From: a virus
Reading direction: 5' to 3' (one strand)
DNA: 64,000 nt
IMG/VR virus record: IMGVR_UViG_3300042484_000833
Coordinates: 17,896-81,895 of that record
The number at the start of each line of letters is the position of its first letter. Within the stretch, counting starts at the first letter, position 1. The position numbers and the translations under genes were made by a program. Shown here piece by piece: positions 1-64,000 of the stretch. The notes under the pieces are model-generated. The model did no database searches and was not told where the DNA came from. It saw nothing but the letters and a program-made list of their open reading frames with translations.

Positions 1-3000
1 GCCAGTGTATCGGCTTCTGCTGTAAGATACGTGCTAGTGTCTGCACTAAGTACGCCGCCAACGCCAAGTTTAACGAATCCAGATGTTCCAAGGTCTGGAA
101 GTTTGACAGAGCCGTTTGCTGTTAGACCACCTGAGAAAGTTGATAGAGTACTGGTAGTGGCGCCTCGGCTAGTAACAGTTGACAGTGTATCAGCTTCAGC
201 AAATGATGTTAAAATAGTAGCACCGTTAATAGTAGCACTTGAAGCACTGGTAAGTTCAGGTACGCTATCTGGAGTAAAGGCAGCAATATTGGTGCCAGCG
301 CCAGGGCTGCTAATGATAAACATTGTGTCCATTGGCGGTGGATTTGTCCCTGTTTGATTCCAATTGGTTGTTAGCCGAACATCGCACTGTGCGTAAGCGG
401 TAGTTTCGACGTAGATGGGTATCCATCGTTGATCACCTGTGCCTGTCACTGATGCGCCCACAGTTACTCTAAAATTGTTTGGGCCAATGCCTATATATTC
501 AACTAGTCTAAGTGTTGATGTTGGACCGCTGCCATAAGATACAGTGTATTTTTTCTTAAGACCAGAACCGTAATATTTTTCCAACAATTCAATTTCAATA
601 ACACCAATGCTATTCCAGTCGTTGAAATCCACAGCAACTCTTGCTATTTCAAATTGTTTTGCCTGGTTACCGCTTTGTGGTATTGCCCAATAAAACGTTT
701 TAACTGCCGACACAGGACCTTGATATGCTGTAGAATCGTATCCATCTAACAGTTCAGAGTCTGCAGCTTTTGCAGTTTTACCTAGATATCTTAAATCTAG
801 ATCTACAGATGCTAACCCAGTTACGTGTCCATAAGTATCAAGTGTTACATCTTGAATTACTGTTCCGTTAGAATTATCAACACTTGCTTGACTGCTAGTA
901 TCGGCATGATTAACTGTGACCGCACCTGTGGCACCAGATATCGTGATTGCATTACCTGCAACTAAACTAGTAACACCTGTATTGGTAATTACCGGAGTTG
1001 ATCCTTCACCTGTGGCTGTTCCCACGGTAATGCCAGTGCCTGCTGTCATTGAAGCAACATAGTTACCTGTAGTGTCTGTTCCCAATGCCACGCTGTCGGC
1101 AGCAATTGTTGTGGCAAAGCTAGCGGTGCCGCTGGCTAAGTCTGTTAGCGTGGCAGTACCAGTTCCTGTAACGTCACCTGTTAATGTAATAGTGACAACT
1201 GGGTCGGGCTTGTTTGTTATATTAGTCCAATCGTTATAGTAACTACCGTTTTGTCCATCTAATAAATCTGCGTTTAAGTTAGTGACTACTGTTGTGCTGG
1301 TTACTGTCAACGGTGCTGTGCCTACAGCCACTGTTGAAATTAATTCTGTTCCTGATAATTTTGTGTTAGCAGAAAATGCGTTAGTAGTTTTAACCCATGT
1401 AAATGTTTTATCAGTATCACCTTTAAGTGTGATTCCGCCACCGTCTGCAGTAAAATCAGTTGCTGCTCCAACTGTAAATGTCACATTGCCTGCGACTGAG
1501 TGATTAATGCTAGCTGTAAATTGAGTTAAACTGTTAACAGTTAAGATTAATGCGGCTGCGCCGAAAGCTCCGGGTCCTGTATTAACAGTCAATGACATTC
1601 CAGGAATCAAACTTTTAGTATCGCCTGTTGTTAAATTTACAATAGCAGTTACCAATGTTAGTGTGGCCTGTAACCCTGATTTGGCAACAATACTACCTAA
1701 TTCTATATTTTTATCATCAACAGATACTATGGTAGAATTAACAGTAGTGGTTGTTCCATTAACTATCAAGTCTCCAGATACAGTCATTGTCCCAACTATA
1801 TCAATTGCTCCGCTTGGCCTAATATAAAATCTATCAGCCATAGTGTTAGAGGTTGCTCCGCTGGTTCCAACCTGAGCAGTTCTAAATACAATATCTCCGC
1901 TGCCGCCCGTGCCAGTGCCATTACCTGCTTCAATTATTGTATTAACGCCTACTTGATTCGTACCTACAGAGATTCCAGAGCGGAAAGTTGCTATTCCTCC
2001 TAGGCCTAAAGTTGAGGCATCGCCCGCGCCTATTGTCGCGGCTCCGCCATTTCCACTGGTTGCACCACCAGGGCCCGCTTTTAATGTTAAACTAGTACCA
2101 TTACTAGTCACTCCAGTCGCACCAGGAAGGATGGTTAAATTACTGCTTGTTTGTGTTGTGATTGTGGTTGATGTTGAACCTGCACCTACTGTCAGTGTAT
2201 TATTATTAACCGACATTGCTTGGGCAGCAGTGCCGCCAGCTGTCATCGTTTTAAATACTAGATTGAATGCTTCGGCGCCAGCAGTTACGTTGGTCGATAC
2301 TGATTCAATGTAAGAACCGGCAATACCTGTACCAGCAGCGTTTTCTGTAATGAACTGTACACCAGTGCCAATACCTGCAGCGGCAGTGCCTGTGGTTGTA
2401 TGACTAAATTTAATTGGATAAGTGGTATTGTTAGCAACAGCATCATCTAGCGTAAATGTATAAGTGTTTGGAACGTACGAAGTATTAGCATTATAAGTGA
2501 CTGTGTCGCCACTTGCATTGCCAAGTGTTGTATTGCCATCGACTAATAAATTACCTCTTACAGTGGTATTCAAAGTGGTGGCACCCATGCTGATTGCGGC
2601 AGCTTGACCAAAGTTAATTGCAGTAATGTTAGCGTTGAATAAACTTGCTGTACCTGTATTGCTACTTGCAATACTTGGATTGGTGCCGTTCATATTGAAT
2701 GTGTGGGCGTTGGTTCCTGTAATCGTTTGATTGCCAATGGTCAATGTGCCAGTGGCAGCGCCTATATCAATAGTTGTGGCTGCACCAAATGCGTTAACTG
2801 TTGTACTTGTTGTATTCCACAAGGTAACAGTTGCTTGTGTTCCTACTACAGTTGGATTACTTAGTGTAATAGTTCCGCTAGTTGTACCTACCGAAATAGT
2901 AGTCGCTGCGCCAAATAAATTACCAGTTGTTGACACTGTATTGAATACGTTGGCTGTTGTAACACCTGTATTAGTTCTAATAGTGGCAGTACCAGTTGTG

Positions 3001-3458
3001 GCATCTCCACGAACTTCAAGTATGCTGTTACCAGTTGTAGTGCCAATGTTTAATACAGCGGCCGTGCCACCGATATTGAATGTACCGGCGCCAGCACCGG
3101 TACCAATATTCATTGTACCAGTAGTCAAACTAGTAAACGCATTTATAATACCAGTTGTTACGTCTGTTGATAAATTGATTGTACCTGCTGCTGTGCCAGA
3201 CACTTTCAATATATTGCCAGTAATTGCTCCGCCTAACGTAGTTGTTGTTAATGCTGCAGCACTAGTGCCTAAATTAATTGTTGTGCCGCCTGCTTGAAAA
3301 TCAGTACCTACGTACAGTTTCTTAGCAATTGCGCTGCCGCCAGCAGTATTTAAAGAAGCATTTGTATCAGATGAGCTTGATGCATCTGTCGTGCTTTGTA
3401 TTGTAGTCTTTTCTGTGACAGTCAGGCCGTTCTTAACGACGAAGTCTATTGTTGCCAT
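1..3458 (-). CDS. Large tail-fibre-like structural protein, 3' end outside window
   Basis: The frame is open from an ATG at 3458 to the window edge (about 1152 codons), so the C-terminus is missing. It starts MATIDFVVKNGLTVTEK and continues as low-complexity Thr/Ala/Gly/Asn-rich beta repeats of the form TTGTxNIGxx, the same repeat style as the two fibre genes upstream. Near the window edge are copies of the module TVTSRGATTSTLS followed by KLPDLGTSGFVKLG and YLTAEADTL, a motif set common in phage tail fibres. A late-type box and a TGGAGAG ribosome site precede the ATG. It is the last gene seen of the leftward fibre operon. I infer a trimeric beta-structured fibre or appendage; the receptor-binding tip would lie outside the window. 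Plus-strand ORFs over it are Val/Pro/Ala-rich shadows. Confidence 0.85.
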   Translation of the reverse strand, partial: MATIDFVVKNGLTVTEKTTIQSTTDASSSSDTNASLNTAGGSAIAKKLYVGTDFQAGGTTINLGTSAAALTTTTLGGAITGNILKVSGTAAGTINLSTDVTTGIINAFTSLTTGTMNIGTGAGAGTFNIGGTAAVLNIGTTTGNSILEVRGDATTGTATIRTNTGVTTANVFNTVSTTGNLFGAATTISVGTTSGTITLSNPTVVGTQATVTLWNTTSTTVNAFGAATTIDIGAATGTLTIGNQTITGTNAHTFNMNGTNPSIASSNTGTASLFNANITAINFGQAAAISMGATTLNTTVRGNLLVDGNTTLGNASGDTVTYNANTSYVPNTYTFTLDDAVANNTTYPIKFSHTTTGTAAAGIGTGVQFITENAAGTGIAGSYIESVSTNVTAGAEAFNLVFKTMTAGGTAAQAMSVNNNTLTVGAGSTSTTITTQTSSNLTILPGATGVTSNGTSLTLKAGPGGATSGNGGAATIGAGDASTLGLGGIATFRSGISVGTNQVGVNTIIEAGNGTGTGGSGDIVFRTAQVGTSGATSNTMADRFYIRPSGAIDIVGTMTVSGDLIVNGTTTTVNSTIVSVDDKNIELGSIVAKSGLQATLTLVTAIVNLTTGDTKSLIPGMSLTVNTGPGAFGAAALILTVNSLTQFTASINHSVAGNVTFTVGAATDFTADGGGITLKGDTDKTFTWVKTTNAFSANTKLSGTELISTVAVGTAPLTVTSTTVVTNLNADLLDGQNGSYYNDWTNITNKPDPVVTITLTGDVTGTGTATLTDLASGTASFATTIAADSVALGTDTTGNYVASMTAGTGITVGTATGEGSTPVITNTGVTSLVAGNAITISGATGAVTVNHADTSSQASVDNSNGTVIQDVTLDTYGHVTGLASVDLDLRYLGKTAKAADSELLDGYDSTAYQGPVSAVKTFYWAIPQSGNQAKQFEIARVAVDFNDWNSIGVIEIELLEKYYGSGLKKKYTVSYGSGPTSTLRLVEYIGIGPNNFRVTVGASVTGTGDQRWIPIYVETTAYAQCDVRLTTNWNQTGTNPPPMDTMFIISSPGAGTNIAAFTPDSVPELTSASSATINGATILTSFAEADTLSTVTSRGATTSTLSTFSGGLTANGSVKLPDLGTSGFVKLGVGGVLSADTSTYLTAEADTL

Positions 3459-3485
3459 TTGGTTTCACTCTCCACCAGTATGTTG

Positions 3486-3493
3486 TATTTATT
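3486..3493 (-). promoter_or_regulatory. Putative T4-type late promoter (AATAAATA)
   Basis: The minus strand reads AATAAATA, one base from the T4 late consensus TATAAATA, 27 nt before the ATG at 3458. The predicted start of transcription is near 3480, followed by a TGGAGAG ribosome site. The box overlaps the stop codon of the upstream fibre gene. Such boxes also occur by chance in AT-rich DNA. Confidence 0.5.
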
Positions 3494-6400
3494 AGATAGT
3501 GTTTAACGTTCTCACTACCCTCACTTTGATTGTATTACCTGCTGTCGATTGGGCAGAAAGTTCTAAATTAGCACCGTTCACAGCGGCTGTAAACACTACT
3601 AAACTATTGCCAGTTTTAACTACACCGTAGTCTGTCATTTGTGCTGTTGTGCCGTTATGAATTGTTAAAATTTCACTAACTTGATAGTTGCCACTGTCAG
3701 TACCTGCTGTACAAGTTACTTGTAAAATGTACTTGGCACTGCGGTATGTAGCTATTGGAAATGTACTTACTACTGTAGGAGCGCTAGCGACAATGCTAGC
3801 TGTTTCGCTTGAACTTTCGTATGCTTGACCGTTTAATGATAGTGTTCCTATAGCAAGTGTACTTGTTGTGCTACCAATATTAATTGTGCCGGTAGTTACA
3901 CCGGTATAGATATTGACTGTGCCAGTAGTCACATCACTGGTCAAGTTAACTGTGCCTGCTGTAGTGCTTTTAATTTTAACAATATTACCAGTTACAGCAC
4001 CGCCAAATGTTAGTGTACTTGCTCCACCCGTAGCATTTGTAGCAATATTGATGGCTGTGGCACTAGATGATGAGTTGGCTAGTGCCAGTGTGGTTGCCGA
4101 GCCAGCAAAGTTAACTGTGCCAACAATCTGATTAAACACATTAGCAGTGGACATTGAAGTTTCTAAATCTAATTGATTCGAAACCCCCGACTGGTCAATA
4201 CGCATACGCTCAGTCATCACTTGTTGCTCGTCTCCCGAACTTCCCTGTGACGGTGTCTTAAACTTTATTGAGCCGCCCGCCATACTGTTGCCAGTGTTGG
4301 CGCCACTTTGAATAATAATGTTGGCGCCGGCTATGTTTGTACCTACTGCGTTTTCGCCTTTTAACGTTGAAGTTACTGGTGCAACACTGGCTTCGCTTGA
4401 GCCTAGCGTTATGTTTCTATTTCTCAAAACAATAGTACTTTCTCTTACTATTGTACCAACACGAGCCAAGTTAGATTGTGTAGTAGCTGTAGTAATTTTA
4501 AAACTAAATGTAGTACTTGTTGCGCTGGCCGACGTTACAGGCCATGTGCCGTTGATGTTAGTATCGCCTGAACTAGCGACAGTAACTTGATCTCCTGTTC
4601 TAATACCTAAACTTGTGTTAGTGTCAGTGAACGCTATTGGGGTTGTTACTGTGATAATTCCTGTTACTGCTGAACTCAAGTACACACGGGCAGCGTCAAC
4701 ACCTGATACTGTTGTACCTGCTGGAATAAATGCGTTACCTTGTACAAGCATACCTGTTCGTACACCCGCAGCAATTGGACTAGATCCAAACATTAAGAAT
4801 GTGTCTGCATTAGTTGATGCTGTGCCTAAACTCATGCCAGTTGCGCCAATGAACACACTGCCTGTTCCTGCTGTTGACACCACAGTAGCACCAGTATTTG
4901 CGTAGGTAAATGTAGTCAAACTGGTTACTGTAACAACGGCGTTAACAGTATTAAATCCAGCGTCACCGCAAACAATAGTCACTGTATCAGTTGAGATTAA
5001 TCCGTGATTGGTAGTTGTGGCAATTGTTGCCACGTTTGAGCCGTTTCGTGCTACTGTGCTGATAACACCTGTTAGTCCAACGTTGGCTGTTACAGTTACT
5101 ATAGCACTGCCGCCGGTTGTGTAACTCTTAACATTGGTTGTAAATGCTTCACTGGCTGTATTTGATCCAATAACTACACTGCTTGCAGCACTGCCAATAG
5201 ATACTGCTTTGGTGTTGGCGTCAAATACAAATGCTTGTGCTGTACTACTGGTTGTAATTGCAGCACCTGTAGCATCATATGATTTAGCAATTGTTAAACC
5301 TGGACTCCACTGTGGCGCGGTGCCACTACTAGTCATTACGGTATTAGCAACACCAATATTTAATTTGTTTAGTGTAGCAGATGCACTAGCATATAGTGTA
5401 TCACCTTGTGTATACGTTACTAAACCAGTTCCTCCCACGCTAACTGGTTGAGTTGTGTGATTGGCAGAATCTAGTACGTAAGCTAAATTTTTAGTTTGTA
5501 ATGTTCCAGCATCAATAACATTGTCTTTTATCAACACTTGACCTTCACCTAAACTAGATCCAAGTCCTACACTAAATTGTACAGTGTTAAAACTAGCTAC
5601 GCCTGGGCTTGTATAGTTGCCCACAGCACCAGTACTGTTTACTTTAGTAACATCAAATGTTAGTGCGCCGTAGTACGGGCTTGATCCGCTGCCTGTTAAT
5701 GTTAAAGCACTGCTAGCTGCAAGAGCTGCACTTTGTACCACAGTTGACCAAATACTATCACCTCGCAAAAACGTACTGCTACTAGCTGAACCAGTGGCTA
5801 ATCGTGATGTTGCAATAATACCAGATACAATATTACTAGCATCAATTGTGGTAGCAACTAAACTATTCCAGTTGCCCCGTGTTTGACTACTTGTATTCAC
5901 TACTCCAGTAATTTTAATGCTATTCTTAATAAATGTTATAGTTCCTGAACCTGTAGCAGTTAAATCAACAGCACCGATAGTTACACCAGCAGTACTATCT
6001 AACGCATCGCTTCGCAATTCATGAATACTAAAACTATTTGTAGTTATGCTGCCAACAAAGAAGTGCCTTCCTGAAGTAATTTGTACACTACTCTGCTCTG
6101 GTAAACTTGATCCTATTATCTGAAAAGCGTCGCCTGTAGTAAATCCATGAGCAGGTACAGTAATAGTATTGTTAACAATATCTACCGTCTTACGTGTAAA
6201 TGTATGGCCGGTGCCTGTACTAGAACTTAGTACTTGAATTGTTCCCAATGAATAGTTATTATACAATTCAATTGTGCTTGTGGTAATAACTTTAGCATAA
6301 TAAACGTTACCAGATATTAGGCCACCTACTGCTGGGTCTGTACCGGGACTGTATATTACAGGGTCGCCGTTAGTGAATCCGTGGAGTGCCAGTGTGGTAA

Positions 6401-9400
6401 TTCTATTTAATACAGTGTCAACGCCGCCGCCACTGCCTGTTGAAGCAGCATTGAATGTTGCCGTTACGGTTGTAGTGGCAGTGACAGTTAGTTGTGTTGC
6501 GGCATTATCTTCAACAAAGTCAGGCGCACCGTTAGTAGCAACAAAGGTCTCGCCGCCAAATAAGTTTGTATAAATGCGTTTTTCAATAGCATTAACTAAT
6601 ATTTGAAAGCCTGATCCAGTGCCGTTACCAAATCCGCCTGCTACCGATACAGCAGATAGAGCATTACCTACAGCATAATTTGCTCCGCCAAATACAATGT
6701 CAACACCTGTTACTGCTCCAGCGGCCACTGTGATGTCTGCCAGGGCGCCAACACCAGTGCCTGAAACGTTGGTTAATGGAACACTGTAATATACTCCGTT
6801 GGTATATAATGTTCCGCCTGTTAGACCTGACAAATTGTTAACACTGGTAATTATGCCAGCACGTAGTTCAATAAATTCCGCCTGTGCTTGATTATCAGCT
6901 GCAGTTAATACTGTACGTATTGAGCCTGTTTCTACAGCGGGAGTAAAGAATTTTAAAGTAGCTGTAGTTGTACTTGCCACTGTACTAGTTGCTGGAAACG
7001 TAACTGTAAAAGTTCGTGGGTTAACTCCCATATTGACTACAGTAATCTTTGAACCTAATGGTATAGTTCCAGCTGTATCAAATACAAAGTCGCCTACCGT
7101 GATGGTTCCGGTTAAGCTGGCTGATGCCACACTACCAGTCATTGTTAATGCACTAGATGCGCCTGCTAGTGTGGCTGTTGCTGTGGTGCTAGCACTAGTT
7201 GAGCTGTCGGCAGCAGTATTTGTGTAATAAAATTCAGTAGTACTTGTTACGGTAATAGTCGCAGTTGCTGAAAAACTTGAAGTTGTTGCACTAATTTTAA
7301 CTTCATTGTTTGTTATAAAATTATGAACTAGTGCGCTTGTGATGTAAGCATTGTTGTTATATCTAAATGCCGCACTGATAGTTCCATTAGTAAATATTGG
7401 ACTTGCTGTATTTTCAGTGATTAAATATTGTCCAGTTGTTGAAATACGTAGAAAATAGTTATTAGTTGATGAAGCAGCGGCTGTTACCGCACTTGGATTT
7501 ACTGCTGTGTTAGTAGTACTAGGAGTTCTATCAGTGCCTATAATCAATGTATTGGCCGAAGCGGTAAATGGTGTGTTGAAGTTTGCTCCAACGCTGCCCA
7601 CAATAATTGCACTGGCAGCAGTGTAGTCTGCTTTGGTAATACCACTAGCACCACCGTAATAAATTGTACCTTGTACTGTGGCAGTGCCAGGATTAATATT
7701 TGTGAATACTGTGAATGTACCTGCGGCTGCTCTATTAATTTTCCAAACACCGTTATAGGCAGCAGGAGTAACACCTTCAATTAACACATAAGTATTTGCT
7801 GTCAATGTGACAGCTCCGCTGTGTGTCACAGTAAATGTGTTGATGCCCGATGTAATTGCAGTGGTGGCTGTATTAGCTGTAGTTTGTATAACAACAGATC
7901 CAATAGGAGCTGTAACAACTCCGCCTGTCAATGTTAATTCTTGTTGATAGAAATTTTCTGTAGCAATGTCACCTGATAATATGTCGCTTGCTGGAATGTT
8001 GTCAACTTGTATCAAACGGCTGTCGATACCATTTGAACTCCAACTGGTAAAACTACGGCTAGTTGGAATCAAATCGCTATTAATTTGTCCGTTACTGTTT
8101 AGTTGTACCAGCGAACCTGGGATTGCGTTAGTGCTTACGCTCTTATCTAATACATTACCCAAGTGAGTTTGAAAATATGTATAGGTTGCTAGTTGTGTAC
8201 TGAGCCTAGAGTGTTTTGGTCCACCAGGTTCATCATTGCCAAGCTCAGGATCAACACTAATACTTTCAACAGTTACGCCGCCAACTCCGAGACGCAACAC
8301 ATCTAGTGTGTCAACTGTGATTTTGTTTGTGAATGTTACGTTACCAGTTCTGTTAAAGGCTGTAATAAAAGTGCCAACTTTAAAGTCGCCTAGTTCGTTA
8401 GTACCCGATGTATAAACTCGACCAGCAGCTTCACTTACCTGTTCGTATGCTGATACAGTTTTACCACCGTTTTGCGGTAACGCATTGTAATCTGTGCCGC
8501 TGCCTGCATATTCCCAAGTATGGCTTGAGCTGTTGGTAATACTGGGTCTATGGAACCAAATTTCTTTACCCGGTAATGTTACAACATTGGTATATGATCC
8601 GCCAATTAGTGAAGGGGCAATTTCAAAATCAGCACCGTATAAATCTGTTCTAGCAGTTGCTGTACTCACGGTGTAGGTTACACTTACACCTGCAACTTGT
8701 GTAATTGAGCTTGCTGCTGTAAACACATTACGAGTTTCAGTAAGTCCAATAGTTACTTTATTAATGTTTAACGTTAATGTTCGTGTTCCGCTGACATAAC
8801 TGTAGACGTAGCCTTTGCTGGGGAATCCGCCAGTAGTACCTTCAACTAAGTCTCCTATAACAAACGTGTAGCCGCTTGGGCTTCCTGCTGCTAGAACAAG
8901 GGTTTGAAATGTATTATGTGTGTCTGTAACAGCATTAACAAACATATCATAATCTTGTCTAATAAAATTTTGTGTGCCAACACCCGCAAAGGTAATGTCG
9001 ACTAATTTTGTTAAACTATTATCGTAGTATAATTGAAACGTGTCATTTGTTAATTTCTTAACATAAAAAATGTCGCCGTCAAATATATTTCCCAATTGTG
9101 TAGTGCCGTTAGACTCATAAGATATCTGATCTTGATTTAATAAACCGTGAGCTACTATGGTAAATGTATCAGTGCCTATATCGATAGCTGTGGCAGAATT
9201 AAAACTAACACTTAGATAATTTCCCAATGCTGTTTTATAACTATTTGTCAAGTTGGCATTTGTTGTTGGATCATAAATTTGAATAACAAACTCTTCAACA
9301 GGACCATTAATGCGAGTCCAACCGAACGCTGTAATTGTTTGTATACTACCGGTTGTTCCCGTAGTGCCAATGTATCCTTTGTCAAAGGCAAAAGCGTTAG

Positions 9401-10670
9401 GACTAAATCCGCTGGCACGTAAAGCATATAATCCAAAGTTAGTAGCTGAGTTGGTAATAGAACAGTAGCCGCCAGACTGCGTGTACGTTCCGTTCAACAT
9501 GAAAATCTGGAAACATGATACTAATTGTACATAAGCATCGTTAATAACTCGCCAGCCGGTGCCTCCAAAGCTCAACATGGTAAAGGCGTTGGCCACCATA
9601 GATTTACCTTGTTCAGGTGCTGCTCCGCTTATTGGATTTTCTGATTCAATCTGATTAGTTGGTGTGTTGGGTGTAACCACTAAACTACCGTCAACTAGTA
9701 CACCACTGGCTCCTAAAAATGATAATAGTGTACAGTTTTGAATATATGGTGACTGACTAATTATAGGTTTAGTGCTTGGTAGGTAAGTGTAACCTACTCG
9801 ACTGGTTGTAGTATCCAGTGGATTATCAAATGACACAGCATACGCAAATGAGTAGGCAGGAATACCAGAGCTTAATCCATCTTTAAAAGTTACTTCACCA
9901 AAATAGCAACCGTTGCGCACACGTAACAAATCTCTGTTAGCATTCAACGGACGAATGCTAACTGAACGTAAGCTATCGCCTTTAACTGTTACGTTGTCTG
10001 GAACAATAATAGGATTATTTTCAACATAGTCGCCTGCTGATACTATAACGTTAATTCTAACACCATTAACAGCACTGCCTGATGTATAAACTAAGCCCGA
10101 TGCTATTTGTAATCCTCGTTTAATTGTCAATACAGGTGCGCTTATACCGTCATTGAGGTCATTACCTTTAGTGGCACTAACGTAAACTCGGTTACTGCCG
10201 AATGTATCTGAATCTATCCAGCCTAGTTGTCCACTGCCATCTGTCTTTAATATTTGATTTAGTAGTCCTGTAGCAGTTGGCAATGTAAGAGTGTAAGACG
10301 ATGCTAAATTATCTGCGGCCTTTATACCTGTGTAGTTTACACCGTTGACCGTTAATTCTTTTAATTGTAATGTACTAGCATTGTCAAGACTAGTATTTTG
10401 TGTTAAACTAATCTGAGTACTAGTTGCTGTAAGTACTGTTGTGCCATCAGCTACGGCTGTAACAGTACCGTCAGTGCCTGTATCACTTACTGTTACGTTT
10501 GTATTTTTTTTGTATATGCTTGCTGTAACGTCGACCACTGTGCCGGCGTCATTCTTCATATAAATCTTAGCGTCTGCTGTGTTTAGACCTAATTCGCCTG
10601 CTGATAAATCACCCGCTAAAGGTACTTTGTCAGCCACGCTGCTGCGTTTGTGTATAATCTTTGTTGCCAT
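3492..10670 (-). CDS. Giant tail-fibre-like structural protein (2392 aa)
   Basis: The N-terminus, MATKIIHKRSSVADKVPL then GDLSAGELGLNTADAKIY, is a recurrent start module of phage fibre and tail structural proteins. Residues about 155-460 resemble a pectin-lyase-like parallel beta-helix: YVSATKGNDLNDG, then NPIIVPDNVTVKGDSLR, then SIRPLNANRDLLRVR. A later module reads WEYAGSGTDYNALPQNGGK. Both have clear paralogous counterparts in the neighbouring 1802-aa protein. The remainder is long Thr/Ser/Ala-rich beta repeats, including several NHGL...TFTYANTG modules. The C-terminal half resembles the 1152-codon gene downstream. There is no obvious catalytic motif; whether the helix region degrades a polysaccharide cannot be told. 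It is a virion fibre or adhesin by inference, second of three giant fibre genes in tandem. The 73-bp leader contains tandem hairpins. Confidence 0.88.
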   Translation of the reverse strand: MATKIIHKRSSVADKVPLAGDLSAGELGLNTADAKIYMKNDAGTVVDVTASIYKKNTNVTVSDTGTDGTVTAVADGTTVLTATSTQISLTQNTSLDNASTLQLKELTVNGVNYTGIKAADNLASSYTLTLPTATGLLNQILKTDGSGQLGWIDSDTFGSNRVYVSATKGNDLNDGISAPVLTIKRGLQIASGLVYTSGSAVNGVRINVIVSAGDYVENNPIIVPDNVTVKGDSLRSVSIRPLNANRDLLRVRNGCYFGEVTFKDGLSSGIPAYSFAYAVSFDNPLDTTTSRVGYTYLPSTKPIISQSPYIQNCTLLSFLGASGVLVDGSLVVTPNTPTNQIESENPISGAAPEQGKSMVANAFTMLSFGGTGWRVINDAYVQLVSCFQIFMLNGTYTQSGGYCSITNSATNFGLYALRASGFSPNAFAFDKGYIGTTGTTGSIQTITAFGWTRINGPVEEFVIQIYDPTTNANLTNSYKTALGNYLSVSFNSATAIDIGTDTFTIVAHGLLNQDQISYESNGTTQLGNIFDGDIFYVKKLTNDTFQLYYDNSLTKLVDITFAGVGTQNFIRQDYDMFVNAVTDTHNTFQTLVLAAGSPSGYTFVIGDLVEGTTGGFPSKGYVYSYVSGTRTLTLNINKVTIGLTETRNVFTAASSITQVAGVSVTYTVSTATARTDLYGADFEIAPSLIGGSYTNVVTLPGKEIWFHRPSITNSSSHTWEYAGSGTDYNALPQNGGKTVSAYEQVSEAAGRVYTSGTNELGDFKVGTFITAFNRTGNVTFTNKITVDTLDVLRLGVGGVTVESISVDPELGNDEPGGPKHSRLSTQLATYTYFQTHLGNVLDKSVSTNAIPGSLVQLNSNGQINSDLIPTSRSFTSWSSNGIDSRLIQVDNIPASDILSGDIATENFYQQELTLTGGVVTAPIGSVVIQTTANTATTAITSGINTFTVTHSGAVTLTANTYVLIEGVTPAAYNGVWKINRAAAGTFTVFTNINPGTATVQGTIYYGGASGITKADYTAASAIIVGSVGANFNTPFTASANTLIIGTDRTPSTTNTAVNPSAVTAAASSTNNYFLRISTTGQYLITENTASPIFTNGTISAAFRYNNNAYITSALVHNFITNNEVKISATTSSFSATATITVTSTTEFYYTNTAADSSTSASTTATATLAGASSALTMTGSVASASLTGTITVGDFVFDTAGTIPLGSKITVVNMGVNPRTFTVTFPATSTVASTTTATLKFFTPAVETGSIRTVLTAADNQAQAEFIELRAGIITSVNNLSGLTGGTLYTNGVYYSVPLTNVSGTGVGALADITVAAGAVTGVDIVFGGANYAVGNALSAVSVAGGFGNGTGSGFQILVNAIEKRIYTNLFGGETFVATNGAPDFVEDNAATQLTVTATTTVTATFNAASTGSGGGVDTVLNRITTLALHGFTNGDPVIYSPGTDPAVGGLISGNVYYAKVITTSTIELYNNYSLGTIQVLSSSTGTGHTFTRKTVDIVNNTITVPAHGFTTGDAFQIIGSSLPEQSSVQITSGRHFFVGSITTNSFSIHELRSDALDSTAGVTIGAVDLTATGSGTITFIKNSIKITGVVNTSSQTRGNWNSLVATTIDASNIVSGIIATSRLATGSASSSTFLRGDSIWSTVVQSAALAASSALTLTGSGSSPYYGALTFDVTKVNSTGAVGNYTSPGVASFNTVQFSVGLGSSLGEGQVLIKDNVIDAGTLQTKNLAYVLDSANHTTQPVSVGGTGLVTYTQGDTLYASASATLNKLNIGVANTVMTSSGTAPQWSPGLTIAKSYDATGAAITTSSTAQAFVFDANTKAVSIGSAASSVVIGSNTASEAFTTNVKSYTTGGSAIVTVTANVGLTGVISTVARNGSNVATIATTTNHGLISTDTVTIVCGDAGFNTVNAVVTVTSLTTFTYANTGATVVSTAGTGSVFIGATGMSLGTASTNADTFLMFGSSPIAAGVRTGMLVQGNAFIPAGTTVSGVDAARVYLSSAVTGIITVTTPIAFTDTNTSLGIRTGDQVTVASSGDTNINGTWPVTSASATSTTFSFKITTATTQSNLARVGTIVRESTIVLRNRNITLGSSEASVAPVTSTLKGENAVGTNIAGANIIIQSGANTGNSMAGGSIKFKTPSQGSSGDEQQVMTERMRIDQSGVSNQLDLETSMSTANVFNQIVGTVNFAGSATTLALANSSSSATAINIATNATGGASTLTFGGAVTGNIVKIKSTTAGTVNLTSDVTTGTVNIYTGVTTGTINIGSTTSTLAIGTLSLNGQAYESSSETASIVASAPTVVSTFPIATYRSAKYILQVTCTAGTDSGNYQVSEILTIHNGTTAQMTDYGVVKTGNSLVVFTAAVNGANLELSAQSTAGNTIKVRVVRTLNTI

Positions 10671-10691
10671 TCTGCTATTCCTAAAAAGGTT

Positions 10692-10742
10692 GGGTCAGGT
10701 CTTTCGACGCCCTGCGGGTCAGGTCTAGTTTCCTAGACGCCC
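10692..10742 (-). repeat. Tandem hairpin pair in leader of the 2392-aa fibre gene
   Basis: Two direct copies, at 10692-10712 and 10716-10742, share GGGTCAGGTC and GACGCCC arms separated by 4 and 10 nt. In minus-strand RNA each folds with a GAAA (GNRA-type) tetraloop. The second copy has a perfect 6-bp stem, GTCTAG/CTAGAC. No T-tract follows directly, so this looks like a leader, processing or stability element and not a plain terminator. Confidence 0.7.
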
Positions 10743-10743
10743 T

Positions 10744-13700
10744 TTAATAACTACCACCATCTATCGTATCTGTCCATACTGGAACGTTACTCACGTCCGT
10801 TGTTAAAATTCCATAACTTGTTGTCGCGTTACTTCCTGGAACACTTGCGGCTGTTACTGCTAGTCCGCTAGCATTCTGTCCGTAAATTACACCGTTGGTT
10901 GTAAAACTACTTTGTCCTGTTCCACCATACTGTACTGCTAAATCAGTTGTTAATGTTAGTACACCAATATTTACCGTGCTGGTTGCACTGCCTAGATTGA
11001 TTGTGCTTGCGCCAGCGCCTGCTACGTTTAATGTACCAGTAGTAATGTTATTGAATAAGTTAACTGATCCAGTTGTAACATCGCTGTTCAATGTAACAGC
11101 GCCTGCTGCTGTTCCGGCAATCTTTAAACTGTTACCAGTAAATGCTCCGCCAACTACTGCACCAGTAGTAGCTGTAGTACTGTTACCTAAATTAATAGTA
11201 CCGCTATTAGCAATATTAACTGTGCCAGTTACACTTTGCCAAGCATTAACTGTGCCGCTGGTAACATCGGTTGTTAAATTAATTGTACCTGCTGCAGTCG
11301 AACCAATTTTAAATATGTTACCAGTAATAGCTGGACCAATTGTTATTGTACTCAATGCCGCTGCACTTGTTCCAATATTAACCGTTGTCGACACACCGAA
11401 TAGATTGCCTGTTAAAATATTTGTGTTGAAAACACTAGCTGTGCCAGTATTTGAACTTACAATACTTGGATTGGTGCCGTTCATATTAAATGTTGCGGCA
11501 TTAGTACCTGTAATCGTTTGATTGCCAATGGTCAATGTGCCAGTAGCAGCGCCCATGGCAATAGTTGTGGCTGCGCCAGCAAAATTAACAGTAGTGGCAG
11601 TACTATTTAAAATATTAAATGTAGTGGCAGATGTGGTTAGGTCGCCACCGTCAATGTTGGCGTCACCGTCTACATCAAGATTGCTAATTACAGTTAAGTT
11701 ATCTCCAACTGTCAAATTCTTAGCAATGCCAACACCGCCTGTAAATTGTGCTGAACCCGAAGCCGCTGTACCTAATGTGTTGTCGGTTGTGTTCTTAACT
11801 AATAGTTTTGGTGTTGCTTCAATTGTAACACTTTCGCTTGTATTAGTTGTTACAGCCGTGATATATGTTTGTGTGTTTTCTTTAATTTGAAAAGCAACGG
11901 CTGTATTGTCTGGAACGTCCACTGTTGTACTGCCACTAATAGTGTGTGTATCAGCTGTCCTATCGTCACCTAATGTTGTATTTCCTGCAACGTTTAAGTT
12001 TTGTCCAACAAACAAACTTTTAGCAATACCCACGCCACCTGCAAAAGTTGTGCTAGCAACACTAATACTAGACGAGTCTACAGTATTTAAGAATTCATAT
12101 TTAGGTATAGTTCCAAACGTTATTAATTCTATACTATTACTAGTATTAATCTTAATATAATTATTGGTATTTTCTTTTATAGTGAAGATATCAGCAACAT
12201 TATCTTTTAAATCTACAGTTAATTTGCCATTGATAGTGTTTACACTATCAGTATTAAGCCCTAATCTAGAATTGATATCAACTTCAAAATTATTGAGAAC
12301 AGATGTTGTACCAGTATTAGATCCAAATTTGATTATTGTTGCTGCACCGAATGCGTTAATAGTAGTGGCCGATGTATTAGCAAGATTAAATGTTGCTGAA
12401 CTTACCGTTAGGTCGCCGCCATCGATGTTGATATCCCCGTCCACATCAAGGTTGTGATTGATGTTAGTAGTTCCGGTTGACGACCCAATTTCAATAACGG
12501 TTGCCGAGCTAGCAAAATTAACAGTTGTAACGGTATCATTTATCAAATTAAAAGTAGTTTGATTAGTGGTTAAATCTCCTCCTTTAATTTGTAAATCACC
12601 ATCTAATACTACGTTATCATTTTTAATTGTTACTGTGCCAGCGGCGCCTGCTGCTCCAATAGCTATGGTAGTTGCTGCACCGAATGTGTTAACAGTTGTA
12701 ACGGTATCATTTATCAAATTAAAAGTAGTTTGATTAGTGGTTAAATCTCCTCCTTTAACTTGTAAATCACCGTCTAATACTACATTATCATTTTTGATTG
12801 TTATTGTGCCACTGGCACCGGCCGCTCCAATAGCTATGGTAGTTGCTGCACCAAATAGATTGCCTGTTAAAATATTTGTGTTGAAAACACTAGCTGTGCC
12901 AGTTGAACTAGTAACAATACTTGGACTTACTCCGTTCATGTTGAATGAAGTAGCGTTGGTCCCTGTAATGGTTGTATTGCCAATGGTCAATGTGCCAGTA
13001 GCAGCACCTATACCGATAGTTGTGGCCGCACCGGCAAAATTAACAGTAGTGGCGGTACTATTTAAAATATTAAATGTAGTAGCAGTCGTGGTTAGGTCGC
13101 CGCCGTTTACTTCGACGTCTAATGAAAATGTTACTGGTCCTACAATAGTTTGAGCAGCACTCTGTACTTTGTTTAGATAATTGTTTTGAACATAGACCGC
13201 AACAGCATGTTGAGTTGGCGCTGTGTTGACATCTTGTAAACCGTTACTGGCCAATAAACTTGTATTATCACTAACTTCTCTAAGTTGTACACCAACTGGA
13301 ATACCATTACGTTTAAATGGACCAATTGCTGCCAATCCTTGTAGGTTAATGTTTTCTGCATCAATTGTTACTTCACCAGTGATAGCGTTAACACTGAAGA
13401 ATTCACCAATGCGATAATTTCCAATTTGGTCGCTGGTTACAGTAAAACATTTTCCGTTGTTGATTTCAATACGTTCGTTCGATGGAACAGGTTCACCGCC
13501 AAAGAACGGTAACGCATTATAAGTAACGCCAGCGCCTACGTATTCCATAGCTGTACTAGCTGTGGACACAGTGGATACGTTATGGAATCTTACATCCGTC
13601 AAGGCCAGCGCATTCTGAATAGGAGGAAACATAGTTACTTCCACTGAGCCGCCGTATGCATCATTTAAAAAGTCAATAACACTTTCTTGAATAGTTGAAA

Positions 13701-16152
13701 TTGTCGGGAATACAGTATTTGAAATACCGTACATTGTAGCATCACCGTAGCTGTAATTAGGCAATACTATAAGTTCGGGAACATAGCCAGTTCCATGATC
13801 TACAACATTTATAATATATTCTAGTAAATCTTCAGCTGTACTTGCTGGTCCATTAGGGTCTACGGGAGATCCTACAGATCCAAAACTTTGTGGCGTAGTG
13901 TTTCCTACACTAGGAGTTACAGTTTGATTTTTGACAATCCTACCAATTATAGTCTGCCAGTACTCGTATGCTGCCTGCGTTTCTTCAATTTGACCGGCAA
14001 TGACGCTACCTTCAGCATAAGCCAGTGCAGCATTTCTAGTTTGTCCATTGCCTTCATAGGTTAAATCATATGCTATAGCGTCAATAATATATTCTATATC
14101 CCGTTTACAAGTGGCAACATCATAGGTGAATACTGGAAAATTAACGGTAATCCATGCTTCAATTTCATCTTTAATAAAGTTTTTGTTAGCTACTAATAGT
14201 GTAGCAGCTTCAGTAAATCCTGGCAATCGTGTGGCAGTAAATGGAATATTGATACTAGGTGCTGCCGAAGCACCAAGATTAATAATGTTAACAATGGTGT
14301 TGAACAAACTAGTAACTCTCGACGTTGCAGTTGCGTTGGCAACCACGCTGGCATTTGCTAGTACATCTGTTTTTGCTTGTTGTATACCAGCAATAGTTTG
14401 TGCTTTTTGTAAGCTAGTTACTTTGCTAGAATAGCTTCTTAAATATGATAGGCCTGCGTAAACACTTTGATGATTACTGTTAAAAACCATATCGCCTAAT
14501 ACTGCGCTGATGATATAACCCACGTCACGTCGACATTTTTGTTCGTCGTATCTAAAAGTAAATGTAGGAGAACCAGTTGCTGAAATATAATAAGCTGTAG
14601 GATCGTTTCCTAAAAACATTATGCTACCAATTTGAGGTTTATTAGAAATTTCATAAACATCGATGGTTAAATTTTTAGCTAGATTTATAATAGCACCAGC
14701 TGTCACCGTGGGTGATCCGCCGCCACTAAATGATATGGTTGGCTGAAAGTCATAACCCGAGCCAGCATTATCTACTTGTATCGAAACTACTTTTTGTAAA
14801 ATTGGATCAATAACTGCTGTGGCTGTGGCTGTAATGCCGCCTGGTGTTGTTGGTGACTGTATAGTAACGCTAGGTGCCACAGTATAGCCAGCGCCTTCTT
14901 CGCTTATGGTGATAGAACCAACTGTTGAGTAATAATCGCTGTTTAATACTCCGGTAGCATACGGAGTAGGATAATAACCGTCAGCTACGAATGCTTTCTC
15001 TCCAAAGTCGCACACGCTGTTTGAAATACTTAGATAACCGCCTTTTGTGGTATAAAATGCTTTACTACAAAATACCGCAAAACAACTAACTAACTGCATG
15101 TAACCAAAATTAGTGATATGGAATCCTATGCCGCCTTGACTAACTTGGGTAAACGCATCGCCTACCATAGATTTGATTGGACTTTGACTATTATATTTGT
15201 CGCCGTCAATCAGCATACCACCACCACCGCCCTCAACATTAATACCATAGCTGTTTACTTGTGTTGGATCAATTTCGTTATCCAACAATGGTCGAGGGCC
15301 AGTAACCATAGTTCCGTTTGTGTCAGGTTGTTCTGTTTGGAATGGTAGCCATTCAACGCCATTACGCATCCAGGGACCATTGATGTTACTACAGTTTTGT
15401 ACATACGGGCTAGTGTCGACTATAGCATCGCTGTCTATGGCAAATGCATACGCAGGGGCCTGAAGACCTTTAATTACAAGTTGTGCTACGTAGTCAGCAC
15501 TGTTGAGATGAAATAAATCAAAACCTTTTTTAACCGTGCCTGTGGCAGACGCACTGGCAATATTTGTTCCAAAATCTCTGTACCTAAAAGTTGTTAAAGT
15601 TGGTGTGTCTATAACATTTGCTGCGGTATCATCGATACTGGGGAAAGTCGCACAGTCAACTCTAACTCTATCTGCCGAAGTTAATCCGTGATTGGTCAGT
15701 GTAGTGACTGTGACATACCCGTCTGTTCTATCAACATTAGTAATTGTATAAGTTATTGGGCCGTTAAGTGGTCTAATAATTGTTGTGCGTAGTGTGTCGC
15801 CTACAATAGAAACTTTAGGAGGTACACGTATAGGATTGTCTTCTTCATATTCGCCGCTGCGTACATAGATAGTTGTACCTTGTTGTGCCACGGCACATGC
15901 GGCCTTCAGTGTTCGTTTAGCTTGATTAGGGCCTTCACCTAGGCCGTCGTTGGCGTCGTTACCATCTAGGGTAACATACATCACATTTGAGACTGTGGGT
16001 CCTGGAATACCAAATCCTGCTCCAAAAACAAGATTACCGTTGATCAATACGTCACTGGTAGGATTAAACTCTATATTACCATCAGCTTTTTGAAGAATGG
16101 TATCGTCTAAAAAACTTTGGGGATTTACATTATGTCTGCGTAAATATTTCAT
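10744..16152 (-). CDS. Large tail-fibre-like structural protein (1802 aa)
   Basis: It starts MKYLRRHNVNPQSFLDD. Residues about 60-400 form a pectin-lyase-like beta-helix (YVTLDGNDANDG, then NPIRVPPKVSIVGDTLR, then IIRPLNGP) clearly paralogous to that of the 2392-aa protein. Two GSGY-type beta modules follow (SEEGAGYTVAPSV and DNAGSGYDFQPTI). Next come two copies of a helical module (CRRDVGYIISAV and CKRDIEYIIDAI) and the shared MEYVGAGVTYNALP module. The C-terminal half is Thr/Ala/Gly/Asn repeats, including an almost exact 57-residue tandem duplication, and it ends near QYGGTGQSSFTTNGV. It lies 2 bp after the 103-aa gene in the leftward operon. It is a virion fibre or appendage by inference; no enzyme motif was recognised. 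Confidence 0.88.
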   Translation of the reverse strand: MKYLRRHNVNPQSFLDDTILQKADGNIEFNPTSDVLINGNLVFGAGFGIPGPTVSNVMYVTLDGNDANDGLGEGPNQAKRTLKAACAVAQQGTTIYVRSGEYEEDNPIRVPPKVSIVGDTLRTTIIRPLNGPITYTITNVDRTDGYVTVTTLTNHGLTSADRVRVDCATFPSIDDTAANVIDTPTLTTFRYRDFGTNIASASATGTVKKGFDLFHLNSADYVAQLVIKGLQAPAYAFAIDSDAIVDTSPYVQNCSNINGPWMRNGVEWLPFQTEQPDTNGTMVTGPRPLLDNEIDPTQVNSYGINVEGGGGGMLIDGDKYNSQSPIKSMVGDAFTQVSQGGIGFHITNFGYMQLVSCFAVFCSKAFYTTKGGYLSISNSVCDFGEKAFVADGYYPTPYATGVLNSDYYSTVGSITISEEGAGYTVAPSVTIQSPTTPGGITATATAVIDPILQKVVSIQVDNAGSGYDFQPTISFSGGGSPTVTAGAIINLAKNLTIDVYEISNKPQIGSIMFLGNDPTAYYISATGSPTFTFRYDEQKCRRDVGYIISAVLGDMVFNSNHQSVYAGLSYLRSYSSKVTSLQKAQTIAGIQQAKTDVLANASVVANATATSRVTSLFNTIVNIINLGASAAPSINIPFTATRLPGFTEAATLLVANKNFIKDEIEAWITVNFPVFTYDVATCKRDIEYIIDAIAYDLTYEGNGQTRNAALAYAEGSVIAGQIEETQAAYEYWQTIIGRIVKNQTVTPSVGNTTPQSFGSVGSPVDPNGPASTAEDLLEYIINVVDHGTGYVPELIVLPNYSYGDATMYGISNTVFPTISTIQESVIDFLNDAYGGSVEVTMFPPIQNALALTDVRFHNVSTVSTASTAMEYVGAGVTYNALPFFGGEPVPSNERIEINNGKCFTVTSDQIGNYRIGEFFSVNAITGEVTIDAENINLQGLAAIGPFKRNGIPVGVQLREVSDNTSLLASNGLQDVNTAPTQHAVAVYVQNNYLNKVQSAAQTIVGPVTFSLDVEVNGGDLTTTATTFNILNSTATTVNFAGAATTIGIGAATGTLTIGNTTITGTNATSFNMNGVSPSIVTSSTGTASVFNTNILTGNLFGAATTIAIGAAGASGTITIKNDNVVLDGDLQVKGGDLTTNQTTFNLINDTVTTVNTFGAATTIAIGAAGAAGTVTIKNDNVVLDGDLQIKGGDLTTNQTTFNLINDTVTTVNFASSATVIEIGSSTGTTNINHNLDVDGDINIDGGDLTVSSATFNLANTSATTINAFGAATIIKFGSNTGTTSVLNNFEVDINSRLGLNTDSVNTINGKLTVDLKDNVADIFTIKENTNNYIKINTSNSIELITFGTIPKYEFLNTVDSSSISVASTTFAGGVGIAKSLFVGQNLNVAGNTTLGDDRTADTHTISGSTTVDVPDNTAVAFQIKENTQTYITAVTTNTSESVTIEATPKLLVKNTTDNTLGTAASGSAQFTGGVGIAKNLTVGDNLTVISNLDVDGDANIDGGDLTTSATTFNILNSTATTVNFAGAATTIAMGAATGTLTIGNQTITGTNAATFNMNGTNPSIVSSNTGTASVFNTNILTGNLFGVSTTVNIGTSAAALSTITIGPAITGNIFKIGSTAAGTINLTTDVTSGTVNAWQSVTGTVNIANSGTINLGNSTTATTGAVVGGAFTGNSLKIAGTAAGAVTLNSDVTTGSVNLFNNITTGTLNVAGAGASTINLGSATSTVNIGVLTLTTDLAVQYGGTGQSSFTTNGVIYGQNASGLAVTAASVPGSNATTSYGILTTDVSNVPVWTDTIDGGSY
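12518..12859 (-). repeat. 171-bp in-frame tandem repeat inside the 1802-aa fibre gene
   Basis: Two near-identical 171-bp units begin at 12518 and 12689, each encoding 57 residues around VLDGDLQxKGGDLTTNQTT. The period is a multiple of three, so the reading frame is kept. A more diverged, truncated third copy flanks it. This suggests recent unequal recombination that changes fibre length. Confidence 0.85.
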
Positions 16153-16154
16153 AA

Positions 16155-16466
16155 TTAGATAACCACATAACTTGCTGTTACACTGACCATGTTAAGAGTT
16201 GTTGTTAGAGCATAAATTCTATCACCTGGGCTTAACACCAATCGTTCAGTACTGAAAATAAATGTATCACTTGGATCAACTGGAGCTTGGTCTACAATTT
16301 TATTTGTGTTTGTTGGGGTTCCACCACTGGCTACTACATGCACATCAATATTTTCTATTGAGGTGTTTAAATTACAAAACATTATTACAGTTATTGCCGA
16401 ATCTGTAGTAAGATTAGGTGTAATAGCTATTGCTGAAGTTCCGAGTAGTGTGCTTAAAATTGCCAT
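16155..16466 (-). CDS. Small predicted virion protein (103 aa)
   Basis: I do not recognise this family. The sequence starts MAILSTLLGTSAIAITPN, is rich in Thr, Ser, Val and Ile, and is predominantly beta in character, with no charged clusters, signal peptide or clear membrane helix. It sits between the 417-aa and 1802-aa structural genes with gaps of 9 and 2 bp, so co-expression with the fibre genes is likely. The segment VDPSDTFIFSTERLVLSPGD resembles a compact beta-sandwich used as a small decoration or adaptor protein, but that is inference from context only. Confidence 0.7.
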   Translation of the reverse strand: MAILSTLLGTSAIAITPNLTTDSAITVIMFCNLNTSIENIDVHVVASGGTPTNTNKIVDQAPVDPSDTFIFSTERLVLSPGDRIYALTTTLNMVSVTASYVVI

Positions 16467-16475
16467 TTCGTATCC

Positions 16476-17729
16476 TTAAAGTATTAACGAGTACAGAAAT
16501 GCTTTAGTTTTACTGATTAATTCATCGCCGGTTCCTAAAGTATTTACAAAATATAATCCTGTGCCGCCAGTGCCTACCACATCACGAGAATACAATTTTA
16601 CGTATCCTAATGGAGTAGACGGTGTAGAAAGTAAAGACCTATTGGCAATGTTTAACACTCCGCCTCTTGGATCAGCACCGTCTCCTAATAACACATTTTC
16701 TGTCGATATATTAAAAATATTATTATTTTGAATTCTGATATTGTTTACTGTTAGTCCGCTTGAATTAATTACCGCTCGCTCAGTCCCATCAACTTCAAAA
16801 GTTATTTCACTAACTCCGCTAGTGTCGAAATCGTAGGCTTGTACTTTGGTATCGTTTTCTAAAATTCTGTTAATCGTTGCTAAAGAAGCAACATTGGCAG
16901 CATAATCTGCCACTGCTTTCATGTTTGGAATATTGTCGTCGTCGAGTATGGCATCCGGTCTTACCGTTCCAGTTGCCACAGTTGTGGGTAAATTGATACC
17001 AGTGTTGGCATAAGTGAAGCTTGAACCTACCGCAGAAATAATTGTGATAAAAGAACCGTTAAATGTTGCATTGGTGCCACAAGTGACAAATACTCGTTGC
17101 CCTGCCGTAAATGCTGGACTAGGCGCACTAGTTAACGTAACTGTTGCTACGTTGGTTGTTCGTGACACACTGGCAATATTATAACTAGTAACTAAGGCTG
17201 TGTAATCAAGAATCTGATTCTCGTAGCTACTTGTTCCTGATACAGTTATAACACCGTTACCTTGAGTAATCAACGCAAGGTCACCGCCTAGAGTATTAAC
17301 AGTGTTTGTAACAATGGCTCTTAGATTTTCGTTAGCATCTTTAAAAATAAAACTACCGTGAAAATTATTATCTGGTTCGCCAATCAATACGCCTGTCGGA
17401 TCATAACTGTCTACGCTTTCATCCCAAATGGCAAACGCATTTGGTCTAATTCCTCTATCAATTTCTATACCAGCTCGAGTACCTGCTGTTGCCACACCTG
17501 GATTTAGTTCTCCTTGGTTTACAACAATTACTGGATCGACAACAGTTAAAGTCTCCGAAGACACAGTTGTGGTATTACCCATGACCAATAGGTCACCTGT
17601 AATAGTAACCTTGCCCTGGAATCCAGTTATTCCGTTAGGGTTTGTATCTAGATAGATATACCCTTCACTGGATTCGGATCCTACAACTATCTTGTAGTCA
17701 CCGTCTTGGACTCTAACTATTTTTGACAT
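16476..17729 (-). CDS. Fibre or appendage structural protein (417 aa)
   Basis: It starts MSKIVRVQDGDYKIVVG. The first 150 residues contain GKVTITGDLLVMGNTTTVS and TVVDPVIVVNQGELNP, a module that recurs at the base of fibre-like proteins in aquatic phages. In the middle is one copy of the TFTYANTG beta module (RTTNVATVTLTS ... FTYANTGINLPTT) that also appears in the 2392-aa and 1802-aa proteins. The C-terminus (GYVKLYSRDVVGTGGTGLYF, then ELISKTKAFLYSLIL) looks like a fibre tip or intersubunit end. It lies between a 230-aa and a 103-aa virion gene, all leftward. The role, an attachment or adaptor fibre, is inferred. Confidence 0.78.
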   Translation of the reverse strand: MSKIVRVQDGDYKIVVGSESSEGYIYLDTNPNGITGFQGKVTITGDLLVMGNTTTVSSETLTVVDPVIVVNQGELNPGVATAGTRAGIEIDRGIRPNAFAIWDESVDSYDPTGVLIGEPDNNFHGSFIFKDANENLRAIVTNTVNTLGGDLALITQGNGVITVSGTSSYENQILDYTALVTSYNIASVSRTTNVATVTLTSAPSPAFTAGQRVFVTCGTNATFNGSFITIISAVGSSFTYANTGINLPTTVATGTVRPDAILDDDNIPNMKAVADYAANVASLATINRILENDTKVQAYDFDTSGVSEITFEVDGTERAVINSSGLTVNNIRIQNNNIFNISTENVLLGDGADPRGGVLNIANRSLLSTPSTPLGYVKLYSRDVVGTGGTGLYFVNTLGTGDELISKTKAFLYSLIL

Positions 17730-17751
17730 TATCTATTTTTCCAATATACTA

Positions 17752-18444
17752 TTAAGCGTTAGGAATCTTAGCCACTGTGGCAGTAGCAGAACCTAATGTC
17801 CAAGCATGTGAAGTATTGTTAGCATACACTGTGCCAGTGCCTTGAGTCAGTCTGGCTCTGTGTGATGTCAGTTTGGTCACAAAATATGTGCCTGCTGCTG
17901 CATCTGTGGCCTGTATATCCATTTCACCTGCGGCTGATGCGGCTGATGCTTTTAATTTACAAATCATAGTGCCGTCTGCTGTTCTAACTTTGTAGCGTGT
18001 GCCGGATACTTGTTTGATGATGTCTCCAACTTTGCGACTGCCGCCTGTGACAAAAGCAAACACTGTGATGGCATTTTCTTGATTGGTTGCTGTACTTACT
18101 GCACCTGTGTCCACTTGAAACACGGCTGTGAGAGTGGTTGTGCCAATTGTACCTGTGCCTGCTGTTACTGTAGGAACTGATGTGTAACCCGAACCTGCTT
18201 CCACTATTGTGATGCTGACAATAGCACCTGCAGTGGCTACCACTGTGCCGGTAGCTTGAACGCCGCCTGGTAGTTGTGGTTGCGTGAATGTAACTGCGCC
18301 GCCAGTGGTATAACCTGTAGAGTTGTTGACACCACCCACAGTAACACTGCCTACTCGACTGCCACCGATGCCATCATCAGTGGTTACGCTTGCGGAACCG
18401 ATGTTTCGGTTACCAAAGAATTTTTTATGTAAAGGACGTCCCAT
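17752..18444 (-). CDS. Virion structural protein with GSGY beta repeat (230 aa)
   Basis: It starts MGRPLHKKFFGNRNIGSAS, a basic N-terminus I associate with a conserved virion protein of aquatic T4-like phages; the exact role is unknown to me. Residues about 60-110 hold a GSGY-type beta module (VSITIVEAGSGYTSVPTVTA), also present in the 1802-aa and 4651-aa proteins. The C-terminal half (VGDIIKQVSGTRYKVRTADG, then TYFVTKLTSHRARLTQGTG) has a second small beta domain. It is the first gene after the gp23 terminator, has a strong AAGGAG ribosome site, and has its own late-type box (18534-18541). A capsid decoration or neck role would fit its place next to gp23, but a fibre role is equally possible. 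Confidence 0.78.
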   Translation of the reverse strand: MGRPLHKKFFGNRNIGSASVTTDDGIGGSRVGSVTVGGVNNSTGYTTGGAVTFTQPQLPGGVQATGTVVATAGAIVSITIVEAGSGYTSVPTVTAGTGTIGTTTLTAVFQVDTGAVSTATNQENAITVFAFVTGGSRKVGDIIKQVSGTRYKVRTADGTMICKLKASAASAAGEMDIQATDAAAGTYFVTKLTSHRARLTQGTGTVYANNTSHAWTLGSATATVAKIPNA

Positions 18445-18533
18445 TTTATTTTCTCCTTAAGAAATAACAGCGTTCTAGGCTGTACGCGGTTGGATTTCCG
18501 CATAAAACTCACACTATGTGAATCATTACTATG

Positions 18534-18541
18534 TATTTAGC
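18534..18541 (-). promoter_or_regulatory. Putative late promoter (GCTAAATA) after the gp23 terminator
   Basis: The minus strand reads GCTAAATA, a CTAAATA-type late box like the one at 34580. It lies directly downstream of the gp23 terminator and about 90 nt before the ATG at 18444. The predicted leader contains a small inverted repeat, TCACA-CTA-TGTGA. Confidence 0.45.
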
Positions 18542-18547
18542 AGATAT

Positions 18548-18572
18548 AAAAAAAGGCTCCGAAGAGCCTTTT
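18548..18572 (-). terminator. Rho-independent terminator after gp23
   Basis: In minus-strand RNA a 9-bp stem AAAAGGCTC / GAGCCTTTT encloses a UUCG loop (18551-18572) and runs into seven U residues (18548-18554). This is a textbook intrinsic terminator. It lies 28 nt after the gp23 stop codon. Confidence 0.92.
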
Positions 18573-18581
18573 GAATCATAC

Positions 18582-18593
18582 CACCTTGCGGTG
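18582..18593 (-). other. GNRA-loop hairpin between gp23 stop and terminator
   Basis: Minus-strand RNA CACC-GCAA-GGTG forms a short stem with a GCAA tetraloop, and outer ATCA/TGAT arms could extend it. It lies between the gp23 stop codon and the terminator stem. It could stabilise the 3' end of the highly expressed capsid mRNA. Confidence 0.5.
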
Positions 18594-18599
18594 TATTGA

Positions 18600-19784
18600 T
18601 TAACTGAACTTGACAGCGGCAGCAGTGATAGCAACCTTGCCTAAGTAGTCAGCAGCGTTACCAAGAGATGACGCTGTGTTTGTTAACTCAACATAACCAT
18701 AACGTGTCATGAATGAAACGACTGGTTCGAATGTTGATGGATCTAATACAACACCACTGCTCATCAACGGAACATATGGGCAATAAAATGCTGCCGCATC
18801 TGCTTCGCTAGAACCTTTGTAGCCGATTAGAACGTTGTCAAATCCGCCGCTTTCTAAAGCGTATGTGTTAACATAAATCTTCATAGCGTTGTTCAATGTA
18901 CCAACAAACTTGGTGTTTGTAGGTGCTTCGAATGTGCCTTCTGTAGTACGAGCAAACGCACTAGTTGTAGCACTTTGAAGAATTGTCAATGCCATTGGAC
19001 TGATAACAGCCCAGTTACCTGCGCCACGACGTGTACGTTGAGCAATCAAGTTAGCAACACGGTTGATTTGAACTGCCAATGCGGCATGTTCGTCACCAAC
19101 GAATGTAGCAACACCAGATACTGAGCTCTGATCGTATGTCTGTGTAGCTGCACCAGCTAAAGTGCTTAAAGAAGCAAGAACTTCTTGGTCGATTTCAGCT
19201 GTGATCTCTTGAGCAAGAGCAGCCATGATTTCTGCTTCGATGTCAATACCTTGTTGGGCTTGTGCATCTTGAGCAGCTTCAAATGTCCAGCGAGCTGATA
19301 GCTTACGTGTCTTAGCTTCAACTGTTTGTTTCAAGATTTGAATGCTCATTCTGTTACCAGCAGCACCTTCTAAGTTGGCTGTAGTAGCTGCCTTAGGAGT
19401 TCCTGAAACTTGGTTACCAGAATAAGATTCAGCAATCTTGAATGGGCTGAATGCTTCTTCACCAGCAACAACTCCAGCACCTGTAGATGAATCGCTATAG
19501 CGAACACGTAAAGTGTGGATTTGTCCAACTGGACCGGTCATTGGCTGAACGCCAACCAACTCGTTAGCAATAACGGTTGGCATAACACGACGGATCACTG
19601 GAAGGATCACGCGGTTAAGTGTAGCAACGTTACCTGCTGAAGTTGCGCCTGCTGACGCACTTTCTGCTAGATACTTGCGAGTGTTTTCTAATGTTACAGC
19701 CATCGATGTTTTACGATTGCCTTGTAGGCCTTCTAATAGGGCTTCCTTGGTTTCGTTCCAACGGCTTGATAGTAGTTCTGACAT
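18600..19784 (-). CDS. 23: Major capsid protein gp23
   Basis: This is the HK97-fold shell protein of the head. The family is recognised by the segment ANELVGVQPMTGPVGQIHTL (T4: CGVQPMNSPTGQVFALR), by EAKTRKLSARWTFEAAQDAQ (T4: EAKSRQLKAAYSIELAQDL), and by YKGSSEADAAAFYCPYVPL near the C-terminus (T4: YKGPNEMDAGIYYAPYVAL). At 394 aa it is shorter than T4 gp23 (521 aa), consistent with a smaller or absent insertion domain. The N-terminal propeptide probably ends at KYLAE/SAS (E41), aligning with the T4 site FLTE/AE; cleavage would be by gp21 encoded nearby. It has a strong AAGGAGA ribosome site, sits 11 bp after the scaffold gene and is followed by an intrinsic terminator, as expected for a highly expressed late gene. 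Confidence 0.97.
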   Translation of the reverse strand: MSELLSSRWNETKEALLEGLQGNRKTSMAVTLENTRKYLAESASAGATSAGNVATLNRVILPVIRRVMPTVIANELVGVQPMTGPVGQIHTLRVRYSDSSTGAGVVAGEEAFSPFKIAESYSGNQVSGTPKAATTANLEGAAGNRMSIQILKQTVEAKTRKLSARWTFEAAQDAQAQQGIDIEAEIMAALAQEITAEIDQEVLASLSTLAGAATQTYDQSSVSGVATFVGDEHAALAVQINRVANLIAQRTRRGAGNWAVISPMALTILQSATTSAFARTTEGTFEAPTNTKFVGTLNNAMKIYVNTYALESGGFDNVLIGYKGSSEADAAAFYCPYVPLMSSGVVLDPSTFEPVVSFMTRYGYVELTNTASSLGNAADYLGKVAITAAAVKFS

Positions 19785-19795
19785 TTATTGTCTCC

Positions 19796-20890
19796 TTAAA
19801 TTTTTAATCCAGCGAGTCGACGAATATCAACAATATTGTTGTCATTCTCGCTGCTACTTGCGCTGTTAGGAATTTTATTTCCTGTTACTTCCTTTGCCTC
19901 TACTAGTGCCTTACGTTTTTGTGGAGCTTCTCCAGCGATTACAGCCGGAAGGTACTTGTCAAAACTATTTTGTAATTTTGATGTCTGTACACTTTCAAGA
20001 AGCTCTGTCATAATAGCTTTTTGTCCGTTGGACAAAGGTGCTACTAATTCCGTCATAACTTCTTGACGTTCTTTGCTCTCCACTAGAGCCTTAATTTTGT
20101 GTTCTTTGCTTTCTGCGAGTTGTCTAGCTTGTGCTGCATCATTTTTAGCTGTTGCAACTTCCAACTCTTTTTGGTTTATAACCTTGAGCAATTTTGCTGT
20201 TTCAGATTTCTCTGAAAGGTAGCTTGTTTGATATTCATTACTAAATGCTTCAAACAATTTGCGACCGAAGTCGTTTCTACGTGCTGTTTCAATATCTTCT
20301 TTTAGTTGACCAATCTCTTGGGTAAGAGTTTTTTCAACTGCAGATTCTACCAAACTAGCTGCACGCTTAACAAATTGTTCTTTGACCTTAGTGAATGCCT
20401 CTCGGCCGTCACGGATCAATCGCACTTTTGTTTCTGCAAGATCTTGTTTGTCTGTATGGAATTCTGCGATTTCCTGTGCTAGAGCTTCTACAACGAACTG
20501 TTCAAGTTTAATAAACTTGTCAGCCATTTGTTTTTGATCTTCATGTAAATCTTTAACTTCCGTAGCTAGCTGACGCACAACAAATTCTTTAATTTTTTCT
20601 GCGTCTTTCTTGGCTTTCACCACTACTTTTGCTTTTGCTTCGGCTAATTGATTACGATCTTCAACAAATTGAGCGATTTCTTCGCGTAGTTGGTCACCCA
20701 ACATGCGATCAACAGCTTCTACCATGACAGACTTGTCATGCTCGTAGCGTTGTGCGAATTCTTCTCTTAGTTGTTGAGTAACTTGTGTACGATTTTCGTT
20801 GATACGAGAATCCCAAGCTTTCTCAATTTCTGCTCTTACATCTTCAGAAACCACATTGTTTTCGAATAGACTTTTTAGTGCTTCCAACAT
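19796..20890 (-). CDS. 22: Prohead core scaffold protein gp22-like
   Basis: The protein is almost entirely Glu/Lys/Gln/Ala-rich alpha-helix with long coiled-coil heptads (residues about 20-290), as expected for the inner scaffold on which the gp23 shell assembles. It lies exactly between gp21 and gp23, as T4 gene 22 does. T4 gp22 is 269 aa; this one is 364 aa. Several sites fit the gp21 consensus (I/L)xE/(A/G), for example LAEA near residue 82 and LVEA near residue 330, consistent with digestion to peptides during maturation. The identity rests on position and composition more than on direct sequence recall. A strong AGAGGAG ribosome site precedes the ATG. Confidence 0.88.
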   Translation of the reverse strand: MLEALKSLFENNVVSEDVRAEIEKAWDSRINENRTQVTQQLREEFAQRYEHDKSVMVEAVDRMLGDQLREEIAQFVEDRNQLAEAKAKVVVKAKKDAEKIKEFVVRQLATEVKDLHEDQKQMADKFIKLEQFVVEALAQEIAEFHTDKQDLAETKVRLIRDGREAFTKVKEQFVKRAASLVESAVEKTLTQEIGQLKEDIETARRNDFGRKLFEAFSNEYQTSYLSEKSETAKLLKVINQKELEVATAKNDAAQARQLAESKEHKIKALVESKERQEVMTELVAPLSNGQKAIMTELLESVQTSKLQNSFDKYLPAVIAGEAPQKRKALVEAKEVTGNKIPNSASSSENDNNIVDIRRLAGLKI

Positions 20891-20903
20891 GTGTTTCTCC
20901 TCT

Positions 20904-21530
20904 TTATTGGAGTCCGCTTATTAATCTTAATAAGCTCTCTTTGAGATATTTCTGCGCCTTAGGGTCGCCCTGCACTTCCTTCGCTATACGAAGGCTACTA
21001 TAACCTCCCTTATTATTCATAAGGTGTTCATAGATTGGTGTTGGGTACGCTCCCGGAGCACTTGGTTGAGCTACCACATCTACTGTGATAATCTCAAAAT
21101 CTGACACTTCACCGGATCCGTCTTCTTTGACGTTACCGGATCCGCGACTGCTTACTCCTAACTTAACTCCGCTTTCCAACATAGTTTTCACTAAGTTGCC
21201 CATTGGAGTCGGTAGGATTTTTAATTTTCCATAACCGTTTGGGCCATCCATCCACATATTTGTAATCATGTGGCTCACACGGTCAAGGTTAATTTTTAGG
21301 TCATCTGGATGATCCACTTCGCCGAGTACTGAGTATCCACCTTCAAGTTGATCGTTCAGGGTCTTGACAGCCCTGTCGATTTCATTAACAGGATAAACAC
21401 GCTGATTTTGATTCCTAACGCCGCCTTGGATACAAATACCTTTCATATAAAGGTTCTTGCCTCCTTCGCCGTCGGATTCAACGACCATTTTTGCTTGGTC
21501 GAAACTCAGGTTTTCACGAAGATAATTCAT
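20904..21530 (-). CDS. 21: Prohead maturation protease gp21
   Basis: This is the T4-type prohead serine protease that degrades the scaffold and trims gp23 before DNA packaging. The family motifs are clear: NQRVYPVNEIDRAV near residue 42, LGEVDHPDDLKINLDRVSH with the probable catalytic His74, and KLGVSSRGSG with the nucleophilic Ser at 127 or 128. DFEIITVDVVAQPSAPGAY follows. Its length, 208 aa, is close to T4 gp21 (212 aa). It lies between the acidic core gene and the scaffold gene and is co-directional with both. The ribosome site is weak. The C-terminal 40 residues are likely the autocleaved tail. Confidence 0.96.
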   Translation of the reverse strand: MNYLRENLSFDQAKMVVESDGEGGKNLYMKGICIQGGVRNQNQRVYPVNEIDRAVKTLNDQLEGGYSVLGEVDHPDDLKINLDRVSHMITNMWMDGPNGYGKLKILPTPMGNLVKTMLESGVKLGVSSRGSGNVKEDGSGEVSDFEIITVDVVAQPSAPGAYPTPIYEHLMNNKGGYSSLRIAKEVQGDPKAQKYLKESLLRLISGLQ

Positions 21531-21540
21531 CTACTTAACC

Positions 21541-22437
21541 TTATTTGGCTCTGGTTTTGACGCCGTTGATTGGAGAGCCTGCGCCCTTGTCACCGTTGTC
21601 GCCGTTGCCTTTCTTTTCAGCGCCGTGGCCTGAACCGTTCTTTTTATAGAACTGTTTAGCATTAGTGCCGCCTGGTACATTTACATTACCAAAGTTTTCT
21701 TCTTTAGTGTTTGGCTTTAGTAAACCGCTTTGTACGCCTTTGCCGCCTTCAGTACCGCCTTTTGTCATATTAGCAGTTGTACCGCCCATATCGTTCTTAC
21801 CTGCTACGATTGACTTGTTGTTAACACCGTCATCACCGTGCTTTGGGTTTGCTACTTTTTCGATGTACTCGCGCATGAAGTTGTCGCCTATGCTGAAGCT
21901 ATCTTTAACTTCTTCTTCGTCGCCCATGTCGCCCATGTCATCGCCGCCCATGTCGCCCATGTCATCGCCGCCCATGTCGCCCATGTCATCGCCTTCACCG
22001 CCCATCATCTTTTCGAATTCCATTTTTAGGTCATCTAAAGCATCTTCTAGGTCAACTACACGATCTTCAATGTCGCCATCGCCGCCCATGTCATCGCCTT
22101 CTTCGTCATCACCTGCTTCGATGTCGCCCATGAAGTCATCAGTAGCATCGCCACCAATTTCGTCACCGTTCATTTCATCGTCGCCCATGTCGTCAGCTTC
22201 AAAGCCGAAACCCTCTTCAACATCATCTTCGTCTGCACGATTTTCGTCTGTACGATCTTCGTCGTCTTCGTCGTCTTTACCTTCTTCAACATCTTCTTCG
22301 AAGTCTTCAGAAAGAATTTCTTCGTAGATTTGTCTAGATTTTTCAACTACCAGTTGATGGAAAAGCTCTTTGGCTTTGTCTTGTTCTTCAGAAATTAGAT
22401 ACTCGAGCATCTGCTCGAACTTTGATCGATCAGTCAT
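21541..22437 (-). CDS. Acidic prohead-core-like protein (gp68 position)
   Basis: Residues 1-45 form a helix (MTDRSKFEQMLEYLISEEQD). A long Asp/Glu tract follows (about 48-150), then GDDMGDMG repeats encoded by a 24-bp tandem repeat. The C-terminal third is Gly/Lys/Asn-rich and probably disordered. The position between gp21 and the portal/79-aa pair corresponds to T4 gp68, an internal core protein, but the sequence is twice as long and I see no direct homology. An acidic, repetitive protein would suit the prohead core, where it would be digested by gp21. A good AGGAGAC ribosome site precedes the ATG. The Ser/Pro-rich plus-strand ORF opposite is a shadow of the acidic codons. Confidence 0.75.
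   Translation of the reverse strand: MTDRSKFEQMLEYLISEEQDKAKELFHQLVVEKSRQIYEEILSEDFEEDVEEGKDDEDDEDRTDENRADEDDVEEGFGFEADDMGDDEMNGDEIGGDATDDFMGDIEAGDDEEGDDMGGDGDIEDRVVDLEDALDDLKMEFEKMMGGEGDDMGDMGGDDMGDMGGDDMGDMGDEEEVKDSFSIGDNFMREYIEKVANPKHGDDGVNNKSIVAGKNDMGGTTANMTKGGTEGGKGVQSGLLKPNTKEENFGNVNVPGGTNAKQFYKKNGSGHGAEKKGNGDNGDKGAGSPINGVKTRAK
21923..21993 (-). repeat. 24-bp tandem repeat encoding GDDMGDMG
   Basis: Nearly three perfect copies of a 24-bp unit encode the acidic octapeptide GDDMGDMG in the core-like protein. Copy number is likely to vary by slippage or recombination without frameshift. Confidence 0.9.
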
Positions 22438-22474
22438 GTTTGTCTCCTATGTGTTTATTGCAAGGCTGTCGATA

Positions 22475-22482
22475 TATTTACA
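22475..22482 (-). promoter_or_regulatory. Weak late-promoter-like box (TGTAAATA)
   Basis: The minus strand reads TGTAAATA, one mismatch from TATAAATA, 37 nt before the ATG of the acidic core gene, within the 93-bp gap between genes. The spacing suits transcription of the 21-22-23 block, but the match is weak. Confidence 0.3.
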
Positions 22483-22530
22483 TATAACTGTAAAATATAC
22501 GCTTAAATGGTAAGTTTTCGGGGATTTTTG

Positions 22531-22770
22531 TTAAGCAACAGGCTGTGCTGGTGCTTTATACATCTGTTCAACAAATTCTAGTTCTTTTTCTTGTTCTAAA
22601 ATATGCTGTTCACTGGCTTTACGCAGTTCGTTTATCTGCTTTAAAGTCAATCTAGTTTTACGTGTGTCACCTTTTCGCACAGAGGTGTCGTCACGGCCAG
22701 CATCATAACGACTGTCAGATGTCACGGCCCTAATATCTTTATCAACGTAAAACAATTCTCGTAGTATCAT
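22531..22770 (-). CDS. Small conserved protein in the gp67 position (79 aa)
   Basis: The basic/acidic helical protein contains DDTSVRKGDTRKTRLTLKQI followed by NELRKASEQHILEQEKELEF. I have the impression of similar small proteins next to portal genes of aquatic T4-like phages, with no known function. T4 gene 67 encodes an 80-aa prohead core protein at exactly this place (after gene 20), so a core role is the best guess; the sequence does not prove it. There is no Shine-Dalgarno sequence. A late box (CATAAATA) lies only 6 nt upstream of the ATG, so a leaderless late mRNA is possible. Confidence 0.8.
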   Translation of the reverse strand: MILRELFYVDKDIRAVTSDSRYDAGRDDTSVRKGDTRKTRLTLKQINELRKASEQHILEQEKELEFVEQMYKAPAQPVA

Positions 22771-22776
22771 ATACGT

Positions 22777-22784
22777 TATTTATG
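22777..22784 (-). promoter_or_regulatory. Late box 6 nt upstream of the 79-aa gene ATG
   Basis: The minus strand reads CATAAATA, overlapping the portal stop codon, then ACGTAT and the ATG at 22770. With T4 late spacing, transcription would start within a base or two of the ATG. Chance occurrence is possible because the stop codon supplies part of the box. Confidence 0.4.
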
Positions 22785-24510
22785 CTGCCGGTGCTGTAGG
22801 AACCGGCCCAGGTGCTGCTGGTGCTGTTCCCGGTGGTGCGCCAGGCATTTCCATTCCTGGTGGCGCTTCGGTGTCGGCGGCAGCGCCAGCATCAGATTCT
22901 ATACCTGCTTGACTAACTCCAACGCCGCGTAATTCTCCACTACTGTCAGTGGGTGTTGGCTTGCCTTTGCCGTTTTCTTCAGCCCACAAGCGTTCGTTTT
23001 CTGCAACTTCTTCTTCGCTTAGTCCTAGATAACGTTTCAAAGCAAAACGTTTTGAGATATAAGTCTGTTGACTAATAGTACCGTATGTGTTGATACGCTG
23101 ATTATCTAACTCTGCTTGACGATAAGTGGCAAAGTTTTGCGGCGGTTGGAACTTTAATTCAAACAGAGCACTGTCAATATTGATGCCTCTTTCATACAAA
23201 TACAGTTTAAATTCTTGATCAAATACATCTTGCATCAAGCTCTGTAGTCGCATACAGTAGTTGTTAAATCGCAATTCTTGAATATATGCTGTGCCAACTC
23301 TTCCGTCGTTATACTGTGATTGGCTGTCTTCTGCACCAGTTGGCAGATAGCTACTTGGGATTCTTAAACCGCGAAATAATTTGTTTGTAAAGTATCTTAA
23401 GTCGTCAATTTCACCTAGGTTTGTACCGCCTGGCAGTGTTTCAACTTTACTTCCGCGACCTTCTGCTGTGGTTGGAAAGAAGTAATCTTCGTTAATGCTT
23501 AATGGATTGTAAGCACTATCGATAACGTTGGTACCACCGCCAGTTGCGCTGGGGATACGTCTTTGATGAATTTCATTTTTAACACGTTCCACAAAGCCCA
23601 TGGCCAAGTGGCTGGGCATGTTACCCACATCAATGTAAAAAATACGTCTTTCAGGAGCACGTTGTATGCGATAGATTAAAATAGCATCTTCTAGTAATTC
23701 TTTTTGTTTGAATACTTTAAAAACATTTTCTAATAAACTGTTTCCAAACGGAAAGTTATTGTCTAGACCTTCGCTTAAACTTAAATGTATCACATGCTTG
23801 GCATCTACTGCTAGTTCGTTTTGTTGTGTATCAAAGCGTGTGCCCACAGTGCCACCTTGCGGATATGAACCAGTCATGCCTCTTGCGGGGCCGCTGCCGT
23901 TGGGCCCAGCGTAATTAGTTCCGCGATTGTTGGTGTTAAGATTGTTGGGCTGAATAGTGGTTGTGACCAAGTCCATAAAATTAGGATTTAAATCACGAAT
24001 AATGTATTGTTCAGGTTCTTTGCCTTCACTTTCGTTCACAATAATTTTAACTATTTTACTAGAATCTATGTAAACCCATTTTTTATTTTCAGGATCTCTT
24101 ACAAAGAATGCATCGCCGTATTTGAATACGTTGCGTACAATTCTAAAAATTCTAGTTTCGAACTTTTGTAATTTTGTCCATTGCTGTAGATATTCTCTCA
24201 AGATGGCAATTTCACTATTAGTAGCTTTGCTCTTGAAAAATAAATGGAATGGTGTTTGATTTTCTCTATTCTTTTGACTACAAAATTCAGCAATGATGTC
24301 CAAGGCCGCATTGACTTCACTGTCCATGTCCATGGTATCATATTGCAAATAGCGTTCAATACGATTAGGGGCGCCGGAATAAACATCCGGTAAAAAGCTA
24401 GAATAGTTTTTTCTAGCTGGGCCTACACCGTTGCCGCTATTAGTTAACGGACTGCTGTTTGAGCCCGATGATCTTACATTAACAGGGGTGAAATATTTTT
24501 TCCAGCTCAT
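22780..24510 (-). CDS. 20: Portal vertex protein gp20
   Basis: This is the dodecameric portal through which DNA is packaged and to which the neck binds. Family motifs are clear: RIERYLQYDTMDMDSEVNAA and LDIIAEFCSQ near the N-terminus, YRIQRAPERRIFYIDVGNMP in the clip/stem region, VERVKNEIHQRR, DYFFPTTAEGRGSKVETLPG, and YFTNKLFRGLRIPSSYL. Its length of 576 aa is slightly above T4 gp20 (524 aa). The extra C-terminus, after about residue 520, is Pro/Ala/Gly-rich and likely disordered. The gene follows the tape-measure-like gene by 2 bp and heads the head-assembly run 20-67-68-21-22-23. Confidence 0.97.
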   Translation of the reverse strand: MSWKKYFTPVNVRSSGSNSSPLTNSGNGVGPARKNYSSFLPDVYSGAPNRIERYLQYDTMDMDSEVNAALDIIAEFCSQKNRENQTPFHLFFKSKATNSEIAILREYLQQWTKLQKFETRIFRIVRNVFKYGDAFFVRDPENKKWVYIDSSKIVKIIVNESEGKEPEQYIIRDLNPNFMDLVTTTIQPNNLNTNNRGTNYAGPNGSGPARGMTGSYPQGGTVGTRFDTQQNELAVDAKHVIHLSLSEGLDNNFPFGNSLLENVFKVFKQKELLEDAILIYRIQRAPERRIFYIDVGNMPSHLAMGFVERVKNEIHQRRIPSATGGGTNVIDSAYNPLSINEDYFFPTTAEGRGSKVETLPGGTNLGEIDDLRYFTNKLFRGLRIPSSYLPTGAEDSQSQYNDGRVGTAYIQELRFNNYCMRLQSLMQDVFDQEFKLYLYERGINIDSALFELKFQPPQNFATYRQAELDNQRINTYGTISQQTYISKRFALKRYLGLSEEEVAENERLWAEENGKGKPTPTDSSGELRGVGVSQAGIESDAGAAADTEAPPGMEMPGAPPGTAPAAPGPVPTAPAA

Positions 24511-24512
24511 AA

Positions 24513-27362
24513 TTAACTATACATGTTCTTTGGATTTTTCTCGAGCGCCGTGATTTGTTTTCTTCCCAAATCATCGCTCTGTGAAAGTAGCTTGTTCATA
24601 GTTATATTTAACATATCTAAACCCTTTACTACGTCTTCTAGAGCAGCGGTCTTGCCGCCTCGCTGTGCTGGTTTATCGTCAGCTTGAGATTTGGCAGCTG
24701 GTGCCTTGGCAGCTTGTTCTTTCGCGTCTGCTTGGGCTTTGGCTTCTTCTGCAGGTTTATTTACTGCAGCAGGCACACTGGCAGCATTGGCTTTCATTTG
24801 GGCTCCAAAGCCGGGCAAATTAATGGCATTCAAATCTATAGCAGGAGTGGCTGCTATGGGTGCTGAGTACTTGCCGGCACCCATAGAGGCTTCTGGTTCT
24901 TCTGCGCCAATAGCAGCCATGTTTAATAATGAAGTATCTTTTTGATACTTTTCTCTAGCTGCTTTTTCTGCTTCGGCACCTTGTTCGATACCAATTAATT
25001 TTAACGCTTCTTCTTTTTCTATTTCAGATAATCTGGCTTCTTGTCCTTGTAAAGTTACTGCTAGTTGTTCTGTAACAAGTTTTTTAGTCTCTTCAACTGA
25101 TTCTTGTTTTTTACTGGTTTCCCATGTGATACCGTCAGCAATTTTCTTTTGTAGCTCTTCCTGTTTTTTTGAAAATTCTTCTTTTATCTTTATTGCTTCG
25201 TCGTCTGCCTTCATAACAGCTTGGACTTTGGAAAATTTTCTATCTTCAACAGCCATTCCTTCAATCAGAATGTTTTTTCTTGCGGCCATGTCTTCATTAA
25301 ACTTTGATTTTAATTCTGACATTTCTTTTTCAGCACTCTTACTGTCATCACTTTGAACACGTTTAGTAGTTGACTCGCCGCCAGTCATGGAACTGATTGA
25401 TGTGCTAATAGTCTTAGACATTTCTGTCATATTGATATTAGGTTCTGTCTTAGCAGGCATACTGATAGCTTTGGCAATGCCAGCCATATCAACGGCAGGT
25501 GCTTTGGCTGGCATACTAATAGCTTTGGATATACTGCTCAAGTCAAATCCGTCCATGCCACCTGTAGGATTTCCCCTTGGCGGAGCCATACCTTTCATTG
25601 ATTCGTATGCTGCTTTAAATTTGTCTTCTTTAGTGTCCAAGTCTGGAGGAGGAAGTTTTCCAAGTATATTCTTAACACCACTCATGCCAGCAGCAGCAAT
25701 AGTGTCCTTCATCTGTCCTTGGTTTAATACAAACTCAGGACCTTCTTCTGCTAAAGTTGACAGTGTTGGTTGGCTAACATATCCGCCATCTGCATGTCGT
25801 GTTAAACCTGTAACCTTACCAGTAATATTTAGAGTGTCGGCTCCAATGTTTGATAAATTACTCAGAGCTTTTGTAATTTCACCAACTACACCGCCACTTT
25901 CGTTTTCTTTTCTTGCTTCTGCTTCGTATTTGCCTTCGCCTGGCTTGGGCACAAACGGTTGTGGGTTTTGACCTTTCCTGGCGGCATCTTCCATATTGAC
26001 TGCGGCATTCTTACCCGGACCTGCTAGATTGTTAGCAGTTTGTTCTCCAATTTCACCTATACGACGGGCGCCACCGGCAATGCTTTCGCCGGTCGCTTTA
26101 TTCTTAACTTCCGATGCGGCAGCAACACCTGCTCCAAGATTTTGTCCAGCTATTTGTGTTGCTATAACTCCTTGAGTTGCTCCGCTAACACGTTCTCCGC
26201 CAGGTTTTAATCGACCTTCTTGACTTGCTATAATATCAGTTCTAATTTTGCTAAGGGCAGTAGCATAATCAGTTTGACTTTTTAATAAGTTTGTATTTCC
26301 TTTTACTACACTCATTACACTATCGTGTAATGCCATGTTGTCTTCTGTACTCTTCTTTAAAATTGTACCTACGCTGCCTGCAGCATCTCCCATGGCGGCC
26401 ATTCGTAAAAGTGTTGGATCTCTTTGATTACGAGCGTTGGCTGCTTCTGCTTCCTTGTTGGCTGCTTCTGCTGCAACAATGTTACCTTTGGCCAAGTGGC
26501 CCATTTGCTCGCCAGTTTTCTGTGCGGCCTCGCCTAGTAATGCGTATTGAGTGGCAGCTTCTTCGCTAGTAACTGTTCCAGTGGCAAACATTTCTTTTGC
26601 CATTTGTCCCATACCGCGAGCTTCTGCTTGAGCAAATTGTTTTTGGAATCCTTCTCTTGCTGCCGCTTCTGCGGCGGCACCTTGTTCAATTCCAATTAAT
26701 CTTAACTTTGCTTCAATTTGTCCGTCGGTGCTGCGTTTCTTAGCAGCTTCCATTTGTTCTTCTTTACTTTTGCCTGTGAGTTTGGCAATGGCATCCATCT
26801 CTTTAGCTAATGAAGCTGCAGCTTCTCTTGATTTTACACCTGCGGCACCTTCAATACCCATAGTGTAACGTTGTGTACTGGCTTGTAACGCAAGAACTTC
26901 GTTAAGTTCTTTAGCATTGTATCCCATCTGCTGTAGTTCGTCGCCAGCGTTACTATCAAAGAAACTCTTGCTTAATTTGCCAAATGCTTCAGCACCGCGA
27001 GTGACACTGCCACCAAGGCCGGCCATTTGTTTTCCGTTATTAGCAATAACGTTAGCGAAATCATTTAGGCTCAATCTACTGCCAGCGGCAGCAACATTCA
27101 TGCCAATTAGGTCATTGCTAAAATTAGCGCCATGTTTGCTAAGTCCTTGGAACGTATCAGCACTTGACTTAGCAGCATGTAGGAAAGACTCTGCGCCATC
27201 TTTCAAGCCTTCTTTAACTTTACTTGTGTCAAACCCTTGATTGCCACCACCGCTTGGTGGCGCACCTCCGCCACCTACAGTTACAGGGCCGCGGCCACTA
27301 GATTTCAAAGCGTTTTCAAACGCTTGTTGCATCATTAACTGATCATTTCTATCTAAAGCCAT
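24513..27362 (-). CDS. Tail tape-measure-like protein (949 aa)
   Basis: The protein is long, largely alpha-helical and Ala/Lys/Glu-rich. Near residue 535 is HADGGYVSQPTLSTLAEEGP then EFVLNQGQMKD, a segment typical of tape-measure C-terminal regions (GGxVxxPTLxxxGExGPExV). Internal repeats include LIGIEQGAxAExAARE (twice) and a triplicated ISKAISMPAK segment. The C-terminus (LEDVVKGLDMLNITMNKLLS) is a helical end. Alternatives are a neck or head-internal coiled-coil protein, but the GGYVSQPTL signature argues for tape measure. If it measures the tail at about 1.5 angstrom per residue, the tail would be roughly 140 nm. It is first in the leftward structural operon, with a late box 44 nt upstream. 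Confidence 0.75.
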   Translation of the reverse strand: MALDRNDQLMMQQAFENALKSSGRGPVTVGGGGAPPSGGGNQGFDTSKVKEGLKDGAESFLHAAKSSADTFQGLSKHGANFSNDLIGMNVAAAGSRLSLNDFANVIANNGKQMAGLGGSVTRGAEAFGKLSKSFFDSNAGDELQQMGYNAKELNEVLALQASTQRYTMGIEGAAGVKSREAAASLAKEMDAIAKLTGKSKEEQMEAAKKRSTDGQIEAKLRLIGIEQGAAAEAAAREGFQKQFAQAEARGMGQMAKEMFATGTVTSEEAATQYALLGEAAQKTGEQMGHLAKGNIVAAEAANKEAEAANARNQRDPTLLRMAAMGDAAGSVGTILKKSTEDNMALHDSVMSVVKGNTNLLKSQTDYATALSKIRTDIIASQEGRLKPGGERVSGATQGVIATQIAGQNLGAGVAAASEVKNKATGESIAGGARRIGEIGEQTANNLAGPGKNAAVNMEDAARKGQNPQPFVPKPGEGKYEAEARKENESGGVVGEITKALSNLSNIGADTLNITGKVTGLTRHADGGYVSQPTLSTLAEEGPEFVLNQGQMKDTIAAAGMSGVKNILGKLPPPDLDTKEDKFKAAYESMKGMAPPRGNPTGGMDGFDLSSISKAISMPAKAPAVDMAGIAKAISMPAKTEPNINMTEMSKTISTSISSMTGGESTTKRVQSDDSKSAEKEMSELKSKFNEDMAARKNILIEGMAVEDRKFSKVQAVMKADDEAIKIKEEFSKKQEELQKKIADGITWETSKKQESVEETKKLVTEQLAVTLQGQEARLSEIEKEEALKLIGIEQGAEAEKAAREKYQKDTSLLNMAAIGAEEPEASMGAGKYSAPIAATPAIDLNAINLPGFGAQMKANAASVPAAVNKPAEEAKAQADAKEQAAKAPAAKSQADDKPAQRGGKTAALEDVVKGLDMLNITMNKLLSQSDDLGRKQITALEKNPKNMYS

Positions 27363-27387
27363 ATTAAAATTTCCAAAAAACTACGCA

Positions 27388-27395
27388 CATAAATA
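27388..27395 (+). promoter_or_regulatory. Putative late promoter (CATAAATA) for the gp26-like gene
   Basis: The plus strand reads CATAAATA 33 nt before the ATG at 27429, with predicted transcription start near 27401. It is paired back to back with the leftward box at 27407-27414. Confidence 0.55.
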
Positions 27396-27406
27396 ATCGT
27401 ATAATA

Positions 27407-27414
27407 TATTTATC
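27407..27414 (-). promoter_or_regulatory. Putative late promoter (GATAAATA) for the tape-measure operon
   Basis: The minus strand reads GATAAATA 44 nt before the ATG at 27362. With the rightward box at 27388 it forms a compact divergent late-promoter pair whose predicted transcripts overlap at their 5' ends. Confidence 0.55.
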
Positions 27415-27428
27415 GGGATAAAAAAGCT

Positions 27429-28244
27429 ATGAATCCATTACAAAAATACTTTAGACAACCCAAGTTGTTTATCAGTTTGCCCAGCAAAGGGCTGTACTAC
27501 GAGGAAGGTACTCTACAAGGAGATGTTAGTAAAGTGCCAATTTTTGCCATGACTGGCATGGATGAACTCATAATGAAAACACCTGACAGCTTGTTTAACG
27601 GTGAAGCCACAGTAAAATTAATAGAAAGTTGTTGTCCATATATTACAGACGCACATAAAGTGCCCAGTATTGATCTAGATGTATTATTAGTTTCCATTAG
27701 AATGGCAACATACGGTAAAGAAATGAGTATTGGACATACCTGTACTAACTGTGGTACTGAAAACGACTTTGCCATTGATTTAACTAGTGTCATGGATCAC
27801 TATGCTGATAAGAATTTTGACAATAGACTAGTAGTTGACGAAGAAATTACCATTAACTTTAAGCCGTTAAGCTACGAAGAAATGACAATAGTAAACTTGG
27901 AAAATTTTAAATTACAAAAAATGCTTGGTCAGATTGCTGATATAGATATCGACCGTAGGCAACAAGTCATGGATGATATCTATGCTAAACTAGCTGAAAT
28001 ACAAGTACATGTATTTTTAACTGCCATTGAGTCAGTTCAAATTCCCAATGTATTAGTAACTGAGAAAGATCATATTCGAGAGTGGTTGTCTAACACTAAC
28101 CGAGAACATTATACTCTTATCAAGAGTAAACTTGAAAAGAATAAAGAACTTTGGGAGATGCCAAAACAAAAAGTCATTTGCGGCAATTGTGGCACTGAAA
28201 ACGCTATTGAAGTTGTAATGGACCAATCAAGTTTTTTCGTATAA
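27429..28244 (+). CDS. 26: Baseplate hub / tail assembly protein gp26-like
   Basis: The sequence fits the T4 baseplate gp26 family (Pfam T4_baseplate): N-terminal LFISLPSKGLYYEEGTL and VPIFAMTGMDELIMKTPDSL, then NGEATVKLIESCCPYI. Two CxxC pairs, HTCTNCGTEN near residue 104 and VICGNCGTEN near residue 254, could bind zinc together. Its length of 271 aa exceeds T4 gp26 (208 aa). It is followed after 11 nt by a 71-aa gene and lies divergently opposite the tape-measure-like gene. That pairing resembles the position of tail assembly chaperones next to tape measures in other tailed phages, so a chaperone-like role is possible. Confidence 0.85.
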   Translation: MNPLQKYFRQPKLFISLPSKGLYYEEGTLQGDVSKVPIFAMTGMDELIMKTPDSLFNGEATVKLIESCCPYITDAHKVPSIDLDVLLVSIRMATYGKEMSIGHTCTNCGTENDFAIDLTSVMDHYADKNFDNRLVVDEEITINFKPLSYEEMTIVNLENFKLQKMLGQIADIDIDRRQQVMDDIYAKLAEIQVHVFLTAIESVQIPNVLVTEKDHIREWLSNTNREHYTLIKSKLEKNKELWEMPKQKVICGNCGTENAIEVVMDQSSFFV

Positions 28245-28255
28245 AACTGTTACCC

Positions 28256-28471
28256 TTGTCTAGATCTGACATCGAAGAGTTGGTTAACAGTTTAGAATTA
28301 GATACAAAACAAATAAAAGATGAAATCTTTCGCATAAGTTGGTACATGCGAGGCGGAGTAAGCAGTCAGGATCTAATGCACGTTTACGGCTACGAGGATA
28401 GGCAGATCATGAATGAGATTATAAAAGAAAATATTGAAATTACCAAAAATAGCCGTATGGCTATTATTTAA
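28256..28471 (+). CDS. Small tail-assembly-associated protein (71 aa)
   Basis: The best start is a TTG at 28256, 11 nt after the gp26-like stop; the first ATG (codon 31) would remove the helical segment IKDEIFRISWYMRGGVS. The motif SWYMRGGVSxxDxMxxxxxxR followed by IIKENIE resembles a small protein often found beside gp26-type genes in T4-like phages. I do not know its role, but position suggests hub or tail-tube assembly, perhaps a second chaperone subunit. Expression is probably by translational coupling with gp26. Its 3' end overlaps the convergent 440-aa gene by 8 nt inside a shared terminator stem. Confidence 0.75.
   Translation: MSRSDIEELVNSLELDTKQIKDEIFRISWYMRGGVSSQDLMHVYGYEDRQIMNEIIKENIEITKNSRMAII
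28448..28465. terminator. Bidirectional intrinsic terminator in convergent overlap
   Basis: A perfect 7-bp stem AATAGCC / GGCTATT with loop GTAT is flanked by A-rich and T-rich sequence on both sides (plus side ATTTAATTT, minus side TTTTT). It lies within the last codons of the 71-aa gene and touches the stop of the leftward 440-aa gene, so it can end both convergent transcripts. Confidence 0.75.
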
Positions 28472-29786
28472 TTTCGTCGTAACCATAGACGCCGTATTTT
28501 TTCTTAGGGTCGTCCTGTATTTTTAAAGTAGGATCAGGAATGCCGGCAACACCAACCCTAGCTTTTATGTCATTAAGTTTGTCGTTGCCTACTAGACGAT
28601 ATCCATTTTCATCACTAATTTGTTGATTATTAATGTAAAGTTTCTTGCCAACCCATTGAATATTCATACCATTTGTAGCTTGTCTTGCGCCATCGGCAGC
28701 ATCACCAGTTGGTGGTTTTACTGCGGTCTTACCAGGTAGTGGACCATCTAGTAGTCCAGCTTCCTGTAATCCTTTTTCTAGTAAATCAATAGCGGCTGCT
28801 GTCAATGCCCCTGTTGGTTCAGTAATTGCTCTTACCAAAGAACTATTTAAAAATTCTTTACCAGCACTGGTACGCATGAATATCAAGAAAGCTGGGGCCG
28901 CAGGCCCCATTTCAATTAATTTAGAAATACCTTTTGCCACGTTAGTAGGCAAGCTAACAAACATACCTAAATATTTTGTTGTTGTAATGCTGGCGCCGCC
29001 CAGTGTAGCTGCACCTGTGGCAATACCTTTAAACATGCCTGACATTGCGCCAAAGAATTTGCTGGCCACTCCAGTATTTAAGGCAACACCAATGGCCAAT
29101 TCTCCTAACAGTTTCTTTCTTAACTGTTGATACTTGTTATAGGCTTCTTGCTCTGACATTTTTCCAAAAGGAGAATCTTTGCCAGCTTTATAATCTTGGT
29201 AGTCTTCCTCTAACACGGACAAATCCACGTAGTATTCTCTTACAAATTCTAAACCCACAACAGTTTTTATCACAGTCATGGCTACATCGGGTATAAATCC
29301 CATCCTTGCCTGGGCTGCTGCCTTCATGGAAGCATTGGCACCACGCATTTTTAAGTAGGCTTTAATTTTTTCAAACCCTACTTTACTGTCAGGGTCAAAT
29401 TTTCTCAAGTTTATTTTTTCTGTTTTAGCTACTGTTTTTTCTAATTGGGCAAGACGCTCAGTAACTTTCTTTTTTAACCACTTGCCGCCTTTACTTTGCC
29501 ATGACTTAGGAATAAGTTTAAGTATTCCTGCTTTACCCAGCTTGGCAAAGCCAGGTGTAAACAATAGTACAGCATCTATGAATAGATCATTCCATTCGTC
29601 GTCAGTAATTGATTCAGGATCTTGGTTGTATTTGCCAATGAATTTGTATATTTCGTAGGCACTCCAAGCACTCATGCCTACAGAGATTGCGGTAATTATT
29701 GTACCTATTCCAATACCTGCTATTACAAGAGGTACGGCTTCATTCAATGATTCAGTTCTTTCAGAGACTATTTGATGGACTTTCAT
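28464..29786 (-). CDS. Hydrophobic protein with gp21-type cleavage site; candidate internal virion protein
   Basis: I do not recognise a family. The N-terminus MKVHQIVSERTESLNEAVPL contains L-N-E/A, matching the T4 prohead protease consensus (I/L)xE/(A/G) after residue 16, much like the capsid-targeting leaders of T4 internal proteins. Just after it is a hydrophobic helix (VIAGIGIGTIITAISVGMSA). Further hydrophobic stretches lie near residues 230-310. The middle is basic (KGGKWLKKKVTERLAQLEK) and the C-terminus polar. A membrane-active internal protein ejected with DNA is one hypothesis; a membrane protein of the infected cell is another. A late box (AATAAATA) ends 6 nt before the ATG and there is no Shine-Dalgarno sequence. 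Confidence 0.8.
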   Translation of the reverse strand: MKVHQIVSERTESLNEAVPLVIAGIGIGTIITAISVGMSAWSAYEIYKFIGKYNQDPESITDDEWNDLFIDAVLLFTPGFAKLGKAGILKLIPKSWQSKGGKWLKKKVTERLAQLEKTVAKTEKINLRKFDPDSKVGFEKIKAYLKMRGANASMKAAAQARMGFIPDVAMTVIKTVVGLEFVREYYVDLSVLEEDYQDYKAGKDSPFGKMSEQEAYNKYQQLRKKLLGELAIGVALNTGVASKFFGAMSGMFKGIATGAATLGGASITTTKYLGMFVSLPTNVAKGISKLIEMGPAAPAFLIFMRTSAGKEFLNSSLVRAITEPTGALTAAAIDLLEKGLQEAGLLDGPLPGKTAVKPPTGDAADGARQATNGMNIQWVGKKLYINNQQISDENGYRLVGNDKLNDIKARVGVAGIPDPTLKIQDDPKKKYGVYGYDEIK

Positions 29787-29792
29787 AATATA

Positions 29793-29800
29793 TATTTATT
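29793..29800 (-). promoter_or_regulatory. Late box 6 nt upstream of the 440-aa gene ATG
   Basis: The minus strand reads AATAAATA, then TATATT and the ATG at 29786. The spacing equals that at the 79-aa gene (22770), predicting an essentially leaderless late transcript. Confidence 0.45.
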
Positions 29801-29804
29801 TAAA

Positions 29805-29931
29805 GTTGAACTACGTTCAACTGTTCTTCGCTCACGCTCGAACTATTTTCTTTATTATTAATGCGAAGCATTTAAGTATTATCTAGATTGTTCAGTCACA
29901 CTTTGCCCTTGCGGGCAAAGAAAATTGAACA
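29805..29931. repeat. Cluster of four hairpins upstream of the 440-aa gene
   Basis: Four inverted repeats lie in 127 bp: GTTGAAC-TAC-GTTCAAC (29805-29821, perfect 7 bp); GTTC/GAAC with possible inner TTCG/CGAA (29823-29843); AATGC-GAA-GCATT (29860-29872); and a composite hairpin at 29889-29931 with outer TGTTCA/TGAACA arms and a perfect 8-bp CTTTGCCC/GGGCAAAG stem. In minus-strand RNA the last has a GCAA (GNRA) tetraloop. None has a strong T-tract. They lie between the early nuclease gene and the late box of the 440-aa gene, so end-of-operon processing or attenuation is plausible. Confidence 0.7.
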
Positions 29932-30233
29932 TTATCTGAGTTGCACAATCCACTTAGCGTTACAGCAGTTACAGAGGCGGTCATCCGGTACCTCGAGCTG
30001 TGTCTTTATTATGACGGCGGTCCACTAACATACGCTAACATGCTAGCAAACGTGGGTATTTCTCCCTCTTTTTGCCTTTGAAATCCTTGAAACAATCAAA
30101 CCGCGGCAGCTTTGCGATCCTGGTCCTGTAAAGGATACTGATTGAGTGCTCTTAACGGCAAGAGTCTACGGATCCCTGCGACACTGGGTCCAGGTTTCTT
30201 CTGTTCGCCACCCGAGATTAGCCGGTGGAAGCC
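29932..30233 (-). other. GC-rich block without an ATG-initiated gene; possible structured RNA or gene remnant
   Basis: About 50% GC by hand count, above its AT-rich flanks. The minus strand contains several stems: CCACC/GGTGG (just after the GIY-YIG stop), GGACCC/GGGATCC, CTCTT/AAGAG and TCCT/AGGA. The frame of the upstream nuclease stays open for 45 codons after its stop, meets one TGA (30098-30096), continues 28 codons to tandem TAATAA (30011-30006), and has no start. A separate frame (30024-29932) ends with LCNCCNAKWIVQLR and also lacks ATG, GTG or TTG. I cannot decide between an RNA element, decayed coding sequence or unannotated small ORFs. Confidence 0.5.
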
Positions 30234-30671
30234 TTAACCGTTTAGTTGTTTGCCTTTGATGTGTGAGCCGTGTACACGAACAGCGATTTGTCCGTTGTAG
30301 TAGTCATCTGATTCTAATACCCGCCTGGAGAATTGTTCTCTTGCCTCGATATAACTACATTCAGCCTTTGATGTGCAGTAATAAATTATTTCTCTATGGA
30401 AATTTTCTCTGCCTTGTTGTTCTACGTCTTTGTTTAGTTGGTCGTTTGAGCCATAGTATTCACGCCAGTCAGAATCAATTTTGGATTTAATCCGCTTTTT
30501 CTTCTTGGTGCCGTTCTTGAGTTTTACTGTTTTATAAGTTGTTTTAGAAAATTTTGATAATTTCTTGCCTATATATTTTCGACCAGTGATGTTATTAGTG
30601 ATACAATAGACAAATCCAATACATACTTCAGGTAAGGTTTCGACTATTGTGTTTTGATAATACCATGACAT
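30234..30671 (-). CDS. GIY-YIG-type nuclease-like protein (145 aa)
   Basis: The start is taken as ATG 30671 (MSWYYQNTIVE); a preceding TTG codon is less likely. Residues about 20-40 read GFVYCITNNITGRKYIGKK, a GIY-YIG-type core with Phe-Val-Tyr in place of Gly-Ile-Tyr and intact KYIG. WREYYGSNDQLNKDVEQQGR then ENFHREIIYYC follows, and AECSYIEAREQF carries the probable metal-binding Glu. Similar proteins occur in aquatic T4-like phages. It may be a free-standing homing-type endonuclease or a domesticated nuclease; placement as last gene of the gp55-47-46 operon suggests early expression. No DNA-binding C-terminal domain is apparent. The stretch after it is unusual. Confidence 0.8.
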   Translation of the reverse strand: MSWYYQNTIVETLPEVCIGFVYCITNNITGRKYIGKKLSKFSKTTYKTVKLKNGTKKKKRIKSKIDSDWREYYGSNDQLNKDVEQQGRENFHREIIYYCTSKAECSYIEAREQFSRRVLESDDYYNGQIAVRVHGSHIKGKQLNG

Positions 30672-30678
30672 CAACTAG

Positions 30679-30921
30679 TTAGTTCTTATTGGCCTCTTGA
30701 TCTTTTAAAAGTGATTCTTTGTACTTGGGACTTTTAACTTTTGGTTTAGTTGCCCTAATTGCCTGTATTTCTTCGCGCCTAGTGATTGTTAAGTCTCTTA
30801 TTTCAGCCAAGAGCCGTCGTAGCTCGATACCAGCCACATGAGTTTGTCTAGCTTGCCATCTCTGGTGTAGCTTGTAGTACTCATGTACTTTTCTCATTAG
30901 ACTGGTATGTGCGTCTTCCAT
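30679..30921 (-). CDS. Conserved small helical protein after gp46 (80 aa)
   Basis: The start is ATG 30921, overlapping the gp46 stop by one base (TGATG), indicating translational coupling. The protein is charged and helical: MEDAHTSLMRKVHEYYKLHQ, then ELRRLLAEIRDLTITRREEI, then KPKVKSPKYKESL. I recall similar short proteins next to gp46 in aquatic T4-like phages, without an assigned function. Its operon position suggests a role with the gp46/47 recombination nuclease or in early DNA metabolism, but nothing in the sequence shows this directly. Confidence 0.8.
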   Translation of the reverse strand: MEDAHTSLMRKVHEYYKLHQRWQARQTHVAGIELRRLLAEIRDLTITRREEIQAIRATKPKVKSPKYKESLLKDQEANKN

Positions 30922-32702
30922 CAATTTTCAATTTCTAAGTCATTAGCATAGCTAGTGAATCCATTTTCTTTAATCACTTTGAGTACATTGTTCACTCGTC
31001 CGATTAATTCGTCCTTGTGACTGATCAAATAAATGTTTTTCTTACGTTCCCTAGCCATCTTCTTTAAGACACTTAAGGCATTTTCTACGCCTGCGGCATC
31101 TAGTCCGTTGTCAATAAGTTCATCAATGAATAACAAGTTGATACTTTGATACAAACTTTCCCACACATCTCTAAAACTCCAGCTTAATCCTAAAATTAAC
31201 CTATTGCGTTCTCCACGTGACAAATTGTCAAAGTCTAGATCCTGCCCAAGTTGTGTAATTTCCACAGTTAAATCATTTTGAAATACCACTGTGTGGGGTA
31301 ATCCCATTTTATCCAAATAGTAGGTAAGCCTATTATTAAGGTAGGCAAGATTTTGATCTATGATCTTTTTACGGATAAAACTATCTTTGCTGGTCAGCAA
31401 CTTGAGCAAAAACTCTTGATGGCCCTTAAGTACATTGAGATTGTTTATGCTATCCCATGTGATTTCTTGAAGCGCAGTATTACGCAAATCATCTATTTGT
31501 TCTTGATAAGGATCTGTTTCTTGCTGTCTAGCACCCAACGCAGTTTCTAAACTGGTTAAATTGTTTTGATGTTTAAGAGCTTCTTCTAGTGTATCGTAAT
31601 AAGTTGTTGGCCTACCGTTGATATCGCCGATACCTTCAAGCTCAGTCACAATAATAGCATAGCTATCACTGAGGCTTTGAAGATATGTGTAAGCATCTGC
31701 TAGATTCTTTTCAGCAAGCACGGACATTTCTTCATGCTTGTGGGTGTGTAGCTCTTGCTCACAAGCTGGACAAGTGTTATTTTTTAGTTGCTCTATTTCT
31801 TTTGTGTATTTGGTTACACTTTTATCAGCTTGAATTAACGCAGTTTCAATTGTGGCCTTTTCTTTGTTAAGGCTTTTTATTTTAGCTGCTTGCTCATTGT
31901 ATGTTTTTAACTTAGCGTGAGCTGTGAGTTCTCGTTCGATGTCTACTGCTTGTAGTTCTTCTATGGACTTGGTAATTCTATCGCAATCTGTTCGTTGCTG
32001 AGCATACCAAGCACTCAGTCTTGTCTCCAAACCAGTAATACTCAATTGAATTTTTTCATTAGACTTCTTTACAGCTTCGATATCTGCGTTCTCTTGATAA
32101 ATTTGATCTTTAGTTACTCTCACTTGCTCTTTAAGAGCCTCTGCCTTTTCACTTAGTAAGGTAATGCCTAACAGTTGTTCAATGATAGCACGTTGTTCGT
32201 TGGCTTTCATGCTTAAGAACGGTTCGGTATAGGTATTCAAAGCCAAGATATGCTTAAACATATCGTGACTCATACCCATTAAGTCATCAAGGTCCTTTTG
32301 CGTTTCCCGCATGTCACCTTGACTGTCATCAGCAGAGTCAACAGAGTGTTCTTGATCGTTCACATAGAACTTCATGATAGCAGGTTTGCGACCCCGTTCA
32401 ATCTTGTACTTGTTACCGTCTTTTTCAAAACTCAGTGTAACCAACATGTTTTTGCCATTGATCTTGTTGATCAAGTTATCTTTCTTGATATTGGTCAATG
32501 CTGTGCCGTATAACGCATAGGTTAAGGCATTGATAATGGTAGTCTTACCGGTACCGTTACGGCTTCCACTGTCATCTCCACCTTGATCTAGGTTTTCACC
32601 TAGTACAAGGGTAAGTTGTTCTTTACAGAAGTCTACCGCTTGGGTTTGATTACCCACACTCATGAAATTTTTAACAGTTAGTTCTTTAATTTTAATTGTC
32701 AT
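30921..32702 (-). CDS. 46: Recombination endonuclease subunit gp46 (Rad50/SbcC-like ATPase)
   Basis: This is the ATPase subunit of the gp46/gp47 complex that resects DNA ends for recombination-dependent replication and degrades host DNA. Motifs in order: Walker A GSRNGTGKTT (residues about 46-55); long coiled coil interrupted by the zinc-hook NTCPACEQELH (about 310-320); ABC signature LSRGERNRLILGLSW (about 490); Walker B LLFIDELIDNGLD (about 525); and YLISHKDEL as the H-loop. Its length of 593 aa is close to T4 gp46 (560 aa). The start ATG overlaps the gp47 stop as ATGA, so the two subunits are translationally coupled. Confidence 0.97.
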   Translation of the reverse strand: MTIKIKELTVKNFMSVGNQTQAVDFCKEQLTLVLGENLDQGGDDSGSRNGTGKTTIINALTYALYGTALTNIKKDNLINKINGKNMLVTLSFEKDGNKYKIERGRKPAIMKFYVNDQEHSVDSADDSQGDMRETQKDLDDLMGMSHDMFKHILALNTYTEPFLSMKANEQRAIIEQLLGITLLSEKAEALKEQVRVTKDQIYQENADIEAVKKSNEKIQLSITGLETRLSAWYAQQRTDCDRITKSIEELQAVDIERELTAHAKLKTYNEQAAKIKSLNKEKATIETALIQADKSVTKYTKEIEQLKNNTCPACEQELHTHKHEEMSVLAEKNLADAYTYLQSLSDSYAIIVTELEGIGDINGRPTTYYDTLEEALKHQNNLTSLETALGARQQETDPYQEQIDDLRNTALQEITWDSINNLNVLKGHQEFLLKLLTSKDSFIRKKIIDQNLAYLNNRLTYYLDKMGLPHTVVFQNDLTVEITQLGQDLDFDNLSRGERNRLILGLSWSFRDVWESLYQSINLLFIDELIDNGLDAAGVENALSVLKKMARERKKNIYLISHKDELIGRVNNVLKVIKENGFTSYANDLEIEN

Positions 32703-33712
32703 AGGCTATTATAGATACTCAATAATACTTTACTATCGAAAGTGTCACTTTCGATATTGACCAACTGATTGCTCACAATTTGATCCACACTTTCAAATGC
32801 TTGTATATTGATATCAGTATTGATTTCAACTTCTTTCTTTTCAGATATCAGTGTTAGTTCTCTAATATCATAATCACTAATAAATTTTTCCTTGATAAAG
32901 CTAGCTTCTTCGTAGCTGATGTCAATGTCGAGACTTACTCGCAGATGCATCTTGCTGGTAATCAGCGTATCTGCTTCGTCAATCAACTGACTTAATTTAA
33001 TAGTTCTAAATTTAGGACACTCTGTCCAGTTAATATACTGGGGCACACCATCCCACTCTAAAATCATCATGCCGCGTTCGTCGTCCCACGTATCAGCATA
33101 GTTGTGCGGAAACGCATTACCAATGTAATGCATATTTTGACGTTGTTGTCGTTTATGAAAGTGTCCGCTAAACCCAAGTTCGTAGTTTTTAAAACTATCC
33201 AACTGAATTTCACCATGATCCGGCATCTGAACCATGGCATTCATGAAGAAACTGGGCAATTCAAAGTGACCAAAGATATATTTGCCACCTTTCTTGCCTA
33301 TGGTTTTCCATTCGTCTCCGACAAGCCACGGACATAAGGTGACGTCGCCAATAGTAGTAGGTTCGTGTACCACAGTAATTCCAGGAATATACTTTCCGAA
33401 TTCGACGCTGTGAATATCCCGCTTGTCTTTGTAATAAAGATCATGATTACCAGGAAAGAAATAAAACTTATCAAAAGCCTGTCCCAGTTTCTCAAGGGCT
33501 CTAAGGCTGTAGTCCATAGTTGTAATATTAAGACTATTGCGGTTGTGATGCCAATCGCCCATAAAAATACCTGTATCACATCCGTTCTCCTTGGCCTTTG
33601 CAATATACCAATCAACAAAATCTTCACAGTCTTGATTGTGTGTTTGACTGTTTGATTTTAATCCAAAATGTATGTCTGTAAAGCAAGCAACTTTTTTAAA
33701 TAAATTACTCAC
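32699..33712 (-). CDS. 47: Recombination endonuclease subunit gp47 (Mre11/SbcD-like)
   Basis: This is the metallophosphoesterase nuclease subunit, partner of gp46. Metal-binding motifs are all present: CFTDIHFG, FMGDWHHNR, FPGNHDLYY, FGHFELPSF and FSGHFHKRQ. There is no ATG near the N-terminus. Two GTG codons are possible, at 33721 and 33712; I prefer 33712 because GAAGG lies about 9 nt before it, giving MSNLFKKVACFTDIHFG and an 8-nt overlap with the gp55 stop (GTGAGTAA). Length about 337 aa, like T4 gp47 (339 aa). It lies between gp55 and gp46 in a tightly overlapping operon. Confidence 0.96.
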   Translation of the reverse strand: MSNLFKKVACFTDIHFGLKSNSQTHNQDCEDFVDWYIAKAKENGCDTGIFMGDWHHNRNSLNITTMDYSLRALEKLGQAFDKFYFFPGNHDLYYKDKRDIHSVEFGKYIPGITVVHEPTTIGDVTLCPWLVGDEWKTIGKKGGKYIFGHFELPSFFMNAMVQMPDHGEIQLDSFKNYELGFSGHFHKRQQRQNMHYIGNAFPHNYADTWDDERGMMILEWDGVPQYINWTECPKFRTIKLSQLIDEADTLITSKMHLRVSLDIDISYEEASFIKEKFISDYDIRELTLISEKKEVEINTDINIQAFESVDQIVSNQLVNIESDTFDSKVLLSIYNSL

Positions 33713-34529
33713 CTGATTCACCTTCGAAACGTTTTATAGCATTTGCATGTTCACCAGCGCCAGTTCTGCTGTAGCTAGGATTCATGCCATTCATCTCCAA
33801 TAGGTCGTCACGAATATTTTGATTACGTTTTTCTAAATTAATAATGCGAACAAAACTGTTAGTCACCGCTGCCGTAAAGTAGGCAAATGGGTTATCACTT
33901 TTGCTTTCATCAAATTGTAAACCAATTTGTGTTAGTTGTAAAATAGCCTGTCCTTTCATTTCGTCGTTGTAAGTATAACCTCGTACATTGCCTCTTGTGG
34001 CATATCGTTCACATAATTTAATGTACATACGGGCAAGTGTATTTGTAATCTGCCCGTGATCTTTGTTAAATTTACCAGTTTCTAAATCACCCTTCCAGTG
34101 ACTTTTTCCAACACATACTAAAATATCTTTATCGTCGAACTTCCAGTGTTGAAATGGAGGAAAATTAACTTTATCTCTATGATCCGCTATGGTCTTTGGA
34201 TTTTTTTTACGGGTACCGTTTAACGGAATGTGCTCAAACGACATAATTCTAAACACAATGTCTGTTTTAGCAATCTTTTTATAGTCCACTTCGCAGTCTG
34301 CTTGTTTGACTTTTTCCCCGGCAGCTTTACGTCGAGCATACGCCTCTTGACTCATTCGTTTGGCCTGTGCCCGTTTAGCTTCAGCAACAGTTCGAATGTT
34401 AATTTTATCAACAGTGGGCAATATCAAATCATAACGATGATATTCTGGTTGGGTAAATGAGCAGAATGTATTTTTGCTTTTGTGTATTTCTTCTAATAAA
34501 TCTTTGTTGTTTAAGTAATTAACTTTCAT
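33705..34529 (-). CDS. 55: Late-transcription sigma factor gp55-like
   Basis: This is a sigma factor that directs host RNA polymerase to phage late promoters (TATAAATA type). The C-terminal part matches the aquatic T4-like gp55 family: RGYTYNDEMKGQAILQLTQI, then SDNPFAYFTAAVTNSFVRII, then NLEKRNQNIRDDLLEMNGMN, then PSYSRTGAG. Its length, 274 aa, exceeds T4 gp55 (185 aa) because of a basic N-terminal extension (AKRAQAKRMSQEAYARRKAA) and a middle region, SHWKGDLETGKFNKDHGQIT. It is first in the early operon, driven by a consensus sigma70 promoter with a leader of about 15 nt. Several late-type boxes in this window fit its expected specificity. Confidence 0.92.
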   Translation of the reverse strand: MKVNYLNNKDLLEEIHKSKNTFCSFTQPEYHRYDLILPTVDKINIRTVAEAKRAQAKRMSQEAYARRKAAGEKVKQADCEVDYKKIAKTDIVFRIMSFEHIPLNGTRKKNPKTIADHRDKVNFPPFQHWKFDDKDILVCVGKSHWKGDLETGKFNKDHGQITNTLARMYIKLCERYATRGNVRGYTYNDEMKGQAILQLTQIGLQFDESKSDNPFAYFTAAVTNSFVRIINLEKRNQNIRDDLLEMNGMNPSYSRTGAGEHANAIKRFEGESGE

Positions 34530-34551
34530 GCGAGTCCTAGGTTCTAGTACT

Positions 34552-34580
34552 ATTATAAACTACCCAGATTATTTTGTCAA
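34552..34580 (-). promoter_or_regulatory. Consensus sigma70 early promoter for the gp55-47-46 operon
   Basis: The minus strand has TTGACA (34580-34575), a spacer of exactly 17 bp, and TATAAT (34557-34552). Both hexamers are perfect. The predicted start is near 34545, followed by a TAGGA ribosome site and the gp55 ATG at 34529. This is the strongest host-type promoter I see in the window and implies early transcription. Confidence 0.93.
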
Positions 34581-34587
34581 CTAAATA
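34580..34587 (+). promoter_or_regulatory. Putative late promoter (ACTAAATA) for the baseplate operon
   Basis: The plus strand reads ACTAAATA 20 nt before the ATG at 34608, with predicted start near 34593 just ahead of AAAGGAG. It touches the -35 hexamer of the opposing early promoter by one base. Confidence 0.55.
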
Positions 34588-34607
34588 GAAGACAAAAGGA
34601 GAAATCA

Positions 34608-35615
34608 ATGGCAGATTTTGGATCAATATTGAATACAGCAGCCAGTACTGTTGGCGGCGCATTGTCGACTGCAGGTAGATTAGCCGGTGCGCTTAATAAT
34701 TTATCTAACCCAGCTGCCTTGATCTCGTCATTACGGAGCATCAACCTACCGAAAGGTGGCGAATCAGGATCATCCAGCGCAGCCGGTGTTTCGTTTGGCG
34801 GAGCCGATGCCAGCAGCGATTGGCGTGTACGTTTGGCAATTCCGCCTGCATTTTCCAGTAGTCCAATGTTAAGCCCGTTAGTACAAGCAGGTGGACTAGT
34901 TTTTCCTTATACGCCCAGCATTGCCATTTCAAGTACTGCCAGTTACGGCGAAGAAAATTTTACGCATAGCAATTACGGATTTGTCTATTATCAAAACAGT
35001 AGAGCAAACACAATTTCAATAAATGGTGCGTTCAACGTTGAAGATGGAGAGCAGGCAATGTATTGGCTTGCCGCTGTACACTGTCTAAGAAGTGCCACAA
35101 AGATGTTTACCGGCGAAGGTGACCTTCAAGGCAATCCTCCTCCTATTTTTAAATTAAACGGCTACGGTGATTATGTTTTTAAAAACATTCCGGTAGTGAT
35201 TGAAAGTTTTTCTATCAATTTGCCTGCTGACACAAACTATATTAATACAAGTACAGCATTCGCAGGTAGTGAGGTAACTGGCGGCCTCGGTGGCGCACTT
35301 AGTTCTGTAGCTGGCATAGCAGGCGTATCAGCTGGTCTAGCAGGACTAGCAGGCGCTTTGGGAGCAAATAAAATAGCCAATGCTCTAGGAACAATTGGTG
35401 CAATAGGTGGAGCCGTAGCAGGCGTTGGCAAATTAATTTCAGGTGTAACTGCTCTTGCAGGTGGTGGCAGTTTTGCCACATCTGGTAACAGTTGGGTGCC
35501 AGTCAAAAGTGAATTACAAATAACAGTGCGTCCTATCTATAGTAGAGAAGCTGTTCGTAGATTTAGTTTACAGAAATTTGTTAAAGGTGATTATGTTAAC
35601 GGAGGTTATGTATAA
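34608..35615 (+). CDS. Baseplate / tail-tube junction protein, gp48/gp54-like
   Basis: The N-terminal 60 residues are Ala/Ser/Gly-rich. The core has DWRVRLAIPPAF, then GLVFPYTPSIAISSTASYGE, then NVEDGEQAMYWLAAVHCLRS, then ATKMFTGEGDLQGNPPPIFK, LNGYGDYVFKNIPVVIESFS and INLPADTNYI. This pattern recurs in myovirus tail-tube/baseplate junction proteins; length (335 aa) and position next to gp53 fit T4 gp48 (364 aa) or gp54 (320 aa), but I cannot choose between them. A Gly/Ala-rich hydrophobic insert (about residues 222-290) splits the conserved region. The final QITVRPIYSREAVRRFSLQK is a typical end. It heads the rightward baseplate operon, with an AAAGGAG ribosome site. Confidence 0.75.
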   Translation: MADFGSILNTAASTVGGALSTAGRLAGALNNLSNPAALISSLRSINLPKGGESGSSSAAGVSFGGADASSDWRVRLAIPPAFSSSPMLSPLVQAGGLVFPYTPSIAISSTASYGEENFTHSNYGFVYYQNSRANTISINGAFNVEDGEQAMYWLAAVHCLRSATKMFTGEGDLQGNPPPIFKLNGYGDYVFKNIPVVIESFSINLPADTNYINTSTAFAGSEVTGGLGGALSSVAGIAGVSAGLAGLAGALGANKIANALGTIGAIGGAVAGVGKLISGVTALAGGGSFATSGNSWVPVKSELQITVRPIYSREAVRRFSLQKFVKGDYVNGGYV

Positions 35616-35917
35616 TGGCCGCTACTTACACAAGTTCGAGTCCTTGGTTTAATACTTCGGTGATTCAAAATTATCTTGGAATCTTGTCTATTAGACCAGT
35701 TAGCTCGGAGCCAGATGATTTTCTTTATACTATCGAACCTCAGTATTCTCACAGGCCTGATCTATTGGCCTATGACCTATATGGCACATCTAAACTGTGG
35801 TGGGTATTCATACAACGTAATCTTGACGTACTTCAAGATCCAATATATGATTTTATTCCAGGAGTAGAAATCTATATTCCTAAACGCTCAGGACTTTCGA
35901 AAGTGTTAGGAGTCTAA
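35615..35917 (+). CDS. 53: Baseplate wedge subunit gp53-like
   Basis: The segment YDLYGTSKLWWVFIQRNLDV followed by DPIYDFIPGVEIYIPKRSGL matches the gp53 / LysM-like baseplate domain found in wedge proteins. At 100 aa it is half the length of T4 gp53 (196 aa) and consists of little more than this domain. The ATG overlaps the preceding stop by one base (TAATG), with GGAGG 9 nt upstream, so translation is coupled. It is the first wedge component in the rightward operon. Confidence 0.88.
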   Translation: MAATYTSSSPWFNTSVIQNYLGILSIRPVSSEPDDFLYTIEPQYSHRPDLLAYDLYGTSKLWWVFIQRNLDVLQDPIYDFIPGVEIYIPKRSGLSKVLGV

Positions 35918-35918
35918 T

Positions 35919-38375
35919 ATGCCATCTTTTGATCTTGCCAGTGCTGCCACCACTGCTTCTAACACAGTTAATAAAGTTTTATCGGATACAGGTGTTGCTA
36001 AAGGTCTTTCAGCTGCCAGTAATAGTATCACCAGTGCTGCAAATGCTATTAAATCAGGATTAAGCGTCAACATAAGTAACATCACTTCTAGTTTGCCAGG
36101 GGTTGCCGAATTAGAAAACGCCATACAACAAGCTAAAAGTAACATAAACAAGTTAGGTAATCTTACTGAAAACGCTACCAAGGCCCAGACGCAAGTGGCG
36201 TTAGAAGCTAAACCGCCGTTTCCTAACATACTTCATCAATATGCCAGTTACAATTATATTTTCACATTAAGTGTATTAGATGATGCCAGTTTAAATTTTC
36301 CAAATGAGACTTATCGTAAAGGTCTATTAGGCCCAATAATTTTAAAAAGCGGCAACGGCAACCCTTCAGACAGGGTACCTACCGCAAACAAAACAAAATC
36401 AAACCCTGACGGCAGTTTTGATTTTTATATTGAAGATGTACAGATCAATAGTTCCGTAGGTTTTGATCAAAGTACTGGTAATACCAATGCCACGGGCCTT
36501 AAATTTAAATTGATCGAACCTTACAGTATGGGAATGTTTTTTCAAACATTACAAGTTGCTGCAAAAAATGTGGGTCATGTGAATTATTTGGAAATGCCCC
36601 TGTTACTAAGTATGGAATTCAAAGGACATATTGATGCCGATTTACAAAACGTACAAATAGATAAAACAACAAAATATTTTCCTATTAAACTTTATAAATT
36701 TTCCATGAGAGCCACAGGCAAAGGTGCCGAGTATGACATTTCTGCATACCCAGTTAACGAAAAAGCCTATAGTAAAGTATATTCTGAATTAAAAACAGAT
36801 GTGTCGATAACAGGAAAAAATGTGGGAGAAATGTTACAAACTGGAGAGAAAAGTTTACAAGCAGTTTTGAATACACGTTTAAATGAAGCAGTCAAACGTA
36901 AAGATGTTGTTGTGGCTGATCAAATATTAATTAGTTTTCCTAAAGATTTAAAAACAGGTGATGCTAATCCTCCCAGTAATGATTCTACTTCTAGTGCTGG
37001 TGCAACCATAAACCCTAATAGTTCATCTGGTGGGGACATGAACTTGTTTAAAAAACTAGGAGTCACCACCAGCAGCATTAACAAAACACAAGTACAAGAT
37101 GAATCTGAAATGAATGATGTTGGTAAAAGTACAATGGGATTCAACTTGTATAATAAAGGTGCTACTCCGTTTGCTAAAGATAATCTTGCCTACGATGAAA
37201 AATCTGGAACTTACAAGCGTGGCGCTATTTCTATCAATCCTGAATCTAGTGAATTTAAATTTACCCAAGGCAGCGATGTTGTTAACGCTATCAATCAAGT
37301 GATCTTGATGAGCGAATACGGAAGAACCGCTCTAAGTCAAATAACTCCTGAAGGTACAGTACAGTGGTGGAGAGTTGAAACACACTTGTACTATATTCCT
37401 TCAGATGAAAATATTAAAAAAACAGGGGTTAAGCCTAAATTAATTGTTTATAGAATTGTTCCTTACGATGCTTCTGCCAGCGCATTTTTACCTCCGAACA
37501 CTCCAAACCCTGGAACAGAAAAAGCCAAAGAACAAGTTATTAAAGAATACAATTATATCTATACAGGCAAAAATTTAGATGTAATGGATTTTGATATAGA
37601 ATTTAATGCCAGCTTTTTTACACAGATGAGCGCCGACGCCGGCAAGAATAGCGGAGATAAAGAGCAAAAAGCAAATGCTGGCTCTGGAGTAGAAGGCGAT
37701 CCAGATAATAAAACACCAGACGGTGAAAAACCTAAAGAAGGACAAATTCCCACTACTGTATTAAAAGACGGAATTATGACCATGACTGGCGGCAAAGGAG
37801 GTGGCGGCCTTGACGATAATGCCAGTATTGCCGCTAGACAATTCCACGACAGCATTACTAGCAATACTAGCATGATCAATTTGAATTTAACAATTCTAGG
37901 AGATCCTTATTTCCTAGGAGACAGTGGTATGGGCAACTATAGCGCAGTGGCTACAGATAATAAATTTATCAATGCTGACGGAGCAATGAATTATCAAAGC
38001 GGCAGAGTATTAATTACTGTTAATTTTAGAACTCCAATTGATATTAACCTAGAAGATGGTGTGTATGATTTTAGTACAACCGCTGGAGTTCCACAGTTTA
38101 GTGGACTTTATCTTGTCACGCTTGTTACGTCTAATTTTAGGAGAGGTAAATTTACACAAACTTTAAAATTAAGTAGATTACCAGGTCAAGAAGTTAAGAG
38201 CACTAAGCCTCCACAGACAGCTTCAGCGCCTACAGAAAATGAATATGCTGCAGAAGACGATGAAGCTACTCAGGCAAGAATAACAGAGTGGGCTGCAGAA
38301 GGACCACAAACAGCTCCACTGACAGATGATCAAATATCAGCTAACAACGCAGCCCTAGGCGATTTCGCAGGATAA
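35919..38375 (+). CDS. Baseplate hub-like structural protein (818 aa)
   Basis: There is an N-terminal helical Ala/Ser/Asn-rich region (1-100), then a beta-rich core: ASYNYIFTLSVLDDASLNFP, then DFYIEDVQINSSVGFDQSTG, then KFKLIEPYSMGMFFQTLQVA, then YLEMPLLLSMEFKGHI. A second core near 440-560 has GTVQWWRVETHLYYIPSD and KNLDVMDFDIEFNASFFTQM. The last 120 residues include VLITVNFRTPIDIN and LYLVTLVTSNFRRGKFTQTL, a typical hub/tube-like beta segment. I do not recall a firm homologue. It lies directly before the gp5-like spike, where contractile tails usually encode the hub (gp27 / gpD type), so hub is the best inference. Confidence 0.7.
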   Translation: MPSFDLASAATTASNTVNKVLSDTGVAKGLSAASNSITSAANAIKSGLSVNISNITSSLPGVAELENAIQQAKSNINKLGNLTENATKAQTQVALEAKPPFPNILHQYASYNYIFTLSVLDDASLNFPNETYRKGLLGPIILKSGNGNPSDRVPTANKTKSNPDGSFDFYIEDVQINSSVGFDQSTGNTNATGLKFKLIEPYSMGMFFQTLQVAAKNVGHVNYLEMPLLLSMEFKGHIDADLQNVQIDKTTKYFPIKLYKFSMRATGKGAEYDISAYPVNEKAYSKVYSELKTDVSITGKNVGEMLQTGEKSLQAVLNTRLNEAVKRKDVVVADQILISFPKDLKTGDANPPSNDSTSSAGATINPNSSSGGDMNLFKKLGVTTSSINKTQVQDESEMNDVGKSTMGFNLYNKGATPFAKDNLAYDEKSGTYKRGAISINPESSEFKFTQGSDVVNAINQVILMSEYGRTALSQITPEGTVQWWRVETHLYYIPSDENIKKTGVKPKLIVYRIVPYDASASAFLPPNTPNPGTEKAKEQVIKEYNYIYTGKNLDVMDFDIEFNASFFTQMSADAGKNSGDKEQKANAGSGVEGDPDNKTPDGEKPKEGQIPTTVLKDGIMTMTGGKGGGGLDDNASIAARQFHDSITSNTSMINLNLTILGDPYFLGDSGMGNYSAVATDNKFINADGAMNYQSGRVLITVNFRTPIDINLEDGVYDFSTTAGVPQFSGLYLVTLVTSNFRRGKFTQTLKLSRLPGQEVKSTKPPQTASAPTENEYAAEDDEATQARITEWAAEGPQTAPLTDDQISANNAALGDFAG

Positions 38376-38378
38376 CAA

Positions 38379-39947
38379 ATGGCAGAAGATACACGACAAC
38401 CCACAGGCAGTGCTGAACAAAAGCCGGGCCCATTCTTAGCAAAAGTTATCAGTCACTTGGATCCTACCTACATGGGTACGCTACAGGTACAGCTATTAAG
38501 AGAAGTAGGTAATGACGAAGCTAAAGAAGGCCAGCTACACCAAGTAAAATATCTAACACCGTTTGGCGGACAAACTAATGTAGAGTTTATCACGGAAGAA
38601 GATGACTATAATGCCACGCAAAAAAGTTACGGCATGTGGTTCATTCCTCCTGATGTTGGTACTATTGTCATGGTTATCTTTATTGATGGTGATCCACGTA
38701 AAGGTTATTGGATAGGATGTGTACCTGATGAAAATATGAATTTTCAAGTTCCTGGACATGCTGCCACAAAATATAATATAGACGGTACATATGAACGTGT
38801 GCCCGTTGCTGAATATAATAAAAAAGCAAGAGAAGCAGCCACAGATCCTACTAAAATTCTTAAACCTGCCAGCCCACTGCAGGATATCTTAGACGAACAA
38901 GGCCTGATAGAAGACGATATTAGGGGTATCACAACCAGCAGTGCCAGGAGAGAGATACCCAGTATGGTATTTGGCATCAGCACTCCTGGCCCAATTGATA
39001 AACGAAGCGGCGCTCCTAAAGGCAAGTTTGGTAAAGACGAGCACAAGATTGCCGCCGGATTTATCAGCAGACTGGGCGGCAGCAGTGTGGTTATGGATGA
39101 TGGAGATGATAAATTCCTTCGTCGTACTACTGCTAGTGACGGTCCTCCTGACTATGCCGCCGTTGAACAAGACGAAGATGATGGGCTTCCAGAAATTCCA
39201 CACAATGAATTAATACGATTTAGAACTAGAACTGGCCATCAAATTTTGATGCACAACAGCGAAGACTTAATTTACATAGGTAACGCCCGCGGCACAACCT
39301 GGATAGAAATGTCTAGCGATGGTAAAATTGATATTTTTGCCGAAGACAGTATAAGCATACGTACTAAACAAGATTTTAATTTTTACGCTGATAGAGATTT
39401 TAACATAGAAGTTGGTAGAAATTTTAATTTAAAAGTAGGCGCCCGCCATCAAACAGAAATTGGCACAGACAAAATTCTAATTGTTGATTCTAACAATTTT
39501 ATACAAGTTGGCGGCACACACGATGAAACCGTTGCGGATCAAACCAATATCACAGTTGGTGGCGGATTTGACCTTAACACCAGCGGCGCAAACAAATTAA
39601 CATCTGGCGGAAATATGGAAATTGCCGCTGCCAACACTACAATTTCCGGTGGCAATATTAATCTAAACGGCCCAGCTGCAGCTAGTGCAGTCGCTGCTAC
39701 AGCCCCTGAACCATTGACTACTTTTGCTAATCCAGACGAAACTGAAAGTACAACAGACAGTATTATGTTACGTATTCCAAGCCACGAACCTTGGCCACAT
39801 CACGAAAATTTAGATCCTGCTAGTTTTAAACCTGACTTGACTGATAGGGAAGCAGGCAGTGATATTCCTGTACCGGAGTATTGGAAAAAATATTCTACAA
39901 TAACCGACACATTCTCCAAGGAAATGCCACCCGAGAACGAGGAGTAA
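38379..39947 (+). CDS. 5: Baseplate central spike, gp5/VgrG-like, without lysozyme domain
   Basis: Residues about 15-125 look like the OB-fold of gp5/VgrG spikes: FLAKVISHLDPTYMGTLQVQ, then WFIPPDVGTIVMVIFIDGD, then RKGYWIGCVPDENMN. A central linker follows (130-290), then LIRFRTRTGHQILMHNSEDL and a beta-helix of the spike type with short NFNLKVGARHQTEIG-like strands (about 290-450). No segment resembles the T4 gp5 lysozyme domain (Glu-Asp-Thr triad), so this spike probably punctures without hydrolysing peptidoglycan, or the enzyme is elsewhere. The C-terminal tail (DREAGSDIPVPEYWKKYST) is polar. It lies between the hub-like gene and gp25, as in many contractile tails. Confidence 0.85.
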   Translation: MAEDTRQPTGSAEQKPGPFLAKVISHLDPTYMGTLQVQLLREVGNDEAKEGQLHQVKYLTPFGGQTNVEFITEEDDYNATQKSYGMWFIPPDVGTIVMVIFIDGDPRKGYWIGCVPDENMNFQVPGHAATKYNIDGTYERVPVAEYNKKAREAATDPTKILKPASPLQDILDEQGLIEDDIRGITTSSARREIPSMVFGISTPGPIDKRSGAPKGKFGKDEHKIAAGFISRLGGSSVVMDDGDDKFLRRTTASDGPPDYAAVEQDEDDGLPEIPHNELIRFRTRTGHQILMHNSEDLIYIGNARGTTWIEMSSDGKIDIFAEDSISIRTKQDFNFYADRDFNIEVGRNFNLKVGARHQTEIGTDKILIVDSNNFIQVGGTHDETVADQTNITVGGGFDLNTSGANKLTSGGNMEIAAANTTISGGNINLNGPAAASAVAATAPEPLTTFANPDETESTTDSIMLRIPSHEPWPHHENLDPASFKPDLTDREAGSDIPVPEYWKKYSTITDTFSKEMPPENEE

Positions 39948-39955
39948 ATACTACT

Positions 39956-40399
39956 ATGACAGCCAATCAGAAATTATTTAACAAGGTAGTACTAAAAGGC
40001 CCTGCCGGCAGAGCAACTGTGCCTGGATCTAAAACCTACAAAGGTTTTAGCAGTGTCAGCGGCGACAGCAAGAGCTATAGCCTGTATGATCTAGCCTTAA
40101 TTAAACAAGATATTATCAATCACTTTCATATTCGTCAAGGCGAACGGTTAGAAAATCCTACGTTCGGCACTATCATATGGGATGTATTATTTGAACCGTT
40201 GACGGAAGATCTAAAACAACTTATTGTAAAAAACGTTGAACAGATTATCAATTACGATCCTCGGGTCAATGCCAACAATGTAATTGTTACAACCTACGAA
40301 AGCGGCCTACAAATAGAATGTACGCTGACTTATCTTCCTTATAACATACAAGAATCTCTCCAATTTAAATTTGACCAAGCAAATGGTCTAATCGGCTAA
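39956..40399 (+). CDS. 25: Baseplate wedge subunit gp25-like
   Basis: I take the start at ATG 39956 (MTANQKLFNKVVLKG), with GAGGAG 11 nt upstream overlapping the spike stop. An upstream in-frame ATG at 39881 lies inside the spike gene and lacks a ribosome site. The family segment is YSLYDLALIKQDIINHFHIR, then QGERLENPTFGTIIWDVLFE and DPRVNANNVIVTTYESGL, the gp25 / GpW lysozyme-like wedge fold shared with type VI TssE. Length 147 aa, versus 132 in T4. It lies between spike and gp6, the usual order of wedge genes. Confidence 0.93.
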   Translation: MTANQKLFNKVVLKGPAGRATVPGSKTYKGFSSVSGDSKSYSLYDLALIKQDIINHFHIRQGERLENPTFGTIIWDVLFEPLTEDLKQLIVKNVEQIINYDPRVNANNVIVTTYESGLQIECTLTYLPYNIQESLQFKFDQANGLIG

Positions 40400-40422
40400 T
40401 TAAAATAGCATATAATAAAACC

Positions 40423-40430
40423 GATAAATA
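40423..40430 (+). promoter_or_regulatory. Putative late promoter (GATAAATA) for gp6 and giant wedge gene
   Basis: The plus strand reads GATAAATA 20 nt before the ATG at 40451, with predicted start near 40436. An overlapping TATAAT-like element at 40410-40415 has no convincing -35 partner. Confidence 0.55.
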
Positions 40431-40450
40431 TCTGTATATGGGAAGCAGAT

Positions 40451-43400
40451 ATGTCAGCAACAGATAGACAAAATAGATTACTAGTAGCAGAAGACTGGAA
40501 ACGTATATACCAGAGCTTCCGTAATGCCGATTTCCAAAGCTACGACTTTGAAAATCTACGCCGCGTGATGATTAGTTATATCCGCGAGAATTATCCAGAA
40601 GATTTCAACGACTATATTGAATCAAGCGAATACCTTGCCCTAATCGACATGATTGCGTTCTTGGGCCAAAGCATAGCTTTCCGTGTTGATTTAAATGCCC
40701 GTGAAAACTTCCTAGAGCTAGCAGAACGACGCGAAAGTGTGTTGCGTCTAGCACGTTTATTAAGTTATAAAACAAAACGTAATATTGCTGCATCGGGCTT
40801 GTTGAAATTTAATACTGTAAGTACTACTCAGTCAGTGTATGACAGCAACGGCAGAAATCTAGCCAATCAGGTTGTTGCGTGGAATGATCCAGCTAACACC
40901 AATTGGTACGACCAGTTTATTAAAGTTATCAATGCGGCCTTGCCGGCAACTAGACAGTATGGAAATCCAGACGCAAAACAAGAAATTTATGGTATTCCCA
41001 CTGAACAATATAGATTTCAAACAGTGAGCACTTCTATACCGGTATACTCTTTTAACAAACCAGTAGATGGCCGCAGTATGAATTTTGAAATTGTAAGTAC
41101 AACGTTTGCTGGTAAAACTGAAATATATGAAGAACCTCCTAGCATAGGAAACAGTTTGTCATTCTTGTACAGAGACAGCGGCCGCGGCAACGGCAGTAGC
41201 AATACAGGATTCTTTTTAAGATTTACTCAAGGTACATTGAATCAAGGCAGCTTTACACTGAGCCAGCCAGCCACAGACGAATCAGTTGACCTAGACGCAG
41301 TTAACATTAACAACAGTGATGTGTGGTTATATAGACTAGATAACAACGGAACGGAAAGTGAGTATTGGGCACAAGTCCCTAGTTTCGAAGGCAATAATGT
41401 TATCTATAATAGTCTTAACAAAAGCATCCGAAACATATATGGTGTAGTAACTAGAGCCAGTGACAGAGTTAGTTTAGTGTTCAGTGACGGTGTGTTTGGT
41501 AATTTACCACAAGGCACATTTAGAACATACTACAGAACCAGCAACGGACTAAACTATACTGTTAATCCTAAAGATATTAAGAATGTTAGCATAGATATTC
41601 CTTATATTAGTCAAGTTGGCCAAGTTGAAACATTGAGTGTGACATTAAGTTTACAATCAAGCGTGTCTAATAGTGGCCCAACCGAAACTAACGACAGTAT
41701 TAAGACTAATGCTCCTGCCACGTACTATACACAAAATAGAATGATTACAGGAGAAGATTACAATATTAGTCCTCTAAGTGTTAATCAGCAAGTTGTAAAA
41801 GTAAAAGCAGTTAACCGCAGTTCAAGCGGTATCAGTCGATATTTTGACCTAGTAGACCCAACAGGCAAGTACAGCAAAACTAACTTGTTTGCGGATGACG
41901 GTTTAATATATAAACAAGAATTCTCTGACAGTTTTAGATTTAAGTACGCCACTAGAACAGACATAGAGGCAATTCTTTATAATGAATTGTCAGACGTTTT
42001 AAAATCATCTAATCTTAAAAATTTTTACTACGATAATTTTGAAAAAATTCCTGTAAGTTTATTAGAAGTTAAATGGTACAATAGAACATTGGATGTTAAT
42101 CAGAGTACTGGCTACATTGAAGATACTGTATCGGGTACAAAGCAAAAAGTTTCTTCTTATACTGGTACCCTGTTACGATTTTTTACAGTGGGTGCCTTGA
42201 TAAAATTTACAGCGCCCGCCGGTTATTACTTTGATAAAACAAAAAACAATGAGTTGGTGCCTGGCTCTGCCACAGTATTGAATTCTGCTACATTCATTTG
42301 GACAAAAGCAGTATCAATAGCGGGAGATGGAACAGCCAATGGTACTGGACTGTTGTTTGATAAATCAGGACCTATTGTGTTAAATGATATAGTTCCAAAT
42401 ACTGCAGTATTATCTGAAATCATTCCTGCTTGGAGAACCAGCATAGAATCCAGTACTATAACTGCCATGGTAGATTTGGTGTTTGGAAATAAAAAATTCG
42501 GTCTTCGATATGATATTGAAACAAGATTATGGAAAATTATTACAGAGACAAATCTTAACACTAGCGAAGTCTTTAGCCTTGGTAGGCAAGGCGACGCCAC
42601 TAATTCTAAAACGGACAGTAGTTGGCTAGTGCTATTCACGACAGATACAGAATACTATACAGTGACTAGTAGATTAACACGTTACATATTTGAAAGTGCC
42701 CAACAGGTAAGATTCTTCTTTGATTCTAGCGATAAAATTTATGATACTCGTAATAATACTGTTGTTAAAGATGTAATCAAAGTTTTAAATATTAATACCA
42801 ACCCGTTGTCTCCAGGCGGCACAACTCCATTTACCTATGATAGAGATTGGGAAATTACTGAAGAGTTTCGAGGTCTAGATGGTTATGTTGATACTAAAAA
42901 AATTCAAGTCACATTCAATGACAGCGACGATGATGGCGTAGTTGATGATCCTACATTATTTGATCAATTAGTAATACCTAACACATATATTGTATTAGAA
43001 AAATATGTTGTAGCACAAGGTCAAGAAGATTATCGTTATATTTCTAATGATAGTGACATTGTTGTTGTTGTTAACACACAAAATGATATAGTAATTTCTC
43101 AATACCAAGATGGCCAATATTTTTATATTGTAGATATTGACACTGTTAAAATATATGATAAAATTGCTTCTAATTTTATTCCCACTCTTGACTATAAAGT
43201 GTTTGTGGGTAGAGACAAAATTAAATTTCAATATATACATAACGCTGATTACGAGTCACGAATTGATCCAGGATTAACTAATCTTATTGACGTATTTGTA
43301 CTAACCAAGCAATATGACATTGCTTATCGACAATGGTTGTCTGGCGCAGGAACTACTGAACCGTTACCTCCTAGCAGCGATTTCTTGTACAATTTATTAA

Positions 43401-43891
43401 GTCCTGAACTTAATAAAATTAAATCTATCAGCGATGAAATTGTATATCACCCTTCAAAGTACAAGGTTCTTTTTGGATCTAAAGCTACCACAGATTTACA
43501 GGCAACATTTAAAGTTGTAAAAAATTCTGAAATAGTAATCAGTGATAATGATATTAAAACTAGAGTGCTAGTGGCAATATTAGAATTCTTTGCTTTAGAA
43601 AATTGGGAATTTGGAGATAATTTCTATTTTAGTGAATTATCAACTTACGTCATGAATAAAGTGGCTCCTTATATTGTAAATTTTGTTATAGTGCCTAAAC
43701 AAAGTACTTTAAGTTTTGGCGGGTTGTACGAAATCCGTAGCGAAAAAGATCAAATTTTTATCAACGGCGCCGGCATAGATGACATAGAAATTATTTCTAC
43801 AATAACCGCAAGCAACATCAAGAGTGCCGTAATTCAAGCGAATCAAACAGCAGTGAGTCAGCAAACAATAACAAGTTTAGGGAGTAACTGA
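40451..43891 (+). CDS. 6: Baseplate wedge subunit gp6-like (1146 aa)
   Basis: Family features are clear in the first 150 residues: DWKRIYQSFRNADFQSYDFE, RRVMISYIRENYPEDFNDYI, then ESSEYLALIDMIAFLGQSIA, FRVDLNARENFLELAERRES and VLRLARLLSYKTKRN. SDGVFGNLPQGTFRTYYRTS and GEDYNISPLSVNQQVVKVKA follow, typical of gp6/gpJ-type wedge proteins. At 1146 aa it is much longer than T4 gp6 (660 aa); extra material lies after about residue 500 and looks beta-rich, suggesting added peripheral domains. gp6 dimers tie the wedges into the baseplate ring. It has a late box upstream and shares a TGATG stop/start junction with the giant gene. Confidence 0.93.
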   Translation: MSATDRQNRLLVAEDWKRIYQSFRNADFQSYDFENLRRVMISYIRENYPEDFNDYIESSEYLALIDMIAFLGQSIAFRVDLNARENFLELAERRESVLRLARLLSYKTKRNIAASGLLKFNTVSTTQSVYDSNGRNLANQVVAWNDPANTNWYDQFIKVINAALPATRQYGNPDAKQEIYGIPTEQYRFQTVSTSIPVYSFNKPVDGRSMNFEIVSTTFAGKTEIYEEPPSIGNSLSFLYRDSGRGNGSSNTGFFLRFTQGTLNQGSFTLSQPATDESVDLDAVNINNSDVWLYRLDNNGTESEYWAQVPSFEGNNVIYNSLNKSIRNIYGVVTRASDRVSLVFSDGVFGNLPQGTFRTYYRTSNGLNYTVNPKDIKNVSIDIPYISQVGQVETLSVTLSLQSSVSNSGPTETNDSIKTNAPATYYTQNRMITGEDYNISPLSVNQQVVKVKAVNRSSSGISRYFDLVDPTGKYSKTNLFADDGLIYKQEFSDSFRFKYATRTDIEAILYNELSDVLKSSNLKNFYYDNFEKIPVSLLEVKWYNRTLDVNQSTGYIEDTVSGTKQKVSSYTGTLLRFFTVGALIKFTAPAGYYFDKTKNNELVPGSATVLNSATFIWTKAVSIAGDGTANGTGLLFDKSGPIVLNDIVPNTAVLSEIIPAWRTSIESSTITAMVDLVFGNKKFGLRYDIETRLWKIITETNLNTSEVFSLGRQGDATNSKTDSSWLVLFTTDTEYYTVTSRLTRYIFESAQQVRFFFDSSDKIYDTRNNTVVKDVIKVLNINTNPLSPGGTTPFTYDRDWEITEEFRGLDGYVDTKKIQVTFNDSDDDGVVDDPTLFDQLVIPNTYIVLEKYVVAQGQEDYRYISNDSDIVVVVNTQNDIVISQYQDGQYFYIVDIDTVKIYDKIASNFIPTLDYKVFVGRDKIKFQYIHNADYESRIDPGLTNLIDVFVLTKQYDIAYRQWLSGAGTTEPLPPSSDFLYNLLSPELNKIKSISDEIVYHPSKYKVLFGSKATTDLQATFKVVKNSEIVISDNDIKTRVLVAILEFFALENWEFGDNFYFSELSTYVMNKVAPYIVNFVIVPKQSTLSFGGLYEIRSEKDQIFINGAGIDDIEIISTITASNIKSAVIQANQTAVSQQTITSLGSN

Positions 43892-46800
43892 TGGCCTATA
43901 GCAACGATCAAAACGAGCCAAAGGTACCTATTTCAAATGTAGAAAAGCGTTCGAGCGCTGACTTATTACCGAGGTTTTATAGAACACCCGGTAACAAGAA
44001 GTTTTTACAAGCAACAGTAGATCAGCTAATTCAACCTGGAACAGTTAAAAAACTTAACGGTTACGTTGGAAGACAAACTGCCAAGGCTGTTGTTAGTTCA
44101 GATACATTTCTCGAAGCTGCTGATCAAACTAGACAAAATTATCAACTAGAACCTGCTGCAGTCATTCAAGACTATCTTGGAAATACTACATTTTTTAAAG
44201 ATTACATTGATCATATTAACCATATCAGTGTGTTTGATGGTGTCGTTGACAATCATAGTAGATTGAATCGTGAAGAATTTTATAGCTGGAATCCAAATAT
44301 CTGCTGGGACAAATTTGTAAATTACCAACAGTATTACTGGCTTCCTTTTGGTCCTCGTCCTATTGAAGTGTTGGGTAATGAATTAGAAATTATCAGTACG
44401 TACTCTGTTACCGGAGTTGACGAGACTGATAATGTTGCGTATTTGTTTAATCCCGAAGGCCCGTTAGAGGGGTTGATTAGAAATCCTAAGATACGACTAT
44501 TTAGAGGTCAAACTTATATTTTTGATATTAACGTTGTTGGACATCCGTTTAGTATTAAAACTCAGCGCACTGCAGGCGACCTTTATAGATATACAAAAGG
44601 AGTCGATGCCTATGCTGTTGAAAACGGTAAAATTACCTTTACCGTTCCAGTGGATGCACCTGATGTATTATTTTATGTAAGTGAAAACGCAGTTGATACC
44701 GGCGGCGTATTTCACGTATTGGACATTACTGAAAATACTGCAATTAATCTAACAACTGATTTTGTTGGAAAAAAGGAATACGTTATTCCTAACGGTACCG
44801 CAGAAGGTTTGCGAATCAGTAACGGAATGAAATTAAGTTTTGGAGGACAAGTGACTCCAGAAGAATATGCCAACGATTTTTGGTATGTAGAAGGCGTTGG
44901 AACAGCCATACGATTAGTTAGGGATAAAGATCTAGAAGTTAGAACATCATTTAATGAAGAAACTAGTATCCTTTTTGATGACAATCCATTCGATCAGTTG
45001 CCATTTGGCGACGCTAGTACATTACCTAGCACTAAAGATTATATAACAATCAATAGATCGAGCTCTGACAAAAACCCCTGGAGTAGATATAATAGATGGT
45101 TCCATCAAGATGTTATTATTGCTAGTGCTGCTGCCAATAATGTTCAATCAGGTTTGGATCAAACACAAAGGGCAATTCGTCCTATTATTGAATTTAATGC
45201 AGGCATTAAATTACACAATCATGGTCTTAGCTCTAAACAAAATATTGATGTAATTGATAATTTTACAAAGGATGTTTTTAGTACCATCGAAGGTAGTTTA
45301 GGTTATAATGTAGATGGAATTGATCTTGCTGACGCTATGCGAGTGATTTTCACAAAAGATACAGATATACTTGTTAGAAACAAAATATACCGAGTAAACT
45401 TTATCGATGTAGTTGTCCCTAGTCGACAATTATCTTTTAACGGAACTACATCGGTTAATATTACTAATAATACTTTTACCTTTGCTAGCGAACACGGCTT
45501 GTCGTCTAGTAACCGTGTCACTTACTTAAACAATGGCTTTGATACATTACCAGGATTAACAAACAGACAAGTTTATTATGTGAAAGTTATAGATTCATTC
45601 ACCATTGAATTACACACAAATACTGCGTTAACAAAACAGGTAGACATATTTTCAGCAGTCGATGCTGTTTATAAATTTGAAGTCTTTTCAGGAAGTCGTA
45701 GGCAAATAACATTAACAGAAGAATCGGACGCTGTTGCCATACTATACGAATCTGTAACAATAAATTATGGTACTCAAGAAACACTCACATCTAGTATCAA
45801 TGGCAATCAAGGTCAGACCTATTGGTTTACAGGCACTACTTGGAAACTAGCTCAAATAAAAACAAAGGTAAACCAAGCTCCGTTGTTTGATTTATTTGAT
45901 AAAAATCAAATTAGTTTCACTGACACCTCAGTTTATGACGGCTCTACTTTTGAAGGTAACAAGATTTTTAGTTATAAAGTAGGAACAGGTACAGTTGATA
46001 GTGAGTTGAACTTTCCGTTAACATATCAGAATATTAATAATATCGGTGATATTGTTTTTGAATTTAATCTATTAACAGACAAATTTGCCTATAAAGAAAT
46101 AACCAATGTACTATACAAAGATACTGCAACCGGCTATTTAAAAATATCAAAAGATATCAACAGGGCAGCTTACGAAAACGGATGGACTACAAGTTTAATT
46201 GAAGATTCACAGCCTGTGGTCAGAGTGTTTAAGGATCATATATATAACGGAACAACTATCCCTTTTCCGATTGATGTTTTTGATAATAAAAACGATCTAA
46301 CAGATTTAGAAGTTCGAGTTTATATTAATGGAAATCGATTAGCAAAAGATCAATACACTGTCACTACTAGTGTAGTTAGGAAACAAGTAGAGTTGACTAC
46401 AGCAGTGACAACTACAGATGTTGTAACACTACGTTGCTTTGCTAAACAAGCAAAAAATTCTAATGGTTATTATGAACTTCCAATTAGTTTACAGAACAAT
46501 CCGTTAAATCACAATGTAGAACAGTTTACTCTAGGTCAAGTAATAGATCATGTAGGATCTATTGTTGACAATATTACAACATTTACTGGCACTTATCCAG
46601 GTTACGGTAATCTTAGAGATATCGGCAATTTGAGTCCTTACGGCGTCCGCTTTGTACAGCATAGCGGACCGATGAATCTTAGTTTATATCATATTGGATC
46701 TAAAAGTTCTAACGTAGTAAAAGCCATAGACATGGCAAGGAATGACTACGGCAAATTTAAACGAGCATTCATAGTTGCTGCAACCGAAAGCGGAATAGAT

Positions 46801-49800
46801 ACAGATCCACGCCGACATGTCGATTTTGTTTTACAGATGATAAACAAGGACAGACCAAAAACAAGCCCATATTACCTGTCAGATATGTTTGGTTACACAG
46901 CTTCGAATAGAATAGAATATACTGTTTTAGATTCAAGAATAAAAACATATCCGTTAACTAGCAAGTTTGGATTATCAACACTATCTAATAAAAGTGTCAA
47001 CATTTATCTAAACGGAGACCAACTTGTACACGGCCGAGATTACGTATTTGGCGATGACGTATTTTTCGAACTGTTAATTGACATCGTACAAGACGACCTT
47101 ATTGAAGCATACGAGTATGAAACTACTGACGGATGTTTTTGCCCTGCCACTCCTACTAAGCTAGGGTTATATCCTAAATTTGAACCTAAGATTTATCTAG
47201 ACGATACTTACGCTGAACCTACTCGAGTAATACAAGGACACGATGGTAGCATCACTATTGCCTTTGACGATTACAGAGATGACTTAATTTTAGAATTAGA
47301 AACTAGAATTTTTAATAACATAAAATGCGAGTATAATTCAGACATTTTTAATATTCACGATTATATTCCAGGCTACAGCAGAACAACTCTGTATTCATTT
47401 AAAGAATTTAATAGAATACTATCTAAGTATTTCTTCCAGTGGACAACTAACATTCAAGAAGATTATACAAAACATATTGGGTACGATCAAACTGATAGTT
47501 TTACCTATAACTATCGAGGCAACTTCACACCTGACAATCAGGATGTTCCCGCAGCATGGCGCGGAATTTATACCTGGTTACTAGATACAATTCGCCCGCA
47601 TAGTCATCCATGGGAATGTTTAGGATTTAGTATTGAACCATCTTGGTGGCAAGATGTATATGGTCCAGCGCCATATACAAGTGATAACTTAATTCTATGG
47701 GACGACATTAAGGAGGGTATTATTCGACAACCTGGCGTGCCTGTTAGACGGGATGTTAAATTTGCTAAGTCCTCGCTAGCTTATGGATTACCAGTCAACG
47801 ACCAGGGCGTATTAATAAGCCCTAAAGATTCGGGAATGGTATCTGGTACTATACGATCAGGCGACAGCGGCTATTTTGAATTTGGAGATCAAGCCACAGT
47901 TGAATCAGCATGGAGACGCAGTAGCTATTATGCGTTTGCTCTTATTGAAACATGTCTGCTAATGCAGCCTAACAGTGTGTTAGGTCGATGTTTAGATAGA
48001 AGTAGAATTGTAAAAAATTTAAATAACCAATTAGTATATTCTGAAACTGGTTTACGTCTACGATTAGAAGATATTGTTATTCCATCAACTAGCAACAGAA
48101 ATGTAGATACCAGAGCTTATACTTGCGGCCTAATCAATTATCTAGTAGATTACCTATCAGGCGATAATGTCTTACGACTAGACGAATACCAGTTAGATTT
48201 AACATCTCTAACAAATAAAATAACAACACGTATAGGATCGTTTACCAGCCAGCCCAAATATAAAATTTTATTAGACAGTAAAACTCCTAGCAGTACAGGC
48301 GGTGTGTTTGTGCCAGAAGAAAATTATTATGTAGATTTAAATATTTCTAGTGCCATAACAAAAGTTGTTTATAGCGGAGTAATAATAACAAAATTTGCTG
48401 ACGGATTTGAAGTAAAAGGTTATAATTTTGACAATCCGTATTTCACTTATTATCCATCTAGACAAGATGACAGGGTAATAAATGTTGGAGGCATTAGTGA
48501 AGGTTACATTACTTGGAATTCTGGCCAAATTTATGCTGCTGGTAAGATTGTTAAAAATAACAATCAGTATTACAGAGTAAAAACTAATCATACAAGTGTT
48601 GAAACATTCGACAGTCAATACTATGCTAGACTAGCTGAGTTGCCGGTTGTAGGCGGCAGAGACGCTATTTTAAGAAAAACTTGGGATTACGATGAGCCGC
48701 AAACTGTGGCATACGGTACTAAGATAACAACTATACAAGCTATGGTTGATTTTTTACAAGGCTATGGAGCCTATCTAGAACAACAAGGTTTTGTTTTCGA
48801 CGACTTCAACAACGAGCTTGCCGTTATTACCAATTGGGAAACTAGTGTAAAAGAATTTCTATTCTGGTCAACTCAAAATTGGGCCGCAGGTGCAGTTATA
48901 AGTTTAAGCCCAGCCGCTAACCGATTAATTTTTAAATCTAATATTGCTGCCGTAGATGACCTTACAGATCCATTTTACGGATATAGTATTTTTAGAGTTG
49001 ATGGTCAAAAATTAGATCCTGAGTTTATAACAACTTATAGAAAAGACGGCGAATTTACGTTACAGCCGCAAGATACAAATCACGGAATATTTGGAGCTAC
49101 TTTATTTCTTGTACAAAAAGAACATATTGTAGTATTAGATAATACAACGTTATTCAATGACACAGTGTATGATCCTGAAGCAGGATACAGACAAGAAAGA
49201 GTTAAGGTACTAGGTTACGTTACTAGCAACTGGAATGGCAGTTTTGAAATTCCAGGTTTTATCTACGACAGAGCTATTGTTAATGCGTGGACACCTTGGA
49301 CTGATTTTGCGTTAGGCGACATTGCTAAACACAAAGAGTTTTATTATAGTGCTAAAAGTTTCTTAGTAGGAACAGAAACATTTAATGATGATAGCTGGGT
49401 ATTATTAACAGAAAAACCCAAAGCAGAACTATTACCTAACTGGGATTATAAAGCTGAGACTTTTGCTGACTTTTATGATTTAGATACTGACAATTTAGAT
49501 AGCGGACAGCAAAAAATTGCTCAACACTTAATTGGATATCAGAAACGTCAGTACCTTGAAAACATTATTCAAAATGATGTAAGCCAGTACAAGTTTTATC
49601 AAGGCATGATTATTGAAAAAGGCACACAGAATGTTTTAAACAAACTGTTTGATGTGCTAAGTGCCGATGGCATGGAAAGTTTAACATTCGACGAAGAGTG
49701 GGCATTCCGTGTTGGAGAATATGGCGCAGTGGATACATTTGACGAAGTTGAATTTAAATTAGACGAAAGAGAATTTAAAACTAATCCTCAACCGATTGAG

Positions 49801-52800
49801 TTAGTAAATTCTATCGATCCGTTGCTAACAGATTTTGTCTATAGACAACGCCCTGTTGATGTTTATGTTAAGCCATATAACTACACTAATGATATTTGGC
49901 CAGTTAAAACTACCGGCACATATTTAAGAACTCCGGGATATATACGCTCGGAAGATGTAAAACTTAGCATAGATAATTTACAAGATTTAATCACTGTTGA
50001 CATTTCGTCTTTTAAAGAAGGTGATTATGTATGGTGTGCGTTTGAAAATCGAGACTGGAATGTTTATAGATTTAGTAAAACACCTTTTAAGATTAACAAT
50101 ATTACATACTCGAACAAAGTAATAACTATTGTTTGTGATAAAGTAATAACGTTAACTGTTGGAGATGTAGTAGGGATAGAGAATAGTGTCTCTGTTCAAG
50201 GATTCCACATAGTTGCTTCAGTTTCTCTTAATACATTTACTGTATCTAAAGAAGTACAAGGTTGGCAAACTTGGACTGACCAAGATACAGTGTTAAGTTA
50301 TCAATTTAATTTACATCGAGTTGAAAACATCGATAACGCGAATTCTATTATTCCACGTTATATTAAACCTAACGAATTAATTTGGGCAGACAACAACGGA
50401 CACAGTAAATGGTCAACGTATCAATACGCTCCTGTTTATAGTCAAGGTACAATTTTAAATATCGACGTTAGGACAAATTTAAACTTTGGTTTAGCAACAG
50501 CAATTACTGACGACGGAAACGTGGCTGCTGTAACAGATATCGACGGCGTTACAATTTATGAAAAAAGTTCTTCGGATAATGTATGGTTAAGTAAACAACG
50601 CATTTTGACTACCGCTGTATTGTCGCCTGGCGAGTTTGGTTCTCTAATCAAATTTAGTAAAGACGGTCGCTGGTTGGCAATTTCAGCACCATTGGCAGAT
50701 ATTGGATTTACAAATCAAGGGTGTGTATTCTTATACGAACAAGGCACCGACGGACAATTTGATTTATCAAATACTATTGTTAGTCCTGTACCTTCAGCTG
50801 GCGAAAAATTTGGTATAAATCTTGCTTTTGGAAGAAAACCTAACCCTACTGTTTTGTATAGCGCACTAACAGGCACATACACTGAAAACGGTAACGGAGC
50901 AGTATGGACAGTTACACGTATCGGATCTTCTTATGTATTACTAGTTTCCGACAGAGGCTTGCGATATAAAGCCGGCGAAACTATTGTCATTCCAGGATCT
51001 CAATTGGGCGGCACAAATGTTGACAACGATTTAACCATCATTATCAATACAGTAGATTCTGTCACTGGATCTATAGAAAACTTTACTTACACTGGTTCGG
51101 GCCTAGGCGATGTTTATATCTTGGCAATAACAGCAGAAGGTTATAACAGCAATCAGGGTAGAGTTTACACTTATAAATTTGACAGTATTACAGTATGGAA
51201 TCAATTTGTAACATTGTCAACTAGTACGATTTCGGGTGACTACTTTGGATACGATTTAGCAATTGACACTAATTTAACAATCGTAGCGTCTGCTCCATCA
51301 GCAGATACCGAATCTGGTAAAGTATTTGTATATTCTTATACTGGATCTAACTATTCCTTGGTTAAGACATTAGTAGGTAACATAGTTGACAACGCTGAAA
51401 GATTTGGCGAAAGCGTATCGATAACAACAGACGGTGACTATATTGCGGTTGGTAGCACATTAATGAATGTCAGCAACAAGAAAGATGTAGGGCAAATCTT
51501 AATCTATAAGCAATCAGATTCTACATATACTACGGGCACGCCTTATCAAGTTATTGATAGTCCCCGTAACGAAGTTAACGAACGTTATGGTACCGACATT
51601 GAATTTATGAATAATAAAACACTAGTAGTGTTTTCTAAAAATGGTAACATAGAAAATATCACGGTGTTTGATGAATTATCTACTACATTCGATAACAGTA
51701 ATTTACAACTAATCGATGTAGCAGTGGATGTAGGCCGTATTGATATTTTTGATATGTACAACACTAAATTTGTCTACGGCGAGAGTCTAGATAATATCAG
51801 TGTTATTAATTCTGGTTACGGTGAAGAAATTGCTGTGGGCAATAATACTGTCTTGGTAAGTGCTATTAAAGAAACTAGTCAAGGTTTTACAAATTCAGGA
51901 AACGTTTATTCTTATATCAAGCCCGGAGAAAAATTTAGCTGGATGCCTATTCACACGCAAGTTGATAGCGTAGACATAGGAAAAATTAAAAAAGTTTATC
52001 TCTATAATACAGTAACTAACGAGCTAGTAAAATATTTAGACGTCATTGATCCTTTACAAGGTAAGATCCCAGGAGTAGCAGATCAAGAAATCAGATATAA
52101 AACTTTCTACGATCCTGCTATCTATTCTGTTGGAACATCGTCAGTTAATGTTGATGACGGTATGAATTGGACTACGGTACAAGTTGGTCAACTATGGTGG
52201 GATCTAACACGAGCTAAATTCTTAGATACTCAAAGCGGCGATGTAATTTACAGAACAAGTAGCTGGAATACACTGTACGAAACAGCAAGTATAGACGTTT
52301 ACGAATGGGTAGAAACTTCGTTATTGCCTTCAGCTTGGATTAAGCAATCAAGCACTGATGCCGGAATAGCCAGAGGTATCAGCGGCACACCAAAATACAG
52401 CGACGAAGTTTATAGTGTTAAAAAACGTTACGACTCTGTTAGTAAAACTTTTAAAGAAACTTATTTTTATTGGGTAAAAGGAAAAAAAGATGCTCCTAAC
52501 GTTTCAGGCAGAACGTTGAATAGTTATGATGTAGCACAGTTAATTGCTGATCCTGCTGGATATGGATATAGCTTTATTGCTTTCACAGGCACAAATAGTT
52601 TCGCATTAGTGAATTGCGAAAAATATTTACAATCTAATAATGTTGCGTTAAGTGTACAGTATTGGTTAAGCGATAACAAAACTAGCAACTATCATAGTCA
52701 GTGGAAATTATTGAGTACTAATAGAAACACTATTATACCTACAGCTATTGAAGAAAAGTGGTTTGACAGTTTAATTGGCAAGGACTCCAATGACAGAGTT

Positions 52801-55800
52801 ATACCTGATACTAGCTTGCCGTTAAAGAACCGACACGGTATTGAATTTAAACCTAGACAAAGTATGTTTATGAACAGAGTCGAGGCTCTTAAAGTTTTTG
52901 TTGAAAGTGTAAATGCTTCTATTAAAAATGAACTTATTGCCGATGATTATGACCTTGCCGAATTAGATACTTACGAACCTATACCAAGCGCAGTGTCGGG
53001 ATTGTGGGATATTGCTATAGACACAGATTCAGAATTACGATTTATTCCTACTACACTACTTCAAACAGCAGTGTTAAAACCTATAATTATCAATGGTAGA
53101 ATTACGGGTATCACAATCGTTTCATCAGGATACGGATATGGCACACTTAGAGAATACCCTAAGACTAATACACTAGATCCTGATAGATGGTATGGTCCTA
53201 ATGTAAAAATTACAGGTAGCGGTATAAACGCTAAAATTAAATCTATAATAGATGCTCAAGGCAAAATTGTTGACTATGAAATAGAAAATAGCGGTGAGGG
53301 ATATACAGCGAACACCGCCATTATTGTTCGAGATGTATCGGTACTCGTTAGAAGCGACAGCGAGTCGTTAGATTTATGGAGCATCTATTCATGGAGTGCT
53401 CGCATCGAACAATGGTCTAGAATAAAAAGTCAAAGCTATGATGTTAGAAAATATTGGCAGTATTTAGATTGGTACGCCGATGAATACAATCAATTTGTAA
53501 AGATAGACTATCTTGTAGAGAACACTTACGAATTAACAACTACCTATATGGATGTTGGCAGCATTGCCAAAGTTAGGAACGTGGGCCGCGGCGGCTGGCT
53601 GCTACTACTAAAAGTTGCTGATACACAAACAATAGATTACACACAAAATTTCACAGTTATTGGCAGACAGAATGGTACAATAAAATTCTTAGAATCACTG
53701 TATCAATTCAAAGCTAGTACACTGGGATTCGATGGTCCGTTGTTTGATGCTGATATTTTTGATAACAGTCCTACGACAGAATTGCGAATAATTCTTGAAA
53801 CAATACGAGACAAAATCCTAATCGATGAATATCGCACATCCTACTTAAAAGTATTTTTTGCCTGTGTTCGATATGCACTAAGCGAACAGACGTTTATCGA
53901 CTGGGCGTTTAAAACTAGCTTTGTCAAGAGTCAACATAATGTAGGTGAGCTAAAACAAAAAGTCACTTACAACAGTGACAATTTAGAATTTTTTGAAGAA
54001 TACATTAAAGAAGTTAAACCCTATAGAACTAAAGTACGTGAGTACGTTAGTAACTACACTTCACTAGATTATTCTCAAAGTTCAGTATCTGATTTTGATT
54101 TACTACCTGTGGTTAACGATAACAGAAGTGTTGCGCCTTTGTTGGTTCAAGTAAATGATAACGCTGAAATTGTTACAGATTTTAGTGAAATATTAACATA
54201 TCCATGGCGCCATTGGCACGATACCGTGGGCTTTGAAATTACTTCTATAGAAATAGTAGATGGCGGCTCCGGATATATTACCAAGCCGATAGTAAAAATT
54301 TACGAAGAATATCAAGGTATAGTTTATAAATTATCCAATAGTGTGGCAGCAGAAGCAAAAGCCTACATATCAAACGGACGAGTGAATAGAATAGAATTAG
54401 TAAGCAGCGGCACACGCTGGATACGAGCTCCTAGAATTGAAATCATAGGAGGTCTAGCAACTACCGGATCTGCTGCCACCGCAGTGGCAATTATAGGCCA
54501 GGGTGTGGTTAGAAGTAACTATGTTAAAATTAAATTTGATAGAACTAGCAAAGTTTATGAAATTACAGAACTTATATCAGTTGAAACGTTCTCTGGTACA
54601 GGTTCACGAACTCAATATTTGTTAAAATGGGCACCTGATATAAAGGTAGGTGAAAGTTATGTAACTATTGATAATGCTGAAGTACTCAGGGATGATTATA
54701 CATTAGAAGTTGTCAAATCTGTAACTAAAGGTTATACTAGTTACAGTGGACAAATTACTTTTAAAAACGCACCTCCTGCCAACAGCGCAACACCAGTTAA
54801 CATTCGTATTGAGTACAAAAAAGATTTTGTACACTTAAATGCTCCTGATAGGATTAATTTTTACTATGATCCACAAACGGGACAGCTGGGTAAAGATCTA
54901 GCACAGCTAATGACTGGCATTGACTACGGTGGTGTAGAAATCACTGGCCTCGGGTTTGGCGTTAATGCCGGCTGGGATGCACTGCCGTGGTTTAGTGAAC
55001 CGTGGGATACTATTGATCCTGAATTTGAAGATTATATTGTAACTGTTAGTTCGATAACATATTCTTATCGTATGCCATATGTTCCAGAGGAAAATCAACA
55101 GATCAATATCTATATTAGTCGATATACTGGCACAAGCTATGAACCTTCTATTAGAATAGATGATCCTAACTATGCTACAATTTTACAAACAAACAATGAC
55201 GCATTAATGCTATCCTTTACAGGAGATGGTGAAATTGATATTATCAATTTGCCAATTACAGTAGCGTTATCTGTAGATGATAGATTGATATTCCGTAAGG
55301 ATACTAGCGATGGTAGTTACGGAGCACGTCCAGACGAATATGATACAAAATTAAGTGGCGGCAATTTAGCCTATACCAGTGCTACGGGATTGGCAGCAGA
55401 CGACATAATTCTAGACGGGGACGACTTAGTAAGCGCAAATACTAGTTACGCTCCTGAAGAAGTTGTTCCTGGGCAAGTTATGGACACTGTGGCAATCAAA
55501 GTCTATCACAGACCAAGCGGCGGCTGTCCGAACATAATGTTTAATCATCATCGTGGCAACGCATCTACTACAGATTTTAAAATAGGTCAATATTTTCCTA
55601 ACGATAGTTCGGTAATAGTAAAAGTTGATAATCTAATTAAAACTTTAAGCGTGGATTACACTATTGATTATCAAAACAACAATATTGTTTTTAACACTGC
55701 TCCGAGTCAGGGTGTTGCGATTGATATTTTAAGTATCAGTTTCAACTCTGCCAACATATTAGATTTAGATTATTTTATTTCTGATGGTGTTACCACTGAG

Positions 55801-57846
55801 TATTTGACAAAAGCCAATTGGTTGCCTACAATAGCATCAACAGTTCTTGTTAATGGCGCAGTCGTTGCCTATGAACTATTCAGCACAGACGATCAGTACA
55901 CTGATGTAGTAGGTCAAACATGGAGGAGTCGAGCAGGGATTAGATTTGAAGCAGTACCTCCAGCAGGCGCACTAATTAATTACATTATTGATACATCAGT
56001 TGCAGACCAAACGTCTAGTGTTGTAAAATTAGAAAATTTAACTTACACAAGTGTTGATACATATCCTCTGGGAAATATCATAGGCTTAAATTCTCCACTG
56101 GATCAGAATGTGTTGGTTAAAACTAATCAAACAATATTAAAACCTGCAAGTGCTAATTATTTTATTATTGAAAATTCTATGCTTGAATACTCTTTAAGAG
56201 ATTACAAGTATCTAGGAGTAACTATAAATCCTGGTAACGTTAAAGTCTATAAAGATAATACATTACTGGCATATGGCACAGAATATATATTGGATTTTGA
56301 CTATACTGGAATTGTGTATGGCATTGACTCAACATCTTTAACAATCACCGGCGGCACAGGCTATGTTGTAGGTGATGTATTGGATGCTGTTGGCGGCACA
56401 GTTTCACCTACTGGCAGCTTGGCAAAATTCGAAGTGGTATTTGTAAATGGGTCGGGCAAGATTCAACTATTAGAAATTGTTGACGCAGGATCATATGATG
56501 TGCCGCCTACTAACCCAATTAACCTATCGGGTGGCTCGGGCATTGGCGCAGCGTTATCTGCTAATTTTGAAATTATTCAAGACCAGCCAAACATAACTGT
56601 TAAATTAAAACCCGATGCTTACACTGACGGATCCGCATTAACAGTGTTGGTAGACTCTAACGCAGACTATATTATAAATTCTGATAATTCTATAACATTT
56701 AATAATTCATATCCTTCTAATACACCTTTTGAAATCATAAGTTTTTATAACCACAATATTTTAAAAGTTGAAAGAACTATTGACGAGTTAATCCCTGCTG
56801 CTTCTTTAACAAACGGAACTACAGAATATTACGAACTTGTTAGCAAATTGGGCGGCAACTTTAAATTACGTAACACAGCAGTGTCCGGTGATTTTGTATG
56901 GGTAATTAAAAACGGAGAGCTGTTAATGCATGGCATTGATTATTATCTTCAAGATGATTTTATTACTGTTAAGTTAGCAGACTCATTGTTTAGTTCTGAT
57001 GTGTTACAGGTAATGGCCTTTACAAATGTAGTAGTCCATGAAAGTTTTGCTTATATGCAATTCAAAGATATCTTAAATCGTGTACACTATAAGCGTCTGA
57101 ACAAATCAAAATCTACACTACTTGCTAGGGATTTGTTCCAGTTTGATAAAGAAATTCATGTGGATGATGCTAGTACATTAGACAATCCGATGCCTAGCAG
57201 AAACGTGCCTGGTATTATAGAAATTAACGGAGAACGCATCGAGTACTTTGTAAAAATTGGAAATGTGCTAAGTCAGTTACACAGGGGAACGTTGGGTACT
57301 GGTATGCCTAATTACCACAGCGCAGACAGTTTAGTTCAAGGCCTTGGCGCAAGCGAAACTATTCCGTATAAAGATGAAAGCATCGTTGTAACTCATACTG
57401 TTTCTATAGGCGACCTTGGCATAGTAACATTACCTTATATTCCTAGCATAAATGATATGGAAGTGTTTATAGCAGGGTATAGATTGAAAAAACACCAATA
57501 TAGTGTTTACTCTAATTTAAATTATCCATATAGCACAGAAGGTGATGTGGTGTTTAATGCTGAGTTCGAAATTAACGGCACTGTCCAATTACAATTAAAT
57601 GTGACAGATCTTACAGTCAAAGGGCTATTTGTTCCGGGAGTTAAGATAACTGTGGTAAAACGTCAGGGTAGATTATGGAATGATATAGGTCAACGATTGG
57701 CAAAATCTAACAATCCTATTGCTAACTTCCTTAAAGAAACTGGCACAAACTGGGTAGAAACATACCTAGATAAATATGAAGATAGAGTCTTGGGCGGTGA
57801 CGGAAACCCACTCTCAGCTGGTGACGGCGAACCTTTGGAATACTAA
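43891..57846 (+). CDS. Giant baseplate wedge-position protein (4651 aa) with FG-GAP propeller
   Basis: One uninterrupted frame of about 14 kb lies immediately after gp6 (TGATG junction), where T4 has gene 7 (1032 aa). The N-terminus (RSSADLLPRFYRTPGNKKF, then PAAVIQDYLGNTTFFKDYID and REEFYSWNPNICWDKFVNYQ) is a segment I associate with large baseplate proteins of aquatic T4-like phages. Residues about 198-278 resemble a cupredoxin fold (LFRGQTYIFDINVVGHPFSI, then ITFTVPVDAPDVLFYVSEN) but lack copper-ligand Cys/Met. Residues about 2199-2690 show seven FG-GAP-type repeats, for example FGYDLAIDTNLTIVASAP. GSGY beta modules lie near 3078, 3131 and 3456. The C-terminal 1200 residues are beta domains, ending with HRGTLGTGMP and a terminal GGDGNPLSAGDG. 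The role, baseplate wedge scaffold plus adhesin, is inferred. Confidence 0.88.
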   Translation: MAYSNDQNEPKVPISNVEKRSSADLLPRFYRTPGNKKFLQATVDQLIQPGTVKKLNGYVGRQTAKAVVSSDTFLEAADQTRQNYQLEPAAVIQDYLGNTTFFKDYIDHINHISVFDGVVDNHSRLNREEFYSWNPNICWDKFVNYQQYYWLPFGPRPIEVLGNELEIISTYSVTGVDETDNVAYLFNPEGPLEGLIRNPKIRLFRGQTYIFDINVVGHPFSIKTQRTAGDLYRYTKGVDAYAVENGKITFTVPVDAPDVLFYVSENAVDTGGVFHVLDITENTAINLTTDFVGKKEYVIPNGTAEGLRISNGMKLSFGGQVTPEEYANDFWYVEGVGTAIRLVRDKDLEVRTSFNEETSILFDDNPFDQLPFGDASTLPSTKDYITINRSSSDKNPWSRYNRWFHQDVIIASAAANNVQSGLDQTQRAIRPIIEFNAGIKLHNHGLSSKQNIDVIDNFTKDVFSTIEGSLGYNVDGIDLADAMRVIFTKDTDILVRNKIYRVNFIDVVVPSRQLSFNGTTSVNITNNTFTFASEHGLSSSNRVTYLNNGFDTLPGLTNRQVYYVKVIDSFTIELHTNTALTKQVDIFSAVDAVYKFEVFSGSRRQITLTEESDAVAILYESVTINYGTQETLTSSINGNQGQTYWFTGTTWKLAQIKTKVNQAPLFDLFDKNQISFTDTSVYDGSTFEGNKIFSYKVGTGTVDSELNFPLTYQNINNIGDIVFEFNLLTDKFAYKEITNVLYKDTATGYLKISKDINRAAYENGWTTSLIEDSQPVVRVFKDHIYNGTTIPFPIDVFDNKNDLTDLEVRVYINGNRLAKDQYTVTTSVVRKQVELTTAVTTTDVVTLRCFAKQAKNSNGYYELPISLQNNPLNHNVEQFTLGQVIDHVGSIVDNITTFTGTYPGYGNLRDIGNLSPYGVRFVQHSGPMNLSLYHIGSKSSNVVKAIDMARNDYGKFKRAFIVAATESGIDTDPRRHVDFVLQMINKDRPKTSPYYLSDMFGYTASNRIEYTVLDSRIKTYPLTSKFGLSTLSNKSVNIYLNGDQLVHGRDYVFGDDVFFELLIDIVQDDLIEAYEYETTDGCFCPATPTKLGLYPKFEPKIYLDDTYAEPTRVIQGHDGSITIAFDDYRDDLILELETRIFNNIKCEYNSDIFNIHDYIPGYSRTTLYSFKEFNRILSKYFFQWTTNIQEDYTKHIGYDQTDSFTYNYRGNFTPDNQDVPAAWRGIYTWLLDTIRPHSHPWECLGFSIEPSWWQDVYGPAPYTSDNLILWDDIKEGIIRQPGVPVRRDVKFAKSSLAYGLPVNDQGVLISPKDSGMVSGTIRSGDSGYFEFGDQATVESAWRRSSYYAFALIETCLLMQPNSVLGRCLDRSRIVKNLNNQLVYSETGLRLRLEDIVIPSTSNRNVDTRAYTCGLINYLVDYLSGDNVLRLDEYQLDLTSLTNKITTRIGSFTSQPKYKILLDSKTPSSTGGVFVPEENYYVDLNISSAITKVVYSGVIITKFADGFEVKGYNFDNPYFTYYPSRQDDRVINVGGISEGYITWNSGQIYAAGKIVKNNNQYYRVKTNHTSVETFDSQYYARLAELPVVGGRDAILRKTWDYDEPQTVAYGTKITTIQAMVDFLQGYGAYLEQQGFVFDDFNNELAVITNWETSVKEFLFWSTQNWAAGAVISLSPAANRLIFKSNIAAVDDLTDPFYGYSIFRVDGQKLDPEFITTYRKDGEFTLQPQDTNHGIFGATLFLVQKEHIVVLDNTTLFNDTVYDPEAGYRQERVKVLGYVTSNWNGSFEIPGFIYDRAIVNAWTPWTDFALGDIAKHKEFYYSAKSFLVGTETFNDDSWVLLTEKPKAELLPNWDYKAETFADFYDLDTDNLDSGQQKIAQHLIGYQKRQYLENIIQNDVSQYKFYQGMIIEKGTQNVLNKLFDVLSADGMESLTFDEEWAFRVGEYGAVDTFDEVEFKLDEREFKTNPQPIELVNSIDPLLTDFVYRQRPVDVYVKPYNYTNDIWPVKTTGTYLRTPGYIRSEDVKLSIDNLQDLITVDISSFKEGDYVWCAFENRDWNVYRFSKTPFKINNITYSNKVITIVCDKVITLTVGDVVGIENSVSVQGFHIVASVSLNTFTVSKEVQGWQTWTDQDTVLSYQFNLHRVENIDNANSIIPRYIKPNELIWADNNGHSKWSTYQYAPVYSQGTILNIDVRTNLNFGLATAITDDGNVAAVTDIDGVTIYEKSSSDNVWLSKQRILTTAVLSPGEFGSLIKFSKDGRWLAISAPLADIGFTNQGCVFLYEQGTDGQFDLSNTIVSPVPSAGEKFGINLAFGRKPNPTVLYSALTGTYTENGNGAVWTVTRIGSSYVLLVSDRGLRYKAGETIVIPGSQLGGTNVDNDLTIIINTVDSVTGSIENFTYTGSGLGDVYILAITAEGYNSNQGRVYTYKFDSITVWNQFVTLSTSTISGDYFGYDLAIDTNLTIVASAPSADTESGKVFVYSYTGSNYSLVKTLVGNIVDNAERFGESVSITTDGDYIAVGSTLMNVSNKKDVGQILIYKQSDSTYTTGTPYQVIDSPRNEVNERYGTDIEFMNNKTLVVFSKNGNIENITVFDELSTTFDNSNLQLIDVAVDVGRIDIFDMYNTKFVYGESLDNISVINSGYGEEIAVGNNTVLVSAIKETSQGFTNSGNVYSYIKPGEKFSWMPIHTQVDSVDIGKIKKVYLYNTVTNELVKYLDVIDPLQGKIPGVADQEIRYKTFYDPAIYSVGTSSVNVDDGMNWTTVQVGQLWWDLTRAKFLDTQSGDVIYRTSSWNTLYETASIDVYEWVETSLLPSAWIKQSSTDAGIARGISGTPKYSDEVYSVKKRYDSVSKTFKETYFYWVKGKKDAPNVSGRTLNSYDVAQLIADPAGYGYSFIAFTGTNSFALVNCEKYLQSNNVALSVQYWLSDNKTSNYHSQWKLLSTNRNTIIPTAIEEKWFDSLIGKDSNDRVIPDTSLPLKNRHGIEFKPRQSMFMNRVEALKVFVESVNASIKNELIADDYDLAELDTYEPIPSAVSGLWDIAIDTDSELRFIPTTLLQTAVLKPIIINGRITGITIVSSGYGYGTLREYPKTNTLDPDRWYGPNVKITGSGINAKIKSIIDAQGKIVDYEIENSGEGYTANTAIIVRDVSVLVRSDSESLDLWSIYSWSARIEQWSRIKSQSYDVRKYWQYLDWYADEYNQFVKIDYLVENTYELTTTYMDVGSIAKVRNVGRGGWLLLLKVADTQTIDYTQNFTVIGRQNGTIKFLESLYQFKASTLGFDGPLFDADIFDNSPTTELRIILETIRDKILIDEYRTSYLKVFFACVRYALSEQTFIDWAFKTSFVKSQHNVGELKQKVTYNSDNLEFFEEYIKEVKPYRTKVREYVSNYTSLDYSQSSVSDFDLLPVVNDNRSVAPLLVQVNDNAEIVTDFSEILTYPWRHWHDTVGFEITSIEIVDGGSGYITKPIVKIYEEYQGIVYKLSNSVAAEAKAYISNGRVNRIELVSSGTRWIRAPRIEIIGGLATTGSAATAVAIIGQGVVRSNYVKIKFDRTSKVYEITELISVETFSGTGSRTQYLLKWAPDIKVGESYVTIDNAEVLRDDYTLEVVKSVTKGYTSYSGQITFKNAPPANSATPVNIRIEYKKDFVHLNAPDRINFYYDPQTGQLGKDLAQLMTGIDYGGVEITGLGFGVNAGWDALPWFSEPWDTIDPEFEDYIVTVSSITYSYRMPYVPEENQQINIYISRYTGTSYEPSIRIDDPNYATILQTNNDALMLSFTGDGEIDIINLPITVALSVDDRLIFRKDTSDGSYGARPDEYDTKLSGGNLAYTSATGLAADDIILDGDDLVSANTSYAPEEVVPGQVMDTVAIKVYHRPSGGCPNIMFNHHRGNASTTDFKIGQYFPNDSSVIVKVDNLIKTLSVDYTIDYQNNNIVFNTAPSQGVAIDILSISFNSANILDLDYFISDGVTTEYLTKANWLPTIASTVLVNGAVVAYELFSTDDQYTDVVGQTWRSRAGIRFEAVPPAGALINYIIDTSVADQTSSVVKLENLTYTSVDTYPLGNIIGLNSPLDQNVLVKTNQTILKPASANYFIIENSMLEYSLRDYKYLGVTINPGNVKVYKDNTLLAYGTEYILDFDYTGIVYGIDSTSLTITGGTGYVVGDVLDAVGGTVSPTGSLAKFEVVFVNGSGKIQLLEIVDAGSYDVPPTNPINLSGGSGIGAALSANFEIIQDQPNITVKLKPDAYTDGSALTVLVDSNADYIINSDNSITFNNSYPSNTPFEIISFYNHNILKVERTIDELIPAASLTNGTTEYYELVSKLGGNFKLRNTAVSGDFVWVIKNGELLMHGIDYYLQDDFITVKLADSLFSSDVLQVMAFTNVVVHESFAYMQFKDILNRVHYKRLNKSKSTLLARDLFQFDKEIHVDDASTLDNPMPSRNVPGIIEINGERIEYFVKIGNVLSQLHRGTLGTGMPNYHSADSLVQGLGASETIPYKDESIVVTHTVSIGDLGIVTLPYIPSINDMEVFIAGYRLKKHQYSVYSNLNYPYSTEGDVVFNAEFEINGTVQLQLNVTDLTVKGLFVPGVKITVVKRQGRLWNDIGQRLAKSNNPIANFLKETGTNWVETYLDKYEDRVLGGDGNPLSAGDGEPLEY

Positions 57847-57849
57847 AAT

Positions 57850-58686
57850 ATGGCTACAATTAACGACTTAAACCCTATATCAGTGCCAGCAGACGACTCT
57901 GTAATAGTTGTTACTGATGCTACTTCCAGTAAAAAAATAACGGTGTTAGATTTAAAATCTAATATTTTTAAACAGGCTAGCAGCACACAGGCAGGCAGTA
58001 TAAAAGTTGGCTCTGGTCTAAGCATAAACACTGATGGTATACTATCTGTATCTAACTACAGCGATTATACGCTTCCAAAAGCAACTACATCTAATTTAGG
58101 CGGTGTAATTATAGGAGCAGGGTTGGCAATAGATACAGCAGGCGTTCTTACTGTTAGTGCTACTACTATTCCAAGTGCTAGTACGTTAGTTTCAGGTACA
58201 GTTAAAGTTGGCACTGGGCTAGTTATGAATTCAGGAGTATTGTCAATTGCGTTTTCTCAATATGAGTTACCCAGCGCAACACAAGTAGTTTTAGGTGGAA
58301 TTCGGGTAGGTTCAGGATTAATCATGGATAACTCTGTGTTGTCCACACAGGCTGACCCTTTTCTTACTGAAAGTGATCAAACAGTAACTAACAATTACAC
58401 TACTGCTGACAATAAAGTAGTTTATAGTATAGGTACAATTACTCTAGATAGAACAGTTACATTTACAGTTGAAAGAAACGCAACTTGGACAATTTACACC
58501 CCAGGCGCTGTTTCAGCTACTATTCCTGTAATCCCTCCAGCATCTCCAATTCAAGAACAAGACACCACAATTATAGCTAATTATAGCATATCCAACAATA
58601 AAATTGCTTCAAGTATAGGGCCTGTTGTTGTTGATCGTAACGTTACCGTAGAAGTTGCACCATTATCTACGTGGATTATATTTTAA
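57850..58686 (+). CDS. Short fibre-like structural protein with repeats (278 aa)
   Basis: It starts MATINDLNPISVPADDSVIV. Residues 45-180 contain four copies of a repeat of the form LGGVxVGxGLxIxxxGxLSV, a beta-prism-like fibre repeat also present in the next gene. The C-terminal 100 residues are a duplicated unit of about 40 residues (NYTTADNKVVYSIGTITLDR and NYSISNNKIASSIGPVVVDR, each followed by V-x-V-x-x-x-x-TWxI). It lies 3 bp after the giant wedge gene. A short tail fibre or baseplate appendage is the most likely role; no adhesin fold or enzyme motif is recognised. Confidence 0.8.
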   Translation: MATINDLNPISVPADDSVIVVTDATSSKKITVLDLKSNIFKQASSTQAGSIKVGSGLSINTDGILSVSNYSDYTLPKATTSNLGGVIIGAGLAIDTAGVLTVSATTIPSASTLVSGTVKVGTGLVMNSGVLSIAFSQYELPSATQVVLGGIRVGSGLIMDNSVLSTQADPFLTESDQTVTNNYTTADNKVVYSIGTITLDRTVTFTVERNATWTIYTPGAVSATIPVIPPASPIQEQDTTIIANYSISNNKIASSIGPVVVDRNVTVEVAPLSTWIIF

Positions 58687-58693
58687 ATAAATA
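58686..58693 (+). promoter_or_regulatory. Putative late promoter (AATAAATA) for the 304-aa fibre gene
   Basis: The plus strand reads AATAAATA, overlapping the stop codon of the preceding gene, 24 nt before the ATG at 58718. The predicted start is near 58699, followed by an AGGAG ribosome site. Confidence 0.55.
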
Positions 58694-58717
58694 CATTATC
58701 ATTAGGAGTATTTCAAC

Positions 58718-59632
58718 ATGGCAAATTTAAAACTTTTGGGGGCATCATCTGGATACACAGAGCTAGCCGCCGCATCAGTTGCCGTACCTACAACATTTAC
58801 ACTTCCGGCAGCTGACGGCACCGCAGGCCAAATATTGAGTACAAATGGCGGCGGGCAACTACAATTTATAACAAACGAAGCAGCTTCTTACAGCTTGCCC
58901 ACCGCTTCAACTACCGTGCTAGGTGGTGTACGAGTAGACGGAACCACTGTTACCATCAACGGTAGCGGCGTTATCAGCTCTGCAAGTGCTTACACATTGA
59001 CTACTGCTAGCTCAACTGTGTTGGGTGGAGTTAAAGTAGGAACCGGTTTAGCCATCAATGCTGGTGTACTCAGTGTTGCTAATACAGGCGCCGCAGCACA
59101 AGCTGACAGTTTAAAAGTAGGCGCCAATTACAGAACCGCAACGATAGACGAAGCAAGTCAAGGTACTAGTTTATCTATCGCTTGCCGAGACATTGACGGA
59201 AATCTAAATGCTGTGCTTTTCCAAGGAACTGCCACTAGTTCATTGTTTGCTGACTTGGCAGAAAAATACGTAGCTGATTCTCGCTATGAAGCAGGCACTG
59301 TTTTAGAATTTGGCGGCATACATGAAGTTACAATAGCTGAAGATGAAACACGCAGGGTTGCTGGAGTTGTTTCTACAGATCCAGGTTTTATAATGAACAC
59401 AGGCCTTGAGTGTAGCGTAAGCAATGGAGAGCACACCGCAGTTTTAGCGTTAACTGGCCGAGTTCCTTGTAAAGTTCGTGGCAATATCAAGAAAGGTGAC
59501 ATGCTTATTAGTGCTGGCGGCGGCTTCGCCCGTCCTAGTAATAACCCTTCTATGGGAACTGTTATTGGTAAAGCGCTAGAAGATTTTGATGGAGATGAAG
59601 GTCTTATTGAAGTTGTTGTAGGCAGAATGTAA
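58718..59632 (+). CDS. Fibre-type structural protein with conserved C-terminal knob (304 aa)
   Basis: The N-terminal half has LPAADGTAGQILSTNGGGQL and two LGGVxVxG repeats like those of the neighbouring 278-aa protein. The C-terminal 130 residues (FADLAEKYVADSRYEAGTVL, then VAGVVSTDPGFIMNTGLE, then LTGRVPCKVRGNIKKGDMLI, then GTVIGKALEDFDGDEGLIEV) form a compact domain I associate with fibre tips of aquatic phages. The LAEKY...VAGVVST...GKALE pattern resembles domains found next to intramolecular chaperones, but no catalytic Ser/Lys of a peptidase S74 was identified. It has its own late box. Probably a short tail fibre or receptor-contact protein. Confidence 0.82.
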   Translation: MANLKLLGASSGYTELAAASVAVPTTFTLPAADGTAGQILSTNGGGQLQFITNEAASYSLPTASTTVLGGVRVDGTTVTINGSGVISSASAYTLTTASSTVLGGVKVGTGLAINAGVLSVANTGAAAQADSLKVGANYRTATIDEASQGTSLSIACRDIDGNLNAVLFQGTATSSLFADLAEKYVADSRYEAGTVLEFGGIHEVTIAEDETRRVAGVVSTDPGFIMNTGLECSVSNGEHTAVLALTGRVPCKVRGNIKKGDMLISAGGGFARPSNNPSMGTVIGKALEDFDGDEGLIEVVVGRM

Positions 59633-59652
59633 TTCATAATAAAGAGAACAAT

Positions 59653-60264
59653 ATGCAAGGTAAAGATCTATCTGGAATTCTAGTTGAAGGCCATATCAAA
59701 ATTTGGTATCCTGAAACAGGCGAAGTGGCAGTAAACAAACGTAATGCTATTCATTATGAAAATATGAGTGTTGCCCTTGCCGAGAGTTTAGCCAACGAAG
59801 GCCAAGGATTCATTAGTTCAATGGCATTTGGCAATGGCGGTACTAGCGTAGATCCTACAGGTATCATCACTTATCTTACTCCTAACTCGACTGGTACTAA
59901 TGCTAGTCTGTACAATGAAACTTATACAAAAGTGGTAAACGATAGACTAAGTTCTAATCTTGATCCGACTCGTAATAGAATTGAAACACGTCATGTAACT
60001 GGTAAAAATTATACTGATGTATTTGTAACCTGTTTACTAGATTATGGTGAGCCTAGCGGTCAAGAAGCATTTGATAATACCAGTAATAACGATAGTGCTT
60101 ATGTATTCGATGAACTAGGTTTAGTTTCGTATAGTACAACTAATAATCCACGATTGCTAACCCATGTTATTTTTCATCCAGTACAAAAGTCATTAAACAG
60201 GCTTATTCAAATCGACTACACTGTTAGAATTCAAAGTCTAACTGGATTAAGTGAGGTTGCGTAA
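59653..60264 (+). CDS. Conserved structural protein of unknown role (203 aa)
   Basis: The N-terminus, GHIKIWYPETGEVAVNKRNA followed by IHYENMSVALAESLAN, is a motif I associate with a conserved virion protein encoded among baseplate/fibre genes of aquatic T4-like phages; its function is not known to me. Further landmarks are SSMAFGNGGTSVDPTGIITY, NRIETRHVTGKNYTDVFVTC and FDELGLVSY. The C-terminus (LIQIDYTVRIQSLTG) is a beta strand pair. It lies between two fibre-type genes, with a 20-bp gap before and 2 bp after. An adaptor linking fibres to the baseplate would be a reasonable guess. Confidence 0.78.
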   Translation: MQGKDLSGILVEGHIKIWYPETGEVAVNKRNAIHYENMSVALAESLANEGQGFISSMAFGNGGTSVDPTGIITYLTPNSTGTNASLYNETYTKVVNDRLSSNLDPTRNRIETRHVTGKNYTDVFVTCLLDYGEPSGQEAFDNTSNNDSAYVFDELGLVSYSTTNNPRLLTHVIFHPVQKSLNRLIQIDYTVRIQSLTGLSEVA

Positions 60265-60266
60265 AG

Positions 60267-63212
60267 ATGACTTACAACATTTATTATAGTGATTCTGGTA
60301 ATCCTCAAAATCCAATATCAGTGCCAGACGGCATCGGCAGTGTTGACACTAGCACCAGTTTGACATTTCCTGGAAAGAATTCTACAAGTTATGCATCTGC
60401 CATCGGTACTAATTTTTTACGTTTACTAGAAAATTTTGCTAGGAACACTGCTCCTGGCTCAGTTTTTGGAGAAGGTTCTCCAATCACTGGACAATTATGG
60501 TACGACACGTCAGCTTTTCGTCCGCAGTTAAAACTCTACGATGGTACAAAATGGACCGAAGCTGGAAACATTAAAAAAGGTTCAACACAACCTTCTGCAG
60601 AAAATAGTATCATAGGCGATTTATGGGTTGACACTACAAATCAGCAATTATATTTGTTTGCTGGAACTACTTGGATTTTAGTAGGCCCTCAGTTTAGTGA
60701 AGGCAGTGAGTCTGGAATAAAAGCAGAAACATTAGTAGACAGAAATACTAATACTAATAAAACTGTCTTAATTTTATACGTTAGTGGATTTCCAGTTATT
60801 ATTGTTAGTAAAGATGAATTTATTCCAAAATTAGCAATTGACGGTTTTGAAGTAATACGTCAAGGCGTTAATTTATCTACAGCCGACTTTGATCTCGACG
60901 GAAGAGTTTTAAATAAATTCTGGGGAACCAGCGAAAAAGCAAATTCGTTAGTTGTAGGTACTAGTATAGTTCCGTCCACGAATTTCTTACGCAGCGATAC
61001 TGTAAGTACAACCAATTATACATTAAACATTAGGAATGGTGGCGGCCTAGTTTTAGGCAGCTCATTAGAAACATCGCTGTCTATATCTCCAACCGGTGCC
61101 CTGTTATATCATAAAACTCCAGGACAGTCTTTAATTTTTAAAACAACTACTTCTGGCGGCGTTGCCAACGAAGTGTTAGTTGTAACTGGAAATCAACGTG
61201 TAGGGGTGAATAAGACACCCACTGAAGCATTGGACGTATCTGGTAATTTATTAGCCAGCGGCAGCATAAAAACTACAGCAACTACTAGTTCTACAAGTAC
61301 AACCACTGGCTCTTTAGTGGTTGGCGGCGGCGCAGGCGTGGCTGGCGCCTTATATGTTGGCGGTGCAGCTAATGTAGTTGGACAAGTTACAGTTGGAAAT
61401 TCTGCAGCCACAGGTGCGGCCATAGTAACTAGTAACACAACGCCGTTAGTTCCAAAACACGACATTGGTACTTCTGGAAATAATTTTAGAAATGTTTATG
61501 CTCAGAATTTTTATGGAACTACATTTGTCGGAGATGTAACTGGTAATGTGTCGGGTAATGTGTCGGGATCAGCAGTATCTCTAGCAAAGACTTCGGCATT
61601 CTCTTTAAGAGGCGATATCACTAGCAATGTCATTGCTTTCAACGGAGCATCAGCAGTTCCTATTAGATATGTATCTACAGTTTCTAAAAATGTTCTTGGG
61701 GTAGTCACTGTTACTACCATTGTTCCGCACGAATATATTTCTAGTTATATTGTTAGCTTAGAATATAATACTGTAAGTCCCGGAGCAATTTTAACTTCTT
61801 TTATAACAGCCGGTTCGGTAATCACTGTCACGGGTCTTAACACATTTACATATACCAGTTCTAACACTGTGTTAATTAGTACAACAGGTACTGTGGGCAG
61901 TATTGCTGGAAGTGGACCTTGGACAGGCACTATCACTGGTATGAGTTCGACTACTGGCTTGGTAATAGGATCAACTGTAACAGCAACTAATGGTTCAGGT
62001 AGCCTCGGATCTAGCGGAGTATATACGGTTAGCGGTTCAATTACGGGCTCGTCTGTAGCTTTTACAGCTACTGGTGGCACAACTCCAGTAGCTGGAGCAA
62101 TTACTAATATAATTGCTACTGGTTCTATTGCTACAACTTCTATGCCAGTTGGTATAGTTGGTTCACTAACAGTAAATCCTGGCGGCACATTTAATACAGT
62201 ACTAGATGACGAAGTTATTTCTGGAAAAATAGAATTATCAAACATAGTAGATAGTGATTTCTTTTTAGTTTATAGATCTACAGCATCGCCTGCTTTAAGA
62301 AAAATTAGCAAAGCTGTATTGTTTTCCACAGCAGGCACAGTGCCTACTGGCAGTATAATGCCTTTTGCTGGCGATACTGCTCCGGCAGGATACTTATTAT
62401 GTGACGGCAGTGAACAAAGTCAGGGTCAATATTCCGAACTGTTCACAGTATTAGGCACCAAGTACGGTTCTGGCACATATAATGCTATATCAAATCCAAC
62501 TGGCTTGGAAGGTTATCAAACATTTAGAATTCCAGACTTACGTGGACGTTTTGCGCTAGGCAAAGATGACATGGATAACGGTAACACTATCAATATACAA
62601 GTATCGGCCACACTAGGTTCTATGACTGCTATAACAACATTAGGTGCCATCGATGCAACATTTACAGTTTTAAATTCAGCTACTATAAACGGACCATGGA
62701 CAAGGGCATTGGGTAGAACATTAAGCGGTACACCGCTTCAAAATAATTTGTCTCCGGTTACGATTACAGCAGTTACAGTTGGAACTACTAACACAACTAT
62801 AGTTGTAAGTTGTCAAAGTCAAACTGTTGGCTATCCTACTGGTGCCACAGGACTAACGCTGGAAGCAATTGGTTCAAAAGATGGCGGTGGTGGTGTAGCT
62901 GGCAGAGTATCGAGCGCAACAATATTAGGTGTTTCAGGCGGTAATAATCAGAAAACATTATCAAGCTCAAACATTCCAGATCACTTACATGATATGAAGG
63001 ATAGTTTGAATAATCAATATGGAGCTGTTAGCAGCGCCCCTTCTACCGCACCAGAAATTATTGCACAAAGCATACACTTTACATCCCCAGCTGGTCAGTT
63101 GTTACCAAACAGTGGCGGCATTCAGGGATATACTTCACAAACAGCACTAGACGTTATGAATCCGTATCAAACAATCAACTATATTATATTTACTGGCAGG
63201 ATCTTACCATGA
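60267..63212 (+). CDS. Tail fibre with phage collar domain (981 aa)
   Basis: The N-terminal 160 residues hold two copies of a base module: NFLRLLENFARNTAP then ITGQLWYDTSAFRPQLKLYD, and IIGDLWVDTTNQQLYLFAGT. The next gene begins with the same module. The middle has intertwined repeats (GSLVVGGGAGVAGALYVGG, GDVTGNVSGNVSGSAVSLAK) and a TFTYTSSNT beta module shared with the leftward fibre proteins. From about residue 695 is a phage tail-collar domain: GSIMPFAGDTAPAGYLLCDG, then FRIPDLRGRFALGKDD. The end, MNPYQTINYIIFTGRILP, is typical of collar/short-fibre tips such as T4 gp12. It is likely a receptor-binding short tail fibre. Its stop overlaps the next ATG (ATGA). Confidence 0.88.
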   Translation: MTYNIYYSDSGNPQNPISVPDGIGSVDTSTSLTFPGKNSTSYASAIGTNFLRLLENFARNTAPGSVFGEGSPITGQLWYDTSAFRPQLKLYDGTKWTEAGNIKKGSTQPSAENSIIGDLWVDTTNQQLYLFAGTTWILVGPQFSEGSESGIKAETLVDRNTNTNKTVLILYVSGFPVIIVSKDEFIPKLAIDGFEVIRQGVNLSTADFDLDGRVLNKFWGTSEKANSLVVGTSIVPSTNFLRSDTVSTTNYTLNIRNGGGLVLGSSLETSLSISPTGALLYHKTPGQSLIFKTTTSGGVANEVLVVTGNQRVGVNKTPTEALDVSGNLLASGSIKTTATTSSTSTTTGSLVVGGGAGVAGALYVGGAANVVGQVTVGNSAATGAAIVTSNTTPLVPKHDIGTSGNNFRNVYAQNFYGTTFVGDVTGNVSGNVSGSAVSLAKTSAFSLRGDITSNVIAFNGASAVPIRYVSTVSKNVLGVVTVTTIVPHEYISSYIVSLEYNTVSPGAILTSFITAGSVITVTGLNTFTYTSSNTVLISTTGTVGSIAGSGPWTGTITGMSSTTGLVIGSTVTATNGSGSLGSSGVYTVSGSITGSSVAFTATGGTTPVAGAITNIIATGSIATTSMPVGIVGSLTVNPGGTFNTVLDDEVISGKIELSNIVDSDFFLVYRSTASPALRKISKAVLFSTAGTVPTGSIMPFAGDTAPAGYLLCDGSEQSQGQYSELFTVLGTKYGSGTYNAISNPTGLEGYQTFRIPDLRGRFALGKDDMDNGNTINIQVSATLGSMTAITTLGAIDATFTVLNSATINGPWTRALGRTLSGTPLQNNLSPVTITAVTVGTTNTTIVVSCQSQTVGYPTGATGLTLEAIGSKDGGGGVAGRVSSATILGVSGGNNQKTLSSSNIPDHLHDMKDSLNNQYGAVSSAPSTAPEIIAQSIHFTSPAGQLLPNSGGIQGYTSQTALDVMNPYQTINYIIFTGRILP

Positions 63213-64000
63213 CCTATAAGATTAACAAAACAGATGGCAGCTTGCTAACAGAAATTATCGATAGTGCTATCGATACCACTGCTACTGACTTGGCCTTAAT
63301 AGGTAAAAACGTCACGGGCTACGGCGAATATCTTAATGAAAATTTTATCAAGCTGCTAGAAAATTTTGCTAGCACAAGCGAACCTAATAATCCCATAACT
63401 GGTCAGATATGGTTTGACGTTAGCGAAAATAGATTAAAAGTCTACGACGGCAACGGATTTAGAATTGGCAGTGGCCCAATTGTATCAGGTACTGCTCCGT
63501 TAAATCCTATCCAGGGTGATTTTTGGATCGATAGTGCAGAAAATCAATTGTACTTTTATGACGGTACTGATAGACAACTAGCAGGTCCAATTTACAAAGA
63601 CAGTCAAGGTATTTCAGGTTGGGAAGTTGCCACAATTGCAGATATCGATGGTAATTCCAAAGTGATTGTAAAATTATGGGCCGCTCAGTCACTGTTAGGA
63701 ATCTTCAGCAAGTACACAGAATTTACACCTAGCAGTTTAATTCCTGGATACGCGGGATCAATCAAGACTGGATTCAATGCTGGCACTGTATCAGGATTTA
63801 AACTAAATGCCACAGCATCTAGCGCAGATGCGCTAGTTGATAGTTTTGGAAATTTAAAAACAGTTAGCAGTTTTATGTTAACTGACGACGATAACAGTAC
63901 TACAGGCAGTCTTACAATTATCAATCCAGAACCTTTGATACTGGGCGCAAATCAAGAAAATACTATATTGGTATCCGATGATGATATTCGAATTCGTAGT
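63209..64000 (+). CDS. Fibre-type protein, 5' part only, continues past window
   Basis: The frame begins with the ATG of an ATGA overlap with the preceding fibre stop and stays open to the window end (264 codons). It starts MTYKINKTDGSLLTEIIDSA and carries the same base module as the 981-aa protein: NFIKLLENFASTSEP, ITGQIWFDVSENRLKVYDGN and IQGDFWIDSAENQLYFYDGT, so the two are paralogues at their N-termini. The C-terminal specificity region is not visible. It is translationally coupled to the 981-aa gene and probably builds another fibre on the same baseplate attachment. Confidence 0.85.
   Translation, partial: MTYKINKTDGSLLTEIIDSAIDTTATDLALIGKNVTGYGEYLNENFIKLLENFASTSEPNNPITGQIWFDVSENRLKVYDGNGFRIGSGPIVSGTAPLNPIQGDFWIDSAENQLYFYDGTDRQLAGPIYKDSQGISGWEVATIADIDGNSKVIVKLWAAQSLLGIFSKYTEFTPSSLIPGYAGSIKTGFNAGTVSGFKLNATASSADALVDSFGNLKTVSSFMLTDDDNSTTGSLTIINPEPLILGANQENTILVSDDDIRIRS

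Follow-up and report, generated by a model that had tools for sequence, protein, structure and literature searches.

The baseplate wedge protein gp7 of phage T4 contacts gp6, gp8, gp9 and gp10; when the baseplate opens, domain A of gp7 is described as swinging outward (PMC3004832). A (gp6)2-gp7 core is described for phages XM1 and T4, and in XM1 gp17 the part that forms the core bundle is a helix-turn-helix (PMC10457771). Giant forms of gp7 are already annotated in cyanophages, where a protein annotated as 'baseplate wedge initiator' reaches 3007 aa in S-SSM7 and 3045 aa in its S-CAM3 counterpart, and proteins as long as 7,694 aa have been reported for huge phages (PMC7162821). A jumbo-phage giant under the name gp7 was not found in the accessible text of the literature searched, which was mostly open-access and included PMC6892783 and PMC13282480. 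Searches also returned no atomic structure of a baseplate from the PHROG 10938 family, to which the protein described here belongs; a tail structure at ~25 Å is described for phage phAPEC6 (PMC7247149). We analyzed a window of 64,000 nucleotides from an 81,895-bp IMG/VR viral record (IMGVR_UViG_3300042484_000833, positions 17,896 to 81,895), in which a gene for a protein of 4651 aa directly follows a gp6-type gene. We propose, with a probability of roughly 0.68, that this giant takes the gp7-type place in the (gp6)2-gp7 baseplate wedge and has grown to ~0.5 MDa.

The giant gene and its baseplate neighbors

The original prediction for this DNA described an uninterrupted frame of about 14 kb, joined to gp6 by a TGATG junction, whose product would reach roughly 0.5 MDa, compared with 1032 residues for T4 gp7. 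All of these statements were confirmed. The frame comprises 4651 codons from an ATG start without an internal stop, an event with a chance of ~1e-97 for random codons under a uniform codon model. The gp6 stop codon TGA (43889-43891) shares bases with the ATG of the giant at 43891, and the sequence AGGGAG (43879-43884) lies 6 bases 5' of that ATG. The predicted mass of the product is 522 kDa (pI 4.8), and six copies would amount to 3.13 MDa, the number of six per baseplate being taken by analogy only. Comparison with a related copy (locus L006) over 4199 of the 4651 codons, where the L006 copy is cut off, gave a dN/dS of 0.048 for the whole alignment. The values of 16 individual segments all lay within 0.008-0.1, and the lowest, 0.008, belongs to core segment s6. 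The last part of the giant aligned through to its end with relatives other than L006, at 41-100% identity. Judged from these substitution ratios, the giant frame is under strong purifying selection. An identical giant (100% over the compared residues) is present on a 383-kb contig (L025, L071), so the source of the window is very likely a jumbo phage.

The genes preceding the giant encode proteins similar to known hub and wedge components (Table 1). The product of 39881..40399, which we call gp25-like, is given as the ORF listed, and its real start may lie further downstream; the name gp53 for 35615..35917 follows by analogy the annotation of Vibrio phage 2.275.O. The assignment of the upstream gene as gp6 agrees with the fact that phrog_219 also contains T4 gp6. 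In profile comparisons, the window gp6 matched cyanophage gp6 with a probability of 98.8 and cyanophage gp6 matched T4 gp6 with 100, compared with 47.9 for the direct comparison of window and T4 gp6.

The placement of the giant at the gp7 position of the operon, another element of the original prediction, held across the family: a gp6 HMM match was located no more than 400 nt upstream of the giant in 130 of the 131 loci with enough upstream sequence, with loci from one contig counted separately. The sole exception is Salicola phage SCTP-2, with gp6 at 231 kb and the giant at 128-139 kb. There, a 3096-aa propeller-repeat protein (phrog_8401) is encoded 5' of the giant (L082, 8609-17899 and 17977-29400, respectively), and gp6 lies ~90 kb away. 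We considered whether this neighbor was a giant gp6 and rejected the idea, the true gp6 being elsewhere. The phrog_10938 profile (3324 positions) is described as 'virion structural protein' under the category 'head and packaging', which would make the giant a head or packaging protein. With baseplate hub and wedge genes as its neighbors and gp6 upstream at nearly every locus, we consider such a function extremely improbable, and the category is probably wrong for phrog_10938 because the genes of the family adjoin baseplate genes.

The window also contains two more very large ORFs on the minus strand, 3492-10670 and 10744-16152 (2392 and 1802 aa), with matches to tail-fiber PHROGs, and a 949-aa ORF without a PHROG match that adjoins the portal gene (24513-27362, minus strand).

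The claim that the giant is a virion protein holds for a relative, PA5oct gp355, which is marked 'ESI-MS/MS' in its NC_071039 record. In the structural proteome of phAPEC6, the 382-kDa hypothetical protein gp245 is reported with 17 unique peptides and 7.6% coverage, and it is listed beside gp244, a baseplate wedge protein with 21 peptides (PMC7247149). Likewise, CBB_236 is listed as 'Structural protein' (21, 7.72%) beside the wedge protein CBB_237, and in the accessible text of the table of T4 homologs for phage CBB, the morphogenesis rows give gp6, gp25 and gp53 without gp7 (PMC5259590). Judged by size and gene order, we infer that phAPEC6 gp245 and CBB_236 are orthologs of the giant. For Atu_ph07, 131 virion proteins are reported, the majority from three clusters, one of which (CDS 170-215) spans the position of the giant, gp180 (PMC6102473). 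The RaK2 protein ORF070 is not named in the accessible text of PMC3622015.

Table 1. Coordinates of the giant gene, its segments and the neighboring baseplate genes in the window. Residue numbers refer to the giant.
Feature	Coordinates	Strand	Remarks
gp53-like wedge protein	35615..35917	+	phrog_7145 1e-26 'baseplate wedge subunit'
gp5-like hub/tail lysozyme	38379..39947	+	phrog_13211 4.6e-57, phrog_430
gp25-like wedge protein	39881..40399	+	phrog_261 3e-19, phrog_43 2.5e-14 'baseplate wedge subunit'
gp6-type baseplate wedge protein	40451..43891	+	directly upstream of the giant; phrog_10646 1e-294, phrog_219 3e-17
Giant gp7-position baseplate protein	43891..57846	+	4651 aa, PHROG 10938 family
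Core s1	43918..44346	+	residues 10-152
Insert 153-379	44347..45027	+	~163-298 common to cyanophage tail proteins
Core s2	45028..45414	+	residues 380-508
Insert 509-611	45415..45723	+	repeat domain recurring in a second large ORF of this record
Core s3	45724..46905	+	residues 612-1005
Core s4	47134..48525	+	residues 1082-1545
Chitin-binding (CBM5/12)-like insert, 1535-1586	48493..48648	+	Pfam match under the cut-off (E 0.0013); Z up to 7.0 in structure matches
Core s5	48679..49269	+	residues 1597-1793
Second CBM5/12-like insert, 1795-1842	49273..49416	+	VIA Z 8.2 to 8fqc_P1, 45 aligned, rmsd 1.3
Core s6, KGT module	49426..49824	+	residues 1846-1978
K1910-G1911-T1912	49618..49626	+	of 147 rows in the family, 138 have KGT and 9 KGS, counting the window and copies from one contig
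Variable insert 1979-2659	49825..51867	+	includes FG-GAP (propeller-type) repeat 2448-2481
Core s7	51868..52950	+	residues 2660-3020
Insert 3021-3171	52951..53403	+	GxGY-type repeat, common to cyanophage gp7 and gp8
Core s8, FKTSF / EVKPYRTK helices	53404..54180	+	residues 3172-3430
Variable C-terminal part 3431-4651	54181..57843	+	mostly lineage-specific

Conserved core and inserts of the family

The giant matched phrog_10938 over five stretches (E 0, 1052 bits), which places it in that family. A tblastn search with residues 1-870 retrieved 74 phage records, every one below 60% identity; among the matches listed, the cyanophage ones cover only residues ~163-298, an inserted domain. Nine named phages (Atu_ph07, Phosso, PA5oct, SCTP-2, Vibrio 2.275.O, RaK2, PBECO4, RAS14 and XacN1) have a giant of 3138-4555 aa by annotation. 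Scans of viral contigs added 66 loci with the N-terminus and 9 with the C-terminus, and a scan with the middle of the giant found at least 589 relatives; 80 of these were retained. In 54 distinct complete frames, including that of the window, the length from stop to stop ranges from 3331 to 5322 residues with a median of 4674, and the size of the giant is thus typical for the family rather than unique.

Eight conserved segments, s1-s8, account for 2080 of the 4651 residues. The spacers between them vary in length: the widest ranges in the complete frames were 189-1509 residues between s6 and s7 and 527-1787 residues from s8 to the C-terminus, and s1 and s2 are spaced by 8-304 residues. Fewer core segments align in RAS14 and XacN1. 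Beyond residue 3450, only 0-2.3 of the nine named phages align per bin.

Several inserts resemble domains found on other proteins. The FG-GAP_2 match at residues 2448-2481 passes the Pfam cut-off (2.2e-8), and the second chitin-binding-like insert (1795-1842) is a gap in the other nine aligned phages. Two Pfam matches in the piece 53941-54600 were both below the cut-off. An HGL-type repeat at residues 513-589 recurs in the window ORF 3492-10670. GxGY repeats are present at residues 3050-3150 and 3450-3546, as well as in S-SSM7 gp7 and gp8 (L087, L202), and their occurrence in the two S-SSM7 proteins and the jumbo giant suggests that they are mobile insert modules shared among baseplate genes.

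The sugar-binding-like and propeller-type inserts are present in the sequence, and they may have a peripheral role in host binding as adhesins. It is conceivable that the giant is mainly a host-binding fiber or adhesin expressed from the baseplate operon rather than a wedge scaffold, given its chitin-binding-like and FG-GAP domains, its variable C-terminus and the modules that it has in common with tail fibers. We regard this as very improbable, since the order of the eight segments was the same in all 113 frames that hold all of them (the window and same-contig copies counted), the core can be aligned across phages of very different hosts whereas the inserts mostly cannot, and the window has separate tail-fiber genes.

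Comparison with gp7 and the KGT module

The similarity of the giant to T4 gp7 was assessed by profile comparison. Over its whole length, the best hhalign probability against the T4 gp7 family was 0.1%, and none of the segments s1-s8, each compared with T4 gp6, gp7, gp8, gp9 and gp10 and with cyanophage gp6 and gp7, exceeded 5%. Without a significant whole-length match to T4 gp7, the giant is not placed in the phrog_964 sequence family. Pfam detected the gp7 domains V, VI and helical in T4 and did not report them for the giant; for its N-terminus and the s5-s6 region, Pfam reported no family. The giant (P0001), gp6 and the s5-s6 alignment found nothing among PDB sequences. The original prediction had also read the conserved N-terminal segment as gp7-like, and this reading failed, the profile comparison of that segment being without any match.

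Three candidates for individual gp7 elements were rejected. Neither s1 nor the helices of s5 showed positional agreement as the gp7 core bundle in four targets; with both candidates unsuccessful in profile comparison, the N-terminal core-bundle helices of the T4/XM1 type were not located in the giant. The 'EVKPY' sequence of s8 was considered as a P2-type KP motif, which matched exactly in P2 and not in Mu, T4, S-SSM7 or S-CAM3; it was dropped, as 14 of 100 KP-keeping shuffles match P2 too.

The only gp7-like site found in the giant is the KGT module of s6. We compared a 71-column profile of this module with six targets at the gp7 position that have a K/R-G-T: the T4 family, the S-SSM7 family, S-CAM3, P2 gpI, Det7 gp204 and a protein of LR756511. 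These targets overlap in origin, T4 and S-SSM7 gp7 being homologous at the KGT site. By Pfam, the P2 and LR756511 proteins are Tail_P2_I and the Det7 protein is Baseplate_wedge. The best local hit placed K on K (on R in Det7) in all six targets, with low single-target probabilities of 0.2-4.6, and Mu gp48 and an LR756508 ORF, both without KGT, gave unrelated hits only. When the profile was shuffled with KGT kept, none of 300 shuffles reached six targets and one reached five by the exact criterion; by site coverage only, 1/300 reached six. With five targets, none of 300 such shuffles covered all and three covered four. For the first four targets, the site was covered in all of them by 0/100 all-column shuffles and by 1/100 KGT-keeping shuffles (1/300 in a repeat run). 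Among 65 natural 70-column windows of the giant, none matched two or more targets, and the one starting at KGT, without the upstream helix, matched no more than one of four.

A KGT profile merged from 93 rows, anchored on KGT sites by design, matched the module with a score of 24.6, a probability of 58.8 and an E of 9.4e-5 over 24 columns. This score was equaled by none of 400 KGT-keeping shuffles. Out of 161 natural windows, the two that hold KGT scored 24.7 and 23.7, against 13.0 for the best of the rest, and only two of 164 other KG[T/S] sites in the collected frames scored at least as high as that of the window, one of them, in the LR756511 protein, belonging to the profile itself. Because the merged-profile match spans 24 columns, convergence is possible. 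The giant carries, over a short match, the K/R-G-T module that we used as one mark of the gp7-type wedge class (the partners of gp6: T4 gp7, XM1 gp17, P2 gpI and PA0619), a feature that was derived in the present analysis and that Mu gp48 lacks. These profile comparisons argue moderately, short of proof, for homology of the KGT module with gp7-type wedge proteins.

Two regions of the giant were modeled with AlphaFold2. The first model (residues 1082-2110, 82 sequences) had a mean pLDDT of 79.4, with values below 50 at 1857-1870, 1874-1950 and 2005-2015; the 10-residue block from 1882, the most conserved of 103 with a modal frequency of 0.91, had a pLDDT of 41. The second model (2641-3440, 78 sequences; pLDDT 80.1, pTM 0.49) was low at 2932-2940, 3274-3292 and 3346-3402, which includes a conserved block at 3371 (0.84). 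The helices flanking KGT were likewise predicted with low confidence in the monomer. Segments that are conserved yet of low confidence when modeled alone would fit parts that need a complex for folding, for example the (gp6)2-gp7 core; the low KGT confidence could also have other causes, for instance a shallow coevolution signal. In a PDB fold search, the chitin-binding-like inserts of the first model gave the best matches (Z 8.2 to a phage Milano baseplate protein), Ig-like adhesins matched at up to Z 6.4, and the second model had no match above Z 3.0. The top BFVD matches were relatives or unnamed proteins. No T4 gp7 or Tri2 chain was listed by Foldseek and VIA for the two modeled regions, an absence that excludes nothing with the KGT part at pLDDT <50, and the same holds for the lack of a PDB fold match to the core segments in these regions.

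We also searched jumbo-phage records for another protein that could fill the gp7 role. PHROG 10938 was detected in 11/11 jumbo records and in none of the three genomes of T4, ValKK3 and S-SSM7, and the reverse was found for phrog_964, the T4-gp7 family (0/11 and 3/3); at E up to 1, phrog_964 gave a match in 1/14 unrelated genomes. The Tail_P2_I model was silent in all 11 jumbo records and positive for LR756511; its silence alone is weak because it missed T4, ValKK3 and S-SSM7 too. No alternative gp7-type protein was therefore detected in the 11 jumbo records with the phrog_964 and Tail_P2_I models. For other wedge components, T4 gp8 (phrog_977) had one match in the 11 records (Atu_ph07, E 0.008), and the gp10-type phrog_958 matched in 5/11, mostly to short N-terminal stretches of other proteins, with an additional C-terminal hit in PA5oct. 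Matches of phrog_438 (cyanophage gp8) in 5/11 were discarded, as they correspond to the repeat insert of the giant (profile positions 185-301) and not to the gp8 core.

The main competing explanation is that a jumbo-specific baseplate protein unrelated to gp7 occupies the gp7 slot, where it would build an outer shell or platform, with another, unrecognized protein as the true partner of gp6 and with KGT as convergent helix capping. It would account for the missing full-length and fold similarity to T4 gp7, for the SCTP-2 giant lying away from gp6 and for a core of 2080 residues, twice the entire T4 gp7. The positional test of KGT with its controls, the lack of an alternative gp7-type protein in the 11 records with two models, and the KGT module being the most conserved block while of low confidence as a monomer all speak against it, and we consider it unlikely. 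The assignment of the giant as a gp7-type wedge protein in the original prediction thus stands in part: position, virion presence in a relative, the KGT module and the lack of an alternative support it, and whole-length and N-terminal similarity do not. Frame, selection, synteny, modular architecture and KGT similarity were obtained for this reading in the present analysis, and the virion presence of the relative was taken from records.

Proposed role in the baseplate and relation to known systems

As a gp7-type wedge protein, the giant would, by analogy, bind gp6 and be present in six copies per baseplate. The KGT-centered helical module of s6 (~1910) would fold only with two gp6 chains, and the s8 helical module (~3290-3410) may be a second piece packing with gp6. 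The packing of KGT with gp6 would tie the giant chain to the inner baseplate ring, with the giant as the single gp7-type arm per wedge and the remaining core forming the outer wedge. The lineage-specific beta inserts (chitin-binding-like, propeller, GxGY and the long C-terminus) would reach outward, where they would anchor peripheral parts or stand in for them, and they could hold fibers or bind glycans. As T4 gp7 is described to do, the giant may during infection transmit attachment at the periphery to gp6 and contribute to triggering sheath contraction.

The giant is conserved across jumbo phages and has so far been classed as 'virion structural protein' or under 'head and packaging'. If it is a gp7-type wedge protein, it would supply the missing gp6 partner for RaK2-, PA5oct- and Atu_ph07-like phages, and the block 1882-1921 with KGT becomes a concrete target in cryo-EM maps. 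A broader and more tentative idea, which we hold as a possibility below even odds, is that many jumbo phages have consolidated the outer wedge into one chain of ~0.5 MDa. The gp7-type scaffold would have absorbed what gp8 and some of the gp9-gp12 pin network do in T4, by means of swappable inserts between the segments of a fixed eight-segment core, and host range and baseplate size would evolve by 'accordion' growth of one gene.

The closest known proteins are the PHROG 10938 members of other jumbo phages: PA5oct gp355, RaK2 ORF070w, PBECO4 gp538, Atu_ph07 gp180, Phosso 294 and SCTP-2 gp140, annotated with 3326-4555 aa. As in the window, they follow gp6 (SCTP-2 excepted) and hold s1-s8 in order, at 26.7-32.4% identity where tblastn aligns; the window giant differs by its own CBM5/12-like, propeller and GxGY inserts and by its C-terminus. 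The P2 gpI/pyocin R2 Tri2 proteins (Tail_P2_I, PF09684) resemble the giant in having KGT followed by an amphipathic helix, and the P2 gpI gene follows gpJ, the gp6 homolog, as the giant follows gp6. In contrast, P2 gpI has 176 aa, compared with 4651, and the window region stays below the Pfam Tail_P2_I model. T4 gp7 has in common with the giant the operon place and a KG site followed by a helix, without a significant profile match. In Det7, the 284-aa wedge protein gp204, encoded after gp6 (L089, 13685-14539), has by eye a helical N-terminus, RGT and HPAGF, possibly a minimal pattern that is seen in T4 gp7 as well.

The cyanophage giants have the same arrangement as the window giant, being encoded directly 3' of gp6, very large and equipped with a KGT site, and S-SSM7 gp7 has GxGY and HGL-type inserted repeats in common with it. 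A second S-SSM7 ORF of 3001 aa (SSSM7_103; L202, 1651-10656) is also annotated as gp7; it had no hit to the window profile or to phrog_964, and its naming looks doubtful. S-SSM7 gp7 (L087, 17861-26884) differs from the window giant in its detectable T4-gp7 core, and s1-s8 were not detected there: significant matches between the two giants were confined to the repeats, with a weak KGT hit in addition. The hhalign comparison that gave no match for the window giant does recover T4 gp7 in S-SSM7 gp7, where residues 191-221 match T4 728-758 (93.4%) and residues 2364-2461 match T4 811-888 (51%). Given these two separate pieces, the S-SSM7 giant probably represents a gp7 interrupted by ~2100 inserted residues, a parallel for the window giant which indicates that a baseplate scaffold can enlarge several-fold by insertion.
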